The position numbers and the translations under genes were made by a program. Positions 1 to 64,000 of a DNA stretch of 64,000 bases are shown piece after piece (position 1 is the stretch's first letter; every line of letters begins with the position of its first letter). The notes beneath the pieces were generated by a model, which was given only the letters and a program-made list of their open reading frames with translations, did no database searches and was not told the origin of the DNA. Origin of the DNA: Pseudomonadota bacterium (GTDB lineage Bacteria; Desulfobacterota; Desulfobacteria; Desulfobacterales; RPRI01); the NCBI GenBank assembly GCA_018817425.1, contig JAHITX010000117.1, positions 1 through 64,000 on the forward strand, read 5' to 3'.

Positions 1-355
1 CAAGAGCGTGGCATGCAGTGAGAGAAGTACCAGGAACTTGGGAGACCCTTTCGGCCTCCTTGAACTTAAAGGTAGGATGTTTCAACCAAAAGAAGGGCAT
101 TAAGGGAGCCAGATAATCTCATAGTACTCTGAGACGGTAACGCCGATTATAAGGGGAAGGGGATGACGGTATTGTGCAGCCCGCAAAGGAAACATATGCA
201 GATAAGACAGGTTGATAAACATATGCAAACCTCACTGTAGGGAATAGCAATTTTTGTACGAATCGAACAATACCGAGGAGCCTTGTGCGGGAGAACCGCA
301 TGCAGGGATGTGTGAGAGGGCGGTCGGGTAACTGGCCGTTCTATCTCGATGGCGA
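1..355 (+). mobile_element. Group II intron remnant, reverse-transcriptase ORF deleted
   Basis: The stretch resembles a bacterial group II intron of the kind frequent in Desulfobacteraceae. The 5' part has intron-like segments (GTACTCTGAGAC near 123, AAGGGGAAGGGG near 150). It is followed by what looks like the first 14 codons of an intron reverse transcriptase at 196-240 (MQIRQVDKHMQTSL), which end in a TAG. Immediately after comes a domain V/VI-like segment (GTGCGGGAGAACCGCATGCA, about 284-303, then a GC-rich hairpin to about 345). The roughly 1.5-kb catalytic ORF that should lie between these parts is missing, so the element cannot encode its own mobility protein. Identification is from remembered intron sequence patterns, and the 5' boundary lies outside the window. 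Confidence 0.55.
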
Positions 356-444
356 AATCAAAAAATAAGGAGGCGCGAAATGTAATAGTTGTTTATTATT
401 GGTAGAAGTAATTTTATAAATTGTACAAGAAAAAGGAGGAAGGT

Positions 445-972
445 ATGAAGAATAAGTATTTATCCATATTAATAGCAGTTTTAATACTGGTTGGAATACC
501 TGTGATGGCTCAATCTGCTTCAGTAACAAAAACATTCTGGGGCACTGTATGGGATGGCCCTTTCACGGGGTACATTGGAACTGGTAGCTTTTCTTATGAC
601 GATAAGCTTATAAATAATGGCGATGAAGGGATAAATCCAACAGGCGGATTATCGGTTATGTTTTCTTTTTACAGTCAGTTTTTTGACGAAACCAATGATA
701 TAGACTTCAACGGATATCCTGAACTTTCGTTTGATGATTTTATACCAATTTCATTAGACTATGTACTTGTTAATGGTATAAACGGTGTTAATTTCAATGT
801 CCCTAATTTGGCAGAATTATCCATGTGGGAGTTGTTTCCCTCCAGCGGAGGCTATGACTTCGAAACTATAATATATGCGGCATCTGTCCCAATTCCAGGT
901 ACATTATGGTTATTAGGTTCAGGGATAGCAGCTCTAATTGGGTTACGGACAAAAAAGATTTATAAAGTATAG
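445..972 (+). CDS. PEP-CTERM sorting domain protein
   Basis: A secreted protein of 175 aa. It has an N-terminal signal peptide (MKNKYLSILIAVLILVGIPV, cleaved near AQS-AS), a middle region rich in Gly, Asp, Asn, Phe and Tyr with no recognised catalytic motif, and a C-terminal sorting signal: VPIPGTLWLLGSG, a hydrophobic stretch, and a basic tail (RTKKIYK). This is the PEP-CTERM/exosortase arrangement in the VPxPG form typical of Desulfobacteraceae. The start is set by an AGGAGG at 434-439, five bases before ATG; an upstream TTG at 421 has no such site. The gene stands alone and probably has no link to the cobalamin genes. PEP-CTERM proteins are usually exported to the surface or exopolysaccharide; the specific role is unknown. 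Confidence 0.75.
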   Translation: MKNKYLSILIAVLILVGIPVMAQSASVTKTFWGTVWDGPFTGYIGTGSFSYDDKLINNGDEGINPTGGLSVMFSFYSQFFDETNDIDFNGYPELSFDDFIPISLDYVLVNGINGVNFNVPNLAELSMWELFPSSGGYDFETIIYAASVPIPGTLWLLGSGIAALIGLRTKKIYKV

Positions 973-1062
973 CCGAATGAGACTTCTATTATTTATCTTC
1001 AATTTTAGCAGTGAACCAAATTTAATGGTGCCTTAAGGTAATGCAGAAAGTTCGATTGATAG

Positions 1063-1215
1063 TCGAACCATGCTCCAAAAGCATTTACAGATATTGATTT
1101 GGAGAAAAAAATAGATGAGATTTATGCTTTCATGGTGGGAAAGCCGGTGTACGCTGACATGAAAAAAGATTACAGGAAAATCGGAGCTGAGTATGACATG
1201 GGAATGTTGAAATAA
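1063..1215 (+). pseudogene. C-terminal fragment of an unidentified protein
   Basis: An open stretch of about 50 codons without a start codon reads SNHAPKAFTDIDLEKK... and ends ...GAEYDMGMLK, then TAA. The amino-acid composition (regular charged/hydrophobic alternation, no low complexity) is protein-like, and the end abuts the repeat at 1218. I read it as the surviving 3' end of a gene whose upstream part was lost, but I do not recognise the family. It could also be chance. Confidence 0.3.
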
Positions 1216-1217
1216 CG

Positions 1218-1359
1218 GAGCCAGTTTCAAAACGTTCCATTTCGGCCGATCTCTGCGTTGGGTGAAAATTTTAATCCTCGAAATACTCCATGTATTCCTG
1301 CGGTTAAAATTATCACCCACCTTGAACTTGACCAAACTGAAACGTTTTGAAAGTGGCTC
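1218..1359. repeat. MITE-like palindromic repeat, 142 bp
   Basis: The ends are inverted repeats of 21 bp matching at 19 positions: GAGCCAGTTTCAAAACGTTCC at 1218-1238 against the complement of 1339-1359. A second inverted pair lies inside (GGGTGAAAATTTTAA at 1260-1274 against 1304-1318, 14 of 15). The whole element can therefore fold as nested stems. It encodes nothing. The form is that of a short non-autonomous transposable repeat; no target-site duplication is obvious. Confidence 0.6.
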
Positions 1360-1411
1360 AACGGTGAAAAAAAGGAGAAATAACAATGGAGTTTGCCATT
1401 AAAGAATTGTC

Positions 1412-1441
1412 TTGACAAAATACTTCATTAATTCTTATTAA
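1412..1441 (+). promoter_or_regulatory. Sigma-70-type promoter of riboswitch 1
   Basis: TTGACA at 1412-1417 and TATTAA at 1436-1441 are separated by 18 bases, and the riboswitch begins about 16 bases downstream. The same TTGACA-N18-TATTA(A/G) layout precedes the riboswitches at 42867, 50620 and 59176. Confidence 0.7.
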
Positions 1442-1456
1442 AGAGGTACATATATA

Positions 1457-1779
1457 TTCAGGTGCTTTTTAGAATATGGCGGCATGTGAAATGCCGCCCT
1501 ACGTAATGCGATGTAGGGCGGGGGTTTTACACCCCGCCGGAATAGGGAACCCCGTGTGAATCGGGGGCGGGCCCGCCGCTGTAATCGGGGACAAAGGCTG
1601 TAAGATGTCACTGTCACATAATATTGTGATGGGAAGGCGCAGCCTGATGGATGATCCGAGAGCCAGAAGACCTGCCTGAATATTTGCGTGTTTTCTACGG
1701 ACAAGAGAGCGCATCAAGGATTCTGAGGATAAATAAGGGACATCCCCGGATCGATTAATTTCGGTTCGGGGATTTTTTT
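1457..1779 (+). promoter_or_regulatory. Cobalamin riboswitch 1 with terminator
   Basis: The aptamer (about 1457-1682) has the conserved blocks in order: a P1 strand ending CAGGTGC, AATAGGGAACCC, GCCCGCCGCTGTAATCGGGG, GTCACTG, GATGGGAAGGC and CAGAAGACCTGCC, closed by ATTCAGG/CCTGAAT. Downstream is the expression platform, a terminator-like hairpin at 1743-1770 (CCCCGGATCGA.../...TTCGGTTCGGGG) followed by eight T. Binding of adenosylcobalamin would be expected to switch off the genes after 1829. A 61-bp palindromic repeat sits in one aptamer arm (1478-1538). Confidence 0.93.
1478..1538 (+). repeat. Triple-hairpin palindromic repeat inside riboswitch 1
   Basis: Three consecutive stems: GGCGGCAT/ATGCCGCC, CCCTAC/GTAGGG and GGCGGGG/CCCCGCC. 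It lies between the GGTGC and AGGGAACCC blocks of the aptamer, where riboswitches 5 and 6 have only a GCTC/GAGC mini-hairpin. Copies occur at 42889, 59199 and, outside a riboswitch, at 20580. Confidence 0.75.
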
Positions 1780-1828
1780 TGTGCATTGGCGGGCCTGGAT
1801 ATAAATCTTTTAATTGGGAGAAGATGTG

Positions 1829-2089
1829 ATGAAAACTGGTGTAATTGTTTGTATGGTGGGAGATCAAACATCAGAAACAAATTTTGATTTGGTCCAGGCA
1901 GTCAAGAACTTAAAGATTAATGCGGATAGAGTGGAAGTTGTTTCTTCAAAAGAGGGCCATTTTGATGTTATGGATGCCTGTTGGGTGCTCACAGCAAGAG
2001 GAATGAACAGGATTGTCTGCATGACCTGTGAACTTGTCAGCCATTCGGAGCTAAGATTAACAGGTCGTGAACTTAGATTGTGCGGATAA
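1829..2089 (+). CDS. Small Cys-containing protein under cobalamin riboswitch control
   Basis: An 86-aa protein not assigned to a known family. The start is ATG 1829, preceded by GGGAGAAG at 1816-1823; a TTG start at 1814 is less likely. It begins MKTGVIVCMVGDQ and ends with RELRLCG. Five cysteines are present, including a CxxC (CMTC, about residues 65-68). The predicted pattern is a strand, a helix (FDLVQAVKNLKI), a strand and another helix, so it looks like a small alpha/beta domain. It is the first gene after riboswitch 1. The same context after riboswitch 4 retains only a 6-codon vestige (MKTGAF) at 43256. The neighbouring radical SAM gene raises the possibility that it is a substrate or partner of that enzyme, but nothing proves this. 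Confidence 0.6.
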   Translation: MKTGVIVCMVGDQTSETNFDLVQAVKNLKINADRVEVVSSKEGHFDVMDACWVLTARGMNRIVCMTCELVSHSELRLTGRELRLCG

Positions 2090-2169
2090 TTAATATAGTG
2101 ATTGTCCAAATTATCTAACGATTGCAGCTTGTTTTAGATTGTTTGGTAAATATAATTTATGTAAAACAC

Positions 2170-2345
2170 GATACGGATACGGATACGGATACTGCTGTGG
2201 TTTATAAATTTGGGACAATCTATACTACTGCCGAGTGGCTTTCCGAATATGTAAAAAAACCATCCTCAAAATGTTATGCACATTGACCGTAATGAGATTG
2301 TAAAACGGAATTATCTTGAAGTTGGGGAAGCACTCGATACAAAAA
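2170..2345 (+). pseudogene. Decayed 5' end of a TonB-dependent receptor gene
   Basis: This stretch is closely similar in DNA to the beginning of the intact receptor gene at 43321 (codons around 35-80). Shared protein segments include AVVYK.GT, LSEYVK, IDRNEI and KRN.LEVGE. An A-run length difference near 2256 shifts the frame, and a tandem repeat of GATACG units at 2170-2193 replaces the corresponding segment. Similarity stops at about 2345, where the radical SAM gene takes over. It is therefore a truncated, frameshifted copy whose last part has been captured as the N-terminus of the next ORF. Confidence 0.8.
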
Positions 2346-3376
2346 AGATTGTAATTGAAATTGTTGATTTCATGCCCATACGTTATCTTATTTTGGTTCT
2401 GACCATGCGCTGCAACCTGCAATGTAGTTATTGCTACTATGGCGAATCTTGCTCTGCGCCGGACATGACTGCGAAAGTGATGCAGCAAGCTATGTCATTG
2501 GTTGTTGCCGGAGAACAAAGGTTTCATCTTCAGCTTACAGGTGGAGAAGCTACCCTGGTACCTGAACTGATTGAAAGGGCAGCCATTCTGGCGAGTGATA
2601 CCGGACGCTGTGGCAGTATGGGTGTTCAGACCAATACCACCTGCCTTTCATCTGATCTGCTGGATATATTAAAGGCTCATTCATTTCAGGTTGGAGTCAG
2701 CCTGGACGGCCCGCCTCCGATCCAGCACTTGCAGCGTGGTATGGCATCCGAAACTTTTCAGGGCTTACAGAGATTGGAAGCTGCGGGTATTCCCTTTAAT
2801 GTTACTACGGTGGTAACACAAGCCAATGCGGCCTTTTTAGACAGCCTGGTGCTGGCCGTGGCAGGATTTGCCTGCGTTCGGGGTATCGGTTTAGATCTGC
2901 TGATAAACAAAGGGCGCGCGAAGGATTCTGCGTTCGTAGCACCGGCGGACAAGCATATCTTAACAAATGGATTGCAAAAAATGGTGGCTGCTCTGGATGG
3001 CGTTAATGAGCGAAGATCAGTTCCTATTCGCCTACGTGAACGCGATTTGCTTTTGACTGCTAAAAATCAAAAGTGTTCCGTTTTTTGTCACGCCTGCCTT
3101 GGAGAAAGCATTGCAGTGCAGCCCGATGGCAAGATCTTTCCCTGCGGTCAAACACTGGGTGATTCGCGGTTTTTTGCCGGAACAGTTTGGGAACCGCGAT
3201 TCGAAAACTTAAAAACACTGAGTAATTTTAAACCGCATGGCGCTTTGTGTAACTCTTGTGATCTTGAGAAAATATGTCCCGGTGATTGTCCCAGCCGCTT
3301 ATTTTACAATCAACAAGAAAACCCGACACAGGTATGTGATCTGTATCATGCTCTATGGCAAATAGAAAAAGGATGA
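2276..3376 (+). CDS. Radical SAM/SPASM-domain protein with captured N-terminus
   Basis: A radical S-adenosylmethionine enzyme with an N-terminal cluster motif CNLQCSYC (C-x3-C-x2-C) near residues 43-50 of the 366-aa reading. A GGE-type motif follows (LTGGEAT), then a C-terminal SPASM-like Cys region (CHACLGES, FPCGQ, CNSCDLEKICPGDCP, C). SPASM enzymes typically modify peptides or proteins, or act in cofactor maturation. The first 30 or so residues derive from a TonB receptor remnant (2170-2345), so the native start may be ATG 2372 (MPIRYLILVLTMRC, 334 aa); neither start has a convincing Shine-Dalgarno. It follows the 86-aa gene under riboswitch 1. The substrate is unknown. Confidence 0.8.
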   Translation: MHIDRNEIVKRNYLEVGEALDTKKIVIEIVDFMPIRYLILVLTMRCNLQCSYCYYGESCSAPDMTAKVMQQAMSLVVAGEQRFHLQLTGGEATLVPELIERAAILASDTGRCGSMGVQTNTTCLSSDLLDILKAHSFQVGVSLDGPPPIQHLQRGMASETFQGLQRLEAAGIPFNVTTVVTQANAAFLDSLVLAVAGFACVRGIGLDLLINKGRAKDSAFVAPADKHILTNGLQKMVAALDGVNERRSVPIRLRERDLLLTAKNQKCSVFCHACLGESIAVQPDGKIFPCGQTLGDSRFFAGTVWEPRFENLKTLSNFKPHGALCNSCDLEKICPGDCPSRLFYNQQENPTQVCDLYHALWQIEKG

Positions 3377-3435
3377 GCAAAAATGGCTAACAGGTAAAAA
3401 ATATGAAAGCGCTTAAACTGGCATTAATTCATTTA

Positions 3436-3609
3436 TCAGTTCAGACAAGGCCAATAAAATTGTTGATAATCCATATCTTCTGCGAGAGCTATACCGGCAG
3501 AATTACGGCTTACCCATTGCCTGAAACATCGTATAAAACTGGGATCATGAAACTGAAGTACTTCTCCCATACAGTCCAAATCTTGTTGTATGCGCCAATA
3601 AAGATACAT
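3436..3609 (-). CDS. 57-aa protein, paralogue of the one at 58934
   Basis: A small cytosolic-looking protein, not recognised as any known family. It begins MYLYWRIQQDLDCMGEVLQF and ends YQQFYWPCLN. It aligns without gaps over its full 57 residues with the product of 58934-59107: shared segments are MYLYWRIQQDL, C13, GEV, DPSFIRC (C28), RN, AG, ALAED and a terminal LN. Full-length conservation with different codons is strong evidence that it is a real gene. GGGAGG lies five bases upstream of the ATG. It is 21 bases downstream of cobO in the same direction, at the end of the riboswitch 2 gene run that contains CobN. The paralogue also ends a CobN operon, which links the family to CobN-type chelatases. 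Confidence 0.85.
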   Translation of the reverse strand: MYLYWRIQQDLDCMGEVLQFHDPSFIRCFRQWVSRNSAGIALAEDMDYQQFYWPCLN

Positions 3610-3630
3610 TTTTACCTCCCATTTTCAAAT

Positions 3631-4152
3631 TTAAAACTCGATGCCTTTTTGTGCTATTATGCCGGACTTTAAAGGATGCTTGATTGCACCCATCTCAGTT
3701 ACCATATCGGCAGCATCCAGTAGAGCCCGAGGTGCTTCCCGGCCGGTTATTACAACATGCATGTTTGCGGTTCTGTTTGCAAAAACTTTCAGTACAGGAT
3801 CTAAAGATATCATTTTATATAGTAACAAATAGGTGAACTCATCTAGTACAACCATATCATAGTGATCTGATAACATGGTCTCACAAGCGAATTCCCACGC
3901 TATCCTTGCTGCGGCTTTATCTTTTTCAATATCATCCGACTTCCAGGTAAATCCATTACCCATTACATGAAAGTCAATTATGTTTTTGAATCGTTTTACA
4001 GATTCCATTTCGCCATATTTCCAACTGCCTTTGATAAACTGTATAAAACATACCTTCATGCCATGACCGGCAGCTCGCATTGCCATTCCCAAAGCAGCAG
4101 TTGTTTTTCCCTTGCCGTTTCCTGTATTGACAATAAGTAATCCTTTTCTCAT
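3631..4152 (-). CDS. cobO: Cob(I)alamin adenosyltransferase
   Basis: The enzyme transfers the adenosyl group of ATP to the cobalt of a reduced corrinoid, giving adenosylcobalamin or its precursors. The 173-aa product has the CobA/CobO hallmark P-loop at the N-terminus, NTGNGKGKTTAA (about residues 9-20), and the family segments FIQFIKG and VVLDEFTYLL. Length is usual for the family. It lies 33 bases downstream of cobN and 21 bases upstream of the 57-aa gene, all on the minus strand. It probably serves both corrinoids salvaged through the receptors here and the de novo pathway. Confidence 0.93.
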   Translation of the reverse strand: MRKGLLIVNTGNGKGKTTAALGMAMRAAGHGMKVCFIQFIKGSWKYGEMESVKRFKNIIDFHVMGNGFTWKSDDIEKDKAAARIAWEFACETMLSDHYDMVVLDEFTYLLLYKMISLDPVLKVFANRTANMHVVITGREAPRALLDAADMVTEMGAIKHPLKSGIIAQKGIEF

Positions 4153-4185
4153 ATATGATTCCTTATGTTTCCATATTCCTTAATT

Positions 4186-7100
4186 TTAACGTTCACCGAT
4201 TTTCCAGTCCACTTCCCACTTTTCCACATCCGATACAGTTAAGACCTCCACCTTATTGCCTTGAAAATCTTCTTGCACCTCTCCCATTATCTCTTCCATA
4301 TATCCTTCGATTTCCAGAGCTGTTGCCTGTACAGCCGAAAGCTTATCGGCATCGGCTTCCCATAGTCCTCTGGAAGCAGCTTCAAGCAACCGCCGTGTGA
4401 TTTCTTCAAGAGCGTAGGGATTATTTTCTCGCAACCATTCGCTGTTTATTTCATTAAGAATATATTTTTCCGTTACAGATTCAAACATGCCTTTGGGAAC
4501 AAGATTCGTTGTGGCACTCCATTTAAACAGTGTATTGACTTGTCCTGCCACAATCTGGGCTCCTTGGTAGCCGTGATGTTTTAACTGGTCGATCCAGGCC
4601 TGATTGAGCAGTTTAGCTCTGGCTGTTTTCTGTATTTCCTGGCCTAAGTCTCGAACATCTGCGTTTTCAGGCAAGGTGCTGTCGCCCCAGTAGAGCCGAG
4701 GGGGATGTTTCCCCACAGTGGCGGAAGCTGCGGCCATACCGCCCTGGCAGACAGCGTAGCATCCGCAGTCTAAAAGATCATATTCTGCTGAGGACTGTTT
4801 CATGTAAGCTACGTCGATGCGGGCCAGTTGTTCGGCAAACATTTGTTTGGACTGCATGCCGTATACCTCGGTGTTCAGGTCGTTAAAGCCGTAAGCAAAC
4901 CCGCCCCCATTTATATAAACCTCGGCCAGATCGACGGCATCATTCCATGCTGAGGCATCCAGCGCCAGTCCTACCCCCAGGCCATAAGCGCCCGGGGCTG
5001 AAGAAAAGATTCTTAAGGTGGCCAATCGCCTTATTTTAGATTCTAAGATCTCATCTTCGGTCTGTTCACGCAGTTTGTCCATTTCCTGCCTGGTATGTTT
5101 GCGGATGAAGTTGCGATCTTCGGGTTCGTCTAAAAAACTGAGTGTAACTACAGCACGATCTATCAGCTCGCAAAAGTTGGGAACCATATCGCGCATAATA
5201 GATGAAGTCTGAACTGTTACATCTACACGGGGCCGTGGTATGGGTTGGCCTTGCGGCCGGTTCAGGATTAATTCATCCAAAGGGATGGCCTCTACTTCAC
5301 GGATAAGTCCGGAGGGGTGCCATAAAGGATGTGCGCCCATCAAATAGAGAATCTGGCATAACAGTTCGCCGTCTGATTTAAAAGCATCGGTGCTCCAAAT
5401 GTTTATGCCTATGCTTTCCGGGAAACGATTTTCCTCATTCAGAAACTTACACAACAGTTTGTCCGCCATCTGCCGGCCTATGGCCCAGGCTGCTTGTGTT
5501 GGCAAAGCAGTTACATCAGTGGCAAAGAAATTACGCCCTGTCGGCAACAAATCAATACGGCTCCGGCTAAGGGAACCGCTCAAACCCGGAGGTATATAAC
5601 GGCCTTCCATTCCGGCCAACAGGTTCGTGATTTCATGATCACAATGTTTGAGTTGTTTTGCCGTATTCCGGCAAAAGTTGCGAAGTGGTTCAATATCCGG
5701 TGATGATGTATCTGACTCCCTGCCTGAAGCAAGTTGGTCAAGTAATTCTGCCGCCGAATCATAAGATGAAGAGTCTTTTTTTTGCAACCAGCCAGCTATT
5801 GTTGCGATGTCCGGCAGATCAGGAGGCGATGTCCGAAGCATGGTAGCCAAAAGGCGGCCCACGGCCCCGCTGTCGGGTGGTTTTCCCAGCAGATGCAGTC
5901 CTTCCGGCATCAAAGCCTGTCTTGCAAGTGTAATCTGTTGGCGTGCCATAGTAGCAATGTTCATCAGATCCTGAGATTGTGGAACTGAGTCAACAATGTG
6001 CAGTTCCAGCAGAAGCGGTATAAGTTCTGTTCCTATAACTTCTTTGCGACCAATTTCACCCATCTGGTGAGCTTTGTGGTATTGCTCCAAAAGAGCCTCC
6101 AAACGGCAGGTCTTTTCATCCATAGGCGCAGGTCGATATACAGGCGTCAGATGATCTACAAGAACTGCTTGTCCGCGTCGTTTGGCAATCAGGCCCTCAC
6201 CGGTGGCATCCATGATATAAACATAAAGATTGGGCAGATCTCCGATGGAGATTTCGGAAAAACAGGTATCACAAAGACCTGTTTGTTTGCCGGGTAAAAA
6301 TTCAAGTGATCCTTCGGTGCCGAAATGTACTACCGCATCCGAGTTATCCCGGATATATTTGTATGTGGCCAACCAATGATGCGGCGGTGACAGCAGAGGA
6401 TCATGTAAAATCCGGCAAACTTCACCAGTGCATTTTGCGCCATAGCAACCCCGCTTTGGTTGAGCAATGATACGGATATTACCGTATTGAATGCCTGTTA
6501 TCACCAGAACATCTTCTCCATTGTCATTATAAACCATGCCCTTACCGGGAAACACGTCCCAATCGGTAAAAACCTTGCGGCGGGAAGATTCGGGAATATT
6601 ATCAAACCAGTATTTATACTCTTTTGAGTCCATTTTATATAGTGCGCCGCCCTTGTTTATAATTTCGTCTACAGTGGTCCAACGAAATTCAGTTGTAGCC
6701 TTACGGCTCATAATTTCATTTAATATGTCACGGCCACAATGCGGAGCTTGTCCAACGTCATATCCGGCGGCTTTCATTGCTTTTAAAACCAGTGCCAGGC
6801 TTTCGAAAGTATCTAAACCCATTGCCATACCAACTGTTGCTTCCGCCCCCTTGCATGGGTTGTTATGCAAAACAAAGGTGATTTGCTTTTCCCGGTTGGC
6901 CAGGCGTTGTAACCGAATCCAGCGCTTTAGCCTGCAACAGAGAGTTAGGATTCGCTCTTCAATGGGCATGAAAGGAAGATACCCGATACCCTTGCCATGG
7001 GAACCTTCCTGCCTGCTGCCCGCTATCAGAACCGGGGTGATAACCCCGCATGTTTCAGGCTGGGCGAGACTATAGACAGTAGTAAGTGCAGGGAGTCCTT

Positions 7101-7938
7101 GGGGGTCATTGTGCCACTGGTCCGGTGCCTGGCTGTGGGAGCGAAGCAACTGTATAATAGGTACATCCAGCAACTCCAGAAGAAAATTCTGTTCAGGTTT
7201 TTTAAGCAATCGGCCAGCCGTCATGTTGAGTAGTACATCAATGCCTGGTGCCTGCCGGAAAAAGCTTAACCAAAGAGGTATTTTGAAATCTTCGTTTTCC
7301 GTTTCATCCACACCGGCGCAAAACACACATAACGGAGCAAGACCATGTGACTCCAAACCTTGAATTACGGCATCAATATCAGCGGTGTTTTCTTCAGCCA
7401 GCTGGCTGTAATAAAAGAGTAAGCCTATCCATGGGGGGCTTTTATCCTTGAGGCGACCGGAAAGCCATGTCCTATATTTATCCGGGTCATCGAAAGGTTC
7501 CAAAGCATGGGGATGGTAAATTCCTGTGGTACGCACTGAAGTCCGTGATTCAAAAGACACGGACATACCGGCCTGTGCTGCAAGAAACCGGATTCCGTTG
7601 ACGTAGTTGATCAAAGAGACCTTGCACAAATATCGCTTGAATTCGTTTGCTGTAGCAGTCGGAAAAGTAGTAAAATCGGATGGAATCTCCGGGGATATGC
7701 CTATGCGGTGTTCGATCCTCCGGCTGTAGGCTATAAGTTGTTCAAAGCCGGGCACTCCTAACATAAGCTCGGCGATCATCATGTCAAAATATTCTTTCTT
7801 GTCCCGGCTTTTAAGTATCTCAAGGGCCGACATCTGGTCGGTAAATGACAACTCAATGCCGTCATGAAACAACCGGTTGACTGTTCGCAGCCATGTCCGG
7901 CGGTGAAACATTTGGCTATGGATGTATAGTATTCTCAT
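4186..7938 (-). CDS. cobN: CobN-type chelatase large subunit, cytosolic (CobN copy 1)
   Basis: The 1250-aa product belongs to the CobN/BchH family, large subunits that hold the tetrapyrrole and metal while an AAA+ ChlI/ChlD pair supplies energy. There is no signal peptide (MRILYIHSQMFHRRTW) and no C-terminal membrane segment, so it should be cytosolic. The family block at residues about 537-550 reads HFGTEGSLEFLPGK, with Glu where copies 2 to 4 have His (THA, KHG, THG). It is in the same gene run as ChlI and ChlID (15215-18258), its likely ATPase partners, and directly precedes cobO. The expected reaction is cobalt insertion into a hydrogenobyrinate-type ring, but with CbiX and CbiK present a salvage or metal-exchange role is equally possible. 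Confidence 0.9.
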   Translation of the reverse strand: MRILYIHSQMFHRRTWLRTVNRLFHDGIELSFTDQMSALEILKSRDKKEYFDMMIAELMLGVPGFEQLIAYSRRIEHRIGISPEIPSDFTTFPTATANEFKRYLCKVSLINYVNGIRFLAAQAGMSVSFESRTSVRTTGIYHPHALEPFDDPDKYRTWLSGRLKDKSPPWIGLLFYYSQLAEENTADIDAVIQGLESHGLAPLCVFCAGVDETENEDFKIPLWLSFFRQAPGIDVLLNMTAGRLLKKPEQNFLLELLDVPIIQLLRSHSQAPDQWHNDPQGLPALTTVYSLAQPETCGVITPVLIAGSRQEGSHGKGIGYLPFMPIEERILTLCCRLKRWIRLQRLANREKQITFVLHNNPCKGAEATVGMAMGLDTFESLALVLKAMKAAGYDVGQAPHCGRDILNEIMSRKATTEFRWTTVDEIINKGGALYKMDSKEYKYWFDNIPESSRRKVFTDWDVFPGKGMVYNDNGEDVLVITGIQYGNIRIIAQPKRGCYGAKCTGEVCRILHDPLLSPPHHWLATYKYIRDNSDAVVHFGTEGSLEFLPGKQTGLCDTCFSEISIGDLPNLYVYIMDATGEGLIAKRRGQAVLVDHLTPVYRPAPMDEKTCRLEALLEQYHKAHQMGEIGRKEVIGTELIPLLLELHIVDSVPQSQDLMNIATMARQQITLARQALMPEGLHLLGKPPDSGAVGRLLATMLRTSPPDLPDIATIAGWLQKKDSSSYDSAAELLDQLASGRESDTSSPDIEPLRNFCRNTAKQLKHCDHEITNLLAGMEGRYIPPGLSGSLSRSRIDLLPTGRNFFATDVTALPTQAAWAIGRQMADKLLCKFLNEENRFPESIGINIWSTDAFKSDGELLCQILYLMGAHPLWHPSGLIREVEAIPLDELILNRPQGQPIPRPRVDVTVQTSSIMRDMVPNFCELIDRAVVTLSFLDEPEDRNFIRKHTRQEMDKLREQTEDEILESKIRRLATLRIFSSAPGAYGLGVGLALDASAWNDAVDLAEVYINGGGFAYGFNDLNTEVYGMQSKQMFAEQLARIDVAYMKQSSAEYDLLDCGCYAVCQGGMAAASATVGKHPPRLYWGDSTLPENADVRDLGQEIQKTARAKLLNQAWIDQLKHHGYQGAQIVAGQVNTLFKWSATTNLVPKGMFESVTEKYILNEINSEWLRENNPYALEEITRRLLEAASRGLWEADADKLSAVQATALEIEGYMEEIMGEVQEDFQGNKVEVLTVSDVEKWEVDWKIGER

Positions 7939-7984
7939 TTTTTTTAAACCTCGTTTTCACGCTTGTTTATAAAATTTTAAACCT

Positions 7985-8025
7985 GGCAAAGCCGTAGTCG
8001 GCTTTATTCAGAATACGGCTTTGCC
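7985..8025 (-). terminator. Strong stem-loop between receptor and cobN
   Basis: GGCAAAGCCGTA (7985-7996) pairs perfectly with TACGGCTTTGCC (8014-8025) over 12 bp with a 17-base loop, just after the stop codon of the minus-strand receptor. There is no T-run, so it may be a partial terminator or an RNA-stabilising hairpin that lowers or separates cobN expression. Confidence 0.4.
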
Positions 8026-8031
8026 GTTGGC

Positions 8032-10074
8032 TTAAAATTTATAAGAAAAACCTACACGGAAATTACGTTCCGCCATGGGATAGCCGCGTGTCCATTCAAC
8101 CCGGTCATCAAAAAGATTAAATACACTACCTCTGACTTCCCAATGCTCCTTTATCTTGTAACGCATGGTCAGGTCCCAGAAATCAAAGTGGCTTTTTCCT
8201 TCTTCGGTTGCAGGCCAGTTATCCCAATTCTGGATCACTTGAGGTCCCACCAGGACATAGTTTAGCTGTGAGCTGAAGTTTCTATATTTCAGATCAAGAC
8301 CGCTTTTTACTTCATAATCGGATATATAAGTCAAATCAGTATCTGTTTCTTTATCTTCATAGTTTGTATTGAATGTGATGTTGGACCACAAAGTCATATC
8401 AAAAGGAAACTGAAAGGTTTGACCGACCCACCATTCAACGTTGATATCAATACCTTCCATTATGGCATTTCCGTGATTTGCATAAGTTTGGACAGGGCTG
8501 CCGTTAATTGTACTAGAGATCTGAACAATCTTATCTTCATAGTCCGAATGGAAATACCCGACCTTTAAAGTAAACAGGTCGTGAAAAATATCAAAGCCTA
8601 CATCATAGGTCAGATTGGTTTCAGGGTCCAGATCCGGATTTCCAACATAGTGCACACCGGTAGTGGAGTGGACATAATCAGCGGAGAGCTGATCAGCAGA
8701 AGGCGATTTAAATCCCTCGCCCACATTGGCCCGAACCCGCAGCAGTTCGTCGAAGAATTTGATACCTATACCCACTTTCGGGGAAATGTTGTCGTAGTCT
8801 TCTTCCTTTCCGATGAAATTTGCAAGATAACCGGTCTCAGGTCTGGTCGTTTTAACATCAAAACGATCATATCGGACAGCGGCAATTAAATTGATACGGT
8901 TGTTCCATAGATCCAGGGAGTCCTGTAAAAAAAGTGCCTTGGTATCGTATTCCATTCCAGGCGTGTAAGGTGTAGACGGCAAGCCGCCGGATACTGCCTC
9001 AGATTCTTTTTCCATCCATTCAAAAGTGCATCCTAAAAGCAGCTTGTTCCAGGTTGTCATATTCCAGGTAAACAGGTGGTCGGTGCCCCATGTGGTATCC
9101 GTATATTTGCTCTGGAGATCTTTGGCAACAGGGTATCCGTAATTCCAGTGATTACGATCCCACAGATAGTATCCCAAACTCCGTATATGGACTTGGCCCC
9201 CAAAAAAATCTCCGTTGTATTCCAAATCTGAATAACCATGGCTTTTGTCATTGTGTTTTTTGTTATTCCTGACATAGTTCGAGTAGGTGCCGTTTTCCCA
9301 TGAGGGTGATTCACTGGCAAGGTCGGCATAGTTGCCTCCTAATCTTAGCTCATGGGAATCATTGAACATGTAGACAAGATTTCCGCCGATAATTTTTTTT
9401 GTCAGGCCGGTATTATACACTGTCCCGAATTCGGGGTCGTCGTAATCGTCAATATCTTCATATGAAGTGGAGAGATAGAAGCGAAAATTATCATTAACTT
9501 CCCCGCCTCCTGCCAGTTCACCTTTGTAATAACTGAAGCTGCCGTAGTCTCCGCTTATTTTTCCGGAAAGATCCCCTTCTCCTTTTTTTGTAATCAGATT
9601 GATGACCCCCCCCATGGCTGCCGAACCATAGAGAGCCGATGCAGGCCCTTTGGTTACTTCCACGCGTTCGATACGGTCCAGATTGATTTTAGCAGCATTT
9701 CCGGTTCCGATACGGTGGCCGTCGATAAGAAGCAAAACATATCCTTTGACATCGTCGCCATGGGATTCAGTGCGAAATCCCCTCAGACCCACAGGACTTA
9801 AAAGGCCATTATATTTGTGGTAGTGGCCGGTGATATATTTACCGACAAGATCGCCGATATCGACGGCTCCCGACATCTCGATTTTTTCCCGTGTGATTAC
9901 TTCCGTGGTTACAGGCACATCTATAAGACGCTCCTTTGATCGTGTTCCTGTGACCACCATTTCATCTATGGTTTTTTTGTTTTCAACTTCTGCTGCTGCC
10001 GAAAGTCCATTAATCAGTAAAAAGCTCAATACAAGTAATAGTGATTTTAAACTCATTTTCGTAATATTTTTCAT
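8032..10074 (-). CDS. TonB-dependent outer-membrane receptor, BtuB-like
   Basis: A 680-aa outer-membrane barrel receptor. It has a signal peptide (MKNITKMSLKSLLLVLSFLL, cleaved near AAAEVE) and a TonB-box-like DEMVVTG about residue 38. The plug domain contains RGFRTESHGDD, LLIDGHRIG and GPASALYGSAAMGGVINLIT, and is followed by a 22-strand-type barrel ending in aromatic VGFSYKF. It would import a corrinoid or related large chelate using the TonB system encoded at 38425-40163. It sits between cbiZ and cobN. Its leader (10075-10296) contains three hairpins but no cobalamin riboswitch signature. The substrate cannot be read from sequence; the context favours corrinoids. Confidence 0.88.
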   Translation of the reverse strand: MKNITKMSLKSLLLVLSFLLINGLSAAAEVENKKTIDEMVVTGTRSKERLIDVPVTTEVITREKIEMSGAVDIGDLVGKYITGHYHKYNGLLSPVGLRGFRTESHGDDVKGYVLLLIDGHRIGTGNAAKINLDRIERVEVTKGPASALYGSAAMGGVINLITKKGEGDLSGKISGDYGSFSYYKGELAGGGEVNDNFRFYLSTSYEDIDDYDDPEFGTVYNTGLTKKIIGGNLVYMFNDSHELRLGGNYADLASESPSWENGTYSNYVRNNKKHNDKSHGYSDLEYNGDFFGGQVHIRSLGYYLWDRNHWNYGYPVAKDLQSKYTDTTWGTDHLFTWNMTTWNKLLLGCTFEWMEKESEAVSGGLPSTPYTPGMEYDTKALFLQDSLDLWNNRINLIAAVRYDRFDVKTTRPETGYLANFIGKEEDYDNISPKVGIGIKFFDELLRVRANVGEGFKSPSADQLSADYVHSTTGVHYVGNPDLDPETNLTYDVGFDIFHDLFTLKVGYFHSDYEDKIVQISSTINGSPVQTYANHGNAIMEGIDINVEWWVGQTFQFPFDMTLWSNITFNTNYEDKETDTDLTYISDYEVKSGLDLKYRNFSSQLNYVLVGPQVIQNWDNWPATEEGKSHFDFWDLTMRYKIKEHWEVRGSVFNLFDDRVEWTRGYPMAERNFRVGFSYKF

Positions 10075-10159
10075 ATTGCTTCTTCGTTTCCTCCAACAAT
10101 TTTAATAATTGTAATTGATTTAATATTTTGTGGTGTGAGGAATAAATAACCCTCGGGTT

Positions 10160-10266
10160 CCCTGCCCGCGATTGCGGGCAGGGCAGAGAGGTAGCCGCAG
10201 GTTCGTCACTGTTTGTAAGTGATTCCCTGTTATCGCTATTCACAGGTCATGGTCTGTGCATAGCGA
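10160..10266 (-). promoter_or_regulatory. Structured leader RNA of unknown class
   Basis: Three hairpins lie in the 222-base gap before the receptor gene. They are a 7-bp plus 5-bp stem at 10233-10266 (TCGCTAT/ATAGCGA and CACAG/CTGTG), a 5-bp stem at 10206-10222 (TCACT/AGTGA), and a perfect 10-bp stem at 10160-10183 (CCCTGCCCGC/GCGGGCAGGG) with a 4-base loop. On the transcribed strand an AGGGAA follows the first stem, reminiscent of the P3 region of cobalamin aptamers. However, the GACCTGCC block and the GCCACTG loop are absent. No T-run follows the last stem, so it is not a classical terminator. Confidence 0.4.
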
Positions 10267-10296
10267 CAGACGGCTTATATGTTTAATGTTTTTTTA

Positions 10297-11466
10297 TCAC
10301 CCCCTTTCGCCTAATGGTTTTTCCCATTTGTTTGCAAAACCCAAAGCTATAGCGCGGCTGGACAAATCAATAAATGCCGGGTTATTGTTTTCAGTTTGTG
10401 TGAGGCTAAGTTTTTCCCGGTATGCTGTCATTTGCTTATAATCACCGCTCACAGCACAGGCGATCTGTGCTGCATAGGTTCCCATTATTTCAGACCAGCA
10501 TGAGGCAGGTAGAATTTTCCATGCAAATTTATCCTTAAGATGGGTCATGGCGGCAACAGCAGCTACTGTAAGCGGGTCGCGCTCGATTTCAGTAAAATTA
10601 TTGCGCAGCAGCAGTGCTTGTTCTTTGCTTAGGAAACGGCAAATAGCGTTTTGCAAACCGTCACGGTTTACTCCGAAACGCTCCAGATGGATCTTTGCCG
10701 AGCATTGACCGGCCGGTGTCAGATTGTTCTGGTTGGCTAAAGTCTGTTTGACTGCCATCAATACGGTGTGTCCGATTAGCTCTCCCAACTTGGAGTGTTT
10801 ACCGGCGCTTGTCAGTGGCGGAATATCATTTTGCATCGCAGCAACGATAATCTGATCTGTTCCCGTGCCGGTGGCAGGTCCGTCCGAGTATCGAGAGTTG
10901 ACAGCCAGCTCCTGCAATGCCGCAGTCTTGGCTTCGGTTGCGGTCATTATAACTCGGGCCATAGCGCCGGGAATCAGCGGTTTATTAATGAAAATCATGC
11001 TGTTTATAGTGCCCGGACCCGGCACAGATTCGGCAGGCTTTATGGGTTCAAAACCATCGGCGCTTTCGAATACCGAAGCCGGATCGCCTGCCCGTCCTGC
11101 ATTGCTTTCCACACCGCCGGTGCAAACAGCCACTACCTGTAAATCACGAAATTTTTCAGATATCAAAGCAGCGTTATTCATATTAGCAGCTGTTCCCATA
11201 GTGGCACAGCTTTCTGCGGGCAGGCCGTATGGTTCACACGTTCGTTGCCTGTAAGCAACAGGATTTCGCCATAATTTGTTAGCCATCATACTGTTATGGC
11301 CGGCGGGTTCACAACTTTGATGGTTGTATATATATTTAAGCCCGGTTTGAAACCCGCCGGCCGAACGACAGGTGGAAAGCACCTGATGGGGGAGGAGAAA
11401 ATCGGCGTAGATAATTTTTTCTTCTCGGTGAATTTCCACTCCGTCGTAATATGTTTCAATCAGCAT
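10297..11466 (-). CDS. cbiZ: Adenosylcobinamide amidohydrolase, long form
   Basis: CbiZ cleaves adenosylcobinamide (or pseudo-corrinoids) to adenosylcobyric acid, the key step of corrinoid salvage by remodelling. The N-terminal two thirds match the family: STCRSAGGF near residues 30-40, AVCTGGVESNAGRAGD, and a SDGPATGTGTDQIIVA segment. The product (389 aa from ATG 11466; GGAAG upstream) is longer than a usual CbiZ. The last 150 or so residues form an additional helical region of unknown role. It lies between two receptor genes in the riboswitch 2 run, consistent with importing foreign corrinoids and rebuilding their lower ligand. Confidence 0.88.
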   Translation of the reverse strand: MLIETYYDGVEIHREEKIIYADFLLPHQVLSTCRSAGGFQTGLKYIYNHQSCEPAGHNSMMANKLWRNPVAYRQRTCEPYGLPAESCATMGTAANMNNAALISEKFRDLQVVAVCTGGVESNAGRAGDPASVFESADGFEPIKPAESVPGPGTINSMIFINKPLIPGAMARVIMTATEAKTAALQELAVNSRYSDGPATGTGTDQIIVAAMQNDIPPLTSAGKHSKLGELIGHTVLMAVKQTLANQNNLTPAGQCSAKIHLERFGVNRDGLQNAICRFLSKEQALLLRNNFTEIERDPLTVAAVAAMTHLKDKFAWKILPASCWSEIMGTYAAQIACAVSGDYKQMTAYREKLSLTQTENNNPAFIDLSSRAIALGFANKWEKPLGERG

Positions 11467-11509
11467 GATCTTTTTCTTCCAATCCTTTTTCAAAAATATA
11501 AAATTAGTT

Positions 11510-13519
11510 TTACATCAAATATTCAATGCCTATGATGCCGTAAAAACCTGGTTGTTCATAACCAAGACCTTCTTCAATATCTTCATCCGTCAGATTTTCG
11601 ATTCGTCCATACAGATTTACCCCCTTAAGAATTTCATAACGTCCGAAGAGATCCACCCGATAATACTCTTTCATCTCAATATCACCTTTCCAGCGAAGCC
11701 GCGGGCCAGAGTAATATCCCGTTACACCGAAAGCATATTCATCCGTTACATAAGACAGCGAAAGATTGCCTTTGTTTCTTGCGATTTGCACGGTTCTAAA
11801 TCTTTCTCCATCATTTTCACTATTAGAGTTTGTATAAGTGTAGTTTCCTTTTAGATTGATGTGGTCGGTAATATGGGCGCCAAACGCAAATTCCACACCG
11901 CTGGTTTCAGCTGAATCACGATTTCCGTATTCACCGAAACCCGATGGGCGTTTCGAGTTGGGAATAGTATAGTCAAAGACGATTACGTCATCTAACTCCG
12001 AATACCAATAAGTTACCTCAGCATCAATGCGACCGTTCATCAGTTCCTGGCGGAGTCCGCCTTCAACTGTCCAACCGGTTTCCGGATCAATATCTTCGTT
12101 GCCGTATGACGGATCATAGAGATTGGAAAATGTGGGCGCTCGAAAACTGGTGCCGTAGTTGGTAAACAAGGTTGTTCCCATATTGAAAAAAGTGTAGGCT
12201 GAACCTATTTTACCGGTTGTTTGGGTGCCATAGGCTTCATGCTCATCGCGACGCAGACCGGCCGACAGAACTAATGCCTCCTTAAGTAGCAGCAACTGGT
12301 CATTGATGTAAAACGAGTAGTTATAGTTATTTGAATCCACATCCCCGTATCGGCCCCATTTCCCGCCTTCCTGGTAATAATACTCAAGTCCGAAGAGAGT
12401 GGAATTGGAACCAAGATCACCCAAACGGCTGTCCCATATCAAATTATAGTCCGCCATCAGGTTCCTGTTATCGTAACCATACGCCTCACCGGTACCCTCA
12501 TCATAAATCGGTACCGCTTCACCGGCATTGTAAGTAACGCCATCGAAGGTAAAATTATTAAACGGTGCCGACTCGTATCCTAAAAGACCGTCGTCACGGT
12601 CGTTTCGGTAATGCTCTTTTTCAAACCAGCCCAGAAGTAATTTGTGACGAAAATAATCATTGATCTGATGAGAGGCATTGAGTGTGGCAATTTGGTGTTT
12701 GTATTCATTGGCGTTATTTGGGTCCGGTGTCTGAAAAGACCAGTGTTCCGAGCGACTGTTCAGGGTATTGGATGGCTCATTCAGTTCTGCCGCCTGAAAC
12801 TCGCTTTTAACATACAAATAAGCAAGTTCTATATCGATTGTATCCGGATGCCATCCTAATTTAAATGTTGGTGAAAAATTTCTGTAGTATTCATCGTCAT
12901 GCACTCCGTTGCTGTCGGTATAAGCAACGCCGAAAGCGTAATCCCAGATGACCGTTCCGCCCCTTATGGAGCTGTATCCTTTTTTCCAGTTCAATGAGCC
13001 GTATTCTGCACCCGCATTTATATGTTTGCCGGGTTTGCCCCCGATGGTCGTAAAAGAAATGATACCGGCGGTTGTATCAGAACCGTAAAGAGCGGCCTGT
13101 GGCCCCCGGAGAACCTCCACGGATTGCAGTAATTTGGTATCCAGTTGCCCGATAAAATTACCAATGCCTGCGCTATATGCTTCGTTGATCTTCATGCCGT
13201 TAACAAGAACAAGAAAATGTCCCTGTCCGTATCCGCGCATTTTGGGGTAACTAAACTGCCCCGGTCCCCCGGCCTGTTTGAATTCAACGCTGGGAGTAAA
13301 GCGCAAGATTTCCGTCATGTCCGTAAAACTTTGAAGCTTGATATCTTCTTCACTAATAACCGTAACCGAATCTGTCATGTGTTCCGGTTTTCGTTCGATT
13401 TTAGTTGATTTAACAATTACTTCATCTATTTTTTCAACAGATTCCGATTCTTCCGCAAAGGCAGGGAGCCAAAGGATTAGCGCCATGATTACTGCTGCCA
13501 AAAATAACTTCCAATTCAT
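11510..13519 (-). CDS. TonB-dependent outer-membrane receptor
   Basis: A 669-aa receptor. The signal peptide starts at MNWKLFLAAVIMALILWLPA; the start at 13519 has GGAGAAGG just upstream, better than the upstream in-frame ATG at 13567. A TonB-box-like DEVIVKST follows about residue 32. The plug contains MRGYGQGHFLVLVNGMKI and VEVLRGPQAALYGSDTTAGI, and the barrel ends YGIIGIEYLM. It is 43 bases upstream of cbiZ. The plug differs clearly from the other four receptors here, suggesting a different corrinoid or chelate. Confidence 0.87.
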   Translation of the reverse strand: MNWKLFLAAVIMALILWLPAFAEESESVEKIDEVIVKSTKIERKPEHMTDSVTVISEEDIKLQSFTDMTEILRFTPSVEFKQAGGPGQFSYPKMRGYGQGHFLVLVNGMKINEAYSAGIGNFIGQLDTKLLQSVEVLRGPQAALYGSDTTAGIISFTTIGGKPGKHINAGAEYGSLNWKKGYSSIRGGTVIWDYAFGVAYTDSNGVHDDEYYRNFSPTFKLGWHPDTIDIELAYLYVKSEFQAAELNEPSNTLNSRSEHWSFQTPDPNNANEYKHQIATLNASHQINDYFRHKLLLGWFEKEHYRNDRDDGLLGYESAPFNNFTFDGVTYNAGEAVPIYDEGTGEAYGYDNRNLMADYNLIWDSRLGDLGSNSTLFGLEYYYQEGGKWGRYGDVDSNNYNYSFYINDQLLLLKEALVLSAGLRRDEHEAYGTQTTGKIGSAYTFFNMGTTLFTNYGTSFRAPTFSNLYDPSYGNEDIDPETGWTVEGGLRQELMNGRIDAEVTYWYSELDDVIVFDYTIPNSKRPSGFGEYGNRDSAETSGVEFAFGAHITDHINLKGNYTYTNSNSENDGERFRTVQIARNKGNLSLSYVTDEYAFGVTGYYSGPRLRWKGDIEMKEYYRVDLFGRYEILKGVNLYGRIENLTDEDIEEGLGYEQPGFYGIIGIEYLM

Positions 13520-13575
13520 TTCCTTCTCCTGTCTCCTGTTCTTTATACTGTATTTATAATATGTCATCTTTTGCT

Positions 13576-14310
13576 TTAATCTCTTGCTCTGTTTACTGTG
13601 TTAATAGCTAAAATAAAGAAAACCAAACCGGCTATAGCCAGCACTAGAAATGACTGCCAGTTCGGGGTCTGACCAAAAGCACATGCCCGGATAGCATGGG
13701 ATGCGTGAGTCAGCGGTAATCCGGCAAGAAGTGTCTGCGCCCATTGCGGCAAGCGATCCAGGGGAAAGAAAGTACCGCCCAGAAAGGCCATGGGTGTTAT
13801 AATAAAGCTTGTTAACAGACTCTGGTCTGCATGGGATTTGACAAGCATGGCCAAACCGACTGCCAGAGAGGCGAAAACAAAACTGTTGAGTAATATCGCC
13901 AGCCAGAAGAGGGGTCCATAATGCAGTGTTACACCGAAAAGGAGGCTCAAACCCAGAAGTATGCCTGTAGCAATCAGTGCTCTTGTCATACCGGCCAGCA
14001 CCTCACCGGCTACGTAGCTTACATTGCTGATGGGAGATGACTGAAACTCTTCGAAGATGTACCAGTAAAAGCGCGCCACATTAATATCCGTGGCAATACT
14101 AAAAGATTGAGTCATGCTTGTCATGGCAACCAGTCCCGGAATCAGAAACTCAAGGTAGGTGTGTCCGTCAAAAGTTGCAGAGCCACCCATGGCATATCCG
14201 AGAGCAATCAAATAAAGCAATGGCGATATAGCCATGCCTGCTAATTGACGCTTTAGACGGCGTTTTAAAATCAGAATCTCGCGCAGATAAACTGCAATAA
14301 ACCCCTGCAT
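13576..14310 (-). CDS. ABC-2 type transporter permease
   Basis: A 244-aa inner-membrane protein with six predicted membrane spans and an ABC-2 (NodJ/DrrB-like) layout, including the GGTFFPLDRLPQW motif before the last part. It overlaps the stop of the ATPase gene by one base (TAATG), so the two are translated together. ABC-2 permeases usually export, for example drugs, lipids or polysaccharides. Here, inside a corrinoid gene run, the substrate is unknown; export of a spent tetrapyrrole or a metal is conceivable but unsupported. Confidence 0.85.
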   Translation of the reverse strand: MQGFIAVYLREILILKRRLKRQLAGMAISPLLYLIALGYAMGGSATFDGHTYLEFLIPGLVAMTSMTQSFSIATDINVARFYWYIFEEFQSSPISNVSYVAGEVLAGMTRALIATGILLGLSLLFGVTLHYGPLFWLAILLNSFVFASLAVGLAMLVKSHADQSLLTSFIITPMAFLGGTFFPLDRLPQWAQTLLAGLPLTHASHAIRACAFGQTPNWQSFLVLAIAGLVFFILAINTVNRARD

Positions 14311-15146
14311 TATTGCACCTTCTTTCCGGTCAGCGACAAAAAGGCATCTTCCAGATTGACCCGCCGCAATGTAAATCCGTTATCCCTGGTTGCAGCCGAT
14401 TCACGGGCCGCCTCCCTGTTTGGGAAATATGTTGTTTGCATTCCCTCATCGTTTAGCCAATCCATAGCCCAGTTACCCAAACCGGCCATAAGATTAACAG
14501 GTGAATCAATTGCCACAATACTGCCATTATCCAAAAAGGCCACCCGATCAGCCAGGAACTCCGCTTCTTCTATGTAATGGGTGGTAAGAAAAATGGTGGC
14601 CCCGTCCTGCCGGATTTTTTTTATCAAGGCCCAAATGCGTCGCCGGATATTGGCGTCCAGCCCTACTGTTGGTTCATCCAGAAAGAGAATCTTAGGGTTG
14701 TGCATCAGGGCGCGTGCAATCATCACACGCCGCTTCATACCTCCTGATAATTGCTTGACAAGGCTGTTGCTTCGGTCCTGAAGTTCCACGTAGGTCAGCA
14801 GTTCAGTGATTTTGGCTTTGCGTACATCCGGCTTCATGCTAAACAGACGTCCGTGGATATCAAGATTTTCATAAACGCTTAGTTCGCTGTCCAGATTGAT
14901 ATGCTGGGGCACCAATCCGCACTGGCGTTTTGCCGCTCTGGATTGGGTTTGTATATCGTTATTGTTTAGTGACGCCGTACCCCGGCTCAGTCTGGTAAGA
15001 CCTGTCAGGATCCTGATGGTGGTGGTTTTGCCTGCCCCATTTGGCCCCAGATAGGCGAAAAGCTCACCTTGAGGCACTTTTAGATTGATTCCTGCCAGCG
15101 CATTGGTTTTACCGTATGTTTTTTGTAAATTTTCTATGCGGATCAT
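14310..15146 (-). CDS. ABC transporter ATP-binding protein
   Basis: A 278-aa ATPase of the ABC-2 exporter type. It has Walker A GPNGAGKTT (residues 34-42), signature LSGGM (about 133-137), Walker B KILFLDEP (about 152-158) and the H-loop TTHY. A C-terminal extension of about 60 residues ending LEDAFLSLTGKKV is typical of NodI/DrrA-like subunits. It partners the overlapping permease gene. It lies 68 bases downstream of the ChlI gene in the same direction. Confidence 0.9.
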   Translation of the reverse strand: MIRIENLQKTYGKTNALAGINLKVPQGELFAYLGPNGAGKTTTIRILTGLTRLSRGTASLNNNDIQTQSRAAKRQCGLVPQHINLDSELSVYENLDIHGRLFSMKPDVRKAKITELLTYVELQDRSNSLVKQLSGGMKRRVMIARALMHNPKILFLDEPTVGLDANIRRRIWALIKKIRQDGATIFLTTHYIEEAEFLADRVAFLDNGSIVAIDSPVNLMAGLGNWAMDWLNDEGMQTTYFPNREAARESAATRDNGFTLRRVNLEDAFLSLTGKKVQ

Positions 15147-15214
15147 TTCTTCCCTTAAGTTAGGTTGTCATCATCAAAATCGTTTTATTATCAGCGCCCG
15201 GCATTACCGGGCTT

Positions 15215-16249
15215 TTACTGTTGTTTGCTTAACATCTGTACGTTATTTGCTATTTCCATAAGAGGCTGGCGGCGCACCCGGTGGGGAAGGGCCATTTCTG
15301 CGGCAGTTTGAATGTCTCCGGAGCTGACCTCTGTGCGGCCTTCATAGGCAGCTAAGGTCTTGGCGGTTTTCAAAATGATGATGTCTCCGCGATGTCCGTC
15401 TATTCCAACATTAAGGCAATACTGGGCGATTTCGTAAAGCAGGTCTTTTTTTACCGTTACTTTTGAGTAGATTGATCTGGCCTGTAAAATGCGCTCAGCT
15501 AATTTTTTGCATTCGGATTCATACCGGCGCACAAAGTCTTCCGGAGATTCATCAAATGCGGCTCTTCTCTCCATTACAGCAACCCGTTCATCTGCTGTTG
15601 TAATTCCTTCTATCGTAACGCATAAACCGAATCGATCCAGCAATTGCGGACGGAGTTCACCCTCTTCGGGATTCATGGTTCCCACCAGGGTGAAACGGGA
15701 CGGATGGGAGAAAGACACTCCTTCACGTTCGATAGTGTTGACTCCCATAGCCGCAGAATCCAGCAGTACGTCCACAACATGATCATCTAACAAGTTGACT
15801 TCATCCACATAGAGGATACCGCGATGGGCTGCCGCCAACAGTCCAGGCTCTATGCGCTTTTCACCCTTTTTAAGGGCATGTTCAAGATCAAGGGTGCCGA
15901 CAACACGGTCTTCTGTGGCTCCGACAGGCAATTCTATCACCCGTACCTTTCGCCGGATAATGTCAGGAAAATTATTCTGCCGGTCACCCTGCGGATTTAA
16001 TGCGCGGGAGATTTCAAGATAGATATCGCTTTCCTCATGGGGCGCGAGTTGAAACGGATCATCCTGAAAGACCTCGATTTCCGGCAGAATATCAGCCAGA
16101 GCACGAACGGCTGTTGACTTGGCAGTGCCTTTTTCTCCGCGGATAAGTACGCCTGAGAGTCCGGGATTAATAACATTTAGGATCAGGGATAGTTTCATTT
16201 TTTCCTGACCCACGATGGCGGTAAATGGGAAAATGGGAGTTGTTTTCAT
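15215..16249 (-). CDS. ChlI/BchI-type AAA+ chelatase ATPase
   Basis: A 344-aa AAA+ motor of the magnesium/cobalt chelatase type. Walker A is GEKGTAKST (38-46), Walker B is GILYVDE (144-150), and the family segments [17 protein letters not shown] and HRGD are present. It forms rings with the ChlD-like partner encoded immediately upstream and drives a CobN/BchH large subunit. The 4-base overlap with the ChlID gene indicates translational coupling. No BchH for chlorophyll is present and the neighbours are cobN and cobO, so the natural partner is a CobN, most likely the cytosolic copy in the same run (4186-7938). Confidence 0.92.
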
Positions 16250-18258
16250 GATTGTTGTCCTTTCACAATATCTACAAGAGATTGGGCTTTGAGATCATCG
16301 ATTTTAAAATATTTGGCATGCATTGCGGCTGCCAGGTGGTTTGCCAGTCCAAAGGAAACCAGTCCGGCTTCTTCCGTGTCCACGATTATAAATTGGGTGC
16401 GTTCATCCCGGCTCATAGCCTCGGCCAGTCGTAATGCTTCATCAACCGGCTTCTGATCACCAATGGCCACATTTCCTTTGCCGTCTGTAATCAAAATTAC
16501 TATTGGCCGCGTTGTGGGATCTTTGATAAGTATATTTCTTACCTGTTCGTATGTTTTGGCAAGACCGGCCGATAGGGGGGTGCGTCCGCCCACCGGCATT
16601 TCTGCCAGCATTTTTCCGGCCATTTCAACTGATGTGGTTGGTGGAAGATTGACTACGGCTTCATCACGCCGAAAAGAGATCATAGCGACCCGATCCCTCT
16701 TCTGATAGGCATCGAGTAACAATGACATGATGGCGCCTTTGGAAGCTGCCATTCGACCGCGAGCACCCATTGAGCCGCTGGCATCAACTGCGAAAAGCAG
16801 AAAATTGCCGATGCGTTTTTCACGGATCTTGTTACGAATATCATTGGCGGTAAGGATTATGCATAGACCATTTCCGTTTTTACGCTGTTTTTGGTAGGGT
16901 GCGGCAGCCCGTAAGGTTGCGTCCAGAGCGATATCCGCATTTTTGTCATTCATACAGCTTTTAACGTAACGGCCCTGCTTTTGGGAGATCCGTGTGCGTG
17001 AACGCCGTCCTGATCCACGCCGGAATATCCGGTCTTTGGGAGCTGAGAAGTTTTTTACTTTGAAGGTGCTGCCTATTTCAAAGATTTGGTCTTCTTTATT
17101 AAGGCTTTCAGGCTTTTTTGAAGAAGGCGCGGATTGGGTATCGCCAGCCTGTTGTTCAGGTTGCGTTCCATTTGAGTTGGCCGGTGTTTCATTTTGCCTG
17201 TTATCATCAGGTTGTTTTTCATCGGGAGATGTTTCCTGCTGTGATTCTTCATCTTGCCCGGATTCAGGATCTTTAGGCGGTGGTGGTGGCGGTGGCTGTT
17301 GTACATCCCTGCGCCGATGGATCAACACCATGGGTGCCGCCATGCGAATATGATCCACGGTGACATCGGTTTTCATTTCAAGGGCTGCCAGAGCCCGTGC
17401 AGCCTGTTCCAGCACAAGGTCGGCACGGTGACCCGCCACATGATTTTCAGAGCACAATTGGGTGATAAAACCCCGCAGGTGACGGCTTGTATGCACCTGG
17501 GGAAGCAGTCTGCGAGCACCTTCTATTTGCCGGGCAAGTACTTCGCTTTGGGATTGATAGCTTTTTATAAATGTTGCTTGGTCCAGATCGAAGGCATCGC
17601 GGCATTCCATCAGGCGAACCCGTTCATCCGGTGCTTGAGCGCCAATTACTTCAACACAAAGGCCAAAGCGGTCAAGAAGTTGTGGGCGCAGTTCACCCTC
17701 TTCGGGGTTCATGGTTCCCACCAGCATGAAATGTGAAAGATGGCGAAAAGAGATGCCTTCACGTTCCAGCCGGTTTTCACCGGATGCCGCTGAATCCAGG
17801 ATGATATCTACAATATGGTCATCAAGCAGATTTACTTCATCCACATAAAGTATTCCCCGATGGGCATCGGCAAGTAGTCCGGGGGACAGTTCACGGCGGC
17901 CATGCTTTACCGCAAGGGAAAAGTCGATACCTCCTGCTACACGATCTTCGGTGGCATTAAGCGGCAGATTTACCATCCGAACCTTGCGGCGTGTAACCGG
18001 CAAGTGAGGATATTTTTGCCGGCATTCGGGGCATAATTCATTTTGTTTATCCGGGTTGCAGGAAAACGTGCAGCTTTCCACAATGCTGATTTCCGGCAGT
18101 ATATCGGCAAGGGCGCGCACGGCAGTTGATTTGGCTGTTCCTTTTTCTCCCCTTATCAACAAGCCGCCTACGGCCGGATTGACTACTCCGATCATCAGGC
18201 TTTTTTTAAGCGTTTCCTGGCTTACTATAGCGGCCAGAGGGTAAATGTTGTTATACAT
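16246..18258 (-). CDS. ChlI-ChlD fusion chelatase subunit with vWA domain
   Basis: A 670-aa protein with three parts. An AAA+ domain (Walker [10 protein letters not shown] 37-45, Walker B ILYVDE about 136-141) is followed by a Pro-rich then acidic/Gln-rich linker (about 320-390). The C-terminal von Willebrand A domain has MIDAS DASGS at 492-496. Four cysteines between the Walker motifs (C63, C67, C76, C79; CTFSC...CPEC) look like a small metal-binding insert that the ChlI neighbour lacks. Such fusions act as ChlD-like scaffolds that dock the CobN large subunit. It begins 12 bases after the receptor gene under riboswitch 2. Confidence 0.92.
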   Translation of the reverse strand: MYNNIYPLAAIVSQETLKKSLMIGVVNPAVGGLLIRGEKGTAKSTAVRALADILPEISIVESCTFSCNPDKQNELCPECRQKYPHLPVTRRKVRMVNLPLNATEDRVAGGIDFSLAVKHGRRELSPGLLADAHRGILYVDEVNLLDDHIVDIILDSAASGENRLEREGISFRHLSHFMLVGTMNPEEGELRPQLLDRFGLCVEVIGAQAPDERVRLMECRDAFDLDQATFIKSYQSQSEVLARQIEGARRLLPQVHTSRHLRGFITQLCSENHVAGHRADLVLEQAARALAALEMKTDVTVDHIRMAAPMVLIHRRRDVQQPPPPPPPKDPESGQDEESQQETSPDEKQPDDNRQNETPANSNGTQPEQQAGDTQSAPSSKKPESLNKEDQIFEIGSTFKVKNFSAPKDRIFRRGSGRRSRTRISQKQGRYVKSCMNDKNADIALDATLRAAAPYQKQRKNGNGLCIILTANDIRNKIREKRIGNFLLFAVDASGSMGARGRMAASKGAIMSLLLDAYQKRDRVAMISFRRDEAVVNLPPTTSVEMAGKMLAEMPVGGRTPLSAGLAKTYEQVRNILIKDPTTRPIVILITDGKGNVAIGDQKPVDEALRLAEAMSRDERTQFIIVDTEEAGLVSFGLANHLAAAMHAKYFKIDDLKAQSLVDIVKGQQS

Positions 18259-18270
18259 GTAATTAAATAC

Positions 18271-19995
18271 CTATATTTTTACGTTTATGCCGACTATCCA
18301 GCTAAGAGGCGGTGCCAGGAGGCCGTCGGCATAATAATAGTTTTTATCAAATATGTTATTGATTTTGGTAAAAAGACTGAATCGTTTAAATGCATATTCG
18401 GCCCTAAGATCAGTGATAGAGTATTCGGGCACGGTTTTGGTGTTATTTTTATTACGAAAGACTTTGGAAGTATATTTATTGCTTAATACTATGGAAAGCA
18501 TATCTGTCGGATTGCAGTAGAAATCCAGATTGGCCTGGTGTTTGGCCTTTGCCGGAATCCAGAGGCCGCTTTGTTTATCTTTAGCTTCCATATAGGTATA
18601 GCCGCTTTTTATATTCAGCCACTTGCAAGGCCGCCAGGCAAGGGCAAGATCGCCACCCTTATAAGTAACCTTGTTGAAATTCTGATAACTCCCCATACCG
18701 TAATCATCTGTCACATAGGTAATACGGTCGCTCAGACAGTTGTAGAAAAGTGAAATACTGCCGGATACAAAATCATACGGCTCAATAAAAAATGCTATAC
18801 TATAGTTATCGGACGTTTCCATTGAAAGGTTTGGATTTGGGAGTGTGGAGCTTGTCCGGTTATAACGCTGATGGAACGAAGGAGTATTGTTGGAGCGGCC
18901 ATAGGCTGTGGTTATCCGCCAGTGAGTATTCTTATAAGTCGCTTTGATTTCGGGATTGATTGCATCGTCGAATGCCGAGTTGATATCAGCCCTCAGCCCC
19001 AGGGTCATTTCAAATGAATATTTTAGCCATTTGAGAGATTGGGAGACAAATGCCGAGTAAGTCTCTTCTCTTTTATTATCGAAGCTAGTGCTATTGGCCT
19101 TTCCCATACGATAGCCGCCGCCTAAAATCGACTCGACCCAATCTTTTGTGACTATTGTTGCAGTAAGATTTTCACCCCATTCCAAAACGCGCAATTTCTG
19201 GTTCAAATTTCTGCTGTGGTCGGTGTTGTGATTACTTCCATCATTGAAGAAAGATGTGCTGGTCAAATTATTATAGCAGCCTTGAAGTGACAGGTTGGTA
19301 GTATGGGTTGATTTGCGTGAAAAAGGAGTAGGATATTCCGGTAGCCCGCTTAAGCCTCTGTCGTCTTCCAGATAATCAGCCGAGAGAGAAAGGTTTTTAA
19401 CGTCATCTATGATATAGGCTATTTTTGCGCCTGTCTGCCGCTGTTTTTTGTCATTGTTTATCTTGTATCCGTCAGTATCTTCAGCGGCGCCGGTAATGCC
19501 TAATGCCCAGTTGCCGGTAGTCATCTGCAGGTTGGCATACGCATATGCGGTATCATTGTTCCCGCCGTAGGTCTTTATATTTAGGGTTTGACGTTGGAGA
19601 CTTTTAGTTGTGATCAGTATAACTCCGCCTGCGGCATCCTGACCATATCTTAATCCGCCTTTACCGCGTAAAATTTCTATTTGTTTTACTTCATCAGGCG
19701 AGATTATGTCCCAGTTTATCCCGCCGTAGCTTGAAGTGGGGTCATTAATAGGCCGTCCGTCCACGAAAACTTTGACCTTGTATGAACCATGTATACTGAC
19801 TGATGAATCTCCGGCCTTGATGCCGGGTACATTGTTAAGCACATCAGCCATCTTTAAAGCCTGTGTTTCACGGATCTCTTTGGCTGTAAGAATAATGGTG
19901 TCGGCATCTTCGGCATAAAGAGCGATGGGAATGAAAAGCAAGACAAATATCCGGCAAATGCATCCGATCCGAGTTGTTTTATGTATAAGGTTCAT
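18271..19995 (-). CDS. TonB-dependent receptor, BtuB-like, directly under riboswitch 2
   Basis: A 574-aa outer-membrane receptor, BtuB-sized. It has a signal peptide (MNLIHKTTRIGCICRIFVLL..., cleaved near YAEDA). The plug contains VNDRP-like VFVDGRPINDP, DEVKQIEILRGKGGLRYGQDAAGGVILITTK (positions about 85-125), and the barrel ends with WIVGINVKI. It is the first gene after the minus-strand cobalamin riboswitch, 145 bases upstream, so a corrinoid substrate is well supported. It is followed within 12 bases by the chelatase subunit genes. Confidence 0.9.
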   Translation of the reverse strand: MNLIHKTTRIGCICRIFVLLFIPIALYAEDADTIILTAKEIRETQALKMADVLNNVPGIKAGDSSVSIHGSYKVKVFVDGRPINDPTSSYGGINWDIISPDEVKQIEILRGKGGLRYGQDAAGGVILITTKSLQRQTLNIKTYGGNNDTAYAYANLQMTTGNWALGITGAAEDTDGYKINNDKKQRQTGAKIAYIIDDVKNLSLSADYLEDDRGLSGLPEYPTPFSRKSTHTTNLSLQGCYNNLTSTSFFNDGSNHNTDHSRNLNQKLRVLEWGENLTATIVTKDWVESILGGGYRMGKANSTSFDNKREETYSAFVSQSLKWLKYSFEMTLGLRADINSAFDDAINPEIKATYKNTHWRITTAYGRSNNTPSFHQRYNRTSSTLPNPNLSMETSDNYSIAFFIEPYDFVSGSISLFYNCLSDRITYVTDDYGMGSYQNFNKVTYKGGDLALAWRPCKWLNIKSGYTYMEAKDKQSGLWIPAKAKHQANLDFYCNPTDMLSIVLSNKYTSKVFRNKNNTKTVPEYSITDLRAEYAFKRFSLFTKINNIFDKNYYYADGLLAPPLSWIVGINVKI

Positions 19996-20141
19996 ATCAA
20001 CGTGACCTGTATTAAAATTTGATAACCAAATAATTCCGTGGTTATTTCAAACAGGTAACGGCTTATTTTATCTTGTTGGCCATGAACCCTTGCATATGTA
20101 AGCTTTTATGCAAAAGCACAATCTTGGAGGACTATCAGAAC

Positions 20142-20415
20142 CAAAAAAAAATCCCGGATCGAAAAAAATCGATCCGGGATTACCCTTTTTTATCTCAGAT
20201 GCAAAAATGAGGTTCGACGCCGTCCACGTAGCCGTTACCCAATATGTTCAGGCAGGTCTTCTGACTTTCGGATCATCCTACCGGCTGCGCCTTCCCGGCC
20301 TTTCGGCCAGTGGCATCATGCAGCTTTCGTCCCCGAACACAGCGGCGGGTCCGTCCCCGATTTTCACGAGGTTCCCTATTTTGCTTTTTGATAAAAGCAC
20401 CTAAACAGGTTATTC
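20142..20415 (-). promoter_or_regulatory. Cobalamin riboswitch 2 with terminator
   Basis: Read on the minus strand, the aptamer (20415 down to 20243) has TAGGTGC, a GCTTTT/AAAAGC tip hairpin, AATAGGGAACC, CCCGCCGCTGTGTTCGGGG, GCCACTGG, GGGAAGG and CAGAAGACCTGCC. A perfect 12-bp terminator stem (20151-20180, ATCCCGGATCGA with its complement) followed by nine T completes it. It should control the receptor and the downstream chelatase/CbiZ/CobN genes. Confidence 0.93.
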
Positions 20416-20442
20416 GATATATTTATAAAATATAAAAGTCAA
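20414..20442 (-). promoter_or_regulatory. Promoter of riboswitch 2
   Basis: On the minus strand TTGACT (20442-20437) and TATCGA (20419-20414) are 17 bases apart, just upstream of the aptamer. The -10 is weaker than in the plus-strand copies. The MITE at 20462 ends about 20 bases upstream of the -35. Confidence 0.45.
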
Positions 20443-20461
20443 GAAGAAAAAACAGTAATTT

Positions 20462-20776
20462 CAGGGTAACCGCATTTAGAATTAATATATTTTCAGATCC
20501 AATTAAAGAAAGTCTTTAAACATGCATTTTTATAATTTAGGTGTCATATCGGACTTGATCCGGCATACGGAAGTTTTGTGGCGGGGTATAAAACCCCGCC
20601 CTACGGTAATCACTTTTATTTTACAAAAATAGTAGGGCGGCATTTTATATGCCGCCATGTAAAGGCACTCAATTGGGCAATTTTGGAATGATAAAAATGG
20701 TGCCATCAATAGAATCCGTGTTTTACGGATAGAAATCAAATAGAGAATAAAATAAAATCCAAATGCGGTTACCCTG
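20462..20776. mobile_element. MITE, 315 bp, with terminal inverted repeats and target duplication
   Basis: Perfect 16-bp terminal inverted repeats, CAGGGTAACCGCATTT at 20462-20477 and its complement at 20761-20776, are flanked directly by a 10-bp direct repeat ACAGTAATTT (20452-20461 and 20777-20786). That combination is the footprint of transposition. There is no transposase gene inside, so it needs one supplied in trans. It contains a free copy of the double-hairpin repeat (20580-20656). It lies just upstream of the riboswitch 2 promoter. Confidence 0.8.
20580..20656 (-). repeat. Free copy of the palindromic repeat found in riboswitches
   Basis: On the minus strand: GGCGGCAT.../ATGCCGCC, CTAC...GTAG, GGCGGGG/CCCCGCC, the same order of stems as in riboswitches 1, 4 and 7, but with a longer central loop. 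It shows that the element exists independently of riboswitches. Confidence 0.7.
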
Positions 20777-20878
20777 ACAGTAATTTTGGTGAATTTAATC
20801 CAAACAGGCTATCATATGCTTTCTTGTTTCAGTAATCCTTATACGACGTGATCCAAATACTTGCCATATTTCATGGTT

Positions 20879-21820
20879 TTACTTGTTATCAATAAACCCA
20901 ACGATAGATTCAATCAATTCCGGCATTACAGGCAATTGGGGTTGATTATAGGTTTGGATATTCTTCATCCGATCCAATTCTGCCTTCTTGAATATGTGAT
21001 TCATACCTTCGATTATCCTTATTTCGGCTTTTTGATTTGCTTTGGCAAGCATTTCGGCATCATTTTTACTCACCTGAATATCTGTTGAACCTTGAATAAT
21101 CAGCACAGGGATCTTGAGTTTGGCTATTTCCTGGGCCGGATCATATTTAAACCAGGAAATCATATATGGTTGTACGCTTGGGCGAAACAATGAATATAAT
21201 ATCGGATGAACATCACTTACAGTTTTGCCCTGGACAAGTTTATCAATGATTGGCAAAGACATTTCCAAAATTTCAGGCGGCTGTGACTTGAGTTGTTCTT
21301 TAAGGGATTTATCCGCAGACCGGCCGGAGCCTGCAATAGAGATGAATTTATCAACATTAATTTTCTGAGATACAATCATGCCCAATAAAGAACCCTCGCT
21401 GTGTCCAATGATTATAATCTGTTTAAATCGTTTGTCTTTTTTGAGAAATTCAATCCAGCCCTGTGCATCGGATATGTAGTGCTCAAAACGTAAATCTTCT
21501 TCTTTACAGGCAGCAATTTTACTTTCCCCAATTCCCCGTTTATCATATCTTAAGGATGCAATTTCTTTTTTTGACAATTCTACAGCCAGCATTTTTAACG
21601 AATTATTTGTCATAGCCGGATTATTGCCGTCTCTGTCCGTTGGGCCTGAACCGGCAATAATCAGAGCTGCAGGAATTTTTTTGCTTGTGTTGGGAACGAG
21701 AAGTGTTCCTTCCAATGTTCCGGTATCAGTCTGAAGCATTACGGTTTTTTCTGATTCTGCTGCATAAAGATTGCAGGTTGCAAACAAAAGCATTGCAGCG
21801 ATGAATATTCTTGTTTTCAT
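20879..21820 (-). CDS. Secreted alpha/beta hydrolase
   Basis: A 313-aa exported hydrolase. The signal peptide MKTRIFIAAMLLFATCNLYA is followed by an esterase-like fold with an oxyanion segment IAGSGPTDRDGNN, the nucleophile elbow GHSEGS (about residues 138-143), a lid region, an acid in QGSTDIQV and a terminal His in GMNHIF. It resembles serine esterases of the YqiA/dienelactone-hydrolase-like group acting on small acyl esters. The substrate is unknown. It is separated from the receptor operon by the MITE and has its own upstream region, so it is probably unrelated to corrinoids. Confidence 0.85.
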   Translation of the reverse strand: MKTRIFIAAMLLFATCNLYAAESEKTVMLQTDTGTLEGTLLVPNTSKKIPAALIIAGSGPTDRDGNNPAMTNNSLKMLAVELSKKEIASLRYDKRGIGESKIAACKEEDLRFEHYISDAQGWIEFLKKDKRFKQIIIIGHSEGSLLGMIVSQKINVDKFISIAGSGRSADKSLKEQLKSQPPEILEMSLPIIDKLVQGKTVSDVHPILYSLFRPSVQPYMISWFKYDPAQEIAKLKIPVLIIQGSTDIQVSKNDAEMLAKANQKAEIRIIEGMNHIFKKAELDRMKNIQTYNQPQLPVMPELIESIVGFIDNK

Positions 21821-22180
21821 ATATTATCCTTTTTTCGAATTTCTTTTCTGAAATTCAAAATGTCATACCCCATAACGTTAAGGCGCGTAATGGTAAAAAC
21901 ACGCTTAAATGAAATAAGATAAGAATCATTCCGTTAACCGGTCCGTACAATCCGAAAAAATATAATGGTGATTTCTTGCACTGGAAAGGGGTAGGTATGT
22001 TGGAGCTTTTAAGGAAGATGGGGTTTTCTATTGCAGGCGTAAGCTTATCGGTGAAGCCTGGTGAAAGAACAGCAGACGAGTCAGGCTTTTTGTTGATGAG
22101 CACTTTAAATATAAAGCCTAATATACCTTCCTAATATTCCCCCGGTGTTTTCGCATTAGACTGATCTTACTTAGCTGGGA

Positions 22181-22387
22181 TCATAGTTTGTCAATTACTT
22201 CTTTAAGCTTTTCAAGAGCTTCTTCGTTTGTTATATTTTCCAAAAAAACAACAGATTTCCCAGTACCAATATAGCTGCCAATTGGTGGTACAATCAGATG
22301 TAAAGCTTCAGCTTGTTTTGTGTCTGGAAAATAATGCAATGCGTAACTGTCAGTTTCATTTTTTCTGTAAAGTCCATGATTTTTCAT
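22181..22387 (-). CDS. Small hypothetical protein, 68 aa
   Basis: A short hydrophilic protein beginning MKNHGLYRKNETDSYALHYF and ending EEALEKLKEVIDKL. It starts one base after the stop of the membrane-protein gene upstream, which supports a two-gene unit. No family is recognised. The C-terminal helix is amphipathic. Confidence 0.5.
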   Translation of the reverse strand: MKNHGLYRKNETDSYALHYFPDTKQAEALHLIVPPIGSYIGTGKSVVFLENITNEEALEKLKEVIDKL

Positions 22388-22388
22388 T

Positions 22389-22739
22389 TTAACCTCCGAT
22401 TAGATGCAGAAGGTAATAAATAATAATGAGGGCTGCTGCTATTTTTATAACATTTAATATGGTTCTTTTAACCACCTCTCTATCTGACGTCTCGGCTATC
22501 CAATCAATAATCATACTTCCCATTGTCCCACCAACAACATAGATTACCAACAAACATATAGCAAATAGAGGAGCGCCCACAACAAAATATACCCATCCCG
22601 AAACTTCAGGTTCGGTTATTGCAAATAAAATTATAATAGCGAACCAAATGATTGCGATTACAATTATAACTTTTTTCACAATTGGTGAAAATGGTTTAAC
22701 TTTAGAAGGTTGTCTATTATGATAATGTTTATCGATCAT
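22389..22739 (-). CDS. Small membrane protein, 116 aa
   Basis: Three predicted membrane spans (about residues 20-42, 52-74 and 95-113) after a basic N-terminus (MIDKHYHNRQPSKVKPFSPI). No catalytic motif is seen. It is followed at once by the 68-aa gene. It is AT-rich like its neighbours and unlike the flanking cobalamin genes, suggesting acquired DNA. Confidence 0.5.
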   Translation of the reverse strand: MIDKHYHNRQPSKVKPFSPIVKKVIIVIAIIWFAIIILFAITEPEVSGWVYFVVGAPLFAICLLVIYVVGGTMGSMIIDWIAETSDREVVKRTILNVIKIAAALIIIYYLLHLIGG

Positions 22740-22853
22740 TTTTTTGTTCTATTTTCATAAAATGGGTCCACTCTTGGATCATTCTAATTACAAAAGCCGT
22801 AAGCAGGCTATTTAGCTTTCCTCATTAACCCGGATGGTAGTGGGTTACAATGC

Positions 22854-23246
22854 TTACGTTTTGCGAAGACTATTGATTAGTATCCACCTGTCTTGACCTG
22901 GTATTTTGCATTCCCAAAAAATCCAGCCATTTACAGCGTTTTTGGTGATGGATACTGCTGCAGATGATGGAGAAGAAAACCTCTCTCCGTTCAAGACAAG
23001 CCCCCCATCTTTTACAACACCATTATAGCTTAATCCTTTATACGTGGCTCGAAACTCTGTCCCATTTGGGAATGATACACCCTTGGTGACCCAAGGTCTA
23101 CCACCGGATTGGGAACTAATATTTTCATTCTTTGTGCGAGGAAGGCCAAATAATTCCCGGAGGACATCGTTAGGGGTAACATCCTCTGTTATTCGATGGT
23201 TAGTGATTTCCTTAAAAACATCGAAATCTACCTCTATTGTATACAT
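22854..23246 (-). CDS. RAMA-like domain protein, 130 aa
   Basis: The C-terminal half (from about residue 55: VTKGVSFPNGTEFRATYKG ... WECKIPGQDRWILINSLR) resembles the RAMA/DUF4357-type beta-rich domain found next to restriction-modification and DNA-modification proteins. The N-terminal half (MYTIEVDFDVFKEI...) looks like a small DNA-binding or dimerisation module. A good Shine-Dalgarno (AAAGGAGAG) precedes the ATG, and a near-perfect 24-bp palindrome lies 19 bases upstream. It may be an autoregulated defence-associated protein, but no partner nuclease or methylase is nearby. Confidence 0.6.
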   Translation of the reverse strand: MYTIEVDFDVFKEITNHRITEDVTPNDVLRELFGLPRTKNENISSQSGGRPWVTKGVSFPNGTEFRATYKGLSYNGVVKDGGLVLNGERFSSPSSAAVSITKNAVNGWIFWECKIPGQDRWILINSLRKT

Positions 23247-23264
23247 TAAATATCTCTCCTTTAT

Positions 23265-23288
23265 CTAAAAGCACTATAGTGCTATTAG
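23265..23288. promoter_or_regulatory. Palindromic operator upstream of the RAMA-like gene
   Basis: A 24-bp palindrome centred on AGCACTATAGTGCT (23270-23283, perfect 14 bp); only one of the twelve pairs of the full 24 bp mismatches. Its position just upstream of the minus-strand gene at 23246 suggests a dimeric repressor site. Confidence 0.5.
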
Positions 23289-23620
23289 AATAAATAGTAG
23301 ATTAAATAGTTTTCTTTGTCAACAAAAAAATCGTTATTTTAATAAAAATCATCATTAATGATTTACCGAGAACGTCATCCATTAGCCGTAATATTTGGTG
23401 AAATCATTAAATACTTTGTGAATGCTTGCTTAATGCTTAACTGTTCTTGTAAAATAAATTGGTTTTAAGTTTGAATAAATTTAAGAGGATTGGTCAGGAT
23501 ACTTTTTTCTCTTTCTCTATCTCCAGATCCAAATAATTCCATTTTATGTATATATCCATTCAAAAAATAACAGCCTAATATTCTAATATTAAATATTTAT
23601 AAATAATTTTATTCTTGATA
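23289..23620. other. AT-rich intergenic region without a gene
   Basis: Very AT-rich sequence with no convincing reading frame, RNA gene or inverted repeat on either strand. It separates the small accessory genes from the operon that ends at 24008. Confidence 0.5.
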
Positions 23621-23623
23621 TAT

Positions 23624-24004
23624 TCAAGCCTTGATCGCTACAATCGGTCGCGAACACATCATACAGAAAACAAGTAGTTTGATAGCAGCATTTGTGTCTG
23701 CTTTATTGTTTATTAAAAAAGAAGCAATCAGACCCATTCCGGCATAAGCATTTCCTATATAAGAAAACAAAGCGGTGTTGTACTCTTCAGGCAATCTGAT
23801 AATGGTAACGCTGATGGGGAGCATTCGAAAAAAACCTGCATGCTCCAATGTAAAAACCACCAGCGTTACCAAGGAGACAAAAACGGCAATTCGCCAGGCA
23901 TAATAAAACGTTCGCTTAAGAGCCGCCTGAAAAGCATTACGAATGCTTTTAGGAAGAACAACCGGTATTTTGTCCTTTGCCGTACATATAATATCCGGAC
24001 TTTT
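23624..24004 (-). pseudogene. Truncated nucleoside-recognition (Gate) membrane protein
   Basis: An open frame of 126 codons with no start codon at its head begins after a TAA and reads ...LPKSIRNAFQAALKRTFYYAWRIAVF..., ending ...CMMCSRPIVAIKA. The segment with two or three membrane spans resembles the interior of nucleoside-recognition Gate-domain proteins (FeoB-like transporters), but both ends are missing. It lies directly after the last gene of the riboswitch 3 operon, and its frame begins 4 bases beyond that gene's stop. This suggests a former operon member that lost its 5' part. The family call is tentative. Confidence 0.4.
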
Positions 24005-24007
24005 TTA

Positions 24008-24796
24008 CTATATTTCAAGTTTGGCAATCAATGCCGCACCTATGCCTCCGTTTAACTGGGGATGATCAGGAACATGGATGTCCATGAAAAGTTCCTCTTC
24101 AAGCGCTTCGGCAATTCCTTCATTAAGCCCGCCGCCGCCTGTCAGAAGAATTTCAGGGATAACCCCGGCTTTTCTGGCCATTCCGGAAATTCGTTTGGCC
24201 AAAGACCGGTGAATGCCTGCTACAATATCTTCTCTTTTCTTTTTTCTTGCCACAAGCGATATAACTTCCGACTCGGCAAACACCACGCAGGTACTGTTAA
24301 TAGTCAGCGGCATGTTTGATTTTAAAGACATCGGGCCGAGTTCATTGATGTCAAGCTCAAGTGCCCGTGCCAAAGATTCAAGAAATCTGCCGGTTCCTGC
24401 CGCGCATTTATCGTTCATTGCAAAGCTGACTATTTCTCCAAGTTCATCCATAACGATTACTTTACTGTCCTGACCACCGATATCAATAACTGTTCGTATG
24501 CTACAGCTTTTGGGAGCGGACCATCCTGCACCGGCGGCATGTGCCTTTATTTCCGTTATCGTGTTATGGGCTATATCTATATTTCTACGGCCATAGCCTG
24601 TTGCCAAAATATTCTTGATCTGATCTAAATCTATACCTTTGTCTGCGGCAAGAGCTTCGATCATCTGTTTTGAAGTTGTGTCGGCGTCAATCCCGGTTGG
24701 TTTATGGTCAAACCCGGCAAGACGTCCGTTTTCATCCAGTAAAACCACTTTGATATAAGTGGAACCTGCGTCGATTCCTGCAAAATAGTTAATCAT
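24008..24796 (-). CDS. Acyl-CoA dehydratase activase-type ATPase (HgdC/BcrD-like)
   Basis: A 262-aa ASKHA-fold ATPase that normally donates a strongly reducing electron to a dehydratase-type Fe-S partner. Seen here: GIDAGSTYIKVVL at the N-terminus (phosphate loop), ATGYGRRNI, DIGGQDSKVI and NDKCAAGTGRFLE, whose Cys would bind the bridging [4Fe-4S] cluster of the homodimer, and a distal LTGGGGLNEGI. It shares its first base with the stop of the partner gene. It is the last intact gene of the riboswitch 3 operon. The expected function is ATP-driven electron transfer to the 24796-26097 product. Confidence 0.9.
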   Translation of the reverse strand: MINYFAGIDAGSTYIKVVLLDENGRLAGFDHKPTGIDADTTSKQMIEALAADKGIDLDQIKNILATGYGRRNIDIAHNTITEIKAHAAGAGWSAPKSCSIRTVIDIGGQDSKVIVMDELGEIVSFAMNDKCAAGTGRFLESLARALELDINELGPMSLKSNMPLTINSTCVVFAESEVISLVARKKKREDIVAGIHRSLAKRISGMARKAGVIPEILLTGGGGLNEGIAEALEEELFMDIHVPDHPQLNGGIGAALIAKLEI

Positions 24797-26097
24797 TATT
24801 TCTCCGATTTTGCTTTATTCTTGGATTTCAGCATTTCAATAAATGCCTCGATTCTTGTTCTGAGCTGTTCAACATCTTCCGGGTTATAATCGGTTTCAAT
24901 GCGCAATAGGGGCAGTCCGTTCTCTTTTTCTACCCGGTTAAGTTCGAAATCATAAATAATACAACCCTTGAGCACATGATATATGATCCCGTCCACGCGA
25001 TATTCCGTAACCATTTTTTTTAACATGATCAGGCGGTCATCGTTGGGAGCAAATGAGGGACAAACGCAGGGAGCCATATAGCGAGATGCGATGCCTGTTA
25101 TCTGATCATTTAAGGTGTTTTCCGTACTGCCCACAGGGTCGTACAGATACCGGTCGCCTGCACAGGATTCATCATAAACGACAATTCCACCCATTTCCTC
25201 TATCAAACCGGGTAATTTTAAGTTTGGGAAAATTGCCGGACTTCCGGCAATTAAAATTCGGGGCGTTTTTTCGGAACATACTGATTCACCTTTAAGAGCT
25301 TTTTCCGATAATTCGTTATTCAGGCGGACCATGGAATCAGTCCAGTCCGTTACCGGGATATATGCGTAAGAGTTAATCACTGTCATGGCTTGCCGCCCCC
25401 AGATAACAGGTGCTGCCGATTTCCTGAGCGAAAGAAGTCTTCGTATTTCAAATTGTGCCCTTGCCGAATTGTTTATTGCTTTACCGAGTTTTTTTGCGGT
25501 TATTTTATTTTTACTCCAACCGTTTTTCACATAATTTTCGAGCTGTGATTTCAAGGCATACATTTGCTCGACCCAGATTCGTCTGGAAAAATTTGCATCC
25601 TTGATATGAGGAACTTCCAGCATCCAGACGTTTTTGAATGCCGACAGTTCTTCTCCGAGTTTGCGTTTGGAATCACAAGTCGTAGGAACAATAACCACAT
25701 CACACATATCGAAAGCTTTTAAGCCGTTTTGAACCGAAAATCCCATAGAGGCTTTAACAAGCGGGCAGCCATCTCTTGGAACAAAGTCTTCACCTGATTG
25801 CGAAGCTTCAAAAGATCCTGCGCAAAGGCGTATGGGAATAGCGCCTGCCGCATAAATCAATTCCTCCGGAATGACCATGCAGTAGATCCCGATTGTTTGC
25901 TTTTTCCCCGAACAAGTATTTAAGATGCGTTCAGGATCATTTTGGACAAAAACAGCTTCCAGCGCATCATAAAAATAGTTTAATACGGGTGATGTTTGCG
26001 GTATCTCACGTAACTGTTCCAGCTCAAAAGCCGCGCTGTGTGCAATATTTTTTAAAAAGCGCCGTTGTTTCTTTTCATTTGCAGTAATTTTATTCAT
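24796..26097 (-). CDS. 2-hydroxyacyl-CoA dehydratase-like / double-cubane cluster protein
   Basis: A 433-aa member of the HgdB/BcrB superfamily. It has the conserved Cys in CSGKK (about residue 62), GIYCMVIPEELIYAAGAIPIR, RDGCPLVK, PTTCDSKRK and a late ILKGC-type Cys cluster. A single such gene with its own activase (rather than an alpha/beta pair) is the pattern of double-cubane cluster proteins, low-potential reductases of unknown physiological substrate. Placement behind CobN and a membrane ferredoxin suggests a reduction step on a corrinoid or other tetrapyrrole, or on its metal. That role is inference only. Confidence 0.85.
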   Translation of the reverse strand: MNKITANEKKQRRFLKNIAHSAAFELEQLREIPQTSPVLNYFYDALEAVFVQNDPERILNTCSGKKQTIGIYCMVIPEELIYAAGAIPIRLCAGSFEASQSGEDFVPRDGCPLVKASMGFSVQNGLKAFDMCDVVIVPTTCDSKRKLGEELSAFKNVWMLEVPHIKDANFSRRIWVEQMYALKSQLENYVKNGWSKNKITAKKLGKAINNSARAQFEIRRLLSLRKSAAPVIWGRQAMTVINSYAYIPVTDWTDSMVRLNNELSEKALKGESVCSEKTPRILIAGSPAIFPNLKLPGLIEEMGGIVVYDESCAGDRYLYDPVGSTENTLNDQITGIASRYMAPCVCPSFAPNDDRLIMLKKMVTEYRVDGIIYHVLKGCIIYDFELNRVEKENGLPLLRIETDYNPEDVEQLRTRIEAFIEMLKSKNKAKSEK

Positions 26098-26119
26098 AAG
26101 GATAATGGACTATTCTTTT

Positions 26120-27109
26120 TCATTTTAAACTTTTCTTTTCAAAGTGCGGAAGCTTGTTTAATGCATTGTAGTCGATGCTTTGGGGAACACCCCGCTTATC
26201 AAAAAAATTCCGTGATTTTGATTTGTATATAGTTTTTCCGAGATAAACCGCGCTTAAGGCATCTTCTTCAGGACAATTTTCCACGCATTTTAAGCAAAGG
26301 CTGCATCCGCTGAAAGTGACGTCCGTTTTGCCCCGTGACTTGAATACTTCCTCAATTTCCACAGGACATACATTGTAACAAATCTCACACCGCGTGCATT
26401 TTTCATCCGTTTTTCTAAGTTTTAAAAAACTGATTTTCCTATACCATGATATAATCAATCCAAGGGGGCAAAAAGGACACCAGAAACGCCGTTTGATAAA
26501 AGCGCCTAAAATAACGGCAGCGGAAAAAGTTAATCCTAGAATTGACATCACCAGATTAGTAATGCTTTTAAAATTAACTGCGATTCGATCGGGATTTCCC
26601 ACCAATAGCGGAAGTATGTATTTTCCGGGGCATAACTGGCAGAAAGGGATATTTAAATTCAAAGCGACAAAGGGACAAAAAACCGGAAAGGCCACCCAAA
26701 CCGGAATAAGCAGAGCAATGGAAAGAAATGCCCACTTAATCCATGCAAGCTGTTTTCGAAGCTTTTTTGAAAAACGAATATATCCGATGCCGATCTTTCT
26801 TCTTATCAAGTCAAGCACATCCTGAAAAAAGGCAAGCGGGCATATCCAGCCGCACCAGGCCTGTCCTATAATGATTACAAGTAATGAAAAATAAAAAAGA
26901 CGTTTCAAAAAAATTACTATGCTTTCCCAGGTAAAAATCCCAAGTGTCTGCTGAAGTGTTAGCATAAAGCAGGTTCCTGCCCTTGCCCTGACATAACAGC
27001 AGGAAAAGGTCGGAAGAAAAGAACCGAAATAAAGTCCGAAGTAGGCGCCAAACAGCAAGATGAAAAAGGCTGAAATCAATATTGTCCAACGAAGTTTCGA
27101 AATAGTCAT
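26120..27109 (-). CDS. Membrane-bound polyferredoxin, NapH/CcoG-like
   Basis: A 329-aa inner-membrane electron carrier. It has about five membrane spans, CxxxCP motifs of the NapH type (WCGWICPL near residue 85 and WCPFCPLG near 210), and two C-terminal [4Fe-4S] ferredoxin motifs, CTRCEICYNVCP and CSLCLKCVENCP. It would pass electrons from the quinone pool or cytosol to a periplasmic or cytosolic acceptor. It overlaps the upstream gene by 4 bases and precedes the dehydratase-like gene by 22 bases. An electron supply for that protein or for a periplasmic partner is plausible. Confidence 0.88.
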   Translation of the reverse strand: MTISKLRWTILISAFFILLFGAYFGLYFGSFLPTFSCCYVRARAGTCFMLTLQQTLGIFTWESIVIFLKRLFYFSLLVIIIGQAWCGWICPLAFFQDVLDLIRRKIGIGYIRFSKKLRKQLAWIKWAFLSIALLIPVWVAFPVFCPFVALNLNIPFCQLCPGKYILPLLVGNPDRIAVNFKSITNLVMSILGLTFSAAVILGAFIKRRFWCPFCPLGLIISWYRKISFLKLRKTDEKCTRCEICYNVCPVEIEEVFKSRGKTDVTFSGCSLCLKCVENCPEEDALSAVYLGKTIYKSKSRNFFDKRGVPQSIDYNALNKLPHFEKKSLK

Positions 27110-28143
27110 GGCAAATTCTTCTTTATTTTATACTTTTCAAAAATAATCAGATTTCGATTGTTATGCCACTTATTTCGACGGACAAAACCAAACACAATTA
27201 ACAGGCAAATACCGCTTCCGATAATGGACCAATAGACAAAACCCAAACTCCTGGAGCGCCATTCGGGTTGATTTCCATAAACCATTACCGGAAGTGTTGT
27301 AAGATAATAAGCATTTTGTTTTATGTCATGGTGGGTGGCAATATATAAATAATTTTGCCAGTCCCTTAAAACAAAGCGGTCTTCAGTCGGGATTACTTCA
27401 AATTTACCTTTCTCATCGGTAACAAAAGTCTTTTGCCATTGACTGTCTTCCGCAATAACGGTTACTTTAGCGCCCGGAAGCGGCCTGTTCATATATTTCA
27501 CCATCATTTCGTAAGTATTATGTATTCTTTGCATTCCGCCGCCAAATTTTGATTTGGCGGTATTGATAGCCGGACCGATTTCAAGGGGCATATGTTTTGC
27601 GTCATCAAAAAAGACAACCGATGTCCCTCCCATATTCCCGCCGTTTTTATAATGAGACATCAGATATTTGGCACAAAGATGCACCGACTCCTGTTTGCCG
27701 TCATTGTCTATATCCCGGTTTCCTAAAGCAATATGGATACCAAGCAAATATCGGCCTATCAAATTATCGTCTTTGGGGATTTTTATGATGTTGGATACAT
27801 CCGCTATATCCGGAAACAGTTGTATCTTTCCGTTGGGATCACGGATCATTGCTACAGCAGAATCCGGCATACCCTTGTTCTGTGATCCGGAAGTACTGAT
27901 ATTATTTCCCAAGCTTAGTACATTTAGTTTAAAAAGATTTGGGTCTTGATTTGCTGTTCCGTATTGTTTTCTTAGCTTCCTGATTTCCAGCCAATTCATA
28001 TGTTCCATATCCGAAGGATAGATATACCTGTCCTGATCTATAAGTTGCCAGTAGTAAACCGGCAATGTTTCATCCGCATAAGCGTTTAAAAAGATGAAGA
28101 TGAAGATATTTATCAAAAGCAGAATGAATAAAATATTTTTCAT
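27106..28143 (-). CDS. Exported membrane-anchored protein with DUF4198/Ig-like domain
   Basis: A 345-aa protein with a signal peptide (MKNILFILLLINIFIFIFLNAYA), a periplasmic part and one C-terminal membrane span (about residues 298-318) before a basic cytosolic tail. The region around residues 215-260 (RPLPGAKVTVIAE ... TDEKGKFEV) is a DUF4198/carboxypeptidase-regulatory beta-sandwich as found beside nickel and cobalt transport genes. The earlier segment holds a DIDNDGKQES calcium-loop-like motif. It follows cobN copy 3 by 30 bases. Its function is unknown; a substrate-binding or docking role at the periplasmic face would fit. Confidence 0.65.
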   Translation of the reverse strand: MKNILFILLLINIFIFIFLNAYADETLPVYYWQLIDQDRYIYPSDMEHMNWLEIRKLRKQYGTANQDPNLFKLNVLSLGNNISTSGSQNKGMPDSAVAMIRDPNGKIQLFPDIADVSNIIKIPKDDNLIGRYLLGIHIALGNRDIDNDGKQESVHLCAKYLMSHYKNGGNMGGTSVVFFDDAKHMPLEIGPAINTAKSKFGGGMQRIHNTYEMMVKYMNRPLPGAKVTVIAEDSQWQKTFVTDEKGKFEVIPTEDRFVLRDWQNYLYIATHHDIKQNAYYLTTLPVMVYGNQPEWRSRSLGFVYWSIIGSGICLLIVFGFVRRNKWHNNRNLIIFEKYKIKKNLP

Positions 28144-28173
28144 GGCTTAATATTGATCTTGCAAATATTATTT

Positions 28174-31100
28174 TTATTTTGCTGATGCTTTTTTTTCAGC
28201 TATCATTTCGGTGCCTGGAGTATCAGTCCACTCCTCTATCTCTCCTTCCATCTCCAGATAAGCATTACGCAGATCTTCTTCCATCTGCTTGTCTGCATCC
28301 CACATTCCGCGGTTGATGGCTTCCAAGAGTTTGTCGAGAATATTTTGCAAAGCAAAGGGATTGACTTTATTCATCCACTCCTGCATCTTTGGGTCGAGGG
28401 CGTATGCATCGGCAATCTTTTCATACATCCAGTCATCGACAACTTCGGCGGTGGCATCCCAACCTAAGACAACATCCATCATATGGGAAATATCGCCTGC
28501 TCCTTTGTATCCGTGGCGCTTCATACCATCCAGCCATTTGGGGTTAACCAGCCTGGATCGAAGTACATGTTTTGCTTCTTCAAAAGTGGTGCGCATTTTG
28601 ACGCGCTTGGGATCGGCGCTGTCTCCCATTACGGCAAACGGCAACTCGCCTCGTACGGTCTTAACCGCAACTATCATACCGCCATAGTAATTGTAGTAGT
28701 CGGTGCATGACATCATGTCGTATTCCCTGGAATCTTCATTTTTCACGGTCACATCCATGCGCGACAGGTGTTTCCGGTAAACATCGGGTTTCTGCTTGCC
28801 ATAACTGCCCATGCCGTATGCGTGGGAGGAATAGCGGATATAGTTGTTGCCCAGATCTTCCTGGGTTTCCCAGTTTTTAGATTCTACCAGTTCGGCTACG
28901 CCTGCGCCATAAGTGCCGGGAGGACAGCCAAAGACACGGAATGTTGCCTCACGGAAGGCATCTTCTTCGCTCATTCCCATACGGCGGTATTCTTCAAGAT
29001 CCTTGTAAACATTTCGTCGCAAAAAATTTGATTCCGGCGGTTCTTTAAGAGCCGAAACAATTCGCACAGCCTCGTCTATGCGTTCCACCAGGTTGGGGAA
29101 AGAATCACGGAAAAAGCCTGAGATGCGTGGTGTTACATCCAGCCGGGGACGTCCAAGTTCACTTAAGGGAATTACCTCCAATCCGGTCACATTACCGCTG
29201 CCTTTGGCCCACACAGGACGCAGGCCCATAAGATAGTATATCTCAGCAATGTCGTCGCCCCGTGTGCGCATGGTGGTTGTACCATAAACAAGTATACCGA
29301 TATTGTCCGGATACCTGCCTGATTCCTGCATATAGCGTTCGATGAGGGCGTTGCCTAAACGTACTCCCACTTCCCAGGCAGCCGGGCTGGGGATTTTGTT
29401 GGGGTCTACGGAATAGAAGTTGCGCCCGGTGGGCAGGATGTCGGCCTGGCCGCGCGTAGGTGCGCCCGATGGGCCGGGAGGCACAAATCCGCCGGTAAAG
29501 CCGGTGAAGCAAAAATCAATTTCTTCCGTGCAGCGCCGGATATTCGGTACAAGGGTATCTGCGATATAGGTAAGAACAGCCTCAGCTTCAGGTAAGGGTT
29601 GGCCCAGCACTTCTTTGGTTACAGCAGCAACGCTGTCGGGCCGAAATCCTGTGGCGGCCAGGCCATGTGCCAGGGCAAGAGCCTTTTTATGTGCCTGGCT
29701 GACAATCTCTGCGCCGCTCAGACCGCAAAATCGTTCCGGCCGCTTGCCTCGATGCTCCAGTACATCATCATAATTATAGCCCATAGAGCGTACCATGGCT
29801 TCCCTTAAAGAAGGAGTATCACCGTTTGCCAGGCGGGTTAGCTGGACGACAAATTCTTCCAGGCGTTGCTCTTCGGGAGGAATCCCCATGACATGAAGGC
29901 CGTCGTTTATCATGGTGTCGGACAGTTCTTCGATGTAGGCATGCAGCCGCTCCAGAAATCCGTCGAAGTCGCTGAGAGCCTTCTCTTTGTTTATCTCCAG
30001 GTCTTTATCAAGATTGGCGGCTTCTACCGCTTCCCAGATCATGGGACGCAAAATCTCAACTTTGGCGGGATCTTCGGCCACGGCCACGGCATAGTCGGTT
30101 ACCAGTCCCTGTACCTTGCCTAAATCATCATATAGATCGGCATTTGTATAAGCCGGAGTAAGATGGTCGATTATACAGGCATAACTGCGACGTTTGGCCT
30201 GGGTGCCTTCCCCCGGGTCATTGATGATATATGGATAAACATTGGGCAATTCCATGATAGCAAGATCCGGATAGCAGGTTTCGGAAAGCCCCAGAGATTT
30301 TCCGGGCAGCCACTCAAGGGAGCCGTGTTTGCCGACGTGCATAACCACATCAGCCTTGAATACATCCCTGATCCAGCGATAGTGGGCAAGATAGTGGTGG
30401 GGTGGTGAAAGGTACATATCATGATAAATTTTATCTATGTTTTCAAGATAACCACGGGGCGGCTGGATAGTCATAAATACATTGCCGTTTATGATACCTG
30501 CAAAGTGCATCTGATCTTCGTAGACAAAAAGTTCGCCCGGAATTTCACCCCAGTCGGCTGTCATCTTTTCGCGTATGGTTTCAGGCAGTGCAGCATGCCA
30601 TGGTGTAAAGCACTCACGGCCGGCATGGGCCTCGGCTCTGGCGGCCAGTTGGTCCGGGGTAAGCCAGCGCTGATCGCAGGTCATTCGGCTTAGCATATCG
30701 TGAGCCAGTTTATCTCCGTCACTGTATGTTTGATCTATACGATAACCGGTTGCCTGCATCCTGTCCAGCAGGCCCTTGACGCTGGCAAAGCTGTCTAAGC
30801 CAGCAGCGCAGCCGATACGGTCATTGCGCGGCGGGTAGTGATGAAAAATTATGGCTACACGGCGATCCGCATTAGTTTTGGATTTTAAGCGACCCCAATT
30901 GAGAGATAAGCGCACCATCTTGTCAATCCTTTCCGTAATAGGTATATACTTTGCCAACAATGCGCCGGTTAAAGGATCGATAGTTTCCTGTTCCCGGGTG
31001 GCAACCGGCACGGTGATCAATACACCGTCGAATTCAGGTTGAGCCGCCGAATAGGAGACATCCATTGTGTGCATGCCCTGTAAGCTTTCCTTCCACTGAG

Positions 31101-31989
31101 CATAGGGATTGAGAGAAATCATTGCCTGTATGCACGGTACGTTAAGGCACGGAAGCAGCTCTTTGTATTCAGGGGCTGCCAGGGTTAGTGAGAATAGTAA
31201 TGGATTTATTAATACCTGGATACGGGGAGTATCACCGTCCATAAAAAAATGTTTAACTATGTAATCGGCTCCGCGATTGCCACGATCAGCGTCTTTGTAG
31301 CGCTGGTGAAAAACCGGAATTACATTGGCGCCCTGGGATTCGACAGACCGGATAATGGCATCTATATATGCAAGATTATTGTTTAGCCAATAGGTCTGGT
31401 AGAACCACAGACCAACAGTAATTTTAGATGGATCTACCTTTTCTGCCAGATAAGTTTCAAGATCGGGGATACCGGCAATATCAGGATGATAGATGCCTTC
31501 GTGCGGAAGCTGTATAGCGGGCCTGCACTCAGCATTAGAGCCGAAAAGGTGGTTGTTAAGATAAATCAACAGTTGGTGATAATTTATATGGCCGCCATGG
31601 CTCAAATAGCGCCCGATCGTATCCCAGACAGGGGTGCCGAAATCAGGAGAGTGTTTGCGGGCAGCTTCCACCGAATCTTCGTCACCGCCGGTGGGCTGGA
31701 TATGCAGATATGGCCGTTGATCGTTGGTAACTGCGGTCAATGCCTCGGTCAAAGCATCAAAGGCAGGGAAAGAAGGCTTGCCTCCGTGTAGTGTAATGAT
31801 GATCGCATCGGAATTTAAAGCTTGAGTTACAAAAGCCTTCTGACGTGCTTTGTCGAATAACTGGGTTTGAGTGCGGGCATGAACGGAAATTTCACTGCCG
31901 CTGGTATCGGTGTATTGGCGGACTCCTTCGCTGAGCGAAGGCAATTCCATAGCGGTGGCGGAAAAATAACAAAGTTTATAAGGTTTCAT
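28174..31989 (-). CDS. cobN: CobN-type chelatase large subunit, cytosolic (CobN copy 3)
   Basis: A 1271-aa CobN/BchH-family protein without signal peptide or C-terminal membrane segment. The family block HVGKHGSLEWLPGK is at about residues 545-558. It overlaps the end of the BtuD-like gene by 4 bases, so it is translationally coupled to a corrinoid importer. That gene order points to action on an imported corrinoid or metal-free analogue as it enters the cytosol. The ChlI/ChlID pair encoded at 15215-18258 would be the motor. It lacks the CCxHxC motif that marks the two exported copies. Confidence 0.9.
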   Translation of the reverse strand: MKPYKLCYFSATAMELPSLSEGVRQYTDTSGSEISVHARTQTQLFDKARQKAFVTQALNSDAIIITLHGGKPSFPAFDALTEALTAVTNDQRPYLHIQPTGGDEDSVEAARKHSPDFGTPVWDTIGRYLSHGGHINYHQLLIYLNNHLFGSNAECRPAIQLPHEGIYHPDIAGIPDLETYLAEKVDPSKITVGLWFYQTYWLNNNLAYIDAIIRSVESQGANVIPVFHQRYKDADRGNRGADYIVKHFFMDGDTPRIQVLINPLLFSLTLAAPEYKELLPCLNVPCIQAMISLNPYAQWKESLQGMHTMDVSYSAAQPEFDGVLITVPVATREQETIDPLTGALLAKYIPITERIDKMVRLSLNWGRLKSKTNADRRVAIIFHHYPPRNDRIGCAAGLDSFASVKGLLDRMQATGYRIDQTYSDGDKLAHDMLSRMTCDQRWLTPDQLAARAEAHAGRECFTPWHAALPETIREKMTADWGEIPGELFVYEDQMHFAGIINGNVFMTIQPPRGYLENIDKIYHDMYLSPPHHYLAHYRWIRDVFKADVVMHVGKHGSLEWLPGKSLGLSETCYPDLAIMELPNVYPYIINDPGEGTQAKRRSYACIIDHLTPAYTNADLYDDLGKVQGLVTDYAVAVAEDPAKVEILRPMIWEAVEAANLDKDLEINKEKALSDFDGFLERLHAYIEELSDTMINDGLHVMGIPPEEQRLEEFVVQLTRLANGDTPSLREAMVRSMGYNYDDVLEHRGKRPERFCGLSGAEIVSQAHKKALALAHGLAATGFRPDSVAAVTKEVLGQPLPEAEAVLTYIADTLVPNIRRCTEEIDFCFTGFTGGFVPPGPSGAPTRGQADILPTGRNFYSVDPNKIPSPAAWEVGVRLGNALIERYMQESGRYPDNIGILVYGTTTMRTRGDDIAEIYYLMGLRPVWAKGSGNVTGLEVIPLSELGRPRLDVTPRISGFFRDSFPNLVERIDEAVRIVSALKEPPESNFLRRNVYKDLEEYRRMGMSEEDAFREATFRVFGCPPGTYGAGVAELVESKNWETQEDLGNNYIRYSSHAYGMGSYGKQKPDVYRKHLSRMDVTVKNEDSREYDMMSCTDYYNYYGGMIVAVKTVRGELPFAVMGDSADPKRVKMRTTFEEAKHVLRSRLVNPKWLDGMKRHGYKGAGDISHMMDVVLGWDATAEVVDDWMYEKIADAYALDPKMQEWMNKVNPFALQNILDKLLEAINRGMWDADKQMEEDLRNAYLEMEGEIEEWTDTPGTEMIAEKKASAK

Positions 31990-33254
31990 TGAGCCTCCAT
32001 CTGTTTTTCGGGAACATACCGGCCAAAATTATGATTTGGAGTCAGGCGGTCCAGTTCTTCAAATAATTGGCCTATGTTGGAGCAGCGGATAAGGTGCTCT
32101 TGTGTTGACGGTTTCAATAGTGAATTGATTTTTTTGCGCCGCATGGTTAAGACCGGTTTGCCGTTCTTAAGAGCGGTTTTTAAGATGCTCAGATTGCATC
32201 TGTTTAATTGATTTATCTCAAAACCGCAGTCTATGACTACATCGCAATCATCCATTTGCTCTATAGCTTTTCTGACACATATTCCGTTTATTGACTTCAT
32301 TGGCGAATGAACAGTGCAATGGGCTCCCAAAGATTTTGCAACATAGAAATCCAGATCATTGGTATGTACAATGCCGGTTGCGATTGAATATCCCCGTTTG
32401 GCCAGCATCCTGTATACCATAGCGCCGCTTCCCATACCGGCTACAACGAACGCGCGGCCACAATTTCCGTTTCCGCGCAGTTCAATACTTCCCAGGCGTT
32501 GATTGAAGTTTGCGCCGTTGAAATCATAAAGATCGGTAACAGCCCGGCTGGTAAGCACAGATTCGGGAGCCCCCCAGGCATTCAGGCTGCCGCCCTTTAA
32601 TAAAGCAACTTTGTCTGACACTTTTGCTGCTACATCAATGTCGTGCATTGAAGCAACCACAGTAATTCCTTGTGTCCGGCACAGATCGCGCAGGATAGAC
32701 ATAACCTCAACCCGGTGTTTCAGATCAAGATGAATTGTCGGTTCGTCAAGTAATAATAGAAGTGGTTGCTGGGCAAGCGCTCTGGCTACCAACACTTTCT
32801 GGCGTTCTCCATCGCTCAGATCCGCAAATGGTCTGTGTGACAGGTTTTTGGCATGTACGTCAATCAGGGCGTTTTGAACAACTGAATGATCCTTATTGCT
32901 GAGCCGTCCCAGGAAATTAGTATGAGGATAGCGGCCAAGAACAACAAATTCAAAAACGGTAAAAAGAGGTGGTGATACCTTGTCCGTCAGAACAATTGCC
33001 ATGATCCTGGCCAGTTCCATAGCGTTAAGGTCGCTCAGAGGCCGCCCCATTAACTCAATATGACCGCCAAGCGGGTCAAGATGACGTGACAAGGTGCGAA
33101 GCAGGGTGGTTTTGCCTGCTCCGTTGGGTCCCAGAAGTGAAATGAATTGTCCTTTTTCAAAATCCATATTCAGCCCGCTTAGAACAATCTTGCCTTTGTA
33201 GCCGACGATCAGATCCCGGCAGGCCAGGATATGGTCTTTTTTGTTTTTATTCAT
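31986..33254 (-). CDS. btuD: BtuD-like ABC ATPase fused to an extra C-terminal domain
   Basis: Residues 1 to about 255 form a FecE/BtuD-type ATPase: Walker A GPNGAGKTT (42-50), signature LSDGERQ, Walker B LLLLLDEP, H-loop SMHD. It would energise the BtuC-like permease encoded just upstream. Residues of about 265-422 form an additional Rossmann-like domain (GRAFVVAGMGSGAMVYRML ... DDCDVVIDCGF ... GKPVLTMRRKKI), absent from ordinary BtuD (about 250 aa). This domain might sense or process the imported molecule or a nucleotide; I do not recognise it. Confidence 0.88.
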   Translation of the reverse strand: MNKNKKDHILACRDLIVGYKGKIVLSGLNMDFEKGQFISLLGPNGAGKTTLLRTLSRHLDPLGGHIELMGRPLSDLNAMELARIMAIVLTDKVSPPLFTVFEFVVLGRYPHTNFLGRLSNKDHSVVQNALIDVHAKNLSHRPFADLSDGERQKVLVARALAQQPLLLLLDEPTIHLDLKHRVEVMSILRDLCRTQGITVVASMHDIDVAAKVSDKVALLKGGSLNAWGAPESVLTSRAVTDLYDFNGANFNQRLGSIELRGNGNCGRAFVVAGMGSGAMVYRMLAKRGYSIATGIVHTNDLDFYVAKSLGAHCTVHSPMKSINGICVRKAIEQMDDCDVVIDCGFEINQLNRCNLSILKTALKNGKPVLTMRRKKINSLLKPSTQEHLIRCSNIGQLFEELDRLTPNHNFGRYVPEKQMEAQ

Positions 33255-33276
33255 AAATACCCCATTTTTTGTGCAA

Positions 33277-34326
33277 TCACATTTTTACCCTCCGTTTAAT
33301 TAAAAGGCCTATAACAACAGGAGCGCCGAAAAAAGCGGTGATTGCCGATAAAGGCAGCTCAACGGGGGAAAGCAGCATCCTTGCAATCAGATCGCACAGA
33401 CTGGTAACCAGCGCTCCCATCAGGCAGGCACCGGGTATAAGGATTCTATTATCTGAAGTACCAAAACCGAGACGAGCCATATGAGGTACTGCCAATCCCA
33501 CGAATGCCACCGGGCCTGCCACGGATGTGACCATGCCCGCCAGAGCGCAGGCGAACAGCAGAATCAGAATGCGGAATCTGCGAATGTTGACTCCCATTGA
33601 AGCTGCATATTCTTCACCCAGTAAAAATGCGTTTAAAGGCTTGCTCAGCATATAAATAAGGACCAGGATGAGCCCACCCAAAAAAAGCATTACCGAAATT
33701 TCATTCCACTTGAAGCCTGAAAAACTTCCCAGCTGCCAGAGGACAAAGCCCTTGATTTTTTCCTTTTCCGCAAGGGCGGTGAGGATGGCGGTAACTGCAC
33801 TGCATAAATATCCCATCATCAGCCCTACGATAAGCAGAGTAACCCCGCTTTTTACACGTGATGCAACTGCTACAACGATCAGCATTACTCCATATGCGCC
33901 TGCAAAAGCTGCTATCGTGGTCATGAAGGGCGAAAGCACGGTCATGCCGACTGTCAGTGTGGTCAGCATGACAAATGAAACCATCACCGTTGCGCCTGAA
34001 GAGATTCCCAAGATAAAGGGTCCCACGATAGGATTACGGAAATATACCTGAAGAAGCAGTCCTGAAACAGCAAGGTATGCGCCTCCCAATACTGCGGCGA
34101 TAGCCCTGGGAATGCGGATTTTCCAGATAATAGATGATATTGTGTTAACGTCGTGTGAACTTATCAGAGCTTGCAGAATTTCAGATAAAGAAATGGAAAC
34201 TGATCCGATACCTATATTGAGCATTACCAGACAGGCAGTTATAATCCCCAAAAGGGCAAAAACAACCGCAGGTCTGCGCCAGGTTACAGGGTTAACACAG
34301 GAAAGAGCTGATTCGGCTGTTGTCAT
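33277..34326 (-). CDS. btuC: BtuC-like FecCD-family permease
   Basis: A 349-aa inner-membrane permease with about ten spans and the family motifs LLQVYFRNPIVGPFILGISSGA (roughly residues 91-112) and FVGLAVPHMARL near the C-terminus (ATPase contact). It imports corrinoids, haem or siderophores from a periplasmic binding protein. The ATG overlaps the stop of the BtuF-like gene, and the ATPase gene follows 22 bases later. A cobalamin riboswitch operon makes corrinoid the best guess. Confidence 0.9.
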   Translation of the reverse strand: MTTAESALSCVNPVTWRRPAVVFALLGIITACLVMLNIGIGSVSISLSEILQALISSHDVNTISSIIWKIRIPRAIAAVLGGAYLAVSGLLLQVYFRNPIVGPFILGISSGATVMVSFVMLTTLTVGMTVLSPFMTTIAAFAGAYGVMLIVVAVASRVKSGVTLLIVGLMMGYLCSAVTAILTALAEKEKIKGFVLWQLGSFSGFKWNEISVMLFLGGLILVLIYMLSKPLNAFLLGEEYAASMGVNIRRFRILILLFACALAGMVTSVAGPVAFVGLAVPHMARLGFGTSDNRILIPGACLMGALVTSLCDLIARMLLSPVELPLSAITAFFGAPVVIGLLIKRRVKM

Positions 34327-35444
34327 ATAAGGCCTCCGATATCAGGCGGATCAGTGTCAGGCAGTTCGGTAAAATACCGGCGTTTAAAATCGGGATAGAG
34401 TTTGGGATGAATAATGGCGGCGATTTCCGTTAGTATTTCATCCAGATGGTCGCCTGATTGAACATAATGGGGTAAAGGTGCATAGACTTTGCCTGACTTT
34501 AAAGGCTTGATATCTGAAAACAGTGGATTCATCCGGGCCAGAGCCGCTTTGGAAGTGGCTCCGTATTCCTTTGTGCGGTAGGTAAACAGTATATCGGCTT
34601 CTTCGCCGCTATACAGGAAACGTTCTACAGATATCTCGATACAGGAAGTACCGTAAACATCCTCAAACAGATAATCGCTTTGGGTAAGTCCGATCAGTTC
34701 ACCGACCCAGGCATTTCCGGGTTCAACCAATACCCTTTTTTCGTAAATATCACCCCACATCACCTTGGGCGCAGATCCGGCATTGGCTGTCTTTTCGCGA
34801 ATCTCAAGCAACGTATTGTTCACTCGGTCGAAAAAGGCGGTTGCCTCTGCTTCACGATTGAAAAAAGGAGCCAGAAACTGCACAAAACGCATCCGGGCAT
34901 TGAGGCACATGGCAGTCGGTGTTGAGGTGACTGCGCAGGGGATGCCGAGTTCATCAAGCATGGGTATTATGGAAGGGTCCCAGGTCAGCACCAGTTCAGG
35001 GCTTTGTTGTTTTATACGTTCGTAATCGATACTGCTCGCATCACCTAAATATGCGATTTTGCCTGAAGCTAATCCCTGCTTTACTTCTTTGATATACCAA
35101 TTGCCGGCAGGATTTGTAACACCCACCAGAACTTCTTCCAATACACCCAAAGCACGCAATACTGCTACATCAAAAAACCCATAGGCTACAACACGTTTTA
35201 CAGGAGTTCTGACAATTTTTACAGGATCTACATCTTTTGGTGCCGGTATATTGCGCGGAATCAAGACCAGCATGCGCCCTGCTCCGTCATGCACATCAAT
35301 ACGGTCTTTTGAAATCCGGTTTAGCGTAAATTCGCCGATCTGGACAAAAGATTGTTGTTTATCGGGGTTGGCCTGGCTGCAACCGATAATAATCAATGCA
35401 ATCAGGATAGGCGACAGGCGCCGTATATTTTTATTATCGTTCAT
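34323..35444 (-). CDS. btuF: BtuF-like periplasmic binding lipoprotein
   Basis: A 373-aa class III (TroA/BtuF-fold) solute-binding protein. The N-terminus MNDNKNIRRLSPILIALIIIGCS has a lipobox with Cys at about residue 22, so it is probably anchored to the inner membrane. Segments VVAYGFFDVAVLRALG, YLGDASSIDYERIKQQSPELVL and MLDELGIPCAVTSTPT fit the family. It hands the substrate to the BtuC-like permease encoded next. It is coupled by a 4-base overlap to the ResB-like gene upstream. Confidence 0.88.
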   Translation of the reverse strand: MNDNKNIRRLSPILIALIIIGCSQANPDKQQSFVQIGEFTLNRISKDRIDVHDGAGRMLVLIPRNIPAPKDVDPVKIVRTPVKRVVAYGFFDVAVLRALGVLEEVLVGVTNPAGNWYIKEVKQGLASGKIAYLGDASSIDYERIKQQSPELVLTWDPSIIPMLDELGIPCAVTSTPTAMCLNARMRFVQFLAPFFNREAEATAFFDRVNNTLLEIREKTANAGSAPKVMWGDIYEKRVLVEPGNAWVGELIGLTQSDYLFEDVYGTSCIEISVERFLYSGEEADILFTYRTKEYGATSKAALARMNPLFSDIKPLKSGKVYAPLPHYVQSGDHLDEILTEIAAIIHPKLYPDFKRRYFTELPDTDPPDIGGLI

Positions 35445-36274
35445 AAAGACTCCTTTGTATATTTTTTAAAAAAAATCCATTCGGCCAGATACATGAAAAG
35501 ACCTGCTGTAAAAAGAATTATACCGGCTATATACACGCATACACCCGGGTCTTTGCGGATGTTCATATCTATGCGTACCCGGATTGCCATACCGTCTTTT
35601 TTCCTGGGAGCAAAATTTTTAAGAAAAATGCCGTAACCTTTAAACCATACCGGTTGGTTGTAACTAAGCACGGCGGTCTTGTTGTAGTCGCCATCGGTTA
35701 ACAGCAGTTTCGCCCGGGGGCTTATTACATAGTTGTTTAAAAATGCCAGCCGGTCACCATGGTAGTATACAGGTTCAAATGACTCAAAGGTGATTTGGGC
35801 GGTCTTGCCCGGCAAAGTAATAGTTGTGCCGGGAACCATAGTTTGGCTGACAATAACTTGAGCCGAAATATAACTGAAAAGGTATCCGACCAGTAGAATG
35901 ATCATGGCATAGTGCATTATATGGGGAGAGAATTTAAAGAGAAAACGCTGTATACCGAAATGTTCTCGTGACCGTATCAACAAAATAACCCTGTCCGTCG
36001 TGCAGGCAAAAGTGTTGATACATAACAGAGTCAATAAGCCAAGCAGGATGAAAAACCATGCTGTGTATAAGAGGTTATGGCGGCCATAAGTTTCTATCCA
36101 GGCAGTCAGACCGATGTCGTTTAACGACGCAAAAAGGTTTGTTCTACGATTAATGCTGATATATCCGTAAGTCAGGTCAGCTGTGAGCAACAGGCATAAG
36201 ACCACTGTCAGGTGAATACTGCCGAGTTTGCGCCATATATATGATAATTGTTTTATCATGTTTAAAACGGCCAT
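35441..36274 (-). CDS. ResB-like cytochrome c biogenesis protein
   Basis: A 277-aa membrane protein resembling a short ResB/Ccs1. It has spans near residues 18-36, 55-80 and 110-130 and a C-terminal one (about 250-270), with a periplasmic beta-rich loop (GTTITLPGKTAQITFESFEPV). Full ResB proteins are larger. System II cytochrome c assembly uses ResB and CcsA to carry haem across the membrane. Here the pair is placed between TonB-motor and BtuF genes, so it may move or protect a tetrapyrrole other than haem. The start at 36274 is chosen from position; ATG 36259 is an alternative. Confidence 0.7.
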   Translation of the reverse strand: MAVLNMIKQLSYIWRKLGSIHLTVVLCLLLTADLTYGYISINRRTNLFASLNDIGLTAWIETYGRHNLLYTAWFFILLGLLTLLCINTFACTTDRVILLIRSREHFGIQRFLFKFSPHIMHYAMIILLVGYLFSYISAQVIVSQTMVPGTTITLPGKTAQITFESFEPVYYHGDRLAFLNNYVISPRAKLLLTDGDYNKTAVLSYNQPVWFKGYGIFLKNFAPRKKDGMAIRVRIDMNIRKDPGVCVYIAGIILFTAGLFMYLAEWIFFKKYTKESL

Positions 36275-37086
36275 CGAAAGGGACCTAAATCCGGTATACT
36301 GTTTAATCCTAAAATCAAAAATACACCTGATGCGGCATAACAACCGCGGGCTTGGGGCGTCCAGGTTCCTGTATGATGAAGGTGGAGCAGGCAGATGTAA
36401 AAAAACCAGATGGCCATAGTAGTGGTAATGGCTGCATCATCCCAGACTACCGGCGTGCCCCATCCTATATATGACCACAGTTCGCCGGAAAACATTGAAA
36501 GGGTCAGGAGTGAAAATCCCCAAACTATCCAACGCATAGAACACTGAAGAAAATACCGGGATTGTAAAACGGGAATAATACGATAGGTCAGGATACCGAT
36601 AATGCTTTTCCTGGTTTCGTTTTTTCCTTGTTTTCTTTTACTGCCGATAAACCCCGCTATTGCCCAGGCCGATCCGGTAAGAAAACAACTCTTGCCGGTT
36701 ACACCGAATAGCAGAAACAAGTGGGACAAAACGGTTTTTGATTTGATAAACGGCATATAAAAATCTTTGGGGAAAAATACGGCTGTTAAAGACAAAAACA
36801 AAATCAGAAAAAGAATTAAACGAAAAACTGTGTTGTTTTCATAATTTTTTTTATTAAATATCGACAGTATTCCCAGACAAAACGGCAAAGCAACTGGCCC
36901 TAAGTACATGGGCAGCATAGGCCACGCTGCAAGATAGCGCAAAGTAAGGGAGGCTGCATTGGCGGCCAGAGCCGCTAGCATAAAAATCAAAACGGTTATA
37001 GGCTTTTTCCTGAAAACAAGTGCACTTACAAGGCTTAAACCATAGAAAACAGCGGCGGTTTTGAAAAGGATCTGAGCGGAAATCAT
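36262..37086 (-). CDS. CcsA-like cytochrome c assembly protein
   Basis: A 274-aa protein with about eight spans, like CcsA/HemX. The tryptophan-rich motif of haem handling proteins appears in altered form near residues 210-225 (WSYIGWGTPVVWDDAAI), where typical CcsA has WGxYWxWDPKE. The following His pair (LLHLHH) is kept. The altered motif suggests either a divergent haem translocase or a related tetrapyrrole handler. It overlaps the TPR gene by 4 bases. Confidence 0.7.
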   Translation of the reverse strand: MISAQILFKTAAVFYGLSLVSALVFRKKPITVLIFMLAALAANAASLTLRYLAAWPMLPMYLGPVALPFCLGILSIFNKKNYENNTVFRLILFLILFLSLTAVFFPKDFYMPFIKSKTVLSHLFLLFGVTGKSCFLTGSAWAIAGFIGSKRKQGKNETRKSIIGILTYRIIPVLQSRYFLQCSMRWIVWGFSLLTLSMFSGELWSYIGWGTPVVWDDAAITTTMAIWFFYICLLHLHHTGTWTPQARGCYAASGVFLILGLNSIPDLGPFRWPF

Positions 37087-38420
37087 GGCATAAAATTTCC
37101 CTTAAGCTGGTTCAAAGCTGAAATGGCAGCCTTTTTTTCCCGGTCATATCCGGAAGCTTTGGTAAATGCTTTCCGGCTGGCGGGGAAATCATTTATCTGC
37201 CAGGCGGCATAGCCGGCCATAAGCCAGGCGTGACCTGATTTGGGGCCTTTGTCCCGGGCCGCCAACAGGTAAGCTTCTGCGGCTTTGTCGTATTGCTTCA
37301 ACGCATAAAGCAGCTCACCTTTTAACATCATTAAATCTTTATCTTCCGGGGTCAGTCTGAATTTATTCATTACTTCAAGCGCAGTCTCAGGATTTCCGAG
37401 TTGCAGATAGGTCATAGCAAGATGCTGCAAAATTTGTTTATCCGCTTTTTCTTTCAGACAGGTTTCATATACCGGTACGGCCTTTACAGGTATGCCAACC
37501 TGAAGACTTAAATCGGCCAGAAGCTTTTTTTCCTCAAACGTTAAAGGAGTTAAAAAGGCGTACATGGTCAAGGCTGCCAAAGCCTCTTCGTATTGCCCGT
37601 CATTCAGACGGATGTTGACCAGAGCCTTCCACCATTTCTCCACTGTAGGGGCCTGCCCGGTTAAAGTCAGCGCCAGATCCAGTGCTTCGGCAGACATGTT
37701 GAGCTGAACATATTGATAAAGCAAAATTTCCTGCCATTGAATCTGTTTGTCACCAGTGTAGATATGCGCAAGTTCCCGAATGTAAGGCAACGCACGCCGG
37801 GCCTGATCATCAGCCAGCAGGGCATGCACCAGGTTTTCTTTCCATTCCGGTTTAACGGCGTCAGTATGTGCGGCAAGCAACAGTTCAAATACTTTAATGG
37901 AACGCTGATAGTCTTTTGCCATAAGGTTAGCGGCTGCACTGAAATAAAGATATTCGGGATTTTTTTCTTCGGCGTTTTCATAACCTTTAAGAAAGCAATG
38001 TGCGGCACGGGAGTATTGTTGCAGTTCATAACAGGCCTTGGCCATGTTCAGCCATGCGAAAGCATGAGAAGTATTTCTGGTTACGGCCCGGTCATAGGCT
38101 TTTATCGCTGATTTATACTGTTCCTGCAATAAGTAACAATTACCCAGAGTAAAGTATATTTCACAATGATGATAGCCTCTGGGATCTTGTTCGCCGCTTT
38201 CCGGTAACGGGCCACCACGAGCAAGGAAGGTTTGAAGAGTTTTTTCAGCGTGTTGGTATTCTTTTTTTTCCAACATGGGGTTTATCTTGCTCAACACCAT
38301 GCGCACGGCCAGGGGGAGTTTTTTAAACTCTGTGTGTTCTCCTGCATGCAATGCCACAGGCAGCAGTAAAACTACTAATATTATACCGATAGCACATTTA
38401 TGAAAAAATATCTTAGTCAC
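37083..38420 (-). CDS. Exported TPR-repeat protein
   Basis: A 445-aa protein from a GTG start at 38420, chosen because GGAG lies seven bases upstream and the gene then begins right after the tonB stop. An in-frame ATG at 38459 lies inside tonB. It has a signal sequence (VTKIFFHKCAIGIILVVLLL, cleaved near LHAGE) followed by about eight tetratricopeptide repeats (for example ALDLALTLTG, AWLNMAKACYELQQYSRAAH). Such periplasmic TPR proteins commonly follow TonB2/TtpC-type operons and probably assist complex assembly or receptor contact. Confidence 0.82.
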   Translation of the reverse strand: MTKIFFHKCAIGIILVVLLLPVALHAGEHTEFKKLPLAVRMVLSKINPMLEKKEYQHAEKTLQTFLARGGPLPESGEQDPRGYHHCEIYFTLGNCYLLQEQYKSAIKAYDRAVTRNTSHAFAWLNMAKACYELQQYSRAAHCFLKGYENAEEKNPEYLYFSAAANLMAKDYQRSIKVFELLLAAHTDAVKPEWKENLVHALLADDQARRALPYIRELAHIYTGDKQIQWQEILLYQYVQLNMSAEALDLALTLTGQAPTVEKWWKALVNIRLNDGQYEEALAALTMYAFLTPLTFEEKKLLADLSLQVGIPVKAVPVYETCLKEKADKQILQHLAMTYLQLGNPETALEVMNKFRLTPEDKDLMMLKGELLYALKQYDKAAEAYLLAARDKGPKSGHAWLMAGYAAWQINDFPASRKAFTKASGYDREKKAAISALNQLKGNFMP

Positions 38421-38424
38421 TTTG

Positions 38425-39120
38425 TTACTCCAACTCGAAACGTATGATTGTTTCAACACTTGCTTTGACGGGCATGCCTTCCAAAGTTCCGGGTTTAAAA
38501 CGCCAGCTGCTGACGCAGCGCTTTACACTTTGTTCAAAGATACCGGGAGGATCGGCTTCAATAATATTGATATTGTTGACACTTCCTTTTTCATCAACCA
38601 AAAACGAGATCCTGACCCAACCTTCGATGCTGCGCCTCCTGGCCCGCAAGGGGTACACAGGAGGAATGCGAACCAAAGTTGTCAGGGGAGCATCCAATTG
38701 ACCTGTGGAAAAAATATCCGTCTGACCGATTGGCGGAGCACTTTTAAAAGTCGGTAAATCCAAAGTGGCTGGTCCGCCGGGCAGCCGCGGATTGATTGTA
38801 AACGGCAGTGTCAGTCTGGTTTCTGTTGGCCGGGATGCTTTGGGTTGTTTATCAGGTTTTGTTTTGGGCGGGTCCGGAGGTTTGACGGTTTTGCGTTTTA
38901 CTTCGGTTTCCGGCCTTTTAACCCTGATTACGTTAACTTGGGGTACGATGGTTTCTATAGATAAACCGGGTGGCGAAGTGTCCATAAGGTGGGGCATAAG
39001 AAGAAACAGGATCAGATTTATTCCTGTTGCAGTGAATCCTGACCAAATCCAGGTTCCCCGCTTTTGCCTGGAGAACTCGTCAAAATATCCGGATTGTTTC
39101 GATTGGTTCCCCTTTGTCAT
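38425..39120 (-). CDS. tonB: TonB energy transducer
   Basis: A 231-aa inner-membrane-anchored TonB. It has an N-terminal membrane span (about residues 28-48), a Pro/Lys-rich spacer (KPPDPPKTKPDKQPK near 80-95) and a C-terminal TonB domain (VYPLRARRRSIEGWVRISFL ... WRFKPGTLEG). It transmits the proton-motive force, collected by the neighbouring ExbB and ExbD, to the TonB-dependent receptors in this window. The presence of tonB inside a cobalamin riboswitch operon makes this a dedicated corrinoid motor. Confidence 0.93.
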   Translation of the reverse strand: MTKGNQSKQSGYFDEFSRQKRGTWIWSGFTATGINLILFLLMPHLMDTSPPGLSIETIVPQVNVIRVKRPETEVKRKTVKPPDPPKTKPDKQPKASRPTETRLTLPFTINPRLPGGPATLDLPTFKSAPPIGQTDIFSTGQLDAPLTTLVRIPPVYPLRARRRSIEGWVRISFLVDEKGSVNNINIIEADPPGIFEQSVKRCVSSWRFKPGTLEGMPVKASVETIIRFELE

Positions 39121-39132
39121 GAAATACTTCTC

Positions 39133-39552
39133 CTAAGATCCTTCAGGTATGCTTGCCGCCAGGGCGACATTTTTAGCTCCTGCCAGGCGGCATCCGTCCA
39201 TTATCTGAATGGCGATACCGGTGCTGCTGATTTTGTCTGCAACTACCACAACAGCGCCTTCGGGGTTTTCGGCCAGGGCCCGTTCCACATTGGCGCGGAC
39301 GGCGCGCGGGTCAATTTCCCGATGATCCATAAAAATCCTGTTGCTCTGGTCAATGGCTATTAAAATAGTGGCCTTGTTTTTTACAACTGCAGTTGAGGCT
39401 GTAGGCCGGTTGATATCGATGCCGGTTTCTTTTACAAAGCTTGTGGTTACTAAAAAGAAAATCAACAGGATGAATACCATATCGATCAGTGGCGCCATAT
39501 TCAGTTCGCTAACTGATCTCTTGCCACGTCTTGCAGCAGTTATGTTAAGCAT
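39133..39552 (-). CDS. exbD: ExbD biopolymer transport protein
   Basis: A 139-aa ExbD/TolR. It has one N-terminal membrane span (MAPLIDMVFILLIFFLVTTSF, preceded by a short basic cytosolic tail) containing the essential Asp (about residue 24), and a periplasmic domain with TASTAVV ... TGIAIQIMDGCRLAGAKNVALA. It forms the proton channel with ExbB. Its ATG shares a base with the exbB stop, and it is 12 bases from tonB. Confidence 0.93.
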   Translation of the reverse strand: MLNITAARRGKRSVSELNMAPLIDMVFILLIFFLVTTSFVKETGIDINRPTASTAVVKNKATILIAIDQSNRIFMDHREIDPRAVRANVERALAENPEGAVVVVADKISSTGIAIQIMDGCRLAGAKNVALAASIPEGS

Positions 39553-40163
39553 TACAATCTCCTTCTAAGATAATAGCCTGCACGGGCTATGTGCTGTTGC
39601 AGATTTTGTGCACGGCGTTCTAAAAACCCTTTCATATACATTCCCGGAATAGCAATAAGCAGACCGGTTTGTGTAGTAATCAGTGCTTCGGAAATGCCTC
39701 CCGCCATGCCCTTTGCATTGCCGGTGCCGAAGGCGGATAAAATGTCGAAAGTGCCGATCATGCCAATAACTGTTCCAAGCAGTCCCAAAAGCGGGGCCAA
39801 GGCAGCAAGCGCCCCGATGAAGGACAAGTGTTCTACCAATGTTTGGTTTATGGTCAATACGGTTTCATCTAAAATAAAACGGTCAAGAATGCGGTCATTG
39901 CTTCGTTGTTGCAAAAATCTTGCTACCAAAAGTGATATTGCTCCGCGGTATATTTTGGGATCAGGCATACGATTTTCATTGATATGTTCCCACGCAGTTT
40001 TAAGATTCATGTTTTTGCGGTATAAGCGTCTGAAAAAAAAAGCCCGGTCAACAATAAGCAACCACATTAAAAGACTGACCACGGCCAGTGGAACCATAGT
40101 AATGCCGCCTGCTATAAAATAATCCTCAAGGTGCAAATATTCGTTAAACAGAATTTCAATCAC
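39552..40163 (-). CDS. exbB: ExbB/TolQ proton channel protein
   Basis: A 203-aa MotA/TolQ/ExbB protein with three membrane spans. The conserved block is LAPLLGLLGTVIGMIGTF (about residues 120-137), followed by GISEALITTQTGLLIAIPGMY. It forms the stator with the adjacent ExbD. Two ExbB-type genes in a row (this one and 40156-41595) match the TtpC-ExbB-ExbD-TonB arrangement of TonB2 systems. Confidence 0.92.
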   Translation of the reverse strand: MIEILFNEYLHLEDYFIAGGITMVPLAVVSLLMWLLIVDRAFFFRRLYRKNMNLKTAWEHINENRMPDPKIYRGAISLLVARFLQQRSNDRILDRFILDETVLTINQTLVEHLSFIGALAALAPLLGLLGTVIGMIGTFDILSAFGTGNAKGMAGGISEALITTQTGLLIAIPGMYMKGFLERRAQNLQQHIARAGYYLRRRL

Positions 40164-41595
40164 GCTGCCCCCGGTTTTTGTGAATGATATTAACCAGGGC
40201 CACGGCTTTTTCCTCCATTTCCCCTATTTTTTTGTCTACGGCACGGTTTAAAAGTGTTTGGGACAGCATCAGAGGTATTGCCACCGAAAGGCCGAGCATG
40301 GTAGTTACCAGGGCTTCCGATATGCCGCCTGACATAAGCCGTGGATCGCCAGTGCCATAAAGAGTTATTACATGGAATGTTTCGATCATACCGGTGACTG
40401 TGCCCAAAAGACCCAGAAGCGGCGCAATTGCAGCAAGCATTCCAAGTGTGGACAGAAACCGTTCCATAGGCGGAATCTCTTTTAAAATTGCTTCCTGCAA
40501 GGCATTTTCCATTTCTTCACGCTGCATTTCGCAACAAAGCAGGCCTGCGTTTATCACTCGTGCCACCGGTTTTTTTATGTGCAGCTCACAAGTTTGAGTA
40601 CATTCCCGCCATTTGTTTTCAGCAAATAAATTTTCGATTTGCCGGATCAGGCTGTTGGCATCAAATTTATTATGCAACAGGAAAAAGATACGTTCAAAGA
40701 TGATCAACAACCCTAGGGCAAATATTATCAGGATAGGCCAGACTATGGGGCCGCCTTTGGGGATAAGTTCACGGAGACTAAGATCATGAGTCAACTGTCG
40801 CAATGCTCCCCCGCGGGAAATATCTATGGTTACCGCTTCGTTTTTACCTTCAATATAGCGGGAAATATTTTTCTGCATTCGGCCTGATGGAAGACGGGAA
40901 AGGGCATAGAGTTTTCGGCCGGCAGGGGAGTAATTGCAAAATCCTGTCTCATTACCGACACGGTAAGCAGCAGTAAAAGGGCCCAAAACAAGTATGTCTG
41001 CGTTTGCATCCAGCCCGGCCCGGTCAATGATCATGCATTTTTGACGAACCACTGAACCTGAAGATTCAATCTGGTCATACAGTGCTTGTGCCAGGCCTCG
41101 TACATCATCCATTCCCGGAAATTGAGATTCACGGTTAATGGATTCAAGAAATGAGTAGCTATTTTTGCTAAGAGCAGTTTGCAGATTCTGTGTGACCATT
41201 GCATGAATATCTTTTGCGTTTACCCGGATCACTCCCACCAGCTCTTTGATCATGCTGTCTGTTTGGCTCAGTTTTTGGGTAAGCATATTTTCTGTTTCGT
41301 CCAATTGTTGTTGCTGAAAGGTCAAAGCATTAACTTCTTTATCCAGCTTTTGGTTTGTAGAAACAAGCTTAGCAATTGCGTTTTTAAGTTTTTCACGGTT
41401 CTCCATTATTTTTATCTTGCTTGAGGCGGCCTCCTTTTCGGAAGCGGTTTTTTCAGCAGTCGTTTTTTGCATTAATTCTTCTTTGGTCTGACGGATTTTT
41501 ATGGATAGATCCCGCATGTCCTGAGCATGTATAGGAAAGGGGGCCCAGCATATGCTTATGAGTATAAACAGTATCAATTTTATAGGTATCTTCAT
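40156..41595 (-). CDS. TtpC-like long MotA/TolQ/ExbB protein
   Basis: A 479-aa protein with a signal peptide (MKIPIKLILFILISICWAPF, cleaved near IHAQD). A long periplasmic coiled-coil region (about residues 30-135) follows, then a periplasmic domain. The C-terminal ExbB-like part has three spans and the block LGMLAAIAPLLGLLGTVTGM (about 386-405). This is the TtpC architecture, an accessory subunit required by TonB2 systems of Vibrio. It overlaps both neighbours by a few bases. Confidence 0.9.
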   Translation of the reverse strand: MKIPIKLILFILISICWAPFPIHAQDMRDLSIKIRQTKEELMQKTTAEKTASEKEAASSKIKIMENREKLKNAIAKLVSTNQKLDKEVNALTFQQQQLDETENMLTQKLSQTDSMIKELVGVIRVNAKDIHAMVTQNLQTALSKNSYSFLESINRESQFPGMDDVRGLAQALYDQIESSGSVVRQKCMIIDRAGLDANADILVLGPFTAAYRVGNETGFCNYSPAGRKLYALSRLPSGRMQKNISRYIEGKNEAVTIDISRGGALRQLTHDLSLRELIPKGGPIVWPILIIFALGLLIIFERIFFLLHNKFDANSLIRQIENLFAENKWRECTQTCELHIKKPVARVINAGLLCCEMQREEMENALQEAILKEIPPMERFLSTLGMLAAIAPLLGLLGTVTGMIETFHVITLYGTGDPRLMSGGISEALVTTMLGLSVAIPLMLSQTLLNRAVDKKIGEMEEKAVALVNIIHKNRGQRD

Positions 41596-42398
41596 TGCTT
41601 TGCGATCCTTCCTATGGGCAGGGTAAGCAGTTCCACCGGCAGCTGTTTGGCTGCGATATCAATGGCCGTTTTGATAGTGCGGTTGTAGGACCCGGATAAG
41701 GTTTGCCAGGTGTTTGTTGACAAGTTATAAAAACCGCAATGTTTTTGATCCAGACTCTGAAAAAACAAACTTAGCCTTCCCAGGCGAAAAATATTAACTA
41801 GCATGGTTTGTTTTTCGAAACTAATTGTTTGCTGGTAAGTTTCTATAGTAAAGCCATATTCGGCTTCAATCAAAAGTGCTTCCATTACTTTTCGATATTT
41901 CTCGCTGATATCTATACTTGGATCGGCCATAATGGTTTTTAGTTTTTCTACCCGCTGATTGCGTTCGGTTGCTAAAAAAGGCAGACTGTCTGATATCTGT
42001 AACTCTATATTATTTATGATTCCATCCAAAAACGGCCGGACTTGAGCAGTGATCTGTTCGATATCGGTAAGCTGTTTTTCCTTGGCAGCCAAACGTGTTT
42101 GAGTTGTTTCGATTTGTTGATTCAATTGCTCTTTTCGGGTTTTTAATTGCTCTTGTTGTTTCTGAAGCTCTTCGTACCCGGCTATCAGCTTTTCTTTCTC
42201 AAAACGCCAACTTTCTTCTTCTTGTTGGGTGGCTTGCCGGATTTTTATTGATTGTTGTACCGGTTGATCCAAACGCAAAACCGTATTATCTGCTGTTGCG
42301 GATGAATTAACCGAAAGAAGAAATATACTTGCTATTAATAGTATTAAAAGATTTTTTCTTATCACACGCAATTCTCCTGCCGGATGGTTGAAGATCAA
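41592..42398 (-). CDS. DUF3450 coiled-coil periplasmic protein
   Basis: A 268-aa exported protein. The hydrophobic signal (MIFNHPAGELRVIRKNLLILLIASIFLLS) is followed by a coiled coil at about residues 55-115 (EELQKQQEQLKTRKEQLNQQ). The C-terminal segments RVEKLKTIMADPSIDISEKYRKVMEALLIEAEYGFTIETY are typical of the DUF3450 family that precedes TtpC/ExbB genes. It is the first gene of the 16-gene riboswitch 3 operon. A Met at about residue 11 or a later start is possible, as the hydrophobic core begins only at residue 17. Confidence 0.88.
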   Translation of the reverse strand: MIFNHPAGELRVIRKNLLILLIASIFLLSVNSSATADNTVLRLDQPVQQSIKIRQATQQEEESWRFEKEKLIAGYEELQKQQEQLKTRKEQLNQQIETTQTRLAAKEKQLTDIEQITAQVRPFLDGIINNIELQISDSLPFLATERNQRVEKLKTIMADPSIDISEKYRKVMEALLIEAEYGFTIETYQQTISFEKQTMLVNIFRLGRLSLFFQSLDQKHCGFYNLSTNTWQTLSGSYNRTIKTAIDIAAKQLPVELLTLPIGRIAKQ

Positions 42399-42426
42399 GG
42401 CTCAAGGCGATTAGTATCGTCAGCCC

Positions 42427-42706
42427 AAAAAAAAATCCCGAACCGATTAAATCGGCCCGGGATTACCCTTTTTTATCCACAGACTTAAAAATACTTAACA
42501 ACCGGAAACGGCGCAGTCCTCGCGGCCGTAAACCCTATATATGCAGGCAGGTCTTCTGACTTTCGGATCACTCTACTTGCTACGCCTTCCCATCCATATG
42601 GACAGTGGCACACTCTTGCAGCTTTCGTCCCCGATCACAGCGGCGGGCCCGTCACCGATTCAAACGGTGTTCCCTATTAAGCTCAATTAAGAGCACCTTT
42701 ACATGA
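42427..42706 (-). promoter_or_regulatory. Cobalamin riboswitch 3 with terminator
   Basis: On the minus strand the aptamer (42706 down to 42541) reads AAAGGTGC, a GCTC/GAGC tip hairpin, TTAATAGGGAAC, GGGCCCGCCGCTGTGATCGGGG, GCCACTG, GGGAAGG and CAGAAGACCTGCC. A terminator hairpin at 42435-42462 is followed by a T-run. It lies 29 bases before the DUF3450 gene and should control the whole TonB-motor/BtuFCD/CobN operon. Confidence 0.93.
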
Positions 42707-42710
42707 GCAC

Positions 42711-42739
42711 TTGCTATGATATGTAAAAAGTAATGTCAA
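42711..42739 (-). promoter_or_regulatory. Promoter of riboswitch 3
   Basis: TTGACA (42739-42734 on the minus strand) and TAGCAA (42716-42711), 17 bases apart, just upstream of the aptamer. It is divergent from the promoter at 42823; the 83-base gap between the -35 boxes could host a shared regulator, but no operator is seen. Confidence 0.45.
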
Positions 42740-42822
42740 GAAAAAAAATGGGGGAATAATTTTTTGTTATGGTGTCTTATATTGGGAGAGTTTTTACGGG
42801 AGCGCTTAAAATAATATTTTTC

Positions 42823-42852
42823 TTGACAAGAATATATTTTAATTCTTATTAG
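42823..42852 (+). promoter_or_regulatory. Promoter of riboswitch 4
   Basis: TTGACA at 42823-42828 and TATTAG at 42847-42852 with an 18-base spacer, 14 bases before the aptamer. Confidence 0.65.
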
Positions 42853-42866
42853 AGTAGAAAATATAT

Positions 42867-43209
42867 ATTCAGGTGCTTTTTAGCATATGGCGGCATGTGA
42901 AATGCTGCCCTACGTTATGCGATGTAGGGCGGGGTTTTACACACCGCCGGAATAGGGAACCCCGTGAAATTCGGGGACGGGCCCGCCGCTGTAATCCTGC
43001 CCTTTTATTAATAAAGGGAACTCTTTTGGCCTTTGTGTGCCACTGTTCTGATTTATCGGAATGGGAAGGTTGTCAAAAGAGCGGGAAAGTCAGAAGACCT
43101 GCCTGAATTATTGTGTGGTTTCTACGGACAAGAGAGCACTGCAAGGATTCTGAGGATAAAAAAGGGACATCCCCGGATCGATTAATTTCGGTTCGGGGAT
43201 TTTTTTTTG
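42867..43209 (+). promoter_or_regulatory. Cobalamin riboswitch 4 with terminator
   Basis: The aptamer (42867-43108) has ATTCAGGTGC, AATAGGGAACCCC, GGGCCCGCCGCTGTAATCC, GCCACTG, ATGGGAAGG and CAGAAGACCTGCC, closed by CCTGAAT. A CCCCGGATCGA-type terminator at 43170-43198 is followed by nine or more T. It carries the palindromic repeat at 42889-42948. It is very similar in layout and flanks to riboswitch 1, as if one were a copy of the other. Confidence 0.93.
42889..42948 (+). repeat. Triple-hairpin palindromic repeat inside riboswitch 4
   Basis: Same position in the aptamer and same three stems as at 1478: GGCGGCAT/ATGCTGCC (one mismatch), CCCTAC/GTAGGG, GGCGGGG/CACCGCC (one mismatch). Confidence 0.75.
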
Positions 43210-43255
43210 TGCATTGACGGATCTGATCACTTCTCTTTTAATAGGAGAGGATGAA

Positions 43256-43276
43256 ATGAAGACGGGTGCTTTTTAA
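43256..43276 (+). pseudogene. Vestigial 6-codon ORF (MKTGAF)
   Basis: ATG AAG ACG GGT GCT TTT TAA, preceded by a good Shine-Dalgarno (GGAGAGG, 43244-43250). Together with the flanking bases it matches the start of the 86-aa gene at 1829 (MKTGV...), so it is the stump of a second copy whose body was lost. It could still act as a leader peptide in front of the receptor gene. Confidence 0.55.
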
Positions 43277-43320
43277 CAGTTTTAATACATATTCTTTACG
43301 GTTGTTTATGGAGTTTACTA

Positions 43321-45213
43321 ATGAAATGGGATAACACAAAAATATCATTTATCTTTTGCTTTTTACTGTGTCTATGTCTGGCAAATACAATTTATGCGCA
43401 ACAAGATTCGGATACTGATGATGCTGTGGTTTATAAGTTGGGGACAGTCTATGTTACTACCGAGCGGCTTTCCGAATACGTAAAAAATCATCCTCAAAAT
43501 GTTGTGCAAATTGACCGTAATGAGATTATAAAACGGAATTTTCTTGAAGTTGGGGAAGTACTTGATTCAATGCCGGGTGTAGATGTAACACAGAGTCAGG
43601 GTAGTATGGGAGCAAGGATTTCCATTCGGGGCGGTGGAGGCTCAGGTTCTGTATTGGTATTGATAGATGGCAGGCCTATTAATTCCGCACAATATGGCGG
43701 GGTAAATTTGGGAAGTATTCCCCTTGAGATTGTCAAAAGCATTACTGTGTTTAAACCTCCTGTTCCTGTTTGGCTGGGACCTGGAGGAGCTGCTGGGGTT
43801 GTAAATATTGTAACCAAAGGTTCTTCCGGCAGGAATTCGGAAAAGAAAGAAAATTATGCCCGCGTTAAAATAAATGGCGGATCTTATGGTACTGCAAATA
43901 TAAGTGCTGCCTATATGGTGCATCAGGATCAGGGAAAAGTATTATTTACAACAGGCGCCGGTCATAAAGACGGAAAAAGGTCAAATAGCGACAGCGACAG
44001 CGGAAATGCCAGCTTTAATTGGCAAACGGAAGGACAATCCGGAATCCGGTATGACTTAAACGGCAAGTATTATCATTCCTACCATGGTTCCCCAGGCCCC
44101 ACCGACAATCCAACTCCGGATGCCAGACAGCGTTACCAGAAAGGAGCTATGGATTTTCATGTAAATAATATCAGAGATGATACTAGGGAATATAAAGTAA
44201 AGACATATCTGGATATAGAAGATCTTAATGACGAGTCTCAGTCCGGGGTGCGGTCAACACTGGATGCACGTAAGGCAGGTATAAGTGGTGAGACTATATG
44301 GACACCTGAGAATGGGTTTTGCGCCTTGCGTCTGGGGGGTCTTGTTGAAACAAACAGGGTTGACCATAATCTTTCCGGAGATCATCACAGAGAAAAAGTT
44401 TCTCTTCACATTCAGCATGACCAGGAATTTAACAATTTTACAGCCAGCTTAGGTGTAAGAGGGGATCATACCAATGATTTCGGTGAATTTCCTGCATTCA
44501 CAGCCGGATTGAGTTATGCTTTGGGAGCAAATACTACAGTTAAAACGAATGCCGGATATTCCGTGGAAACCCCTTCCTTTAATCAGTTATACCAGCCCAG
44601 TCATGGTTCTATCGACCAGGTAAGAGGAAATCCGGATTTAGATGAAGAAAAGATATACTCCTTTGATCTGGGTATGGAGCATAAAATCAGAAAGGATACG
44701 ATTTTTAATGCTTCACTCTTTAGAACAAATACCAGTGATCTTATCATTTATCAAAGGGGAAACGATCATATTTATCGTCCTGTCAATATTTCACGTGCCT
44801 ATAAACAGGGTGTGGAATTAGCGCTAAAGTCTGAATTAACAAAAAATATTTCCACGGATCTGTCTTACATTTATCAGGATACCAAAAATAAGGAAACGGG
44901 GGGCGAGCTCTCGCAGGCACCGCATCATAACTTCAAAATTACAGGAAAATTTGTTCTGCCAACAAAAACAAAAATTGAAACAATATTTAAAGCTGTCAGC
45001 AGTCAATACAGCAGCCCTGATACACCTCAGGAACAAAAACTTGATAGCTATGCAGTAGTGAATTTGAAAGTAATTCATCCTTTAGCCTTAATGTCATGGC
45101 CGTGCGAAGTATTTGTTCATGTCGATAACCTGTTTGATACCGATTATGAACATCATGCCGGATATCCTGATGATGGTTTCAGGTTTCTGGCAGGTATGAA
45201 TATTAATTTTTAA
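43321..45213 (+). CDS. TonB-dependent receptor, BtuB-like (intact relative of the 2170 remnant)
   Basis: A 630-aa outer-membrane receptor with signal peptide MKWDNTKISFIFCFLLCLCL (cleaved near IYAQQ). The plug contains DRNEIIKRNFLEVGEVLDSM, IRGGGGSGSVLVLIDGRPIN and GPGGAAGVVNIVTKG, and the barrel ends FLAGMNINF. It is driven by riboswitch 4, so a corrinoid substrate is likely. A frameshifted copy of its first 180 or so bases lies at 2170-2345. No further gene follows before riboswitch 5, so it is probably transcribed alone. Confidence 0.9.
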   Translation: MKWDNTKISFIFCFLLCLCLANTIYAQQDSDTDDAVVYKLGTVYVTTERLSEYVKNHPQNVVQIDRNEIIKRNFLEVGEVLDSMPGVDVTQSQGSMGARISIRGGGGSGSVLVLIDGRPINSAQYGGVNLGSIPLEIVKSITVFKPPVPVWLGPGGAAGVVNIVTKGSSGRNSEKKENYARVKINGGSYGTANISAAYMVHQDQGKVLFTTGAGHKDGKRSNSDSDSGNASFNWQTEGQSGIRYDLNGKYYHSYHGSPGPTDNPTPDARQRYQKGAMDFHVNNIRDDTREYKVKTYLDIEDLNDESQSGVRSTLDARKAGISGETIWTPENGFCALRLGGLVETNRVDHNLSGDHHREKVSLHIQHDQEFNNFTASLGVRGDHTNDFGEFPAFTAGLSYALGANTTVKTNAGYSVETPSFNQLYQPSHGSIDQVRGNPDLDEEKIYSFDLGMEHKIRKDTIFNASLFRTNTSDLIIYQRGNDHIYRPVNISRAYKQGVELALKSELTKNISTDLSYIYQDTKNKETGGELSQAPHHNFKITGKFVLPTKTKIETIFKAVSSQYSSPDTPQEQKLDSYAVVNLKVIHPLALMSWPCEVFVHVDNLFDTDYEHHAGYPDDGFRFLAGMNINF

Positions 45214-45283
45214 TCCAGGGAATAAGTTAATGTGAGGTTTATGATAACAATATTTTACATATAATTATTGAACATAAGTTTGA

Positions 45284-45562
45284 AATTCAGGTGCTCATAT
45301 CGAGCGAATAGGGAACCCCGTTAAAATCGGGGACGGGCCCGCCGCTGTAATCCTGACCTTTTCTTTAGAAAGGGAACTCTTTTGACCTTTGTGTGCCACT
45401 GTTCAGACGTATCGGAATGGGAAGGCCGTCAAAAGAGCGGGAGAGTCAGAAGACCTGCCTGAATGTTTATGTGTCTTCCGAGGAAAAGAAGATACATCAA
45501 AGATCATGAGGACAAAAAAGGGATTCCCCGGATCGATTTAATCGGTACGGGGATTTTTTTTT
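45284..45562 (+). promoter_or_regulatory. Cobalamin riboswitch 5 with terminator
   Basis: Aptamer at 45284-45464 with ATTCAGGTGC, a short GCTC/GAGC hairpin in the arm that carries the palindromic repeat elsewhere, AATAGGGAACCCC, GGGCCCGCCGCTGTAATCC, GCCACTG, ATGGGAAGG, CAGAAGACCTGCC and CCTGAAT. The terminator at 45524-45552 (CCCCGGATCGATTTAATCGG...) is followed by nine T. It controls the exported CobN and CbiK genes. No TTGACA-N18 promoter is obvious upstream, unlike the other plus-strand riboswitches. Confidence 0.93.
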
Positions 45563-45619
45563 GGGGTTGATGGTACCTTTGACCAGTATTGCTAAAAAAG
45601 AAGAAAAAAGGATTTATTA

Positions 45620-48600
45620 ATGATCAGTATTCGGGTTTACAATGCAAGAGTGTGGCTTATTGCAGCTTGCTGCTTTTTTGTCATGTTTTCAAAAGCGAAT
45701 GCACAAAATATTTCTATTCTGGAAGTAGATATCAATAGCTATCAGGTTAATCAGGCCGTAAAGAAATTGAATCTTCCAAAATCTATTCAAACACGGTTTT
45801 TTACTTTTGAAGATTTGAAGGCGGATAAAACGGCGAAAAACTTTATCACCGGATCATCAATTGTTTTTGTAAATGTAATGATGCCTGAATTGGCAAATTA
45901 TATGGCTGATGAGAAATTAATAGCCGGTCGGGCAGTTTATGCACTTAACAGGGCGGGTGATCCGGAAGCACTGGCTAAAAAAGGATATCTGTTTGATTCA
46001 AAGATTATTGACTACTATCATAATAAAAGCATTGCCAATATGGTTAATATGGTACGTATGGCAGTACACCGTCATATTGATCCAAAGATTAAATTTGAAG
46101 AAGTAAAAATGGTGCCGGAACTATGTATCCATCACCCGGATGCGCCGTATAAATTTTCTGAAACTGTTGCCTATAAAAGTTGGTATAAATACCGTTCGGG
46201 TTATAAGCTTGATAATCCCTGGGTTGGTATCATGTTCTACGGTACTACTTTAAAAGAAGGTCAGGTTGAAGCAGCCGATGATTTGATCAAAAAGCTTGAA
46301 GCCTCAGGATTTAATGTACTTGCCTGTTTCGGCCCTGTTCAAATGGTCCTTAATCAATATTTAAAACCTGTTGACGGGAAAGCTCCGGTTGATTTACTTC
46401 TGGCTTTTACAATGAAGTTTTCTTCCTGTATCAATGATGAAATCCGTGCAGCTCTTGTAAATTTGAATGTGCCGGTTTTTAATGTAATCCGCCCTTACGG
46501 CGAAACCATAGAAGAGTGGCGAAAAAGCGAGGTGGGTTTAGGCCCCATGGAAACTGTCTGGGCTGTATCCACACCTGAGTTTTCCTCAGCAATCGAGCCA
46601 ACGGTGTTGGTAGGAAAGAAGGAAATTATTGATCCTGAAACCGGCAGGAGTCTGTATGTATATGAAACTATAGATGAAACTATTCAACTTCTTATCCCGC
46701 GCCTTAAAAAATGGGCGGCACTTCAGCGAATGCACAATCCCGAAAAGAAAATAGCCATAATTTATTACAATCACAGCCAGGGTAAACAAAATATTGCTGC
46801 CGCCTATCTGAATGTTTTTAGAAGCCTTCAGGTTATTATGAACCGGATGCAAGAGGAAGGTTACAACATCAAACATACGGATAAGCTAACGGAAGATGGG
46901 CTTAAAGAAGTTATTTTAAAAAGTGGGCGAAATATTGGTTCCTGGGCTCCCGGAGAGCTTGATGCAATGCTTGCGGCCGGTGATGCAGAGCAGGTTTCAT
47001 TGACGGAATATAAAAAATGGTTTGACAGGCTGCCTGAAGAATTCAAAAAACCGGTGTTAGCCCAATGGGGTCCGCCTGAAAAAAGTACTATCATGACCAA
47101 AAACGGTAATATGGTTTTTCCCATGGTGAAATTCGGCAATATAGTATTATTGCCTGAACCGGCCCGCGGATGGACGGATGATCCCATGAAACTGTATCAT
47201 GATACTACTCTTTATCCTCACCATCAGTATATTGCGGCATATCTCTGGCTTTCGGAAAAATTTAAAGCCGATGCCATGGTACATCTGGGGACACATGCAA
47301 CTTATGAATGGCTTCCGGGAAAACAAGCCGGTCTTGCGCCATCAGATCCACCGGAGATTATGACCGGAAGTATTCCCAATATATATCCTTATATTGTGGA
47401 TGATATAGGAGAAGGCATTGAAGCCAAGCGCCGGGGCAGGGGAGTAATTCTTGATCATCTGACTCCTCCAATGAAAGAAGCCGATCTTTACCATGAATAC
47501 AGTCAATTGCAAGATCTGTATCAAAAATATGAAATTGCCAAAACAGGCGGCAGCGAAACTGCACCCGAATACATGAAGAAAATGAAGAAACTGGTGGAAG
47601 AAACCGGGATTGCGACTGATCTTGCAATAACCGATATGAATGAAGATGCGATGAAGAAAATTAATCTATATCTTCATGAGATTGACAACAATTCACTTCC
47701 TTACGGTTTACATACATATGGTAAAGCCTATGACCCTGATGCGGCATCGGAAACAGTTGAGCTGATAATGAAGCAGAATCCGAAAGCCGATATAAATCAG
47801 GTGCAACGGGATTTGGATGCTTCTCCTGTCAGGGAGATGGATAATTTTATCCGCGCCTTACGCGGAGAATATGTGCCTGCCGGAGAAGGCAATGATCCAT
47901 TACGAAACCTTGCAGCTATTACCACCGGTAAAAACTTTTATGGATTTTCCCCGGCAAAGGTACCATCCAAAGCGGCCTGGGAAATCGGTAAACGGGCTGC
48001 CGTGCAAATGATAGAAGAGAAGTTGAAAAAGGATGGCAAATATCCGCAAAAAGTAGGTGTGGTGCTTTGGGCAACCGAGACCACCCGTAACGAAGGTGTT
48101 AATGAAAGCACGATACTGTATCTTATGGGTGTGGAGCCGGTCTGGGATGCTACAGAACGTGTAACAGACAGCTGTGTAATTCCGGGAAGACAACTTGGTC
48201 GTCCCCGTATCGATGTGCTTATAAATCCTTCCGGTTTGTATCGTGATATGTTTCCAAATAAACTCATATTTCTGGATGAAGCAGTACAAAAAGCAATGGC
48301 CCAGACCGATATAGAAAATTTTCTTGCGAAAAACAAGGCAGTTATTAAAAACGCGCTTATTGCTTCAGGTATGAATGAAAAAGAGGCTGAAGAGCAGTCA
48401 CGTTTTCGGATATTTACTGAAAAGCCCGGTTCTTATGGAAACGGGGTGGAAGAGATGGTGGGCGCTTCGGGACTGTGGGAATCAGATAAAGCTATCAGCG
48501 ACATCTATATGAACCGTACCCAGTTTGCTGTGGGCCGGGGGAAATGGGCTGTGCCCGTAAAAGAAGCATTTGCGGAAAACCTTCGCGGTGTGGATATAGC

Positions 48601-49549
48601 TGTTCATTCGCGTTCCAGCAACGTGATAGGCATCATCGATACCGATGATTTTTTCATGTATCTGGGAGGCATGTCACTTGCTGTGAAGAATGTGAAAGGC
48701 GAAGCGCCTGATACTATGGTTACAATGCATCGTAAAAAAGATGAATTGATGGTTGAAGATGTGGCCAAAACAATCGGCAGGGAGCTTAGAACACGCTATT
48801 TAAATCCCCAGTGGATTGAAGGGATGAAAAAGGACAATTATGCCGGGGCCCGCCAGATGGCTGATTTTGCGGAAAACCTTTGGGGTTGGCAGGTTACGGT
48901 ACGTGATGCTGTGGATGCTGCCAAGTGGAAGCAGGTATATGATGTTTATGTGGAAGATAAGTATGGCATGGAGCTGAAAGAGTTTTTTGATAAGCAAAAT
49001 CCATGGGCATATCAATCAATGACTGCCCGCATGCTGGAAGCGGTTCGCAAGGACTACTGGCAGGCTGATGAAAAAATCACCCGCAAGCTGGCCGCCGAAT
49101 ATGCGATCAATGTAGTCGAAAAAGGTGTGGCCTGCTGCGACCATACCTGCAACAATCCCATGCTTAATCAGATGGTAGTAAATATTATTTCTTTGCCTGG
49201 TGTATTGTCGCCGGAGATAGTGGAAAAATTCAAGCTGGCAATAGAGAAAATGGCTGCCAAATCTTTAGATAAGCAGACCGAGGATAGAAAAGAACTGTTG
49301 GCCGAACTTAGTGCCGGGCCGGGAACGAATGAGAAAAACACCGGACAGGAAGAAAAGAAAAAGCCTGTGGATGAGAGTAGTAGTAAAATCCAGAAAGATG
49401 CAAAAAAAGTTGAGGGCTATAAGATGCAGGATATGGATACTAAAGATGAAACTACGGATTTGAGTTCATCGGGCATCCAATGGGCGGCATCACTGTTTGT
49501 CCTGTTATTGATTGGATTGTTTGTTTGGGGATCGCGGCGCAGACGATAG
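45620..49549 (+). CDS. Exported, membrane-anchored CobN-type chelatase (CobN copy 2)
   Basis: A 1309-aa CobN-family protein with two features the cytosolic copies lack. One is a signal peptide (MISIRVYNARVWLIAACCFF, cleaved near NAQN). The other is a C-terminal membrane span with a basic tail (WAASLFVLLLIGLFVWGSRR, about residues 1287-1306). The body should therefore lie in the periplasm, tethered to the inner membrane. The family block is HLGTHATYEWLPGK (about 555-568). A Cys motif GVACCDHTCNNP places C1172, C1173, H1175 and C1177 near the end of the catalytic body. A Lys/Glu-rich spacer precedes the anchor. It has no periplasmic ATP, so classic ChlID-driven chelation is unlikely; dechelation or a proton-motive-force-driven reaction is an alternative. 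Confidence 0.9.
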   Translation: MISIRVYNARVWLIAACCFFVMFSKANAQNISILEVDINSYQVNQAVKKLNLPKSIQTRFFTFEDLKADKTAKNFITGSSIVFVNVMMPELANYMADEKLIAGRAVYALNRAGDPEALAKKGYLFDSKIIDYYHNKSIANMVNMVRMAVHRHIDPKIKFEEVKMVPELCIHHPDAPYKFSETVAYKSWYKYRSGYKLDNPWVGIMFYGTTLKEGQVEAADDLIKKLEASGFNVLACFGPVQMVLNQYLKPVDGKAPVDLLLAFTMKFSSCINDEIRAALVNLNVPVFNVIRPYGETIEEWRKSEVGLGPMETVWAVSTPEFSSAIEPTVLVGKKEIIDPETGRSLYVYETIDETIQLLIPRLKKWAALQRMHNPEKKIAIIYYNHSQGKQNIAAAYLNVFRSLQVIMNRMQEEGYNIKHTDKLTEDGLKEVILKSGRNIGSWAPGELDAMLAAGDAEQVSLTEYKKWFDRLPEEFKKPVLAQWGPPEKSTIMTKNGNMVFPMVKFGNIVLLPEPARGWTDDPMKLYHDTTLYPHHQYIAAYLWLSEKFKADAMVHLGTHATYEWLPGKQAGLAPSDPPEIMTGSIPNIYPYIVDDIGEGIEAKRRGRGVILDHLTPPMKEADLYHEYSQLQDLYQKYEIAKTGGSETAPEYMKKMKKLVEETGIATDLAITDMNEDAMKKINLYLHEIDNNSLPYGLHTYGKAYDPDAASETVELIMKQNPKADINQVQRDLDASPVREMDNFIRALRGEYVPAGEGNDPLRNLAAITTGKNFYGFSPAKVPSKAAWEIGKRAAVQMIEEKLKKDGKYPQKVGVVLWATETTRNEGVNESTILYLMGVEPVWDATERVTDSCVIPGRQLGRPRIDVLINPSGLYRDMFPNKLIFLDEAVQKAMAQTDIENFLAKNKAVIKNALIASGMNEKEAEEQSRFRIFTEKPGSYGNGVEEMVGASGLWESDKAISDIYMNRTQFAVGRGKWAVPVKEAFAENLRGVDIAVHSRSSNVIGIIDTDDFFMYLGGMSLAVKNVKGEAPDTMVTMHRKKDELMVEDVAKTIGRELRTRYLNPQWIEGMKKDNYAGARQMADFAENLWGWQVTVRDAVDAAKWKQVYDVYVEDKYGMELKEFFDKQNPWAYQSMTARMLEAVRKDYWQADEKITRKLAAEYAINVVEKGVACCDHTCNNPMLNQMVVNIISLPGVLSPEIVEKFKLAIEKMAAKSLDKQTEDRKELLAELSAGPGTNEKNTGQEEKKKPVDESSSKIQKDAKKVEGYKMQDMDTKDETTDLSSSGIQWAASLFVLLLIGLFVWGSRRRR

Positions 49550-49606
49550 TTACATGCAATGTTCATATTTTTAATTGATTAAAACAATTTAAAAAAAGGA
49601 GAAAAA

Positions 49607-50488
49607 ATGAGAAGATTAAAATTGTACAGTTTGATGACGGCTTTTATATTTTTTGTGCTTTCAGGTTATGCTTATGCTGCAAGCGGTCATGCTCGCACTG
49701 ATTCGAAGAAGGTAGGGATTCTTTTGGTTGCTTTTGGATCAAGCGAAGCATCAGCCCAGGTTTCATTTCAAAACATCGATAAAAAGGTTAAGGCCACCTA
49801 TCCCGATATCCCGGTTTACTGGGCATATACGTCTCATATCATCCGGGATAAACTTGCTAAGCAAGGGAAATTGCTGGATTCACCCGAAGTTGCCTTAGCG
49901 AAGATGATAGACGAAAAATTTACTCATGTGGCTGTTCAATCCCTGCACACCATCGGCGGGGCAGAATATCACGATTTAAGAAGAACTGTGGAAGCATTCA
50001 AATTGATGGGAAGATTCCAAAGAATTGTGCTGGGATATCCTCTTTTGGCAAGCCAGAATGATATGCAAAGGACGGTTAATGCCATAATAAAATACATACC
50101 CAAAAACAGGAAAAAAGACGAAGCCGTTGTTTTAATGGGACACGGCACCCACCATCCATCTAATGCCTTCTATGCAGCATTGATGTTCCAGTTACAGCTT
50201 AGAGATCCTAATATATTCGTCGGCACAGTGGAAGGTTATCCAGAAATCGGTCTGATAAAAGAATTGCTGCTTCAAAAAAAGATAAAAATAGCATATTTGA
50301 TACCCTTTATGTCGGTAGCCGGAGATCATGCCAAGAACGACATGGCAGGAGATGAAGCAGATTCTTGGAAATCTATTTTAACAATAAACGGTATTACATG
50401 TGTTCCGGTTCTTAAAGGTACTGCGGAATATGATGATTTCGTAGATATCTGGGTTGACCATATTGGTAAACCACTTAGTCATTTTTAA
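49607..50488 (+). CDS. cbiK: Exported CbiK-type sirohydrochlorin cobaltochelatase
   Basis: A 293-aa CbiK with a signal peptide (MRRLKLYSLMTAFIFFVLSG, cleaved near AYAAS), as in the periplasmic CbiK of Desulfovibrio vulgaris. Metal-handling residues expected for CbiK are present: GHGTHHP (H169), VEGYPE (E199) and AGDHAKNDMAG (H231). CbiK inserts Co2+ (or Fe2+) into sirohydrochlorin without ATP. In the periplasm it cannot serve the cytosolic pathway directly, so a role in metal or tetrapyrrole handling outside the inner membrane is implied. It follows the exported CobN by 57 bases with Shine-Dalgarno AAAGGAG. Confidence 0.92.
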   Translation: MRRLKLYSLMTAFIFFVLSGYAYAASGHARTDSKKVGILLVAFGSSEASAQVSFQNIDKKVKATYPDIPVYWAYTSHIIRDKLAKQGKLLDSPEVALAKMIDEKFTHVAVQSLHTIGGAEYHDLRRTVEAFKLMGRFQRIVLGYPLLASQNDMQRTVNAIIKYIPKNRKKDEAVVLMGHGTHHPSNAFYAALMFQLQLRDPNIFVGTVEGYPEIGLIKELLLQKKIKIAYLIPFMSVAGDHAKNDMAGDEADSWKSILTINGITCVPVLKGTAEYDDFVDIWVDHIGKPLSHF

Positions 50489-50576
50489 TTGATGCAAGTA
50501 ATAGCAATTATAATAATCTATTCAAAATAAAGAATAAATTATTTGAAAATGGTTTATAAGTAAATTGAAAATTATC

Positions 50577-50606
50577 TTGACATAGCTCTTTATAAACTCG
50601 TATTAA
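50577..50606 (+). promoter_or_regulatory. Promoter of riboswitch 6
   Basis: TTGACA at 50577-50582 and TATTAA at 50601-50606 with an 18-base spacer, 13 bases before the aptamer. Confidence 0.7.
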
Positions 50607-50619
50607 AGAAAACAATAGT

Positions 50620-50880
50620 ATTCAGGTGCTCATAATGAGCAAATAGGGAACCCCGTGAAATTCGGGGGCGGGCCCGCCGCTGTAATCGGGGACTAAAGCT
50701 GCTAAATGCCACTGTCACGCATAATTATGATGGGAAGGCGCAGCTGGAAGAATGATCCGAGAGTCAGAAGACCTGCCTGAATATTTGTGTGTCTTCCGAG
50801 GACAAGAGGGCGCATCAAGGATCATGAGGATAAAAAAGGGATTCCCCGGATCGATTTAATCGGTCCGGGGATTTTTATTT
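50620..50880 (+). promoter_or_regulatory. Cobalamin riboswitch 6 with terminator
   Basis: Aptamer at 50620-50782: ATTCAGGTGC, GCTC/GAGC tip, AATAGGGAACCCC, GGGCCCGCCGCTGTAATCGGGG, GCCACTG, ATGGGAAGGC, CAGAAGACCTGCC and CCTGAAT. The terminator hairpin at 50843-50870 is followed by a T-run. About 180 bases of AT-rich leader without a recognisable gene separate it from the receptor gene. It heads the receptor-CobN-ExbB-like operon that ends with the 57-aa gene. Confidence 0.93.
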
Positions 50881-51059
50881 TATTCTGCGATAGTAATATT
50901 TATATATAATATTAACAATGTCTTATATGGCATAGCTTGAAATCCTGCATTATGCGCATGGCGAATTTATACTTTACAAATTACCGTCATATTAAAAAGT
51001 ATTATATTCGCCTTAACCTGATATTGATTTGTGAATAGAGTTATCATGAAAGGAGTAAA

Positions 51060-53189
51060 GTGGTGCAGCTAAATAATCTTAAATTATCGGGTTATAACAA
51101 AGTATTTATAATATGGTTAATCACTGTTTTAATATTTATTTCGGTCAAACAGTTATGTGCTGAAGAAACCGCAAGCCACGTTATGGATGAAATCGTTGTC
51201 ACATCAACCAATAAAAGTAAAATGATTGATATACCGGCTAGTATTTCAGTTATAACGGCTGAGGAACTATCAGAGATGGGTGCGAAAAATATTGTCGAGG
51301 CAATCAGCAAGATTCCGGGAGTCGATAATGTCAGCGCAAAAGACTCCGCTATATCCATCCGGGGTACCAAGAGTTCTATGGCCGGGGGACCCGTTATCCT
51401 CATTGATGGCGTGCCCCAGAAGATTGGTGATTACCGGTATGATGAATTCAGCTTTATCCCTGTTTCACAGATCGAAAGAATCGAGGTTCTGCGCTCTGCC
51501 GGGATTGCCTATGGGCCTGGAGCTGCCAGGGGTGTGATTAATGTTATCACTAAAAAAGGCAAAACCGGCGTCTTTAACGGTGATGTGTCGGTTTCCTACG
51601 GATCATGGAATACTCATAATGAATATGCGGGATTTTCGGGAAGCGTAAATCGGTGGGACTATTTTGTTAATACCGCAAATTACAGTACTGACGGTTATGA
51701 AGAAGAGGAAGAAGATCGTATATCCGCCCTTGTAAAGGTGGGTTACAATCTATCGGATCAAACCCGTATCGGCATCCGGGGAAATTATATCACACATGAT
51801 CAGATCACCGTTGACGGGTTTTCAAAATTCGAATGGCAGAAGGAAAATTATCGCCGGGACATTCATTTCCCCAGGAGCGAAACCGATCCGACCCTGATCT
51901 GGCACAACTCAAAGGATCAGGACATCGCAACTGCAGCTTTTGAGTTTTCCCACAAGGGCAACGGCTTGTTTATAGATTCCAACATATCCTGGACAGGTTA
52001 TGAGGAAGATTACCGCAGATCCTATGCTTTGTATACTAGCCCCACCAGCGTCTATCATGACGACAAGGAACAGGATACCTATACGGCAACACTTTCGGGG
52101 GGGTATGATTTTAACATAGGGGCAATCAGTTACACACCCTCCATTGGCTTGAACTTTGAGGATATTGAGTTTTCTAATTTTCGAATCTACCCCTATGATC
52201 CGGCAAAAGATACGGACAGTTCCATCTTTGATTTTGAAGAACGGCAATATGGCGTGTTCTGGGATAATGACTTGGTTCTTAGTGAACACTGGGGACTCAA
52301 GATCGGTGGCCGCGTCGACCGGGTTGAAATTGATTTTAAGGACCGGGTTCCGAACAAGGTGGATGAGAGCAATACAATGTATAGCTGGCTGATAGCCCCG
52401 TCCTATCGTTTCAGCGAGAAGGCTACTGTCTATATTTCAGCGGGAAGGAATTACTGGTTTCCCACGCCCCGGTATTATGCCTGGGCCGCGGAAAGCGGCG
52501 GAGATCTTAACCGGCCTGAGGATCTGAAACCGGAAAAGTCACTGACTTATGAAATCGGCTACCGTAATATGCTACATAAAACAATAAACATCAATCTGAC
52601 TACCTATTTCACAGAATATAATGATAAATTCTCCACTGTTTATAATCCCCCAGCCACAACTTCCTATGGGCAAAAGAATGTGGGGGAGGCCGAGGCAAGA
52701 GGCATTGAACTTGAGGTGGACGGACGGTTATGCCGCTACTTCGGCTATCGGCTTGCCGGAACGTATCAGAAGATTGAATGGAAATCAGGTCAGATGGTGG
52801 TATATGACCACCCGTCCAATGATAGGGTCTTTAGGGATCTGGACGGCTATCGGGTAGATCATGTTCCTGAATACAGCGGTTTGGTGGGGCTTGATTTTTA
52901 TCCCTTTGAAGGGCTCAAGCTTGGTGTAGATGTAAATTATACAGGATCTCAATATGTAGATTATTTAAACCGAATCAAATATTCATCAAAGACCACTTGT
53001 GATGCCAATATTTCCTACAAAGTGAATAACTGGAAAATCTGGGTTCTTGGCAAAAACATCTTTGACCGAAAGATAGAATATGTTTCCAACACGACCGGAA
53101 GGCTTACCGGAGCAGATGGGGAGCCCAGAAACTATTATTATATACAGGATGGTGCTTATGTTGAAGCCGGAATCAGTGTGGGTTTTTAA
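51060..53189 (+). CDS. TonB-dependent receptor of the exported-CobN operon
   Basis: A 709-aa outer-membrane receptor with signal sequence (NKVFIIWLITVLIFISVKQL, cleaved near CAEET) and TonB box DEIVVTSTN (about residue 42). The plug contains ISIRGTKSSMAGGPVILIDG and LRSAGIAYGPGAARGVINVIT, and the barrel ends VEAGISVGF. The start is GTG 51060 or the next codon GTG 51063, which has better spacing to GGAG (51053-51056). A tiny out-of-frame ORF (MKGVKWCS, ATG at about 51046) overlaps the start. The CobN gene follows after 21 bases, the receptor-chelatase order seen in hmuRS. Confidence 0.88.
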   Translation: MVQLNNLKLSGYNKVFIIWLITVLIFISVKQLCAEETASHVMDEIVVTSTNKSKMIDIPASISVITAEELSEMGAKNIVEAISKIPGVDNVSAKDSAISIRGTKSSMAGGPVILIDGVPQKIGDYRYDEFSFIPVSQIERIEVLRSAGIAYGPGAARGVINVITKKGKTGVFNGDVSVSYGSWNTHNEYAGFSGSVNRWDYFVNTANYSTDGYEEEEEDRISALVKVGYNLSDQTRIGIRGNYITHDQITVDGFSKFEWQKENYRRDIHFPRSETDPTLIWHNSKDQDIATAAFEFSHKGNGLFIDSNISWTGYEEDYRRSYALYTSPTSVYHDDKEQDTYTATLSGGYDFNIGAISYTPSIGLNFEDIEFSNFRIYPYDPAKDTDSSIFDFEERQYGVFWDNDLVLSEHWGLKIGGRVDRVEIDFKDRVPNKVDESNTMYSWLIAPSYRFSEKATVYISAGRNYWFPTPRYYAWAAESGGDLNRPEDLKPEKSLTYEIGYRNMLHKTININLTTYFTEYNDKFSTVYNPPATTSYGQKNVGEAEARGIELEVDGRLCRYFGYRLAGTYQKIEWKSGQMVVYDHPSNDRVFRDLDGYRVDHVPEYSGLVGLDFYPFEGLKLGVDVNYTGSQYVDYLNRIKYSSKTTCDANISYKVNNWKIWVLGKNIFDRKIEYVSNTTGRLTGADGEPRNYYYIQDGAYVEAGISVGF

Positions 53190-53210
53190 TGAGTATATAC
53201 TTGAATTCTT

Positions 53211-56200
53211 ATGAATTTAATTATGAAAATTAGGAAAAATATAATTATTCTGTCGGCAATACTGGTAATTGCTATTATATGTTCTGCTGATACGGCTAAT
53301 GCCGCGCGGTATGCGATAGGCTTTTTTGTAGGTGATTCTGACGCATATACTTGCTTGCAGGCAGTTAAGATGATCAATCTTCCGGAAGTGGAGATCGGAA
53401 TTTTTACTCAGGAGGACATTGATAAAAACCTGACCACAGACTTTATTAAGCGCATGGATATTGCCATAGTTGATATTATGCCTCGTCATCTTGGTAAATG
53501 GCTCATTTCCAAAAAAGCAGCAATCAATCCGGGCGTAAGGATCTATGCAGTTCGAATGTCCGGTCAGCTTAAGGATTATCTTGATGCAGGTTTTATCATG
53601 GATCAGGATGTCCGAAACTATTATAAGTTTACTTCTTCCGCCAATCTTAAAAACCTGATTCTTTTCTTATCCCAAAAGGATCTGAAATTGGCCACCCGGT
53701 TTGTCCCTGCGGTTATTCCGCCTGAAAACGGGCTCTATCATCCTGATGCTCCTGAGATATTTAAGTCCCTTGAAGATTATATTAAATGGTACCGTCAAAG
53801 CGGTCACTACCAGCCGGGCAAGTTGTGGGATCTGACTATAATATTTCCTACTTTTCCTGTTGATAATAAGCAGGCTCCTGTTAATGCCCTGATACGGGCA
53901 TATGAAAAAAACGGCATTAATACTATAACGCTCATGCGGGCCATGAAAGATTGGGATTTGGCCGTTGACCGTCTTATTTCCGCCGAACCGCTAAAAACTC
54001 ATCTTGGTTCCATTACCGGATTTACTTTCAAGTTCAGTTCCAGATTATCGGCACACACAATGGATGTGCTGAAAAAAGCCGATGTACCGGTATTTAGTCC
54101 TATTTATCTTTTCTTTTCAACCGGAGAAGAATGGATGGCATCCGAACAAGGCGTTACTCCCGCAGAAATATCACTTCAATTTGGCGTACCGGAGCTTTCC
54201 GGGTTGATAGAGCCGACCGTGATGGGAGTTAAAGAACGTGTGGCAACAGAATCCGGGAAAGTTAATGCCTACCATTACATACCGGTAACATCTCTGGTGG
54301 AAAAACAAGCCAGGCGCACGGCTTTGTGGCACAGGTTGAAACAAAAAGCAAATAAGGACAAGAAGGTAGTACTGATATACTATAACCATGGTGGCGGCAA
54401 GCAAAATATCGGGGCCAGCTATCTTAATGTATTTAATAGTATCCGGGAAATCATCAGTAATATGAAACAGGCCGGATATACTGTTGATGGCGATCTGTCG
54501 GAAGATAAAATTAAAGATCTTTTGATCAGATCGGGACGCAATATAGGTTCATGGGCACCGGATGAACTGGATAAAATGATACGGGAAGGTGAAGTGGAGT
54601 TTATTCCGTTTTTGCAGTATAAGAAATGGTTAAAAGATGTTGATAAAACATTTGCCGCAAATATTGAAAAAGATTGGGGCAGTCCCGATGATTCCGATAT
54701 CATGACCCGCAACGGCAAATTTATAATTCCCTGTATCAAGCTGGGCAATTTGATTTTAGCCCCTCAGCCTTCCAGAGGATGGAGCGATGACCCTGAGAAA
54801 CTTTTTCATAGCACTGTTTTATATCCGCATCATCAATATACGGCTTTTTATTTATGGCTTCAAAATAAAATTAAACCCGATGTCATGATAAACCTGGGTA
54901 CCCATGGCACACATGAGTGGCTGCCAGGAAAACAGGCCGGGCTCTCAGCTTCATGTCCGCCTGAGGTTCTTATCGGTGATATTCCCAGTTTGTATCCATA
55001 TATTGTTGATGATGTCGGGGAGGGTATCCAGGCCAAAAGACGGGGCCGGGGCGTGATTATCGATCATGCAACACCACCTTTTAAAAAAGGAGGTGACTAT
55101 GGAGAATACTCCAAACTGGCAGCTTTGATCAGTGAATATGAATCATCTTCTTCCGAAAAGATTCGACAGGCCAGAATGGTTCGTATTTGGGATATGGCGG
55201 TAAAACTGGGTATCGATAAAGATCTGGATATCCGAAGTCTTGATGATGATGGCATGGAAATAATCGATCATTATATCCTTGAACTTAAAACTGAAATGAT
55301 ACCTTACGGTTTGCACACTTTCGGTCTTTCTCCAACAGGAGAAGGCCTTGAAGAAACTGCAAAGGCTATTGCTTTAAAAGGTGATCAGGCTGCGGATTTC
55401 TATAAATCTCTGCTTTTGGAATGCGGTCCTTCTGAAAGAAACAGCCTTATCAGGGGTTTGCGAGGCGGCTATATTCCACCGGCATCAGGAAATGATCCGA
55501 TACGGAACCCGGAAAGTCTTCCCACCGGTAAAAACTTCTATAGTTTTGATCCGGATAAGGTTCCATCTAAAGAAGCCTGGGAGAACGGCAAAAAAGCGGC
55601 GGATCAATTGATTGACTCATACCGGAAAAAAAATAACGGAAAATATCCTGAGCAGATAGGAATAATACTCTGGTCCGTTGAAACTATAAGAGATGAGGGA
55701 ATCAACGTAGCCACAGCCTTGCGGCTATTGGGTATGAAACCGGTCTGGGATCAATGTGATAAGGTAACGGGTGTTGAGCCGGTTTTGGGAAAGCAGTTGA
55801 AAAGGCCACGGATCGATGTATTGCTTCAAATGTCGGGTCTTTTCAGAGATACGTTTCCCACGGCAGGGCTTTTGCTCGATAATGCTGTTAAACAGGCGGC
55901 GACTCTTAGTGATGTGGAAAATTTTGTTAAAAACCATACGGTCCAAATACGTAAACAACTGATAGAAAAGGGGTACACGCTAAAAGAGGCTGAGAAACTG
56001 TCCACCGTGCGGCTTTTCAGCGCAGAACCTGGGGCTTACGGAACCAAGGTAGATAACATGACAGGCTCAAGCGGTATGTGGGATAATGATAGTGTAGTTG
56101 CCGAACAGGGTTTTATCAACATGGTTTCATACGGGTATTCATCGGATATCTGGGGTAAGCCGCTTAAGGATACATACAGACAAAACCTGAAAAAAGTGGA

Positions 56201-57161
56201 TGCCACCGTTCACTCTATTTCTTCGAATCTTTATGGCTCAATGGATAATGATGATATGTTTCAATACTTAGGCGGACTTTCCATGGCTGTGCGAAAGGAA
56301 TCGGGAAAAGATCCTGAGGTGTATGTATCCATGCAGAAAACCATGGGGCAGGGACATATAGAGCCGATTTCCGCAACCATCGGCCGGGAGTTGCGCAGCC
56401 GGTACCTGAATCCCAAATGGATTGAGGGGATGAAAAAGGAAAAATATGCAGGCGCCAGGGCAATGGCGGATTTTCTGGAAAATATGTGGGGCTGGCAGGT
56501 TACCACTCCCAAAGCTATTGACAAGACAAAATGGGAACAGACGTACGAGGTTTATGTAGAAGACAAATATGGTCAGGATATTAAGGAGTTCTTCAACCGT
56601 GAAAATCCCTGGGCCTATCAATCCATGACCGCCCGTATGCTTGAAGCAGCAAGAAAAGGTTATTGGAAAGCGGATGAAAAAATCAAAAAGAAACTGGCAG
56701 CAGAATATGCGGTAAATGTAGTCGAAAAGGGCGTGGCTTGCTGCGATCATACCTGCAATAATCCAATGCTTAACCAAATGGTAGTACAGATAATATCTTT
56801 GCCGGGGGTGCTGTCTCCTGAAATAGTGGAAAAATTCAAGCTGGCTGTGGAACAGGCCGCAGGCAAAGCACTGGATCAGCAGGTCAAAGACCGCACAATA
56901 TTGATTGCCGAAATGCAAAATATATCACCGAAAGCATCTGCCGATTCGTCGTCGGATGTTGCCGTTAACAAGAAAGAGTCCGCAACTAAAACCGCTCATG
57001 GAGAAAAGCCTGTAACCGTTGAAGGGTATAAAATGGAGGATATGGATAAAGCAGATGATACAACGGATCTTACATCTTCCGGCATTCAATGGGCGGCATC
57101 ATTGTTTATTCTTCTGATCATAGTGCTGTTTGTCTGGGGATCGGGAAGAAAACACAAATAA
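53211..57161 (+). CDS. Exported, membrane-anchored CobN-type chelatase (CobN copy 4, HmuS-like)
   Basis: A 1316-aa paralogue of the 45620 protein. It has a signal peptide (MKIRKNIIILSAILVIAIIC, cleaved near ANAAR) after a possible earlier ATG, and a C-terminal span with basic end (WAASLFILLIIVLFVWGSGR). The family block NLGTHGTHEWLPGK is at about 560-573. GVACCDHTCNNP gives C1177, C1178, H1180 and C1182. The last 250 residues are nearly the same as in copy 2. Downstream genes are a multi-span protein, an ExbB-like channel and a DUF2149-like protein, the order of hmuSTUV. HmuS of Bacteroidetes is a CobN-type protein linked to anaerobic removal of iron from haem; by analogy this one may remove or exchange a metal, with cobalt the leading candidate because of riboswitch control. 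Confidence 0.9.
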   Translation: MNLIMKIRKNIIILSAILVIAIICSADTANAARYAIGFFVGDSDAYTCLQAVKMINLPEVEIGIFTQEDIDKNLTTDFIKRMDIAIVDIMPRHLGKWLISKKAAINPGVRIYAVRMSGQLKDYLDAGFIMDQDVRNYYKFTSSANLKNLILFLSQKDLKLATRFVPAVIPPENGLYHPDAPEIFKSLEDYIKWYRQSGHYQPGKLWDLTIIFPTFPVDNKQAPVNALIRAYEKNGINTITLMRAMKDWDLAVDRLISAEPLKTHLGSITGFTFKFSSRLSAHTMDVLKKADVPVFSPIYLFFSTGEEWMASEQGVTPAEISLQFGVPELSGLIEPTVMGVKERVATESGKVNAYHYIPVTSLVEKQARRTALWHRLKQKANKDKKVVLIYYNHGGGKQNIGASYLNVFNSIREIISNMKQAGYTVDGDLSEDKIKDLLIRSGRNIGSWAPDELDKMIREGEVEFIPFLQYKKWLKDVDKTFAANIEKDWGSPDDSDIMTRNGKFIIPCIKLGNLILAPQPSRGWSDDPEKLFHSTVLYPHHQYTAFYLWLQNKIKPDVMINLGTHGTHEWLPGKQAGLSASCPPEVLIGDIPSLYPYIVDDVGEGIQAKRRGRGVIIDHATPPFKKGGDYGEYSKLAALISEYESSSSEKIRQARMVRIWDMAVKLGIDKDLDIRSLDDDGMEIIDHYILELKTEMIPYGLHTFGLSPTGEGLEETAKAIALKGDQAADFYKSLLLECGPSERNSLIRGLRGGYIPPASGNDPIRNPESLPTGKNFYSFDPDKVPSKEAWENGKKAADQLIDSYRKKNNGKYPEQIGIILWSVETIRDEGINVATALRLLGMKPVWDQCDKVTGVEPVLGKQLKRPRIDVLLQMSGLFRDTFPTAGLLLDNAVKQAATLSDVENFVKNHTVQIRKQLIEKGYTLKEAEKLSTVRLFSAEPGAYGTKVDNMTGSSGMWDNDSVVAEQGFINMVSYGYSSDIWGKPLKDTYRQNLKKVDATVHSISSNLYGSMDNDDMFQYLGGLSMAVRKESGKDPEVYVSMQKTMGQGHIEPISATIGRELRSRYLNPKWIEGMKKEKYAGARAMADFLENMWGWQVTTPKAIDKTKWEQTYEVYVEDKYGQDIKEFFNRENPWAYQSMTARMLEAARKGYWKADEKIKKKLAAEYAVNVVEKGVACCDHTCNNPMLNQMVVQIISLPGVLSPEIVEKFKLAVEQAAGKALDQQVKDRTILIAEMQNISPKASADSSSDVAVNKKESATKTAHGEKPVTVEGYKMEDMDKADDTTDLTSSGIQWAASLFILLIIVLFVWGSGRKHK

Positions 57162-57173
57162 AGGAGCAGGGAA

Positions 57174-57932
57174 ATGATTTATAAGAGTTTGATTCTGGGA
57201 GTATTGTTTGGCATCGGGATATTTGCGATAAAAGGAGGCATAGGTTTATCCTATTATATGTTTCAAAAGAATTCTGTACGCAATAAAGTGGGAATGAGTT
57301 TGCTGTATGCTCTCACATATCTTTTGCTTTTTACGGTATCGGCTGTAATTTTGGAAAAAATAGATTTAATCAGGCATTTTGCGGCCATTCAAAACTTTGT
57401 TCAATCAGGGATGCTTATCCATCTTATTATGGCCGGTATGCTTATCGTATGGGGTGTAGTGCTACTGAAAAAAAACAGCGTTTCTAATAACAGCAGCAAA
57501 GGATGGCTATTGCTGGCCCTTCCTTGTCCTGTTTGTGCCACAGTGATTTTTTTTTCTCTTGGTTTTCTTATAACCTTTTTCCCTGAGTTTCCGATGAGAG
57601 TTGTTCTTTTATTGTATCTTGCCTTTATCGTAATTAATTTAATTAGTGTGCTGGTTATGGTTTATTTAAAAAAACGAAGTGATTCACAGGCTGAAAGCTT
57701 TCTTGGCGGGGCTATGATTCTAATTGCAGCCTATTTTATTCTTTCGGTAACAATCATGCCGCAATTTGCGGATGTAGATAAAATTTACCGGTTAGCTATG
57801 TATCAATCAGATTCGGCAGTTGGTCAGACAGGTCAAATCTTTCTTTACTTAATATTTATTACAGTACTTTTTCTTGGAGGCTTTGCTGCAACTACAGTAA
57901 AAACCAAAAGAATAAATGGGAGAATATCATGA
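57174..57932 (+). CDS. Multi-span membrane protein, DUF2162/HmuT-like
   Basis: A 252-aa inner-membrane protein with about seven spans. It begins MIYKSLILGVLFGIGIFAIK after Shine-Dalgarno AAAGGAG. A Cys pair in LALPCPVCATVIFFS (about residues 118-132) sits at a membrane edge and could bind a metal or haem. Proteins of this type (DUF2162, from memory) occur between CobN-like and ExbB-like genes in Bacteroidetes hmu operons and in methanogens. It is 12 bases after the CobN gene and overlaps the next gene by 4 bases. Probably a channel or scaffold of the chelatase complex. Confidence 0.75.
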   Translation: MIYKSLILGVLFGIGIFAIKGGIGLSYYMFQKNSVRNKVGMSLLYALTYLLLFTVSAVILEKIDLIRHFAAIQNFVQSGMLIHLIMAGMLIVWGVVLLKKNSVSNNSSKGWLLLALPCPVCATVIFFSLGFLITFFPEFPMRVVLLLYLAFIVINLISVLVMVYLKKRSDSQAESFLGGAMILIAAYFILSVTIMPQFADVDKIYRLAMYQSDSAVGQTGQIFLYLIFITVLFLGGFAATTVKTKRINGRIS

Positions 57933-58567
57933 TTAATCCGGGTGCTTTGGTAAAAACCTTTATATACCTTATATCTTCTTCCCTGCTATATCCTGTACTT
58001 ATCTTGCTGATGTTACTGACAGTATATGTAATTATCTATGCAGGAACTTTTTTTGCGGAATGGATTGAGCGGCTACGACTAAAAAGGTGCTCCCCGCATG
58101 ATTTTCCTGCTATTATAAAAACAGGTAATACTTCATCTTTTATTTCTCATCGTGTGAATCAATTTGTTAAAACATTAAACAAATTGAATGTAGAAGGAAA
58201 TGATACGGAAATAGCAATAGAAAACTTTTTGCAGGATACAACATTGAATGTCTGGAAATCTATGGACAGGCTGAGAATAATGGTAAGAGTGGCTCCGGCG
58301 CTGGGATTGATAGGAACCCTTATTCCAATGGGGACAGGACTGGCGGCATTAGGGCAGGGAGATATGACGAAGCTTTCCGCTGATCTTGTTATTGCTTTTA
58401 CAACAACGGTAGTAGGAATGGCTATTGGCACAGCAGCATTTTTCTTTTACACGGTAAAGCATAGATGGGTTGAAGAAGATATAAAGAATATGGAGCTTGC
58501 AACCGAGATACTTACGCAACAAACGGAGACAGTAAATTATGAAATACTTCAAAAAGCGCCGAGTTAA
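57929..58567 (+). CDS. MotA/TolQ/ExbB-like proton channel of the chelatase module (HmuU-like)
   Basis: A 212-aa protein with three spans and the proton-channel block VAPALGLIGTLIPMGTGL (about residues 114-131), followed by ADLVIAFTTTVVGMAIGTAAFF. It is separate from the ExbB of the TonB operon and from the TtpC-like protein. Its only obvious ExbD-like partner is the small DUF2149-like protein encoded by the overlapping next gene. It probably uses the proton-motive force to drive the membrane-anchored CobN, since the periplasm lacks ATP. Confidence 0.87.
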   Translation: MINPGALVKTFIYLISSSLLYPVLILLMLLTVYVIIYAGTFFAEWIERLRLKRCSPHDFPAIIKTGNTSSFISHRVNQFVKTLNKLNVEGNDTEIAIENFLQDTTLNVWKSMDRLRIMVRVAPALGLIGTLIPMGTGLAALGQGDMTKLSADLVIAFTTTVVGMAIGTAAFFFYTVKHRWVEEDIKNMELATEILTQQTETVNYEILQKAPS

Positions 58568-58898
58568 TGTAGTTGGTAAGGGTTTGGGAACTCCTGCTTT
58601 TTCAGATGATGATCCCATGACAGGTGTTGCCAATCTGTTTGATATCGGGCTTGTATTCATAGTTGGTCTTATTATGGTTCTTTTCAGTATGTATCATCTT
58701 CAGGATTTATTCAGCGAAAAATCCGAGTTAACAATATTAAAAAAAAACACCGTAAATCAGGAGATGGAAATAATCACTAAAAAAGGCAAAACAATCAAAG
58801 CTATGAAAGTAAGTAAAGAAAAGGTGGAGGGCAAAGGGGAAAGGCTGGGTATTGCATACAAACTGGAAGACGGCTCTATGGTTTATGTGCCGGAGTAG
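58539..58898 (+). CDS. DUF2149-like ExbD-type partner protein (HmuV-like)
   Basis: A 119-aa protein with one membrane span near residues 30-50 (NLFDIGLVFIVGLIMVLFSM, with an Asp inside the span as in ExbD) and a periplasmic region ending in a beta-rich segment (GERLGIAYKLEDGSMVYVPE). It overlaps the ExbB-like gene by 29 bases. The size, single span with Asp and position next to ExbB-like support an ExbD-like role in proton use. The family assignment to DUF2149 is from memory. Confidence 0.8.
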   Translation: MKYFKKRRVNVVGKGLGTPAFSDDDPMTGVANLFDIGLVFIVGLIMVLFSMYHLQDLFSEKSELTILKKNTVNQEMEIITKKGKTIKAMKVSKEKVEGKGERLGIAYKLEDGSMVYVPE

Positions 58899-58933
58899 AA
58901 AGTAAAGTCATAATAAAACAAAAGGAGAAAACC

Positions 58934-59107
58934 ATGTATTTGTATTGGCGCATACAGCAGGATTTGAGTTGTCTCGGGGAGGTTATACGATTTATTGATC
59001 CTTCTTTTATCAGATGCCACAAAATTTGGCGAAAGCGCAATATGGCAGGATTGGCCCTTGCGGAAGATTATGAACCGAAAGAGTTTCTGTGGACATATTT
59101 AAATTGA
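58934..59107 (+). CDS. 57-aa protein, paralogue of the one at 3436
   Basis: Begins MYLYWRIQQDLSCLGEVIRF and ends KEFLWTYLN. It aligns without gaps to the product of 3436-3609, with invariant C13 and C28, DPSFIRC and ALAED. Shine-Dalgarno AAAGGAG lies six bases upstream. It is 35 bases after the DUF2149-like gene, the last gene of the operon, and 22 bases before the TTGACA of the next promoter. There is no signal peptide or membrane span, so it should be cytosolic. The abundance of Trp and Tyr and two fixed Cys suggests a small metal- or tetrapyrrole-binding protein, or a subunit of a complex. No known family is recognised. Confidence 0.85.
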   Translation: MYLYWRIQQDLSCLGEVIRFIDPSFIRCHKIWRKRNMAGLALAEDYEPKEFLWTYLN

Positions 59108-59129
59108 AAATTCCTGTTGAAAATTTATC

Positions 59130-59159
59130 TTGACAAGAATCCTTATTAATTCTTATTAA
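59130..59159 (+). promoter_or_regulatory. Promoter of riboswitch 7
   Basis: TTGACA at 59130-59135 and TATTAA at 59154-59159 with an 18-base spacer, 16 bases before the aptamer. Confidence 0.7.
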
Positions 59160-59175
59160 TAGGCAATAAATATAA

Positions 59176-59506
59176 ATCCAGGTGCTTTAATAGCATAAGG
59201 CGGTATGTGTTAAATACCACCCTACATTATATATCGTAGGGCGGGGTTTTACAACCCGCCGGAACAGGGAACCCCGTGTAATTCGGGGGCGGGCCCGCCG
59301 CTGTAATCGGGGACAAAGGCTGTAAGATACCACTGTTACGAATAATCGTGATGGGAAGGTGCAGCCGGATGAATGATCCGAGAGTCAGAAGACCTGCCTG
59401 GATGTTTGCGTGTTTTTTACGGACAAGAGAGCACTGCAAGGATCATGAGGAAAAAAATGGGATTCCCCGGATTGATTAACATCGGTCCGGGGATTTTTTT
59501 TTTGTT
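59176..59506 (+). promoter_or_regulatory. Cobalamin riboswitch 7 with terminator
   Basis: The aptamer (59176-59407) has ATCCAGGTGC, AACAGGGAACCCC, GGGCCCGCCGCTGTAATCGGGG, ACCACTG, ATGGGAAGG and CAGAAGACCTGCC. It is closed by CCTGGAT: the C in the 5' strand is matched by a G in the 3' strand, a compensatory change relative to ATTCAGG/CCTGAAT of the others, which supports the P1 stem. A terminator at 59464-59493 is followed by more than ten T. It carries the palindromic repeat at 59199-59260. It controls cobalt import and corrin synthesis genes. Confidence 0.93.
59199..59260 (+). repeat. Triple-hairpin palindromic repeat inside riboswitch 7
   Basis: Same site and same order of stems as at 1478 and 42889: GGCGGTAT/ATACCACC, CCCTAC/GTAGGG, GGCGGGG/CCCGCC. 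It is more diverged in sequence but keeps the hairpins, partly through paired changes. Confidence 0.7.
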
Positions 59507-59566
59507 TTTTTTGGGGTCATCCCCCAAAAGGTTACTACTATCAACTTTTTAACAGGAGAACTGCTT

Positions 59567-60364
59567 ATGAAGAGAATTGTATTTAAAATAGCTTACATAG
59601 CGTTAAAAAATGTTAAAAATCATTTTATTATATTATCAGCGTTTATCTTTTTGATGTTTACTGACAACGCTTATGCAATGCATATATCCGAAGGAATATT
59701 ACCTTTCAACTGGGCGGTTTTATGGTTTATTGTCGCTGCGCCATTTGTAGCTTATGGCTTATATAAGTTAAAAAAGCTTTCAAGTCTTGATCCTTCCTTC
59801 AAGCCTCTTGTCGGTCTTGTAGCAGCAGTTGTTTTTATCATCTCATGCATGCCCATGCCTGTTCCAACCGCCGGCACATGTTCACATCCATGCGGAACCG
59901 GAATCTCTGCAATATTACTTGGTCCTGGATTAAGTGTTCTTGTAGCTTCTGTTGCTCTGTTTATTCAGGCTCTTTTTCTTGCACATGGCGGATTAAGCAC
60001 ATTGGGTGCAAATATAGTATCTATGGGCATAATGGGATCTTTTGCCGGATATATTACCTTTAAAACCTTGCGCGGATTTAATACAAATCTTTTTGCGGCA
60101 GGGTTTGCAGCAGGATTAATAGCAGACTGGGCCACATATCTTTCCACTTCGGTTGAACTGGCCTCAGGCATAATGGGCGGCTCGCCTTTTATGCCGCTTT
60201 TCACAAAAATAATTATAGCTTTTGTTCCTACTCAGCTTCCTCTTGGAATACTTGAAGGAGCCATCACCGGCGGAATGGTCGTATTGCTGTACAAGAAAAG
60301 GCCAGATTTGCTCATAAAGATGAAAGTAATTAAACCGGTGGGAGGTGTAGCCAATGAAGCCTGA
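59567..60364 (+). CDS. cbiM: CbiM cobalt ECF transporter substrate-binding membrane protein
   Basis: A 265-aa core S-component of the CbiMNQO cobalt importer. The mature protein begins with MHISEGILP (Met38, His39): in this family the N-terminal Met-His coordinates Co2+. A 37-residue signal-like extension ending DNAYA must be removed to free it. The motif PMPVPTAGTCSHPCGTGISA and about seven spans follow. It is the first gene after riboswitch 7 with Shine-Dalgarno CAGGAG. It overlaps cbiN by 11 bases. Confidence 0.95.
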   Translation: MKRIVFKIAYIALKNVKNHFIILSAFIFLMFTDNAYAMHISEGILPFNWAVLWFIVAAPFVAYGLYKLKKLSSLDPSFKPLVGLVAAVVFIISCMPMPVPTAGTCSHPCGTGISAILLGPGLSVLVASVALFIQALFLAHGGLSTLGANIVSMGIMGSFAGYITFKTLRGFNTNLFAAGFAAGLIADWATYLSTSVELASGIMGGSPFMPLFTKIIIAFVPTQLPLGILEGAITGGMVVLLYKKRPDLLIKMKVIKPVGGVANEA

Positions 60365-60665
60365 AAAAAGTAAAATTATGGTCAAAATGGTTATGATCTT
60401 TGTTTTATCTGTAATTGTAGTTTGTTGCTTTCAGCCGTTTGTTTATAGTTCGGAAAAGTGGCCGGGCGTTGATGAATCCGTAGTGGAGAAATACGCAAAA
60501 GAACATGGCCGGGAATCATGCGATCCTCTTATAAATACGGATCAGGGAGACCTGCTTTTATTTGTATTTCTTCTGGCAGGTACAATAGGCGGATTTATCG
60601 GCGGATATTACTGGAGGATGCTTATTGTTCCACCAGGTGACCGGAAGGAAAGCCCGAGTATTTAG
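60354..60665 (+). CDS. cbiN: CbiN cobalt transporter accessory subunit
   Basis: A 103-aa protein with two spans (about residues 8-28 and 65-88) and a periplasmic loop with WPGVDESVVEKYAKEHGRES, usual for CbiN. It helps load Co2+ into CbiM. The gene overlaps cbiM by 11 bases. A 133-base gap follows before cbiQ that holds degenerate CTTGAACCC repeats (60718-60757) but no gene. Confidence 0.9.
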   Translation: MKPEKSKIMVKMVMIFVLSVIVVCCFQPFVYSSEKWPGVDESVVEKYAKEHGRESCDPLINTDQGDLLLFVFLLAGTIGGFIGGYYWRMLIVPPGDRKESPSI

Positions 60666-60798
60666 GCGAAGATTTCAGTTAAATATTATATATAAACAAG
60701 ATTTCACTGGAACCCTGGAACCCTTGAACCTTGAACCCATAAACACTTGAACCCTCGTAATGAAGGACTAATAAAAAGTACTTTAGATAAAAACCAAT

Positions 60799-61554
60799 AT
60801 GCATTTATTTGACGAATATTATAAAAATAGTAATCTTCTCACAAGAGTTGATGTTAGAATCAAACTTATATTAACGTTTTCACTGCTGATTATGGTTTTA
60901 TGCAGCAATGGAATAACATTTCCTTTATTTGTAGCCGTGCTTTCCATAGTGCTTTGCAGGATTATTGATATACCTTCACGCGTTATGCTTATCAGATTTT
61001 CAGAGCCCCTTTTTATAGCCGCTATGCTTCTTTTTTTAAAATTCTTTTTTACAGGCCACGAACCTTTGTTTTGTGTAAGTATCGCAGGGATTGACATTAT
61101 CGGGTACAAAGACGGCCTGATGGAAGGCATAAGGCTTTCAAGCCGCATTATAGGAGCTGTTTCGCTTATTGCACTTGCCGGATTTTCTTCTCCTTTTACA
61201 GATATCATTACAGGTCTTTCATGGTTTAAAATTCCTTCGCTGTTCTTAGAGCTATTGATGATTACCTACAGATATATTTTTGTTCTTTTTGAAGATGCAG
61301 GTGTTATATATAATGCACAAAAAAACAGACTCGGTTATTCCAGTATCCGATTAGGCTTAAGTTCTTTCGGAACGCTTTCGGGTGAACTTATAATAAGAGC
61401 TTTTGACCGCAGCCAGATAACGACCCAGGCAATGTTTCAAAGAGGATACACCGGGAATATGCCTGTTGGCCATAGTGCTTCTTTTAAAATAAATGAAGTT
61501 GCGATAGCATTAGTTATAATTGTTGCAGCCGGAGTGCTATGGAAAATAATGTAA
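60799..61554 (+). CDS. cbiQ: CbiQ transmembrane (T) component
   Basis: A 251-aa ECF T-component with five or six spans and the C-terminal coupling segment (AFDRSQITTQAMFQRGYTG, near residues 195-215) that contacts the ATPase. It begins MHLFDEYYKNSNLLTRVDVR, as in other CbiQ. No clear Shine-Dalgarno precedes the ATG. The cbiO gene starts inside its last 16 bases. Confidence 0.93.
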   Translation: MHLFDEYYKNSNLLTRVDVRIKLILTFSLLIMVLCSNGITFPLFVAVLSIVLCRIIDIPSRVMLIRFSEPLFIAAMLLFLKFFFTGHEPLFCVSIAGIDIIGYKDGLMEGIRLSSRIIGAVSLIALAGFSSPFTDIITGLSWFKIPSLFLELLMITYRYIFVLFEDAGVIYNAQKNRLGYSSIRLGLSSFGTLSGELIIRAFDRSQITTQAMFQRGYTGNMPVGHSASFKINEVAIALVIIVAAGVLWKIM

Positions 61555-62387
61555 GACTTTGCGTAAAAGACGTATCTTTAATATATCCTGATGGAACAAA
61601 AGCTCTTTTAGACATCAGCATTGAAATCAAAAAAGGAGAGTTTGCAGCAGTACTTGGTTCCAATGGATCAGGAAAAACAACGCTGCTTAAAATCATGGAT
61701 GGGCTCCTGAAAGGCTCTGAAGGCACAGTACTTCTTGATGGTAAAAATATCAGAGAGCTTAGCCCTAAAATGATATATCAAAAGATAGGCCTTGTTTTTC
61801 AAAACCCGGATGATCAGCTTTTTGCTGCAACCCTGTTTGATGATATAGCGTTTGGCCCGATAAATATGGGGTTAAATGTTTCTGAAGTTAAGGATCGTGT
61901 TATTTGTGCATTAAAAGATGTTGAACTTGATGGTCTTGAGAAGAAATCCATTCATAACTTAAGTTATGGTCAGAAAAAAAGAGCATGTATAGCAGGGCTT
62001 CTTGCCATGGGCCATGAAATATTGCTGCTTGACGAACCGACGGCAGGCCTTGACCCGATGGGCGAATACAAGATGATGAGTCTTTTAAAAAAACTTAACC
62101 TGGAAAACGGCGTTACAATCGTAATGGCAACACACAGCGTGGATCTGGTACCGATATTTTTATCCAAACTTTATATATTAAGCTGTGGCCGGATTGTAAG
62201 AAGTGGCGTACCCGAAGAGGTGTTTACGGCTCCCATGGAAATGTCGGAAGTAAAGCTCAGATTGCCCATGATTGCTGAGCTTGTTTATAAATTAAAGAAT
62301 GAAGACGGCTTGCAGTTTGAGCGTATTCCGCTGACAATCGGCGAAGCCAGAAGAGATATAATAAGAGCAATGGAAAGCAGATCGTAA
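61539..62387 (+). CDS. cbiO: CbiO cobalt transporter ATPase
   Basis: A 282-aa ECF-type ATPase: Walker A GSNGSGKTT (about 39-47), Q-loop FQNPDDQLFA, signature LSYGQKKR, Walker B ILLLDEP and H-loop THS. It energises CbiMNQ. Length and motifs are standard for CbiO. Confidence 0.95.
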   Translation: MENNVRLCVKDVSLIYPDGTKALLDISIEIKKGEFAAVLGSNGSGKTTLLKIMDGLLKGSEGTVLLDGKNIRELSPKMIYQKIGLVFQNPDDQLFAATLFDDIAFGPINMGLNVSEVKDRVICALKDVELDGLEKKSIHNLSYGQKKRACIAGLLAMGHEILLLDEPTAGLDPMGEYKMMSLLKKLNLENGVTIVMATHSVDLVPIFLSKLYILSCGRIVRSGVPEEVFTAPMEMSEVKLRLPMIAELVYKLKNEDGLQFERIPLTIGEARRDIIRAMESRS

Positions 62388-62413
62388 AATCAACTAAGTA
62401 AGGATAGAAGCTA

Positions 62414-63061
62414 ATGGATTTAATGACAGGTTACAAAATCGAACAGCGCAGTCTGGCTATAATAGAAGATACAGTGGGAGAGCATGGCTTTAATCTAAGG
62501 CAGTGGGCAATTGTACGCAGGATGATACATGCCTCGGCTGATTTTACAATTTTGCCTTTAATAAAATTTAATGCAGATCCCATATCAAAAGGAATTGAAG
62601 CATTTAAACGGGGCGCAGCAATTATAACCGATAGCACCATGCTAAAAAGCGGTATTTCCAGAGAGCGTCTTTCCCAAATTAATCCTGTTTATGAAAAAGA
62701 TAATATATTTTGCAATATTGCAGATAATGAAGTTGCCAGGCTGTCAAAGACACATAATTTGCCCCGCTCTATTTTTAATATACGATCACTTAAGGATAAA
62801 ATCCATAGAGGCATTGTTTGTATAGGCAATGCTCCGACTGCACTTTGGGAAATTGTAAGGCTTATAAAAGAGGAGGGCATTGTACCTGACTTGATATTTG
62901 CAATGCCGGTAGGTTTTGTTAATGTTGTTGAAACAAAAGATATGATTAAGCAAACGGATCTTTCCTATATATTAATGGAAGGCCCGCGCGGCGGCACAAC
63001 TTTTGTTGTAGCGGCTGTTAATGCAATTGCCATATTGGCATTGGAGGAAATTAATAAATGA
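62414..63061 (+). CDS. cbiC: CbiC cobalt-precorrin-8 methylmutase
   Basis: A 215-aa enzyme that moves a methyl group from C-11 to C-12 to give cobyrinate in the anaerobic pathway. The catalytic His lies in RRMIHASADF (about residue 38), and GAAIITDSTMLKSGI and EGPRGGTTFVVAAVNAIA are family segments. The stop codon overlaps the cbiX start (ATGA). Confidence 0.94.
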   Translation: MDLMTGYKIEQRSLAIIEDTVGEHGFNLRQWAIVRRMIHASADFTILPLIKFNADPISKGIEAFKRGAAIITDSTMLKSGISRERLSQINPVYEKDNIFCNIADNEVARLSKTHNLPRSIFNIRSLKDKIHRGIVCIGNAPTALWEIVRLIKEEGIVPDLIFAMPVGFVNVVETKDMIKQTDLSYILMEGPRGGTTFVVAAVNAIAILALEEINK

Positions 63062-63570
63062 AAGCAATTATCTTGCTCGGACACGGCAGCCGGGTACCTG
63101 GTGCAGGAAAGGATATGGAGACGGCTGCACGGATGCTTGAAGAAAAATATCAACTGGATATTGTTGAATGCTGTAATATGTCACGGCTCGGGCCGCATTT
63201 TCCGGAAACACTTAAGACATGTGTTTTAAAAGGAGCAACGGAAGTAATCTTAATTCCCTATTTTTTGAACATGGGACTTCATATCCGGCTTGATATTCCT
63301 GAAATGATGAAAGAAGAGGCCGAAAAATACCCTGGTATCCGCCTGATTTATGGAAAACAGTTAGGCTTTGATGAAGCTTTTGTGGATATATTGTATAAAC
63401 GAATTGAGCAATCTTTAAAATTGCCTGATGTAAGAGAAATAGAACTTTTGCCGCGGGAAAAATTTCCTGTTCCCGAAGGCCAGGGAGAATTTGTGGAAAT
63501 GTCACCTGAAGAGGCAAAGAAATTTGCAAGCGGTCATAGCCATTTGCACCAACATTCGCATGAACACTGA
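63058..63570 (+). CDS. cbiX: CbiX sirohydrochlorin cobaltochelatase with His-rich tail
   Basis: A 170-aa cytosolic chelatase that inserts Co2+ into sirohydrochlorin, the entry step of the anaerobic pathway. Its N-terminus is LLGHGSRVPGAGKDM, with the catalytic His in GHGSR, and a second His is in LNMGLHIRLDIP. The C-terminus is His-rich (HSHLHQHSHEH), probably for cobalt storage or delivery. It is the second ATP-independent sirohydrochlorin chelatase here, the other (49607) being exported. The last 11 bases overlap the cbiD start. Confidence 0.93.
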   Translation: MKAIILLGHGSRVPGAGKDMETAARMLEEKYQLDIVECCNMSRLGPHFPETLKTCVLKGATEVILIPYFLNMGLHIRLDIPEMMKEEAEKYPGIRLIYGKQLGFDEAFVDILYKRIEQSLKLPDVREIELLPREKFPVPEGQGEFVEMSPEEAKKFASGHSHLHQHSHEH

Positions 63571-64000
63571 AAAAAAGAATAAACTGCGAGAAGGTTTTAC
63601 TACCGGAACATGTGCTGCTGCCGCTGCAGGGGCTGCTGTTGAAGCATATTTCGGGAATCCGCCAAATGCCGTTTTAGTGGATTTGCCGGATAATAATGCA
63701 AATATGTCCGTTGATATTAAATCAATAAAATCCCTGCAAATCAAAGAAGGGATAAATATAGAAGCTATTGTTATAAAAGATGCCGGAGATGATCCTGATA
63801 TAACAAATGGTGCGCAAATCGGCGCGCAAGTTACTATTGTTGAAAGTAAAGTCAATCGGATTACAATAAAAGGCGGGGCAGGGGTGGGAAAAGTAACCCG
63901 GCCCGGATTGCCTGTAAATATAGGTGAATCCGCCATTAATCCGGTTCCTTTAAAAATGATAGAACATGAAATAAAAAAACGCCTGCCGCAAGATAAGGCT
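63560..64000 (+). CDS. cbiD: CbiD cobalt-precorrin-5B methyltransferase, cut by window end
   Basis: The first 147 codons of CbiD, which methylates C-1 of cobalt-precorrin-5B. It starts at ATG 63560 (inside the cbiX end) with MNTEKKNKLREGFTTGTCAA, the family's conserved N-terminus, followed by KDAGDDPDITNG and GKVTRPGLPVNIGE. The reading frame is open to the last base, so the gene continues beyond the window; a complete CbiD is about 360 aa. Confidence 0.94.
   Translation, partial: MNTEKKNKLREGFTTGTCAAAAAGAAVEAYFGNPPNAVLVDLPDNNANMSVDIKSIKSLQIKEGINIEAIVIKDAGDDPDITNGAQIGAQVTIVESKVNRITIKGGAGVGKVTRPGLPVNIGESAINPVPLKMIEHEIKKRLPQDKA

Follow-up and report, generated by a model that had tools for sequence, protein, structure and literature searches.

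An hmuRSTUV-like operon with a CobN-family protein behind a cobalamin riboswitch

Introduction

The closest described system is the hmuYRSTUV operon of Bacteroidota, which includes HmuS, an anchored homologue of CobN that was reported to be a dechelatase (PMC12583661). Mesle 2023 described hmu-like operons of B. fragilis that lack hmuY and lie behind a cobalamin riboswitch, and suggested a role involving cobalamin (PMC10100974). The BtuS family (Rodionov 2003) is a third type of CobN, exported and anchored, with a predicted role in metalloporphyrin salvage (PMC6460266). BtuS1 and BtuS2 of B. fragilis were tested with haem, and the portion of that paper that we draw on discusses neither a motor for CobN nor a corrinoid fusion. 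Cytosolic CobN works with ATP-driven partners, either CobS/CobT or ChlI/ChlD (PMC8620254). Finally, the G. lovleyi paper reports that a cobalamin plasmid carries a CobN together with TonB genes, and describes its exact role as unknown; the text that we draw on names the CobN and TonB genes and not the DUF genes (PMC3403914).

We analysed a window of 64,000 nucleotides (contig JAHITX010000117.1) from a bacterium of the Desulfobacterales. The original prediction was that one operon in this window is a corrinoid or cobalt counterpart of the haem system, and that a riboswitch-controlled machine of this kind would be new. As worded, the claim of novelty falls to the operons in Mesle 2023 (PMC10100974).

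Results

The operon and its riboswitch

We confirmed all of the components that were noted originally, namely the riboswitch (RF00174), the TonB receptor, the anchored CobN, the multi-span protein (which is DUF2162), the ExbB-like protein, DUF2149 and a 57-amino-acid open reading frame, tightly packed (Table 1). Two of the five gene junctions overlap, and the gaps at the other three are 12, 21 and 35 bases. None of the 25 NCBIfam models listed for the receptor was over its cut-off.

Table 1. Features of the operon and of its surroundings in the window
Feature	Positions	Strand	Evidence or remark
Cobalamin riboswitch of sister operon	45272..45476	+	
Second CobN, predicted exported and anchored	45620..49549	+	same large branch, different subclade
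CbiK-family chelatase after second exported CobN	49607..50488	+	PF06180 3.6e-71
Cobalamin riboswitch aptamer RF00174	50607..50794	+	117.6 bits over the full model (1-189 of 189)
Terminator-like hairpin, then T-rich tail	50843..50871	+	likely expression platform
TonB-dependent outer-membrane receptor, GTG start	51060..53189	+	PF00593 5e-38, PF07715 2.8e-22
CobN-family class I chelatase subunit, predicted exported and C-terminally anchored	53211..57161	+	PF02514, E 0
DUF2162 multi-span membrane protein	57174..57932	+	PF09930 2.5e-43
ExbB/TolQ/MotA-family channel protein, CobN-linked branch	57929..58567	+	PF01618 3.3e-13
DUF2149, single transmembrane helix and small periplasmic part	58539..58898	+	PF09919 2.1e-30
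57-aa protein, last gene before next riboswitch	58934..59107	+	separate B12-riboswitch-associated family
Next cobalamin riboswitch	59227..59415	+	ahead of genes at 59567-62387

The riboswitch is one of seven cobalamin riboswitches in the window and scores well above the gathering score of 31.5 (E = 7.7e-29). The hairpin after it has 13 pairs, and there is 1 such site in 50400-51300, versus a mean of 0.4 in shuffled sequences. Binding of B12 would turn transcription off via this hairpin. There are no plus-strand open reading frames of at least 50 amino acids between the riboswitch and the receptor, so hmuY is absent from that interval. (In the Aureibacter hmu operon, the HmuY gene is placed after the receptor.) The gene order (receptor, CobN, membrane protein, ExbB, DUF2149) matches that of the annotated hmu operons of Prevotella nigrescens and Bacteroides finegoldii. 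The riboswitch, and the absence of hmuY at this position, are differences from hmuYRSTUV.

The 57-amino-acid protein is a real gene that is not tied to the rest of the operon. It has a good Shine-Dalgarno sequence, and relatives are found in 32 of the 192 genomes of the class (including its own). We examined the neighbourhoods of 16 relatives, some of them short, and recognised no gene for DUF2162, an ExbB-like protein or DUF2149; among loci with the module, just the window and one other (L106) have the 57-amino-acid gene. The suggestion that this protein is part of the complex is therefore unsupported.

Elsewhere in the window, the second exported CobN may share the genome's single DUF2149/DUF2162 set. 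The CbiK-family protein that follows it has a signal-like segment at its N-terminus (read by eye), and the genes at 59567-62387 were named, also by eye, as a CbiMNQO-type cobalt importer. There is a ChlI/ChlD pair at 15215-18258.

The CobN-family protein

The operon's CobN (hereafter the 53211 protein) has hydrophobic segments at its N- and C-termini. On hydropathy, it is predicted to be exported and anchored by its C-terminus, as in the BtuS family. A C-terminal hydrophobic helix is present in 82 of 84 CobN sequences from DUF2149 loci and in all 6 HmuS-type sequences, and in 0 of 11 cytosolic CobN (9 from elsewhere and 2 from the window) and 0 of 22 BchH-like proteins. In a tree of 63 sequences, exported CobN, including HmuS, form one side of a branch with a support of 99, apart from cytosolic CobN and BchH. 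(HmuS of B. finegoldii was included in place of BtuS1 and BtuS2 of B. fragilis.) So, the 53211 protein is placed outside cytosolic CobN, whereas grouping with them was expected if the original prediction were wrong.

The 53211 protein has the features of the class I chelatase superfamily (PF02514 and the catalytic histidine). It scores 615.1 bits against the NCBIfam equivalog for CobN (TIGR02257), which is below the cut-off of 822.05, and it is also below the cut-offs of the other NCBIfam CobN models. It differs from the CobN of a de novo cobaltochelatase (CobNST) in the features that we compared: it is anchored by prediction, it is below the cut-off of TIGR02257, and ChlI/ChlD were not recognised in 65 DUF2149 loci (see below).

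We compared the active site to that of HmuS. The counterparts of His538, His1209 and Glu1212 of HmuS are His565, Asp1015 and Gln1018. His565 lies within NLGTHG (HFG(T/A)HG in HmuS), which is common to nearly the whole superfamily. The HmuS motif LSLDHxxEFMGG, which includes His1209 and Glu1212, is replaced by SMDNDDMFQYLGG. At the site of His1209, the solved structures of HmuS and ChlH have histidine, while the solved CobN and the 53211 protein have aspartate, as do 65 of 67 further exported sequences, 8 of 8 Brocadia-type sequences and 8 of 9 cytosolic CobN. This key residue of the cavity is of the corrin type, which we count in favour of a corrinoid system. As it is also the residue of the metal-inserting CobN at the site of an axial ligand of HmuS, we count it against a reading in which metal is released. 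Met79 of HmuS corresponds to Met90, and His254 to Phe273; of six HmuS-type sequences, 4 have Met79 and 5 have His254. The methionine-rich insertion is absent, as residues 721-728 align to residues 698-920 of HmuS, which leaves no room for it. Given the lack of counterparts for His254, His1209, Glu1212 and the insertion, membership of the HmuS family itself is unsupported. Nevertheless, the 53211 protein likely works in an HmuS-like way.

Another difference from hmuYRSTUV is a cysteine-rich tail, CCxHTC, at residues 1177-1182. A CxxHxC tail is present in 60 of 63 sequences with DUF2162 in the locus and in 10 of 24 without it (uncorrected for relatedness), and the motif is kept in 5 of 8 Brocadia-type CobN.

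The membrane partners

In a tree of 60 sequences, ExbB-like proteins linked to CobN, including HmuU, lie on one side of a branch with a support of 100, with ordinary ExbB on the other. The operon's ExbB-like protein is thus separate from the ExbB of ordinary TonB motors, so neither of the phylogenetic outcomes that would have spoken against the original prediction came true. The reading of the gene set as an hmuRSTUV-like module with a corrinoid context is supported.

TonB-ExbB-ExbD and the MotAB stators are also members of the ExbB family, and share with this system the conserved threonines and a transmembrane aspartate in the partner. The aspartate of DUF2149, Asp35, is conserved in 94 of 95 DUF2149 proteins. 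However, DUF2149 has no match to PF02472 (ExbD/TolR) at E = 0.01, and its alignment to ExbD by hhalign covers the transmembrane helix only, with a probability of 2.75. The structure model is poor (pLDDT 68). We describe DUF2149 as ExbD-like in pattern, and count these results against our best explanation below.

DUF2162 lies at the position of HmuT, but its profile did not match any of three HmuT sequences. At E = 0.001, Foldseek found no match between the DUF2162 model and known transporter folds, and the helical-bundle Z values were middling. Lys20, His83 and Cys118-Pro-x-Cys121 are conserved, and DUF2162 is a putative path for metal or electrons.

Recurrence of the module

We fetched 120 DUF2149 loci, of which 107 were non-redundant and 65 had 4.8 kb or more of flanking sequence on each side. 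In these 65 loci, we found same-strand genes for an ExbB-like protein in 65, CobN (within 6.5 kb) in 64, DUF2162 in 54 and a TonB receptor in 52; since the loci were chosen by DUF2149, the frequency of exported CobN without the motor cannot be read from these counts. The recurrence of CobN and the ExbB-like gene excludes chance for the gene set. Of the AAA+ partners, we sought ChlI/ChlD, and found them within 9 kb on the same strand in 0 of 65 loci. With refined models, a TonB gene was found on the same strand in 9 loci (13 on either strand), and an ExbD gene in 7 (11).

A same-strand riboswitch lies within 9.5 kb upstream in 48 of the 65 loci, and in 42 of these 48, no more than 700 bases separate it from the start of the first gene that we recognised. 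We found no upstream riboswitch in 17 loci, and neither a riboswitch nor CbiZ in 12; both numbers count against a B12-repressed corrinoid system. Among Brocadia-type operons with a full CobN, 7 of 8 have a riboswitch ahead (in tandem in 6). DUF2162 was found in 0 of these 8 loci, which we count against our best explanation below. In T. lovleyi (pSZ77/pGLOV01), the module lies inside the cobalamin gene set of the plasmid, in the order receptor, DUF2162, ExbB, DUF2149 and CobN, behind two riboswitches.

Corrinoid context

The corrinoid context of the module is strong. Long CbiZ proteins are encoded on the same strand in 28 of the 65 loci, and the three separate long CbiZ proteins that we checked are all BtuF-CbiZ (PF01497 and PF01955), and these neighbours are a difference from hmuYRSTUV. 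One locus (L152) has BtuF, CbiZ and CobN in a single frame of 2024 amino acids.

CbiC is present in 40 of 45 genomes that carry the module, including 31 of 32 carriers of known good quality. It is present in 177 of 325 good genomes of the phylum, or 146 of the 293 that remain without those carriers (P = 5.6e-8, Fisher exact test, uncorrected for relatedness). As most carriers make their own corrin, it is plausible that they need cobalt and not the ring. Neither CbiC nor CbiD was found in 4 of the 45 carriers: G148 (81% complete), G338 (78% complete), G395 and G399. Cobalt salvage would make little sense there, which counts against our best explanation.

Discussion

Our best explanation, which we rate at somewhat short of even, is that the operon encodes a B12-repressed, proton-driven periplasmic machine for corrinoids. 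When adenosylcobalamin is low, transcription would pass the riboswitch terminator, and the TonB receptor would import corrinoids to the periplasm. The corrin would bind in the class I chelatase cavity of the exported CobN, which would be anchored by its C-terminal helix. We infer that the ExbB-like protein and DUF2149 form a stator motor, driven by protons, that acts on CobN; because the periplasm has no ATP, this membrane motor would replace the ChlI/ChlD-type motor, driven by ATP, on which cytosolic CobN and ChlH rely. The reaction would most likely be release or exchange of cobalt, as HmuS does with haem iron. Freed Co(II) might then pass from the CCxHTC tail to DUF2162, or to the neighbouring cobalt importer, and reach the cytosol.

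A more tentative extension, which we doubt more than we believe, is that exported CobN in general, including HmuS, are chelatases that run on a dedicated ExbB-like/DUF2149 motor powered by the proton-motive force, and that the B12-controlled branch removes cobalt from intact corrinoids. This cobalt would feed organisms that build their own corrin. Two reports count against our best explanation as well: cobalt corrins were reported to resist removal of cobalt without destruction of the ring (PMC6771967), and HmuS was reported to be active with NADH after heterologous expression (PMC12583661), so a motor seems to be unneeded in vitro.

It is possible, if rather unlikely, that CobN is instead a large periplasmic receptor that captures corrinoids and hands them off without any metal chemistry. 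ExbB, DUF2149 and DUF2162 would then use protons to strip the corrinoid from CobN or to carry it through the inner membrane, either replacing BtuFCD or working beside it. Binding and remodelling domains are both present in the linked BtuF-CbiZ proteins, and the frame that fuses them to CobN reads as a binding-remodelling chain. The authors of work on P. gingivalis HmuS suggest that HmuTUV may receive haem from HmuS (PMC13227078). Also, B. fragilis that lacked both btuS1 and btuS2 was still able to free protoporphyrin from haem, and the authors concluded that BtuS has little or no dechelatase activity (PMC6460266), which we also count against our best explanation. However, all 67 sequences of the main exported group and all 8 of the Brocadia type retain the catalytic histidine, which is more than a mere binder would need, and the genome already has a BtuFCD-like set (at 31986-35444).

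Insertion of cobalt into scavenged corrins that are cobalt-free or wrongly metallated, as cytosolic CobN does with ATP, seems improbable. In its favour, the active-site Asp and Gln are those of the solved CobN, corrinoids without cobalt are produced by some purple sulfur bacteria (PMC6771967), and there has been speculation that Chlorobaculum inserts cobalt into cobalamin that it has acquired (PMC8620254). Against this, HmuS, from the same side of the tree, was reported to remove metal; most carriers make their own corrin and need no outside ring; and, in our judgement, cobalt-free corrins are probably rare outside.

We give slightly less credence still to the idea that the ExbB-like/DUF2149 pair energises the operon's receptor in the ordinary way and that CobN acts independently. 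Such energising was proposed for HmuU/HmuV by Mesle 2023 (PMC10100974), and it fits with the frequent presence of the receptor. TonB is a divergent family, so our counts for it may still be low. But TonB and ExbD are seldom adjacent, as compared to CobN; the ExbB-like proteins have their own branch; and several loci, such as that of T. lovleyi, carry a full second ExbB-ExbD-TonB set. Also against it, Methanosarcina acetivorans, which has no outer membrane, matches DUF2149, DUF2162 and CobN among the controls.

Last, a haem dechelatase operon that was put under a B12 switch by rearrangement would account for the hmuRSTUV gene order and for HmuS being the best match among solved structures (506.7 bits, versus 466.6 for CobN), but it is very improbable given that neither the haem ligand His254 nor His1209 is kept, and that, in phylum after phylum, riboswitches and CbiZ are found next to the module.

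In our search of the literature, we did not find descriptions of the dedicated motor, the spread across several phyla, the fusion or the split in active-site residues. If our best explanation is correct, then one logic would underlie the ways in which anaerobes dechelate haem and process corrinoids, and a class I chelatase would have had its ATPase motor swapped for a membrane motor. It also makes the role of HmuU/HmuV testable (the printed guess is TonB energising), as well as whether corrins are demetallated or remetallated biologically outside the cytosol. A corrinoid demetallase, if confirmed, would also be a chemical tool. The carriers include sulphate reducers, anammox-type organisms and others that live where corrinoids are traded.

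Organization of the operon and its genome

The operon under study contains a cobalamin riboswitch, a hairpin, a TonB receptor, an exported CobN, DUF2162, an ExbB-family protein, DUF2149 and a 57-aa gene (see the table). The riboswitch is full-length, and a strong terminator-like hairpin begins 49 bases 3' of it. CobN is predicted to be exported and to have a membrane helix at its C terminus. In total, the window contains 7 cobalamin riboswitches and many corrinoid genes. Two terminator hairpins that lie behind different cobalamin riboswitches are nearly alike, which hints at duplicated regulatory cassettes.

The genome has one match to DUF2149, one match to DUF2162, and six matches to PF02514. 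These six represent four CobN-family genes, all of them within the window. Judging from its altered motifs, the fourth CobN-family protein is probably a non-catalytic relative.

Features of the window and of three related loci
Sequence	Coordinates	Strand	Feature
Window	3439-3609	-	57-aa gene, copy
Window	4186-7938	-	Fourth CobN-family protein; Glu in place of catalytic His (HFGTEG), second motif altered; adjoins TonB receptor and CobO
Window	31986-33254	-	ABC ATPase of BtuFCD-like set with ~170 additional C-terminal residues
Window	45272-50488		Sister operon: riboswitch, second exported anchored CobN, CbiK-family protein with signal-like N terminus
Window	50607-59107		Operon under study; cobalamin riboswitch at 50607
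Window	50843-50871		Terminator hairpin
Window	53211-57161	+	Exported CobN
Window	58934-59107	+	57-aa gene, copy
Window	59227		Start of the following cobalamin riboswitch
Window	59464-59493		Terminator hairpin
Window genome, another contig			57-aa gene, third copy
L152	1287-7361		Single frame with BtuF-like, CbiZ and CobN domains
L209 (Runella slithyformis plasmid)	5335-13369		Receptor, weakly NicO-like protein, ExbB, DUF2149 and CobN, inside hyp (hydrogenase maturation) operon
L214 (Comamonadaceae plasmid)	8139-13550		Cobalamin riboswitch (40.2 bits) immediately 5' of ExbB-DUF2149-CobN; no adjoining receptor

The 57-aa protein is an independent small protein linked to B12. Its family occurs in 32 of the 192 genomes of the class, has the conserved sequence MYLYWRIQQDL...LGE..., and in several genomes is encoded near B12 genes or soon after cobalamin riboswitches. 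The window copy has no match in Pfam. Across 16 neighborhoods of its relatives, we recognized no module genes, and in four of the 16 a riboswitch lies 125-337 bases 5' of the 57-aa gene. Among the module loci that we searched, just the window and one other locus (L106) have it.

The module in other genomes

A scan of the window genome's phylum found DUF2149 above the cut-off in 42 of 395 genomes. We also scanned a species collection for the pattern and took the best 80 of 307 relatives. Adding 40 from the phylum scan brought the total to 120 loci, or 107 once 13 duplicates were removed. Phyla were assigned to loci by the titles of their records, and the label "Myxococcota" is doubtful. Neighborhoods were counted for the 65 loci with at least 4.8 kb of flank on each side, considering genes on the same strand only.

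All 65 loci have an ExbB-like gene, and 64 have CobN within 6.5 kb. DUF2162 is present in 54 and a receptor gene in 52; long CbiZ genes occur in 28 and CbiK in 18. By a riboswitch model trained on 11 sequences, including 7 from the window, 48 of the 65 have a cobalamin riboswitch at most 9.5 kb upstream; in 42 of those 48, the start of the first recognized gene is at most 700 bases from the switch. Rfam, run on 15 fetched loci, found the cobalamin riboswitch in 8. No ChlI/ChlD was recognized in any of the 65. Refined models found TonB in 9 and ExbD in 7 (13 and 11 if either strand is considered), and we used these figures instead of those from single-sequence queries (4 and 7). An ordinary ExbB-ExbD-TonB set is present as well in some of the neighborhoods, as in T. 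lovleyi.

None of the eight Brocadia-type loci with a full CobN shows DUF2162, and seven have riboswitches, in tandem in six. From these loci and the neighborhood counts, we consider CobN, the ExbB-like protein and DUF2149 to be the core of the module. In L124, L125, L129, L132, L133 and L137, all Brocadia-type, the tandem cobalamin riboswitches are followed by receptor-CobN-ExbB-DUF2149. A Comamonadaceae plasmid has yet another arrangement (L214 in the table).

The archaeon Methanosarcina acetivorans, one of the control genomes, has a match to each of the DUF2149, DUF2162 and CobN profiles. PF09919 was found in 1 of 198 Bacteroidota genomes, far below published hmu counts. We give this count little weight because the even draw included many genomes with 2 or 3 CobN/BchH-type genes, apparently green sulfur bacteria.

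Phylogeny

From 152 CobN matches we removed 31 that were repeats or 3'-cut; the remaining 121 and four window proteins made 125 rows, of which 63 were placed in a tree by a quick method (LG+G4). In this tree of 63 rows, a branch of 99 separates cytosolic CobN and BchH-like rows from all exported forms. Both exported CobN of the window lie in one branch of 100 with 27 rows, in separate subclades. The six HmuS-type rows (three plasmid records and three genes from one Lentisphaeria genome) form a clade of 100 within the exported side. That genome (G398) has three HmuS-type CobN outside the Bacteroidota (L159, L164 and L170), and it carries a further exported CobN beside DUF2149 (L154).

The ExbB tree has 60 rows, including the named relatives and a random 28 of the 86 CobN-linked ones. 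A branch of 100 splits CobN-linked ExbB, HmuU included, from 23 ordinary ExbB, which were chosen by best match to the window ExbB at 39552 and not row by row by a neighboring TonB. Several rows have long branches, so individual placements are uncertain.

Substrate

Three lines of evidence point to a corrinoid as the substrate: the riboswitch, the neighboring genes and the cavity residues. As for the neighbors, all three of the separate long CbiZ proteins that we ran against Pfam have a BtuF-like binding domain joined to CbiZ, a cobinamide amidohydrolase. At another locus (L152), one frame of 2024 aa holds BtuF-like, CbiZ and CobN domains and a C-terminal helix, and has no hydrophobic segment between domains; this candidate fusion has an apparently frame-shifted stretch in its N-terminal part. 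The CobN of L106 continues into receptor sequence and was not counted as a fusion.

For the cavity residues, our named anchors were solved structures and three annotated hmu operons. When the named structures are aligned, position 1209 (HmuS numbering) is His in HmuS and ChlH and Asp in CobN and the window protein, and position 1212 is Glu in HmuS, Asp in ChlH, and Gln in CobN and the window protein. The main exported group (a residual class made up of L208 and the CobN of DUF2149 loci, setting aside Brocadia-type rows and nine further unusual ones; not all members have a riboswitch) has Asp at 1209 in 65/67 rows. The same residue is found in 8/8 Brocadia-type, 8/9 other exported and 8/9 cytosolic CobN rows. 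His is found in 6/6 HmuS-type and 21/22 BchH-like rows. The heme ligand His254 of HmuS is present in 0/67 main exported rows (one has a gap), and Met79 is retained in 64/67. These counts illustrate the difference rather than prove it, because the BchH-like, cytosolic CobN and 3 of the 6 HmuS-type rows (those from Lentisphaeria) were grouped partly by sequence, which leaves their residue counts non-independent.

A nickel reading was also considered. The Runella plasmid locus (L209) suggests a nickel version of the module, and its transporter matches NicO and DsbD_2, both below the cut-off. Azospirillum, with nikR nearby, was not kept as a nickel version because of a strong cobalamin riboswitch 3' of its DUF2149 gene, so the nickel reading stands on Runella only.

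A proposed motor and a possible path for the metal

Cytosolic class I chelatases require an ATP-driven AAA+ pair. In the ExbB-like protein, Thr130 is conserved in 87/87 sequences and Thr158-160 in 79 to 83 of 87; DUF2149 has a membrane Asp in 94/95. ExbB keeps such threonines, and ExbD keeps a membrane Asp. Because the 65 loci show no ChlI/ChlD and these ExbB/ExbD-like residues are kept, we infer that the pair would be a stator motor acting on CobN, with DUF2149 not provably ExbD.

The CobN tail has the motif CCxHTC in both exported window proteins, 59/67 of the main group, 5/8 Brocadia-type and 1/9 other exported rows, and in 0/6 HmuS-type, 0/11 cytosolic CobN and 0/22 BchH-like rows. A looser motif is found in 60/63 rows with DUF2162 in the locus and in 10/24 without. 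In DUF2162, CPxC and His83 are almost invariant. A fair guess from these residues is that metal may be relayed from the CobN tail to DUF2162, but kinship by itself could produce the same co-occurrence. The predicted model of DUF2162 is good (pLDDT 90.9) and has no Foldseek match at E 0.001. VIA-align scores reach Z = 9.4, against transporters, which is inside the chance range for helical bundles. Profiles of HmuT (three sequences) and DUF2162 do not match (probability 3.5). The DUF2149 model was too weak for a structure search.

HmuS is reported to take iron out of heme (PMC12583661). Against demetallation here, the cavity Asp is of the insertion type, cobalt corrins are reported to resist the loss of cobalt (PMC6771967), and a btuS double mutant of B. 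fragilis reportedly released protoporphyrin all the same (PMC6460266). The original prediction was a corrinoid (or cobalt) counterpart of the heme operon. We now consider a motor-coupled periplasmic corrinoid machine to be quite probable; the full statement, that this machine releases or exchanges cobalt, is tentative, at slightly under an even chance. Raising the TonB count from 4/65 to 9/65 altered neither assessment.

Relation to published work and to corrin synthesis

Among the open-licence PMC papers listed for DUF2149, for CobN together with a riboswitch and either ExbB or BtuS, for NikR with CobN, and for chelatase with ExbB and HmuU, no listing describes a dedicated CobN motor or a corrinoid demetallase, and that literature yielded no paper on DUF2162. 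Four articles are relevant. Mesle 2023 describes cobalamin riboswitches ahead of hmu-like operons and suggests a role for cobalamin (PMC10100974). Rocha 2019 credits the BtuS family to Rodionov 2003 (PMC6460266), and a G. lovleyi paper mentions a plasmid CobN (PMC3403914). A 2026 paper on P. gingivalis places other HmuS homologs of some Bacteroidota in separate clades and suggests distinct functions (PMC13227078).

We counted corrin synthesis genes in 45 carriers of the module: 39 of the 42 phylum carriers above the cut-off (G043, G072 and G136, with cut or interrupted matches, were omitted) and 6 genomes from other groups. CbiC is present in 40/45 carriers, and in 31/32 of known good quality, versus 177/325 phylum genomes. 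CbiD is present in 39/45 (30/32 of known good quality), and 4/45 show neither. Since carriers mostly make their own corrin, what they would gain from the module is cobalt, not the ring.
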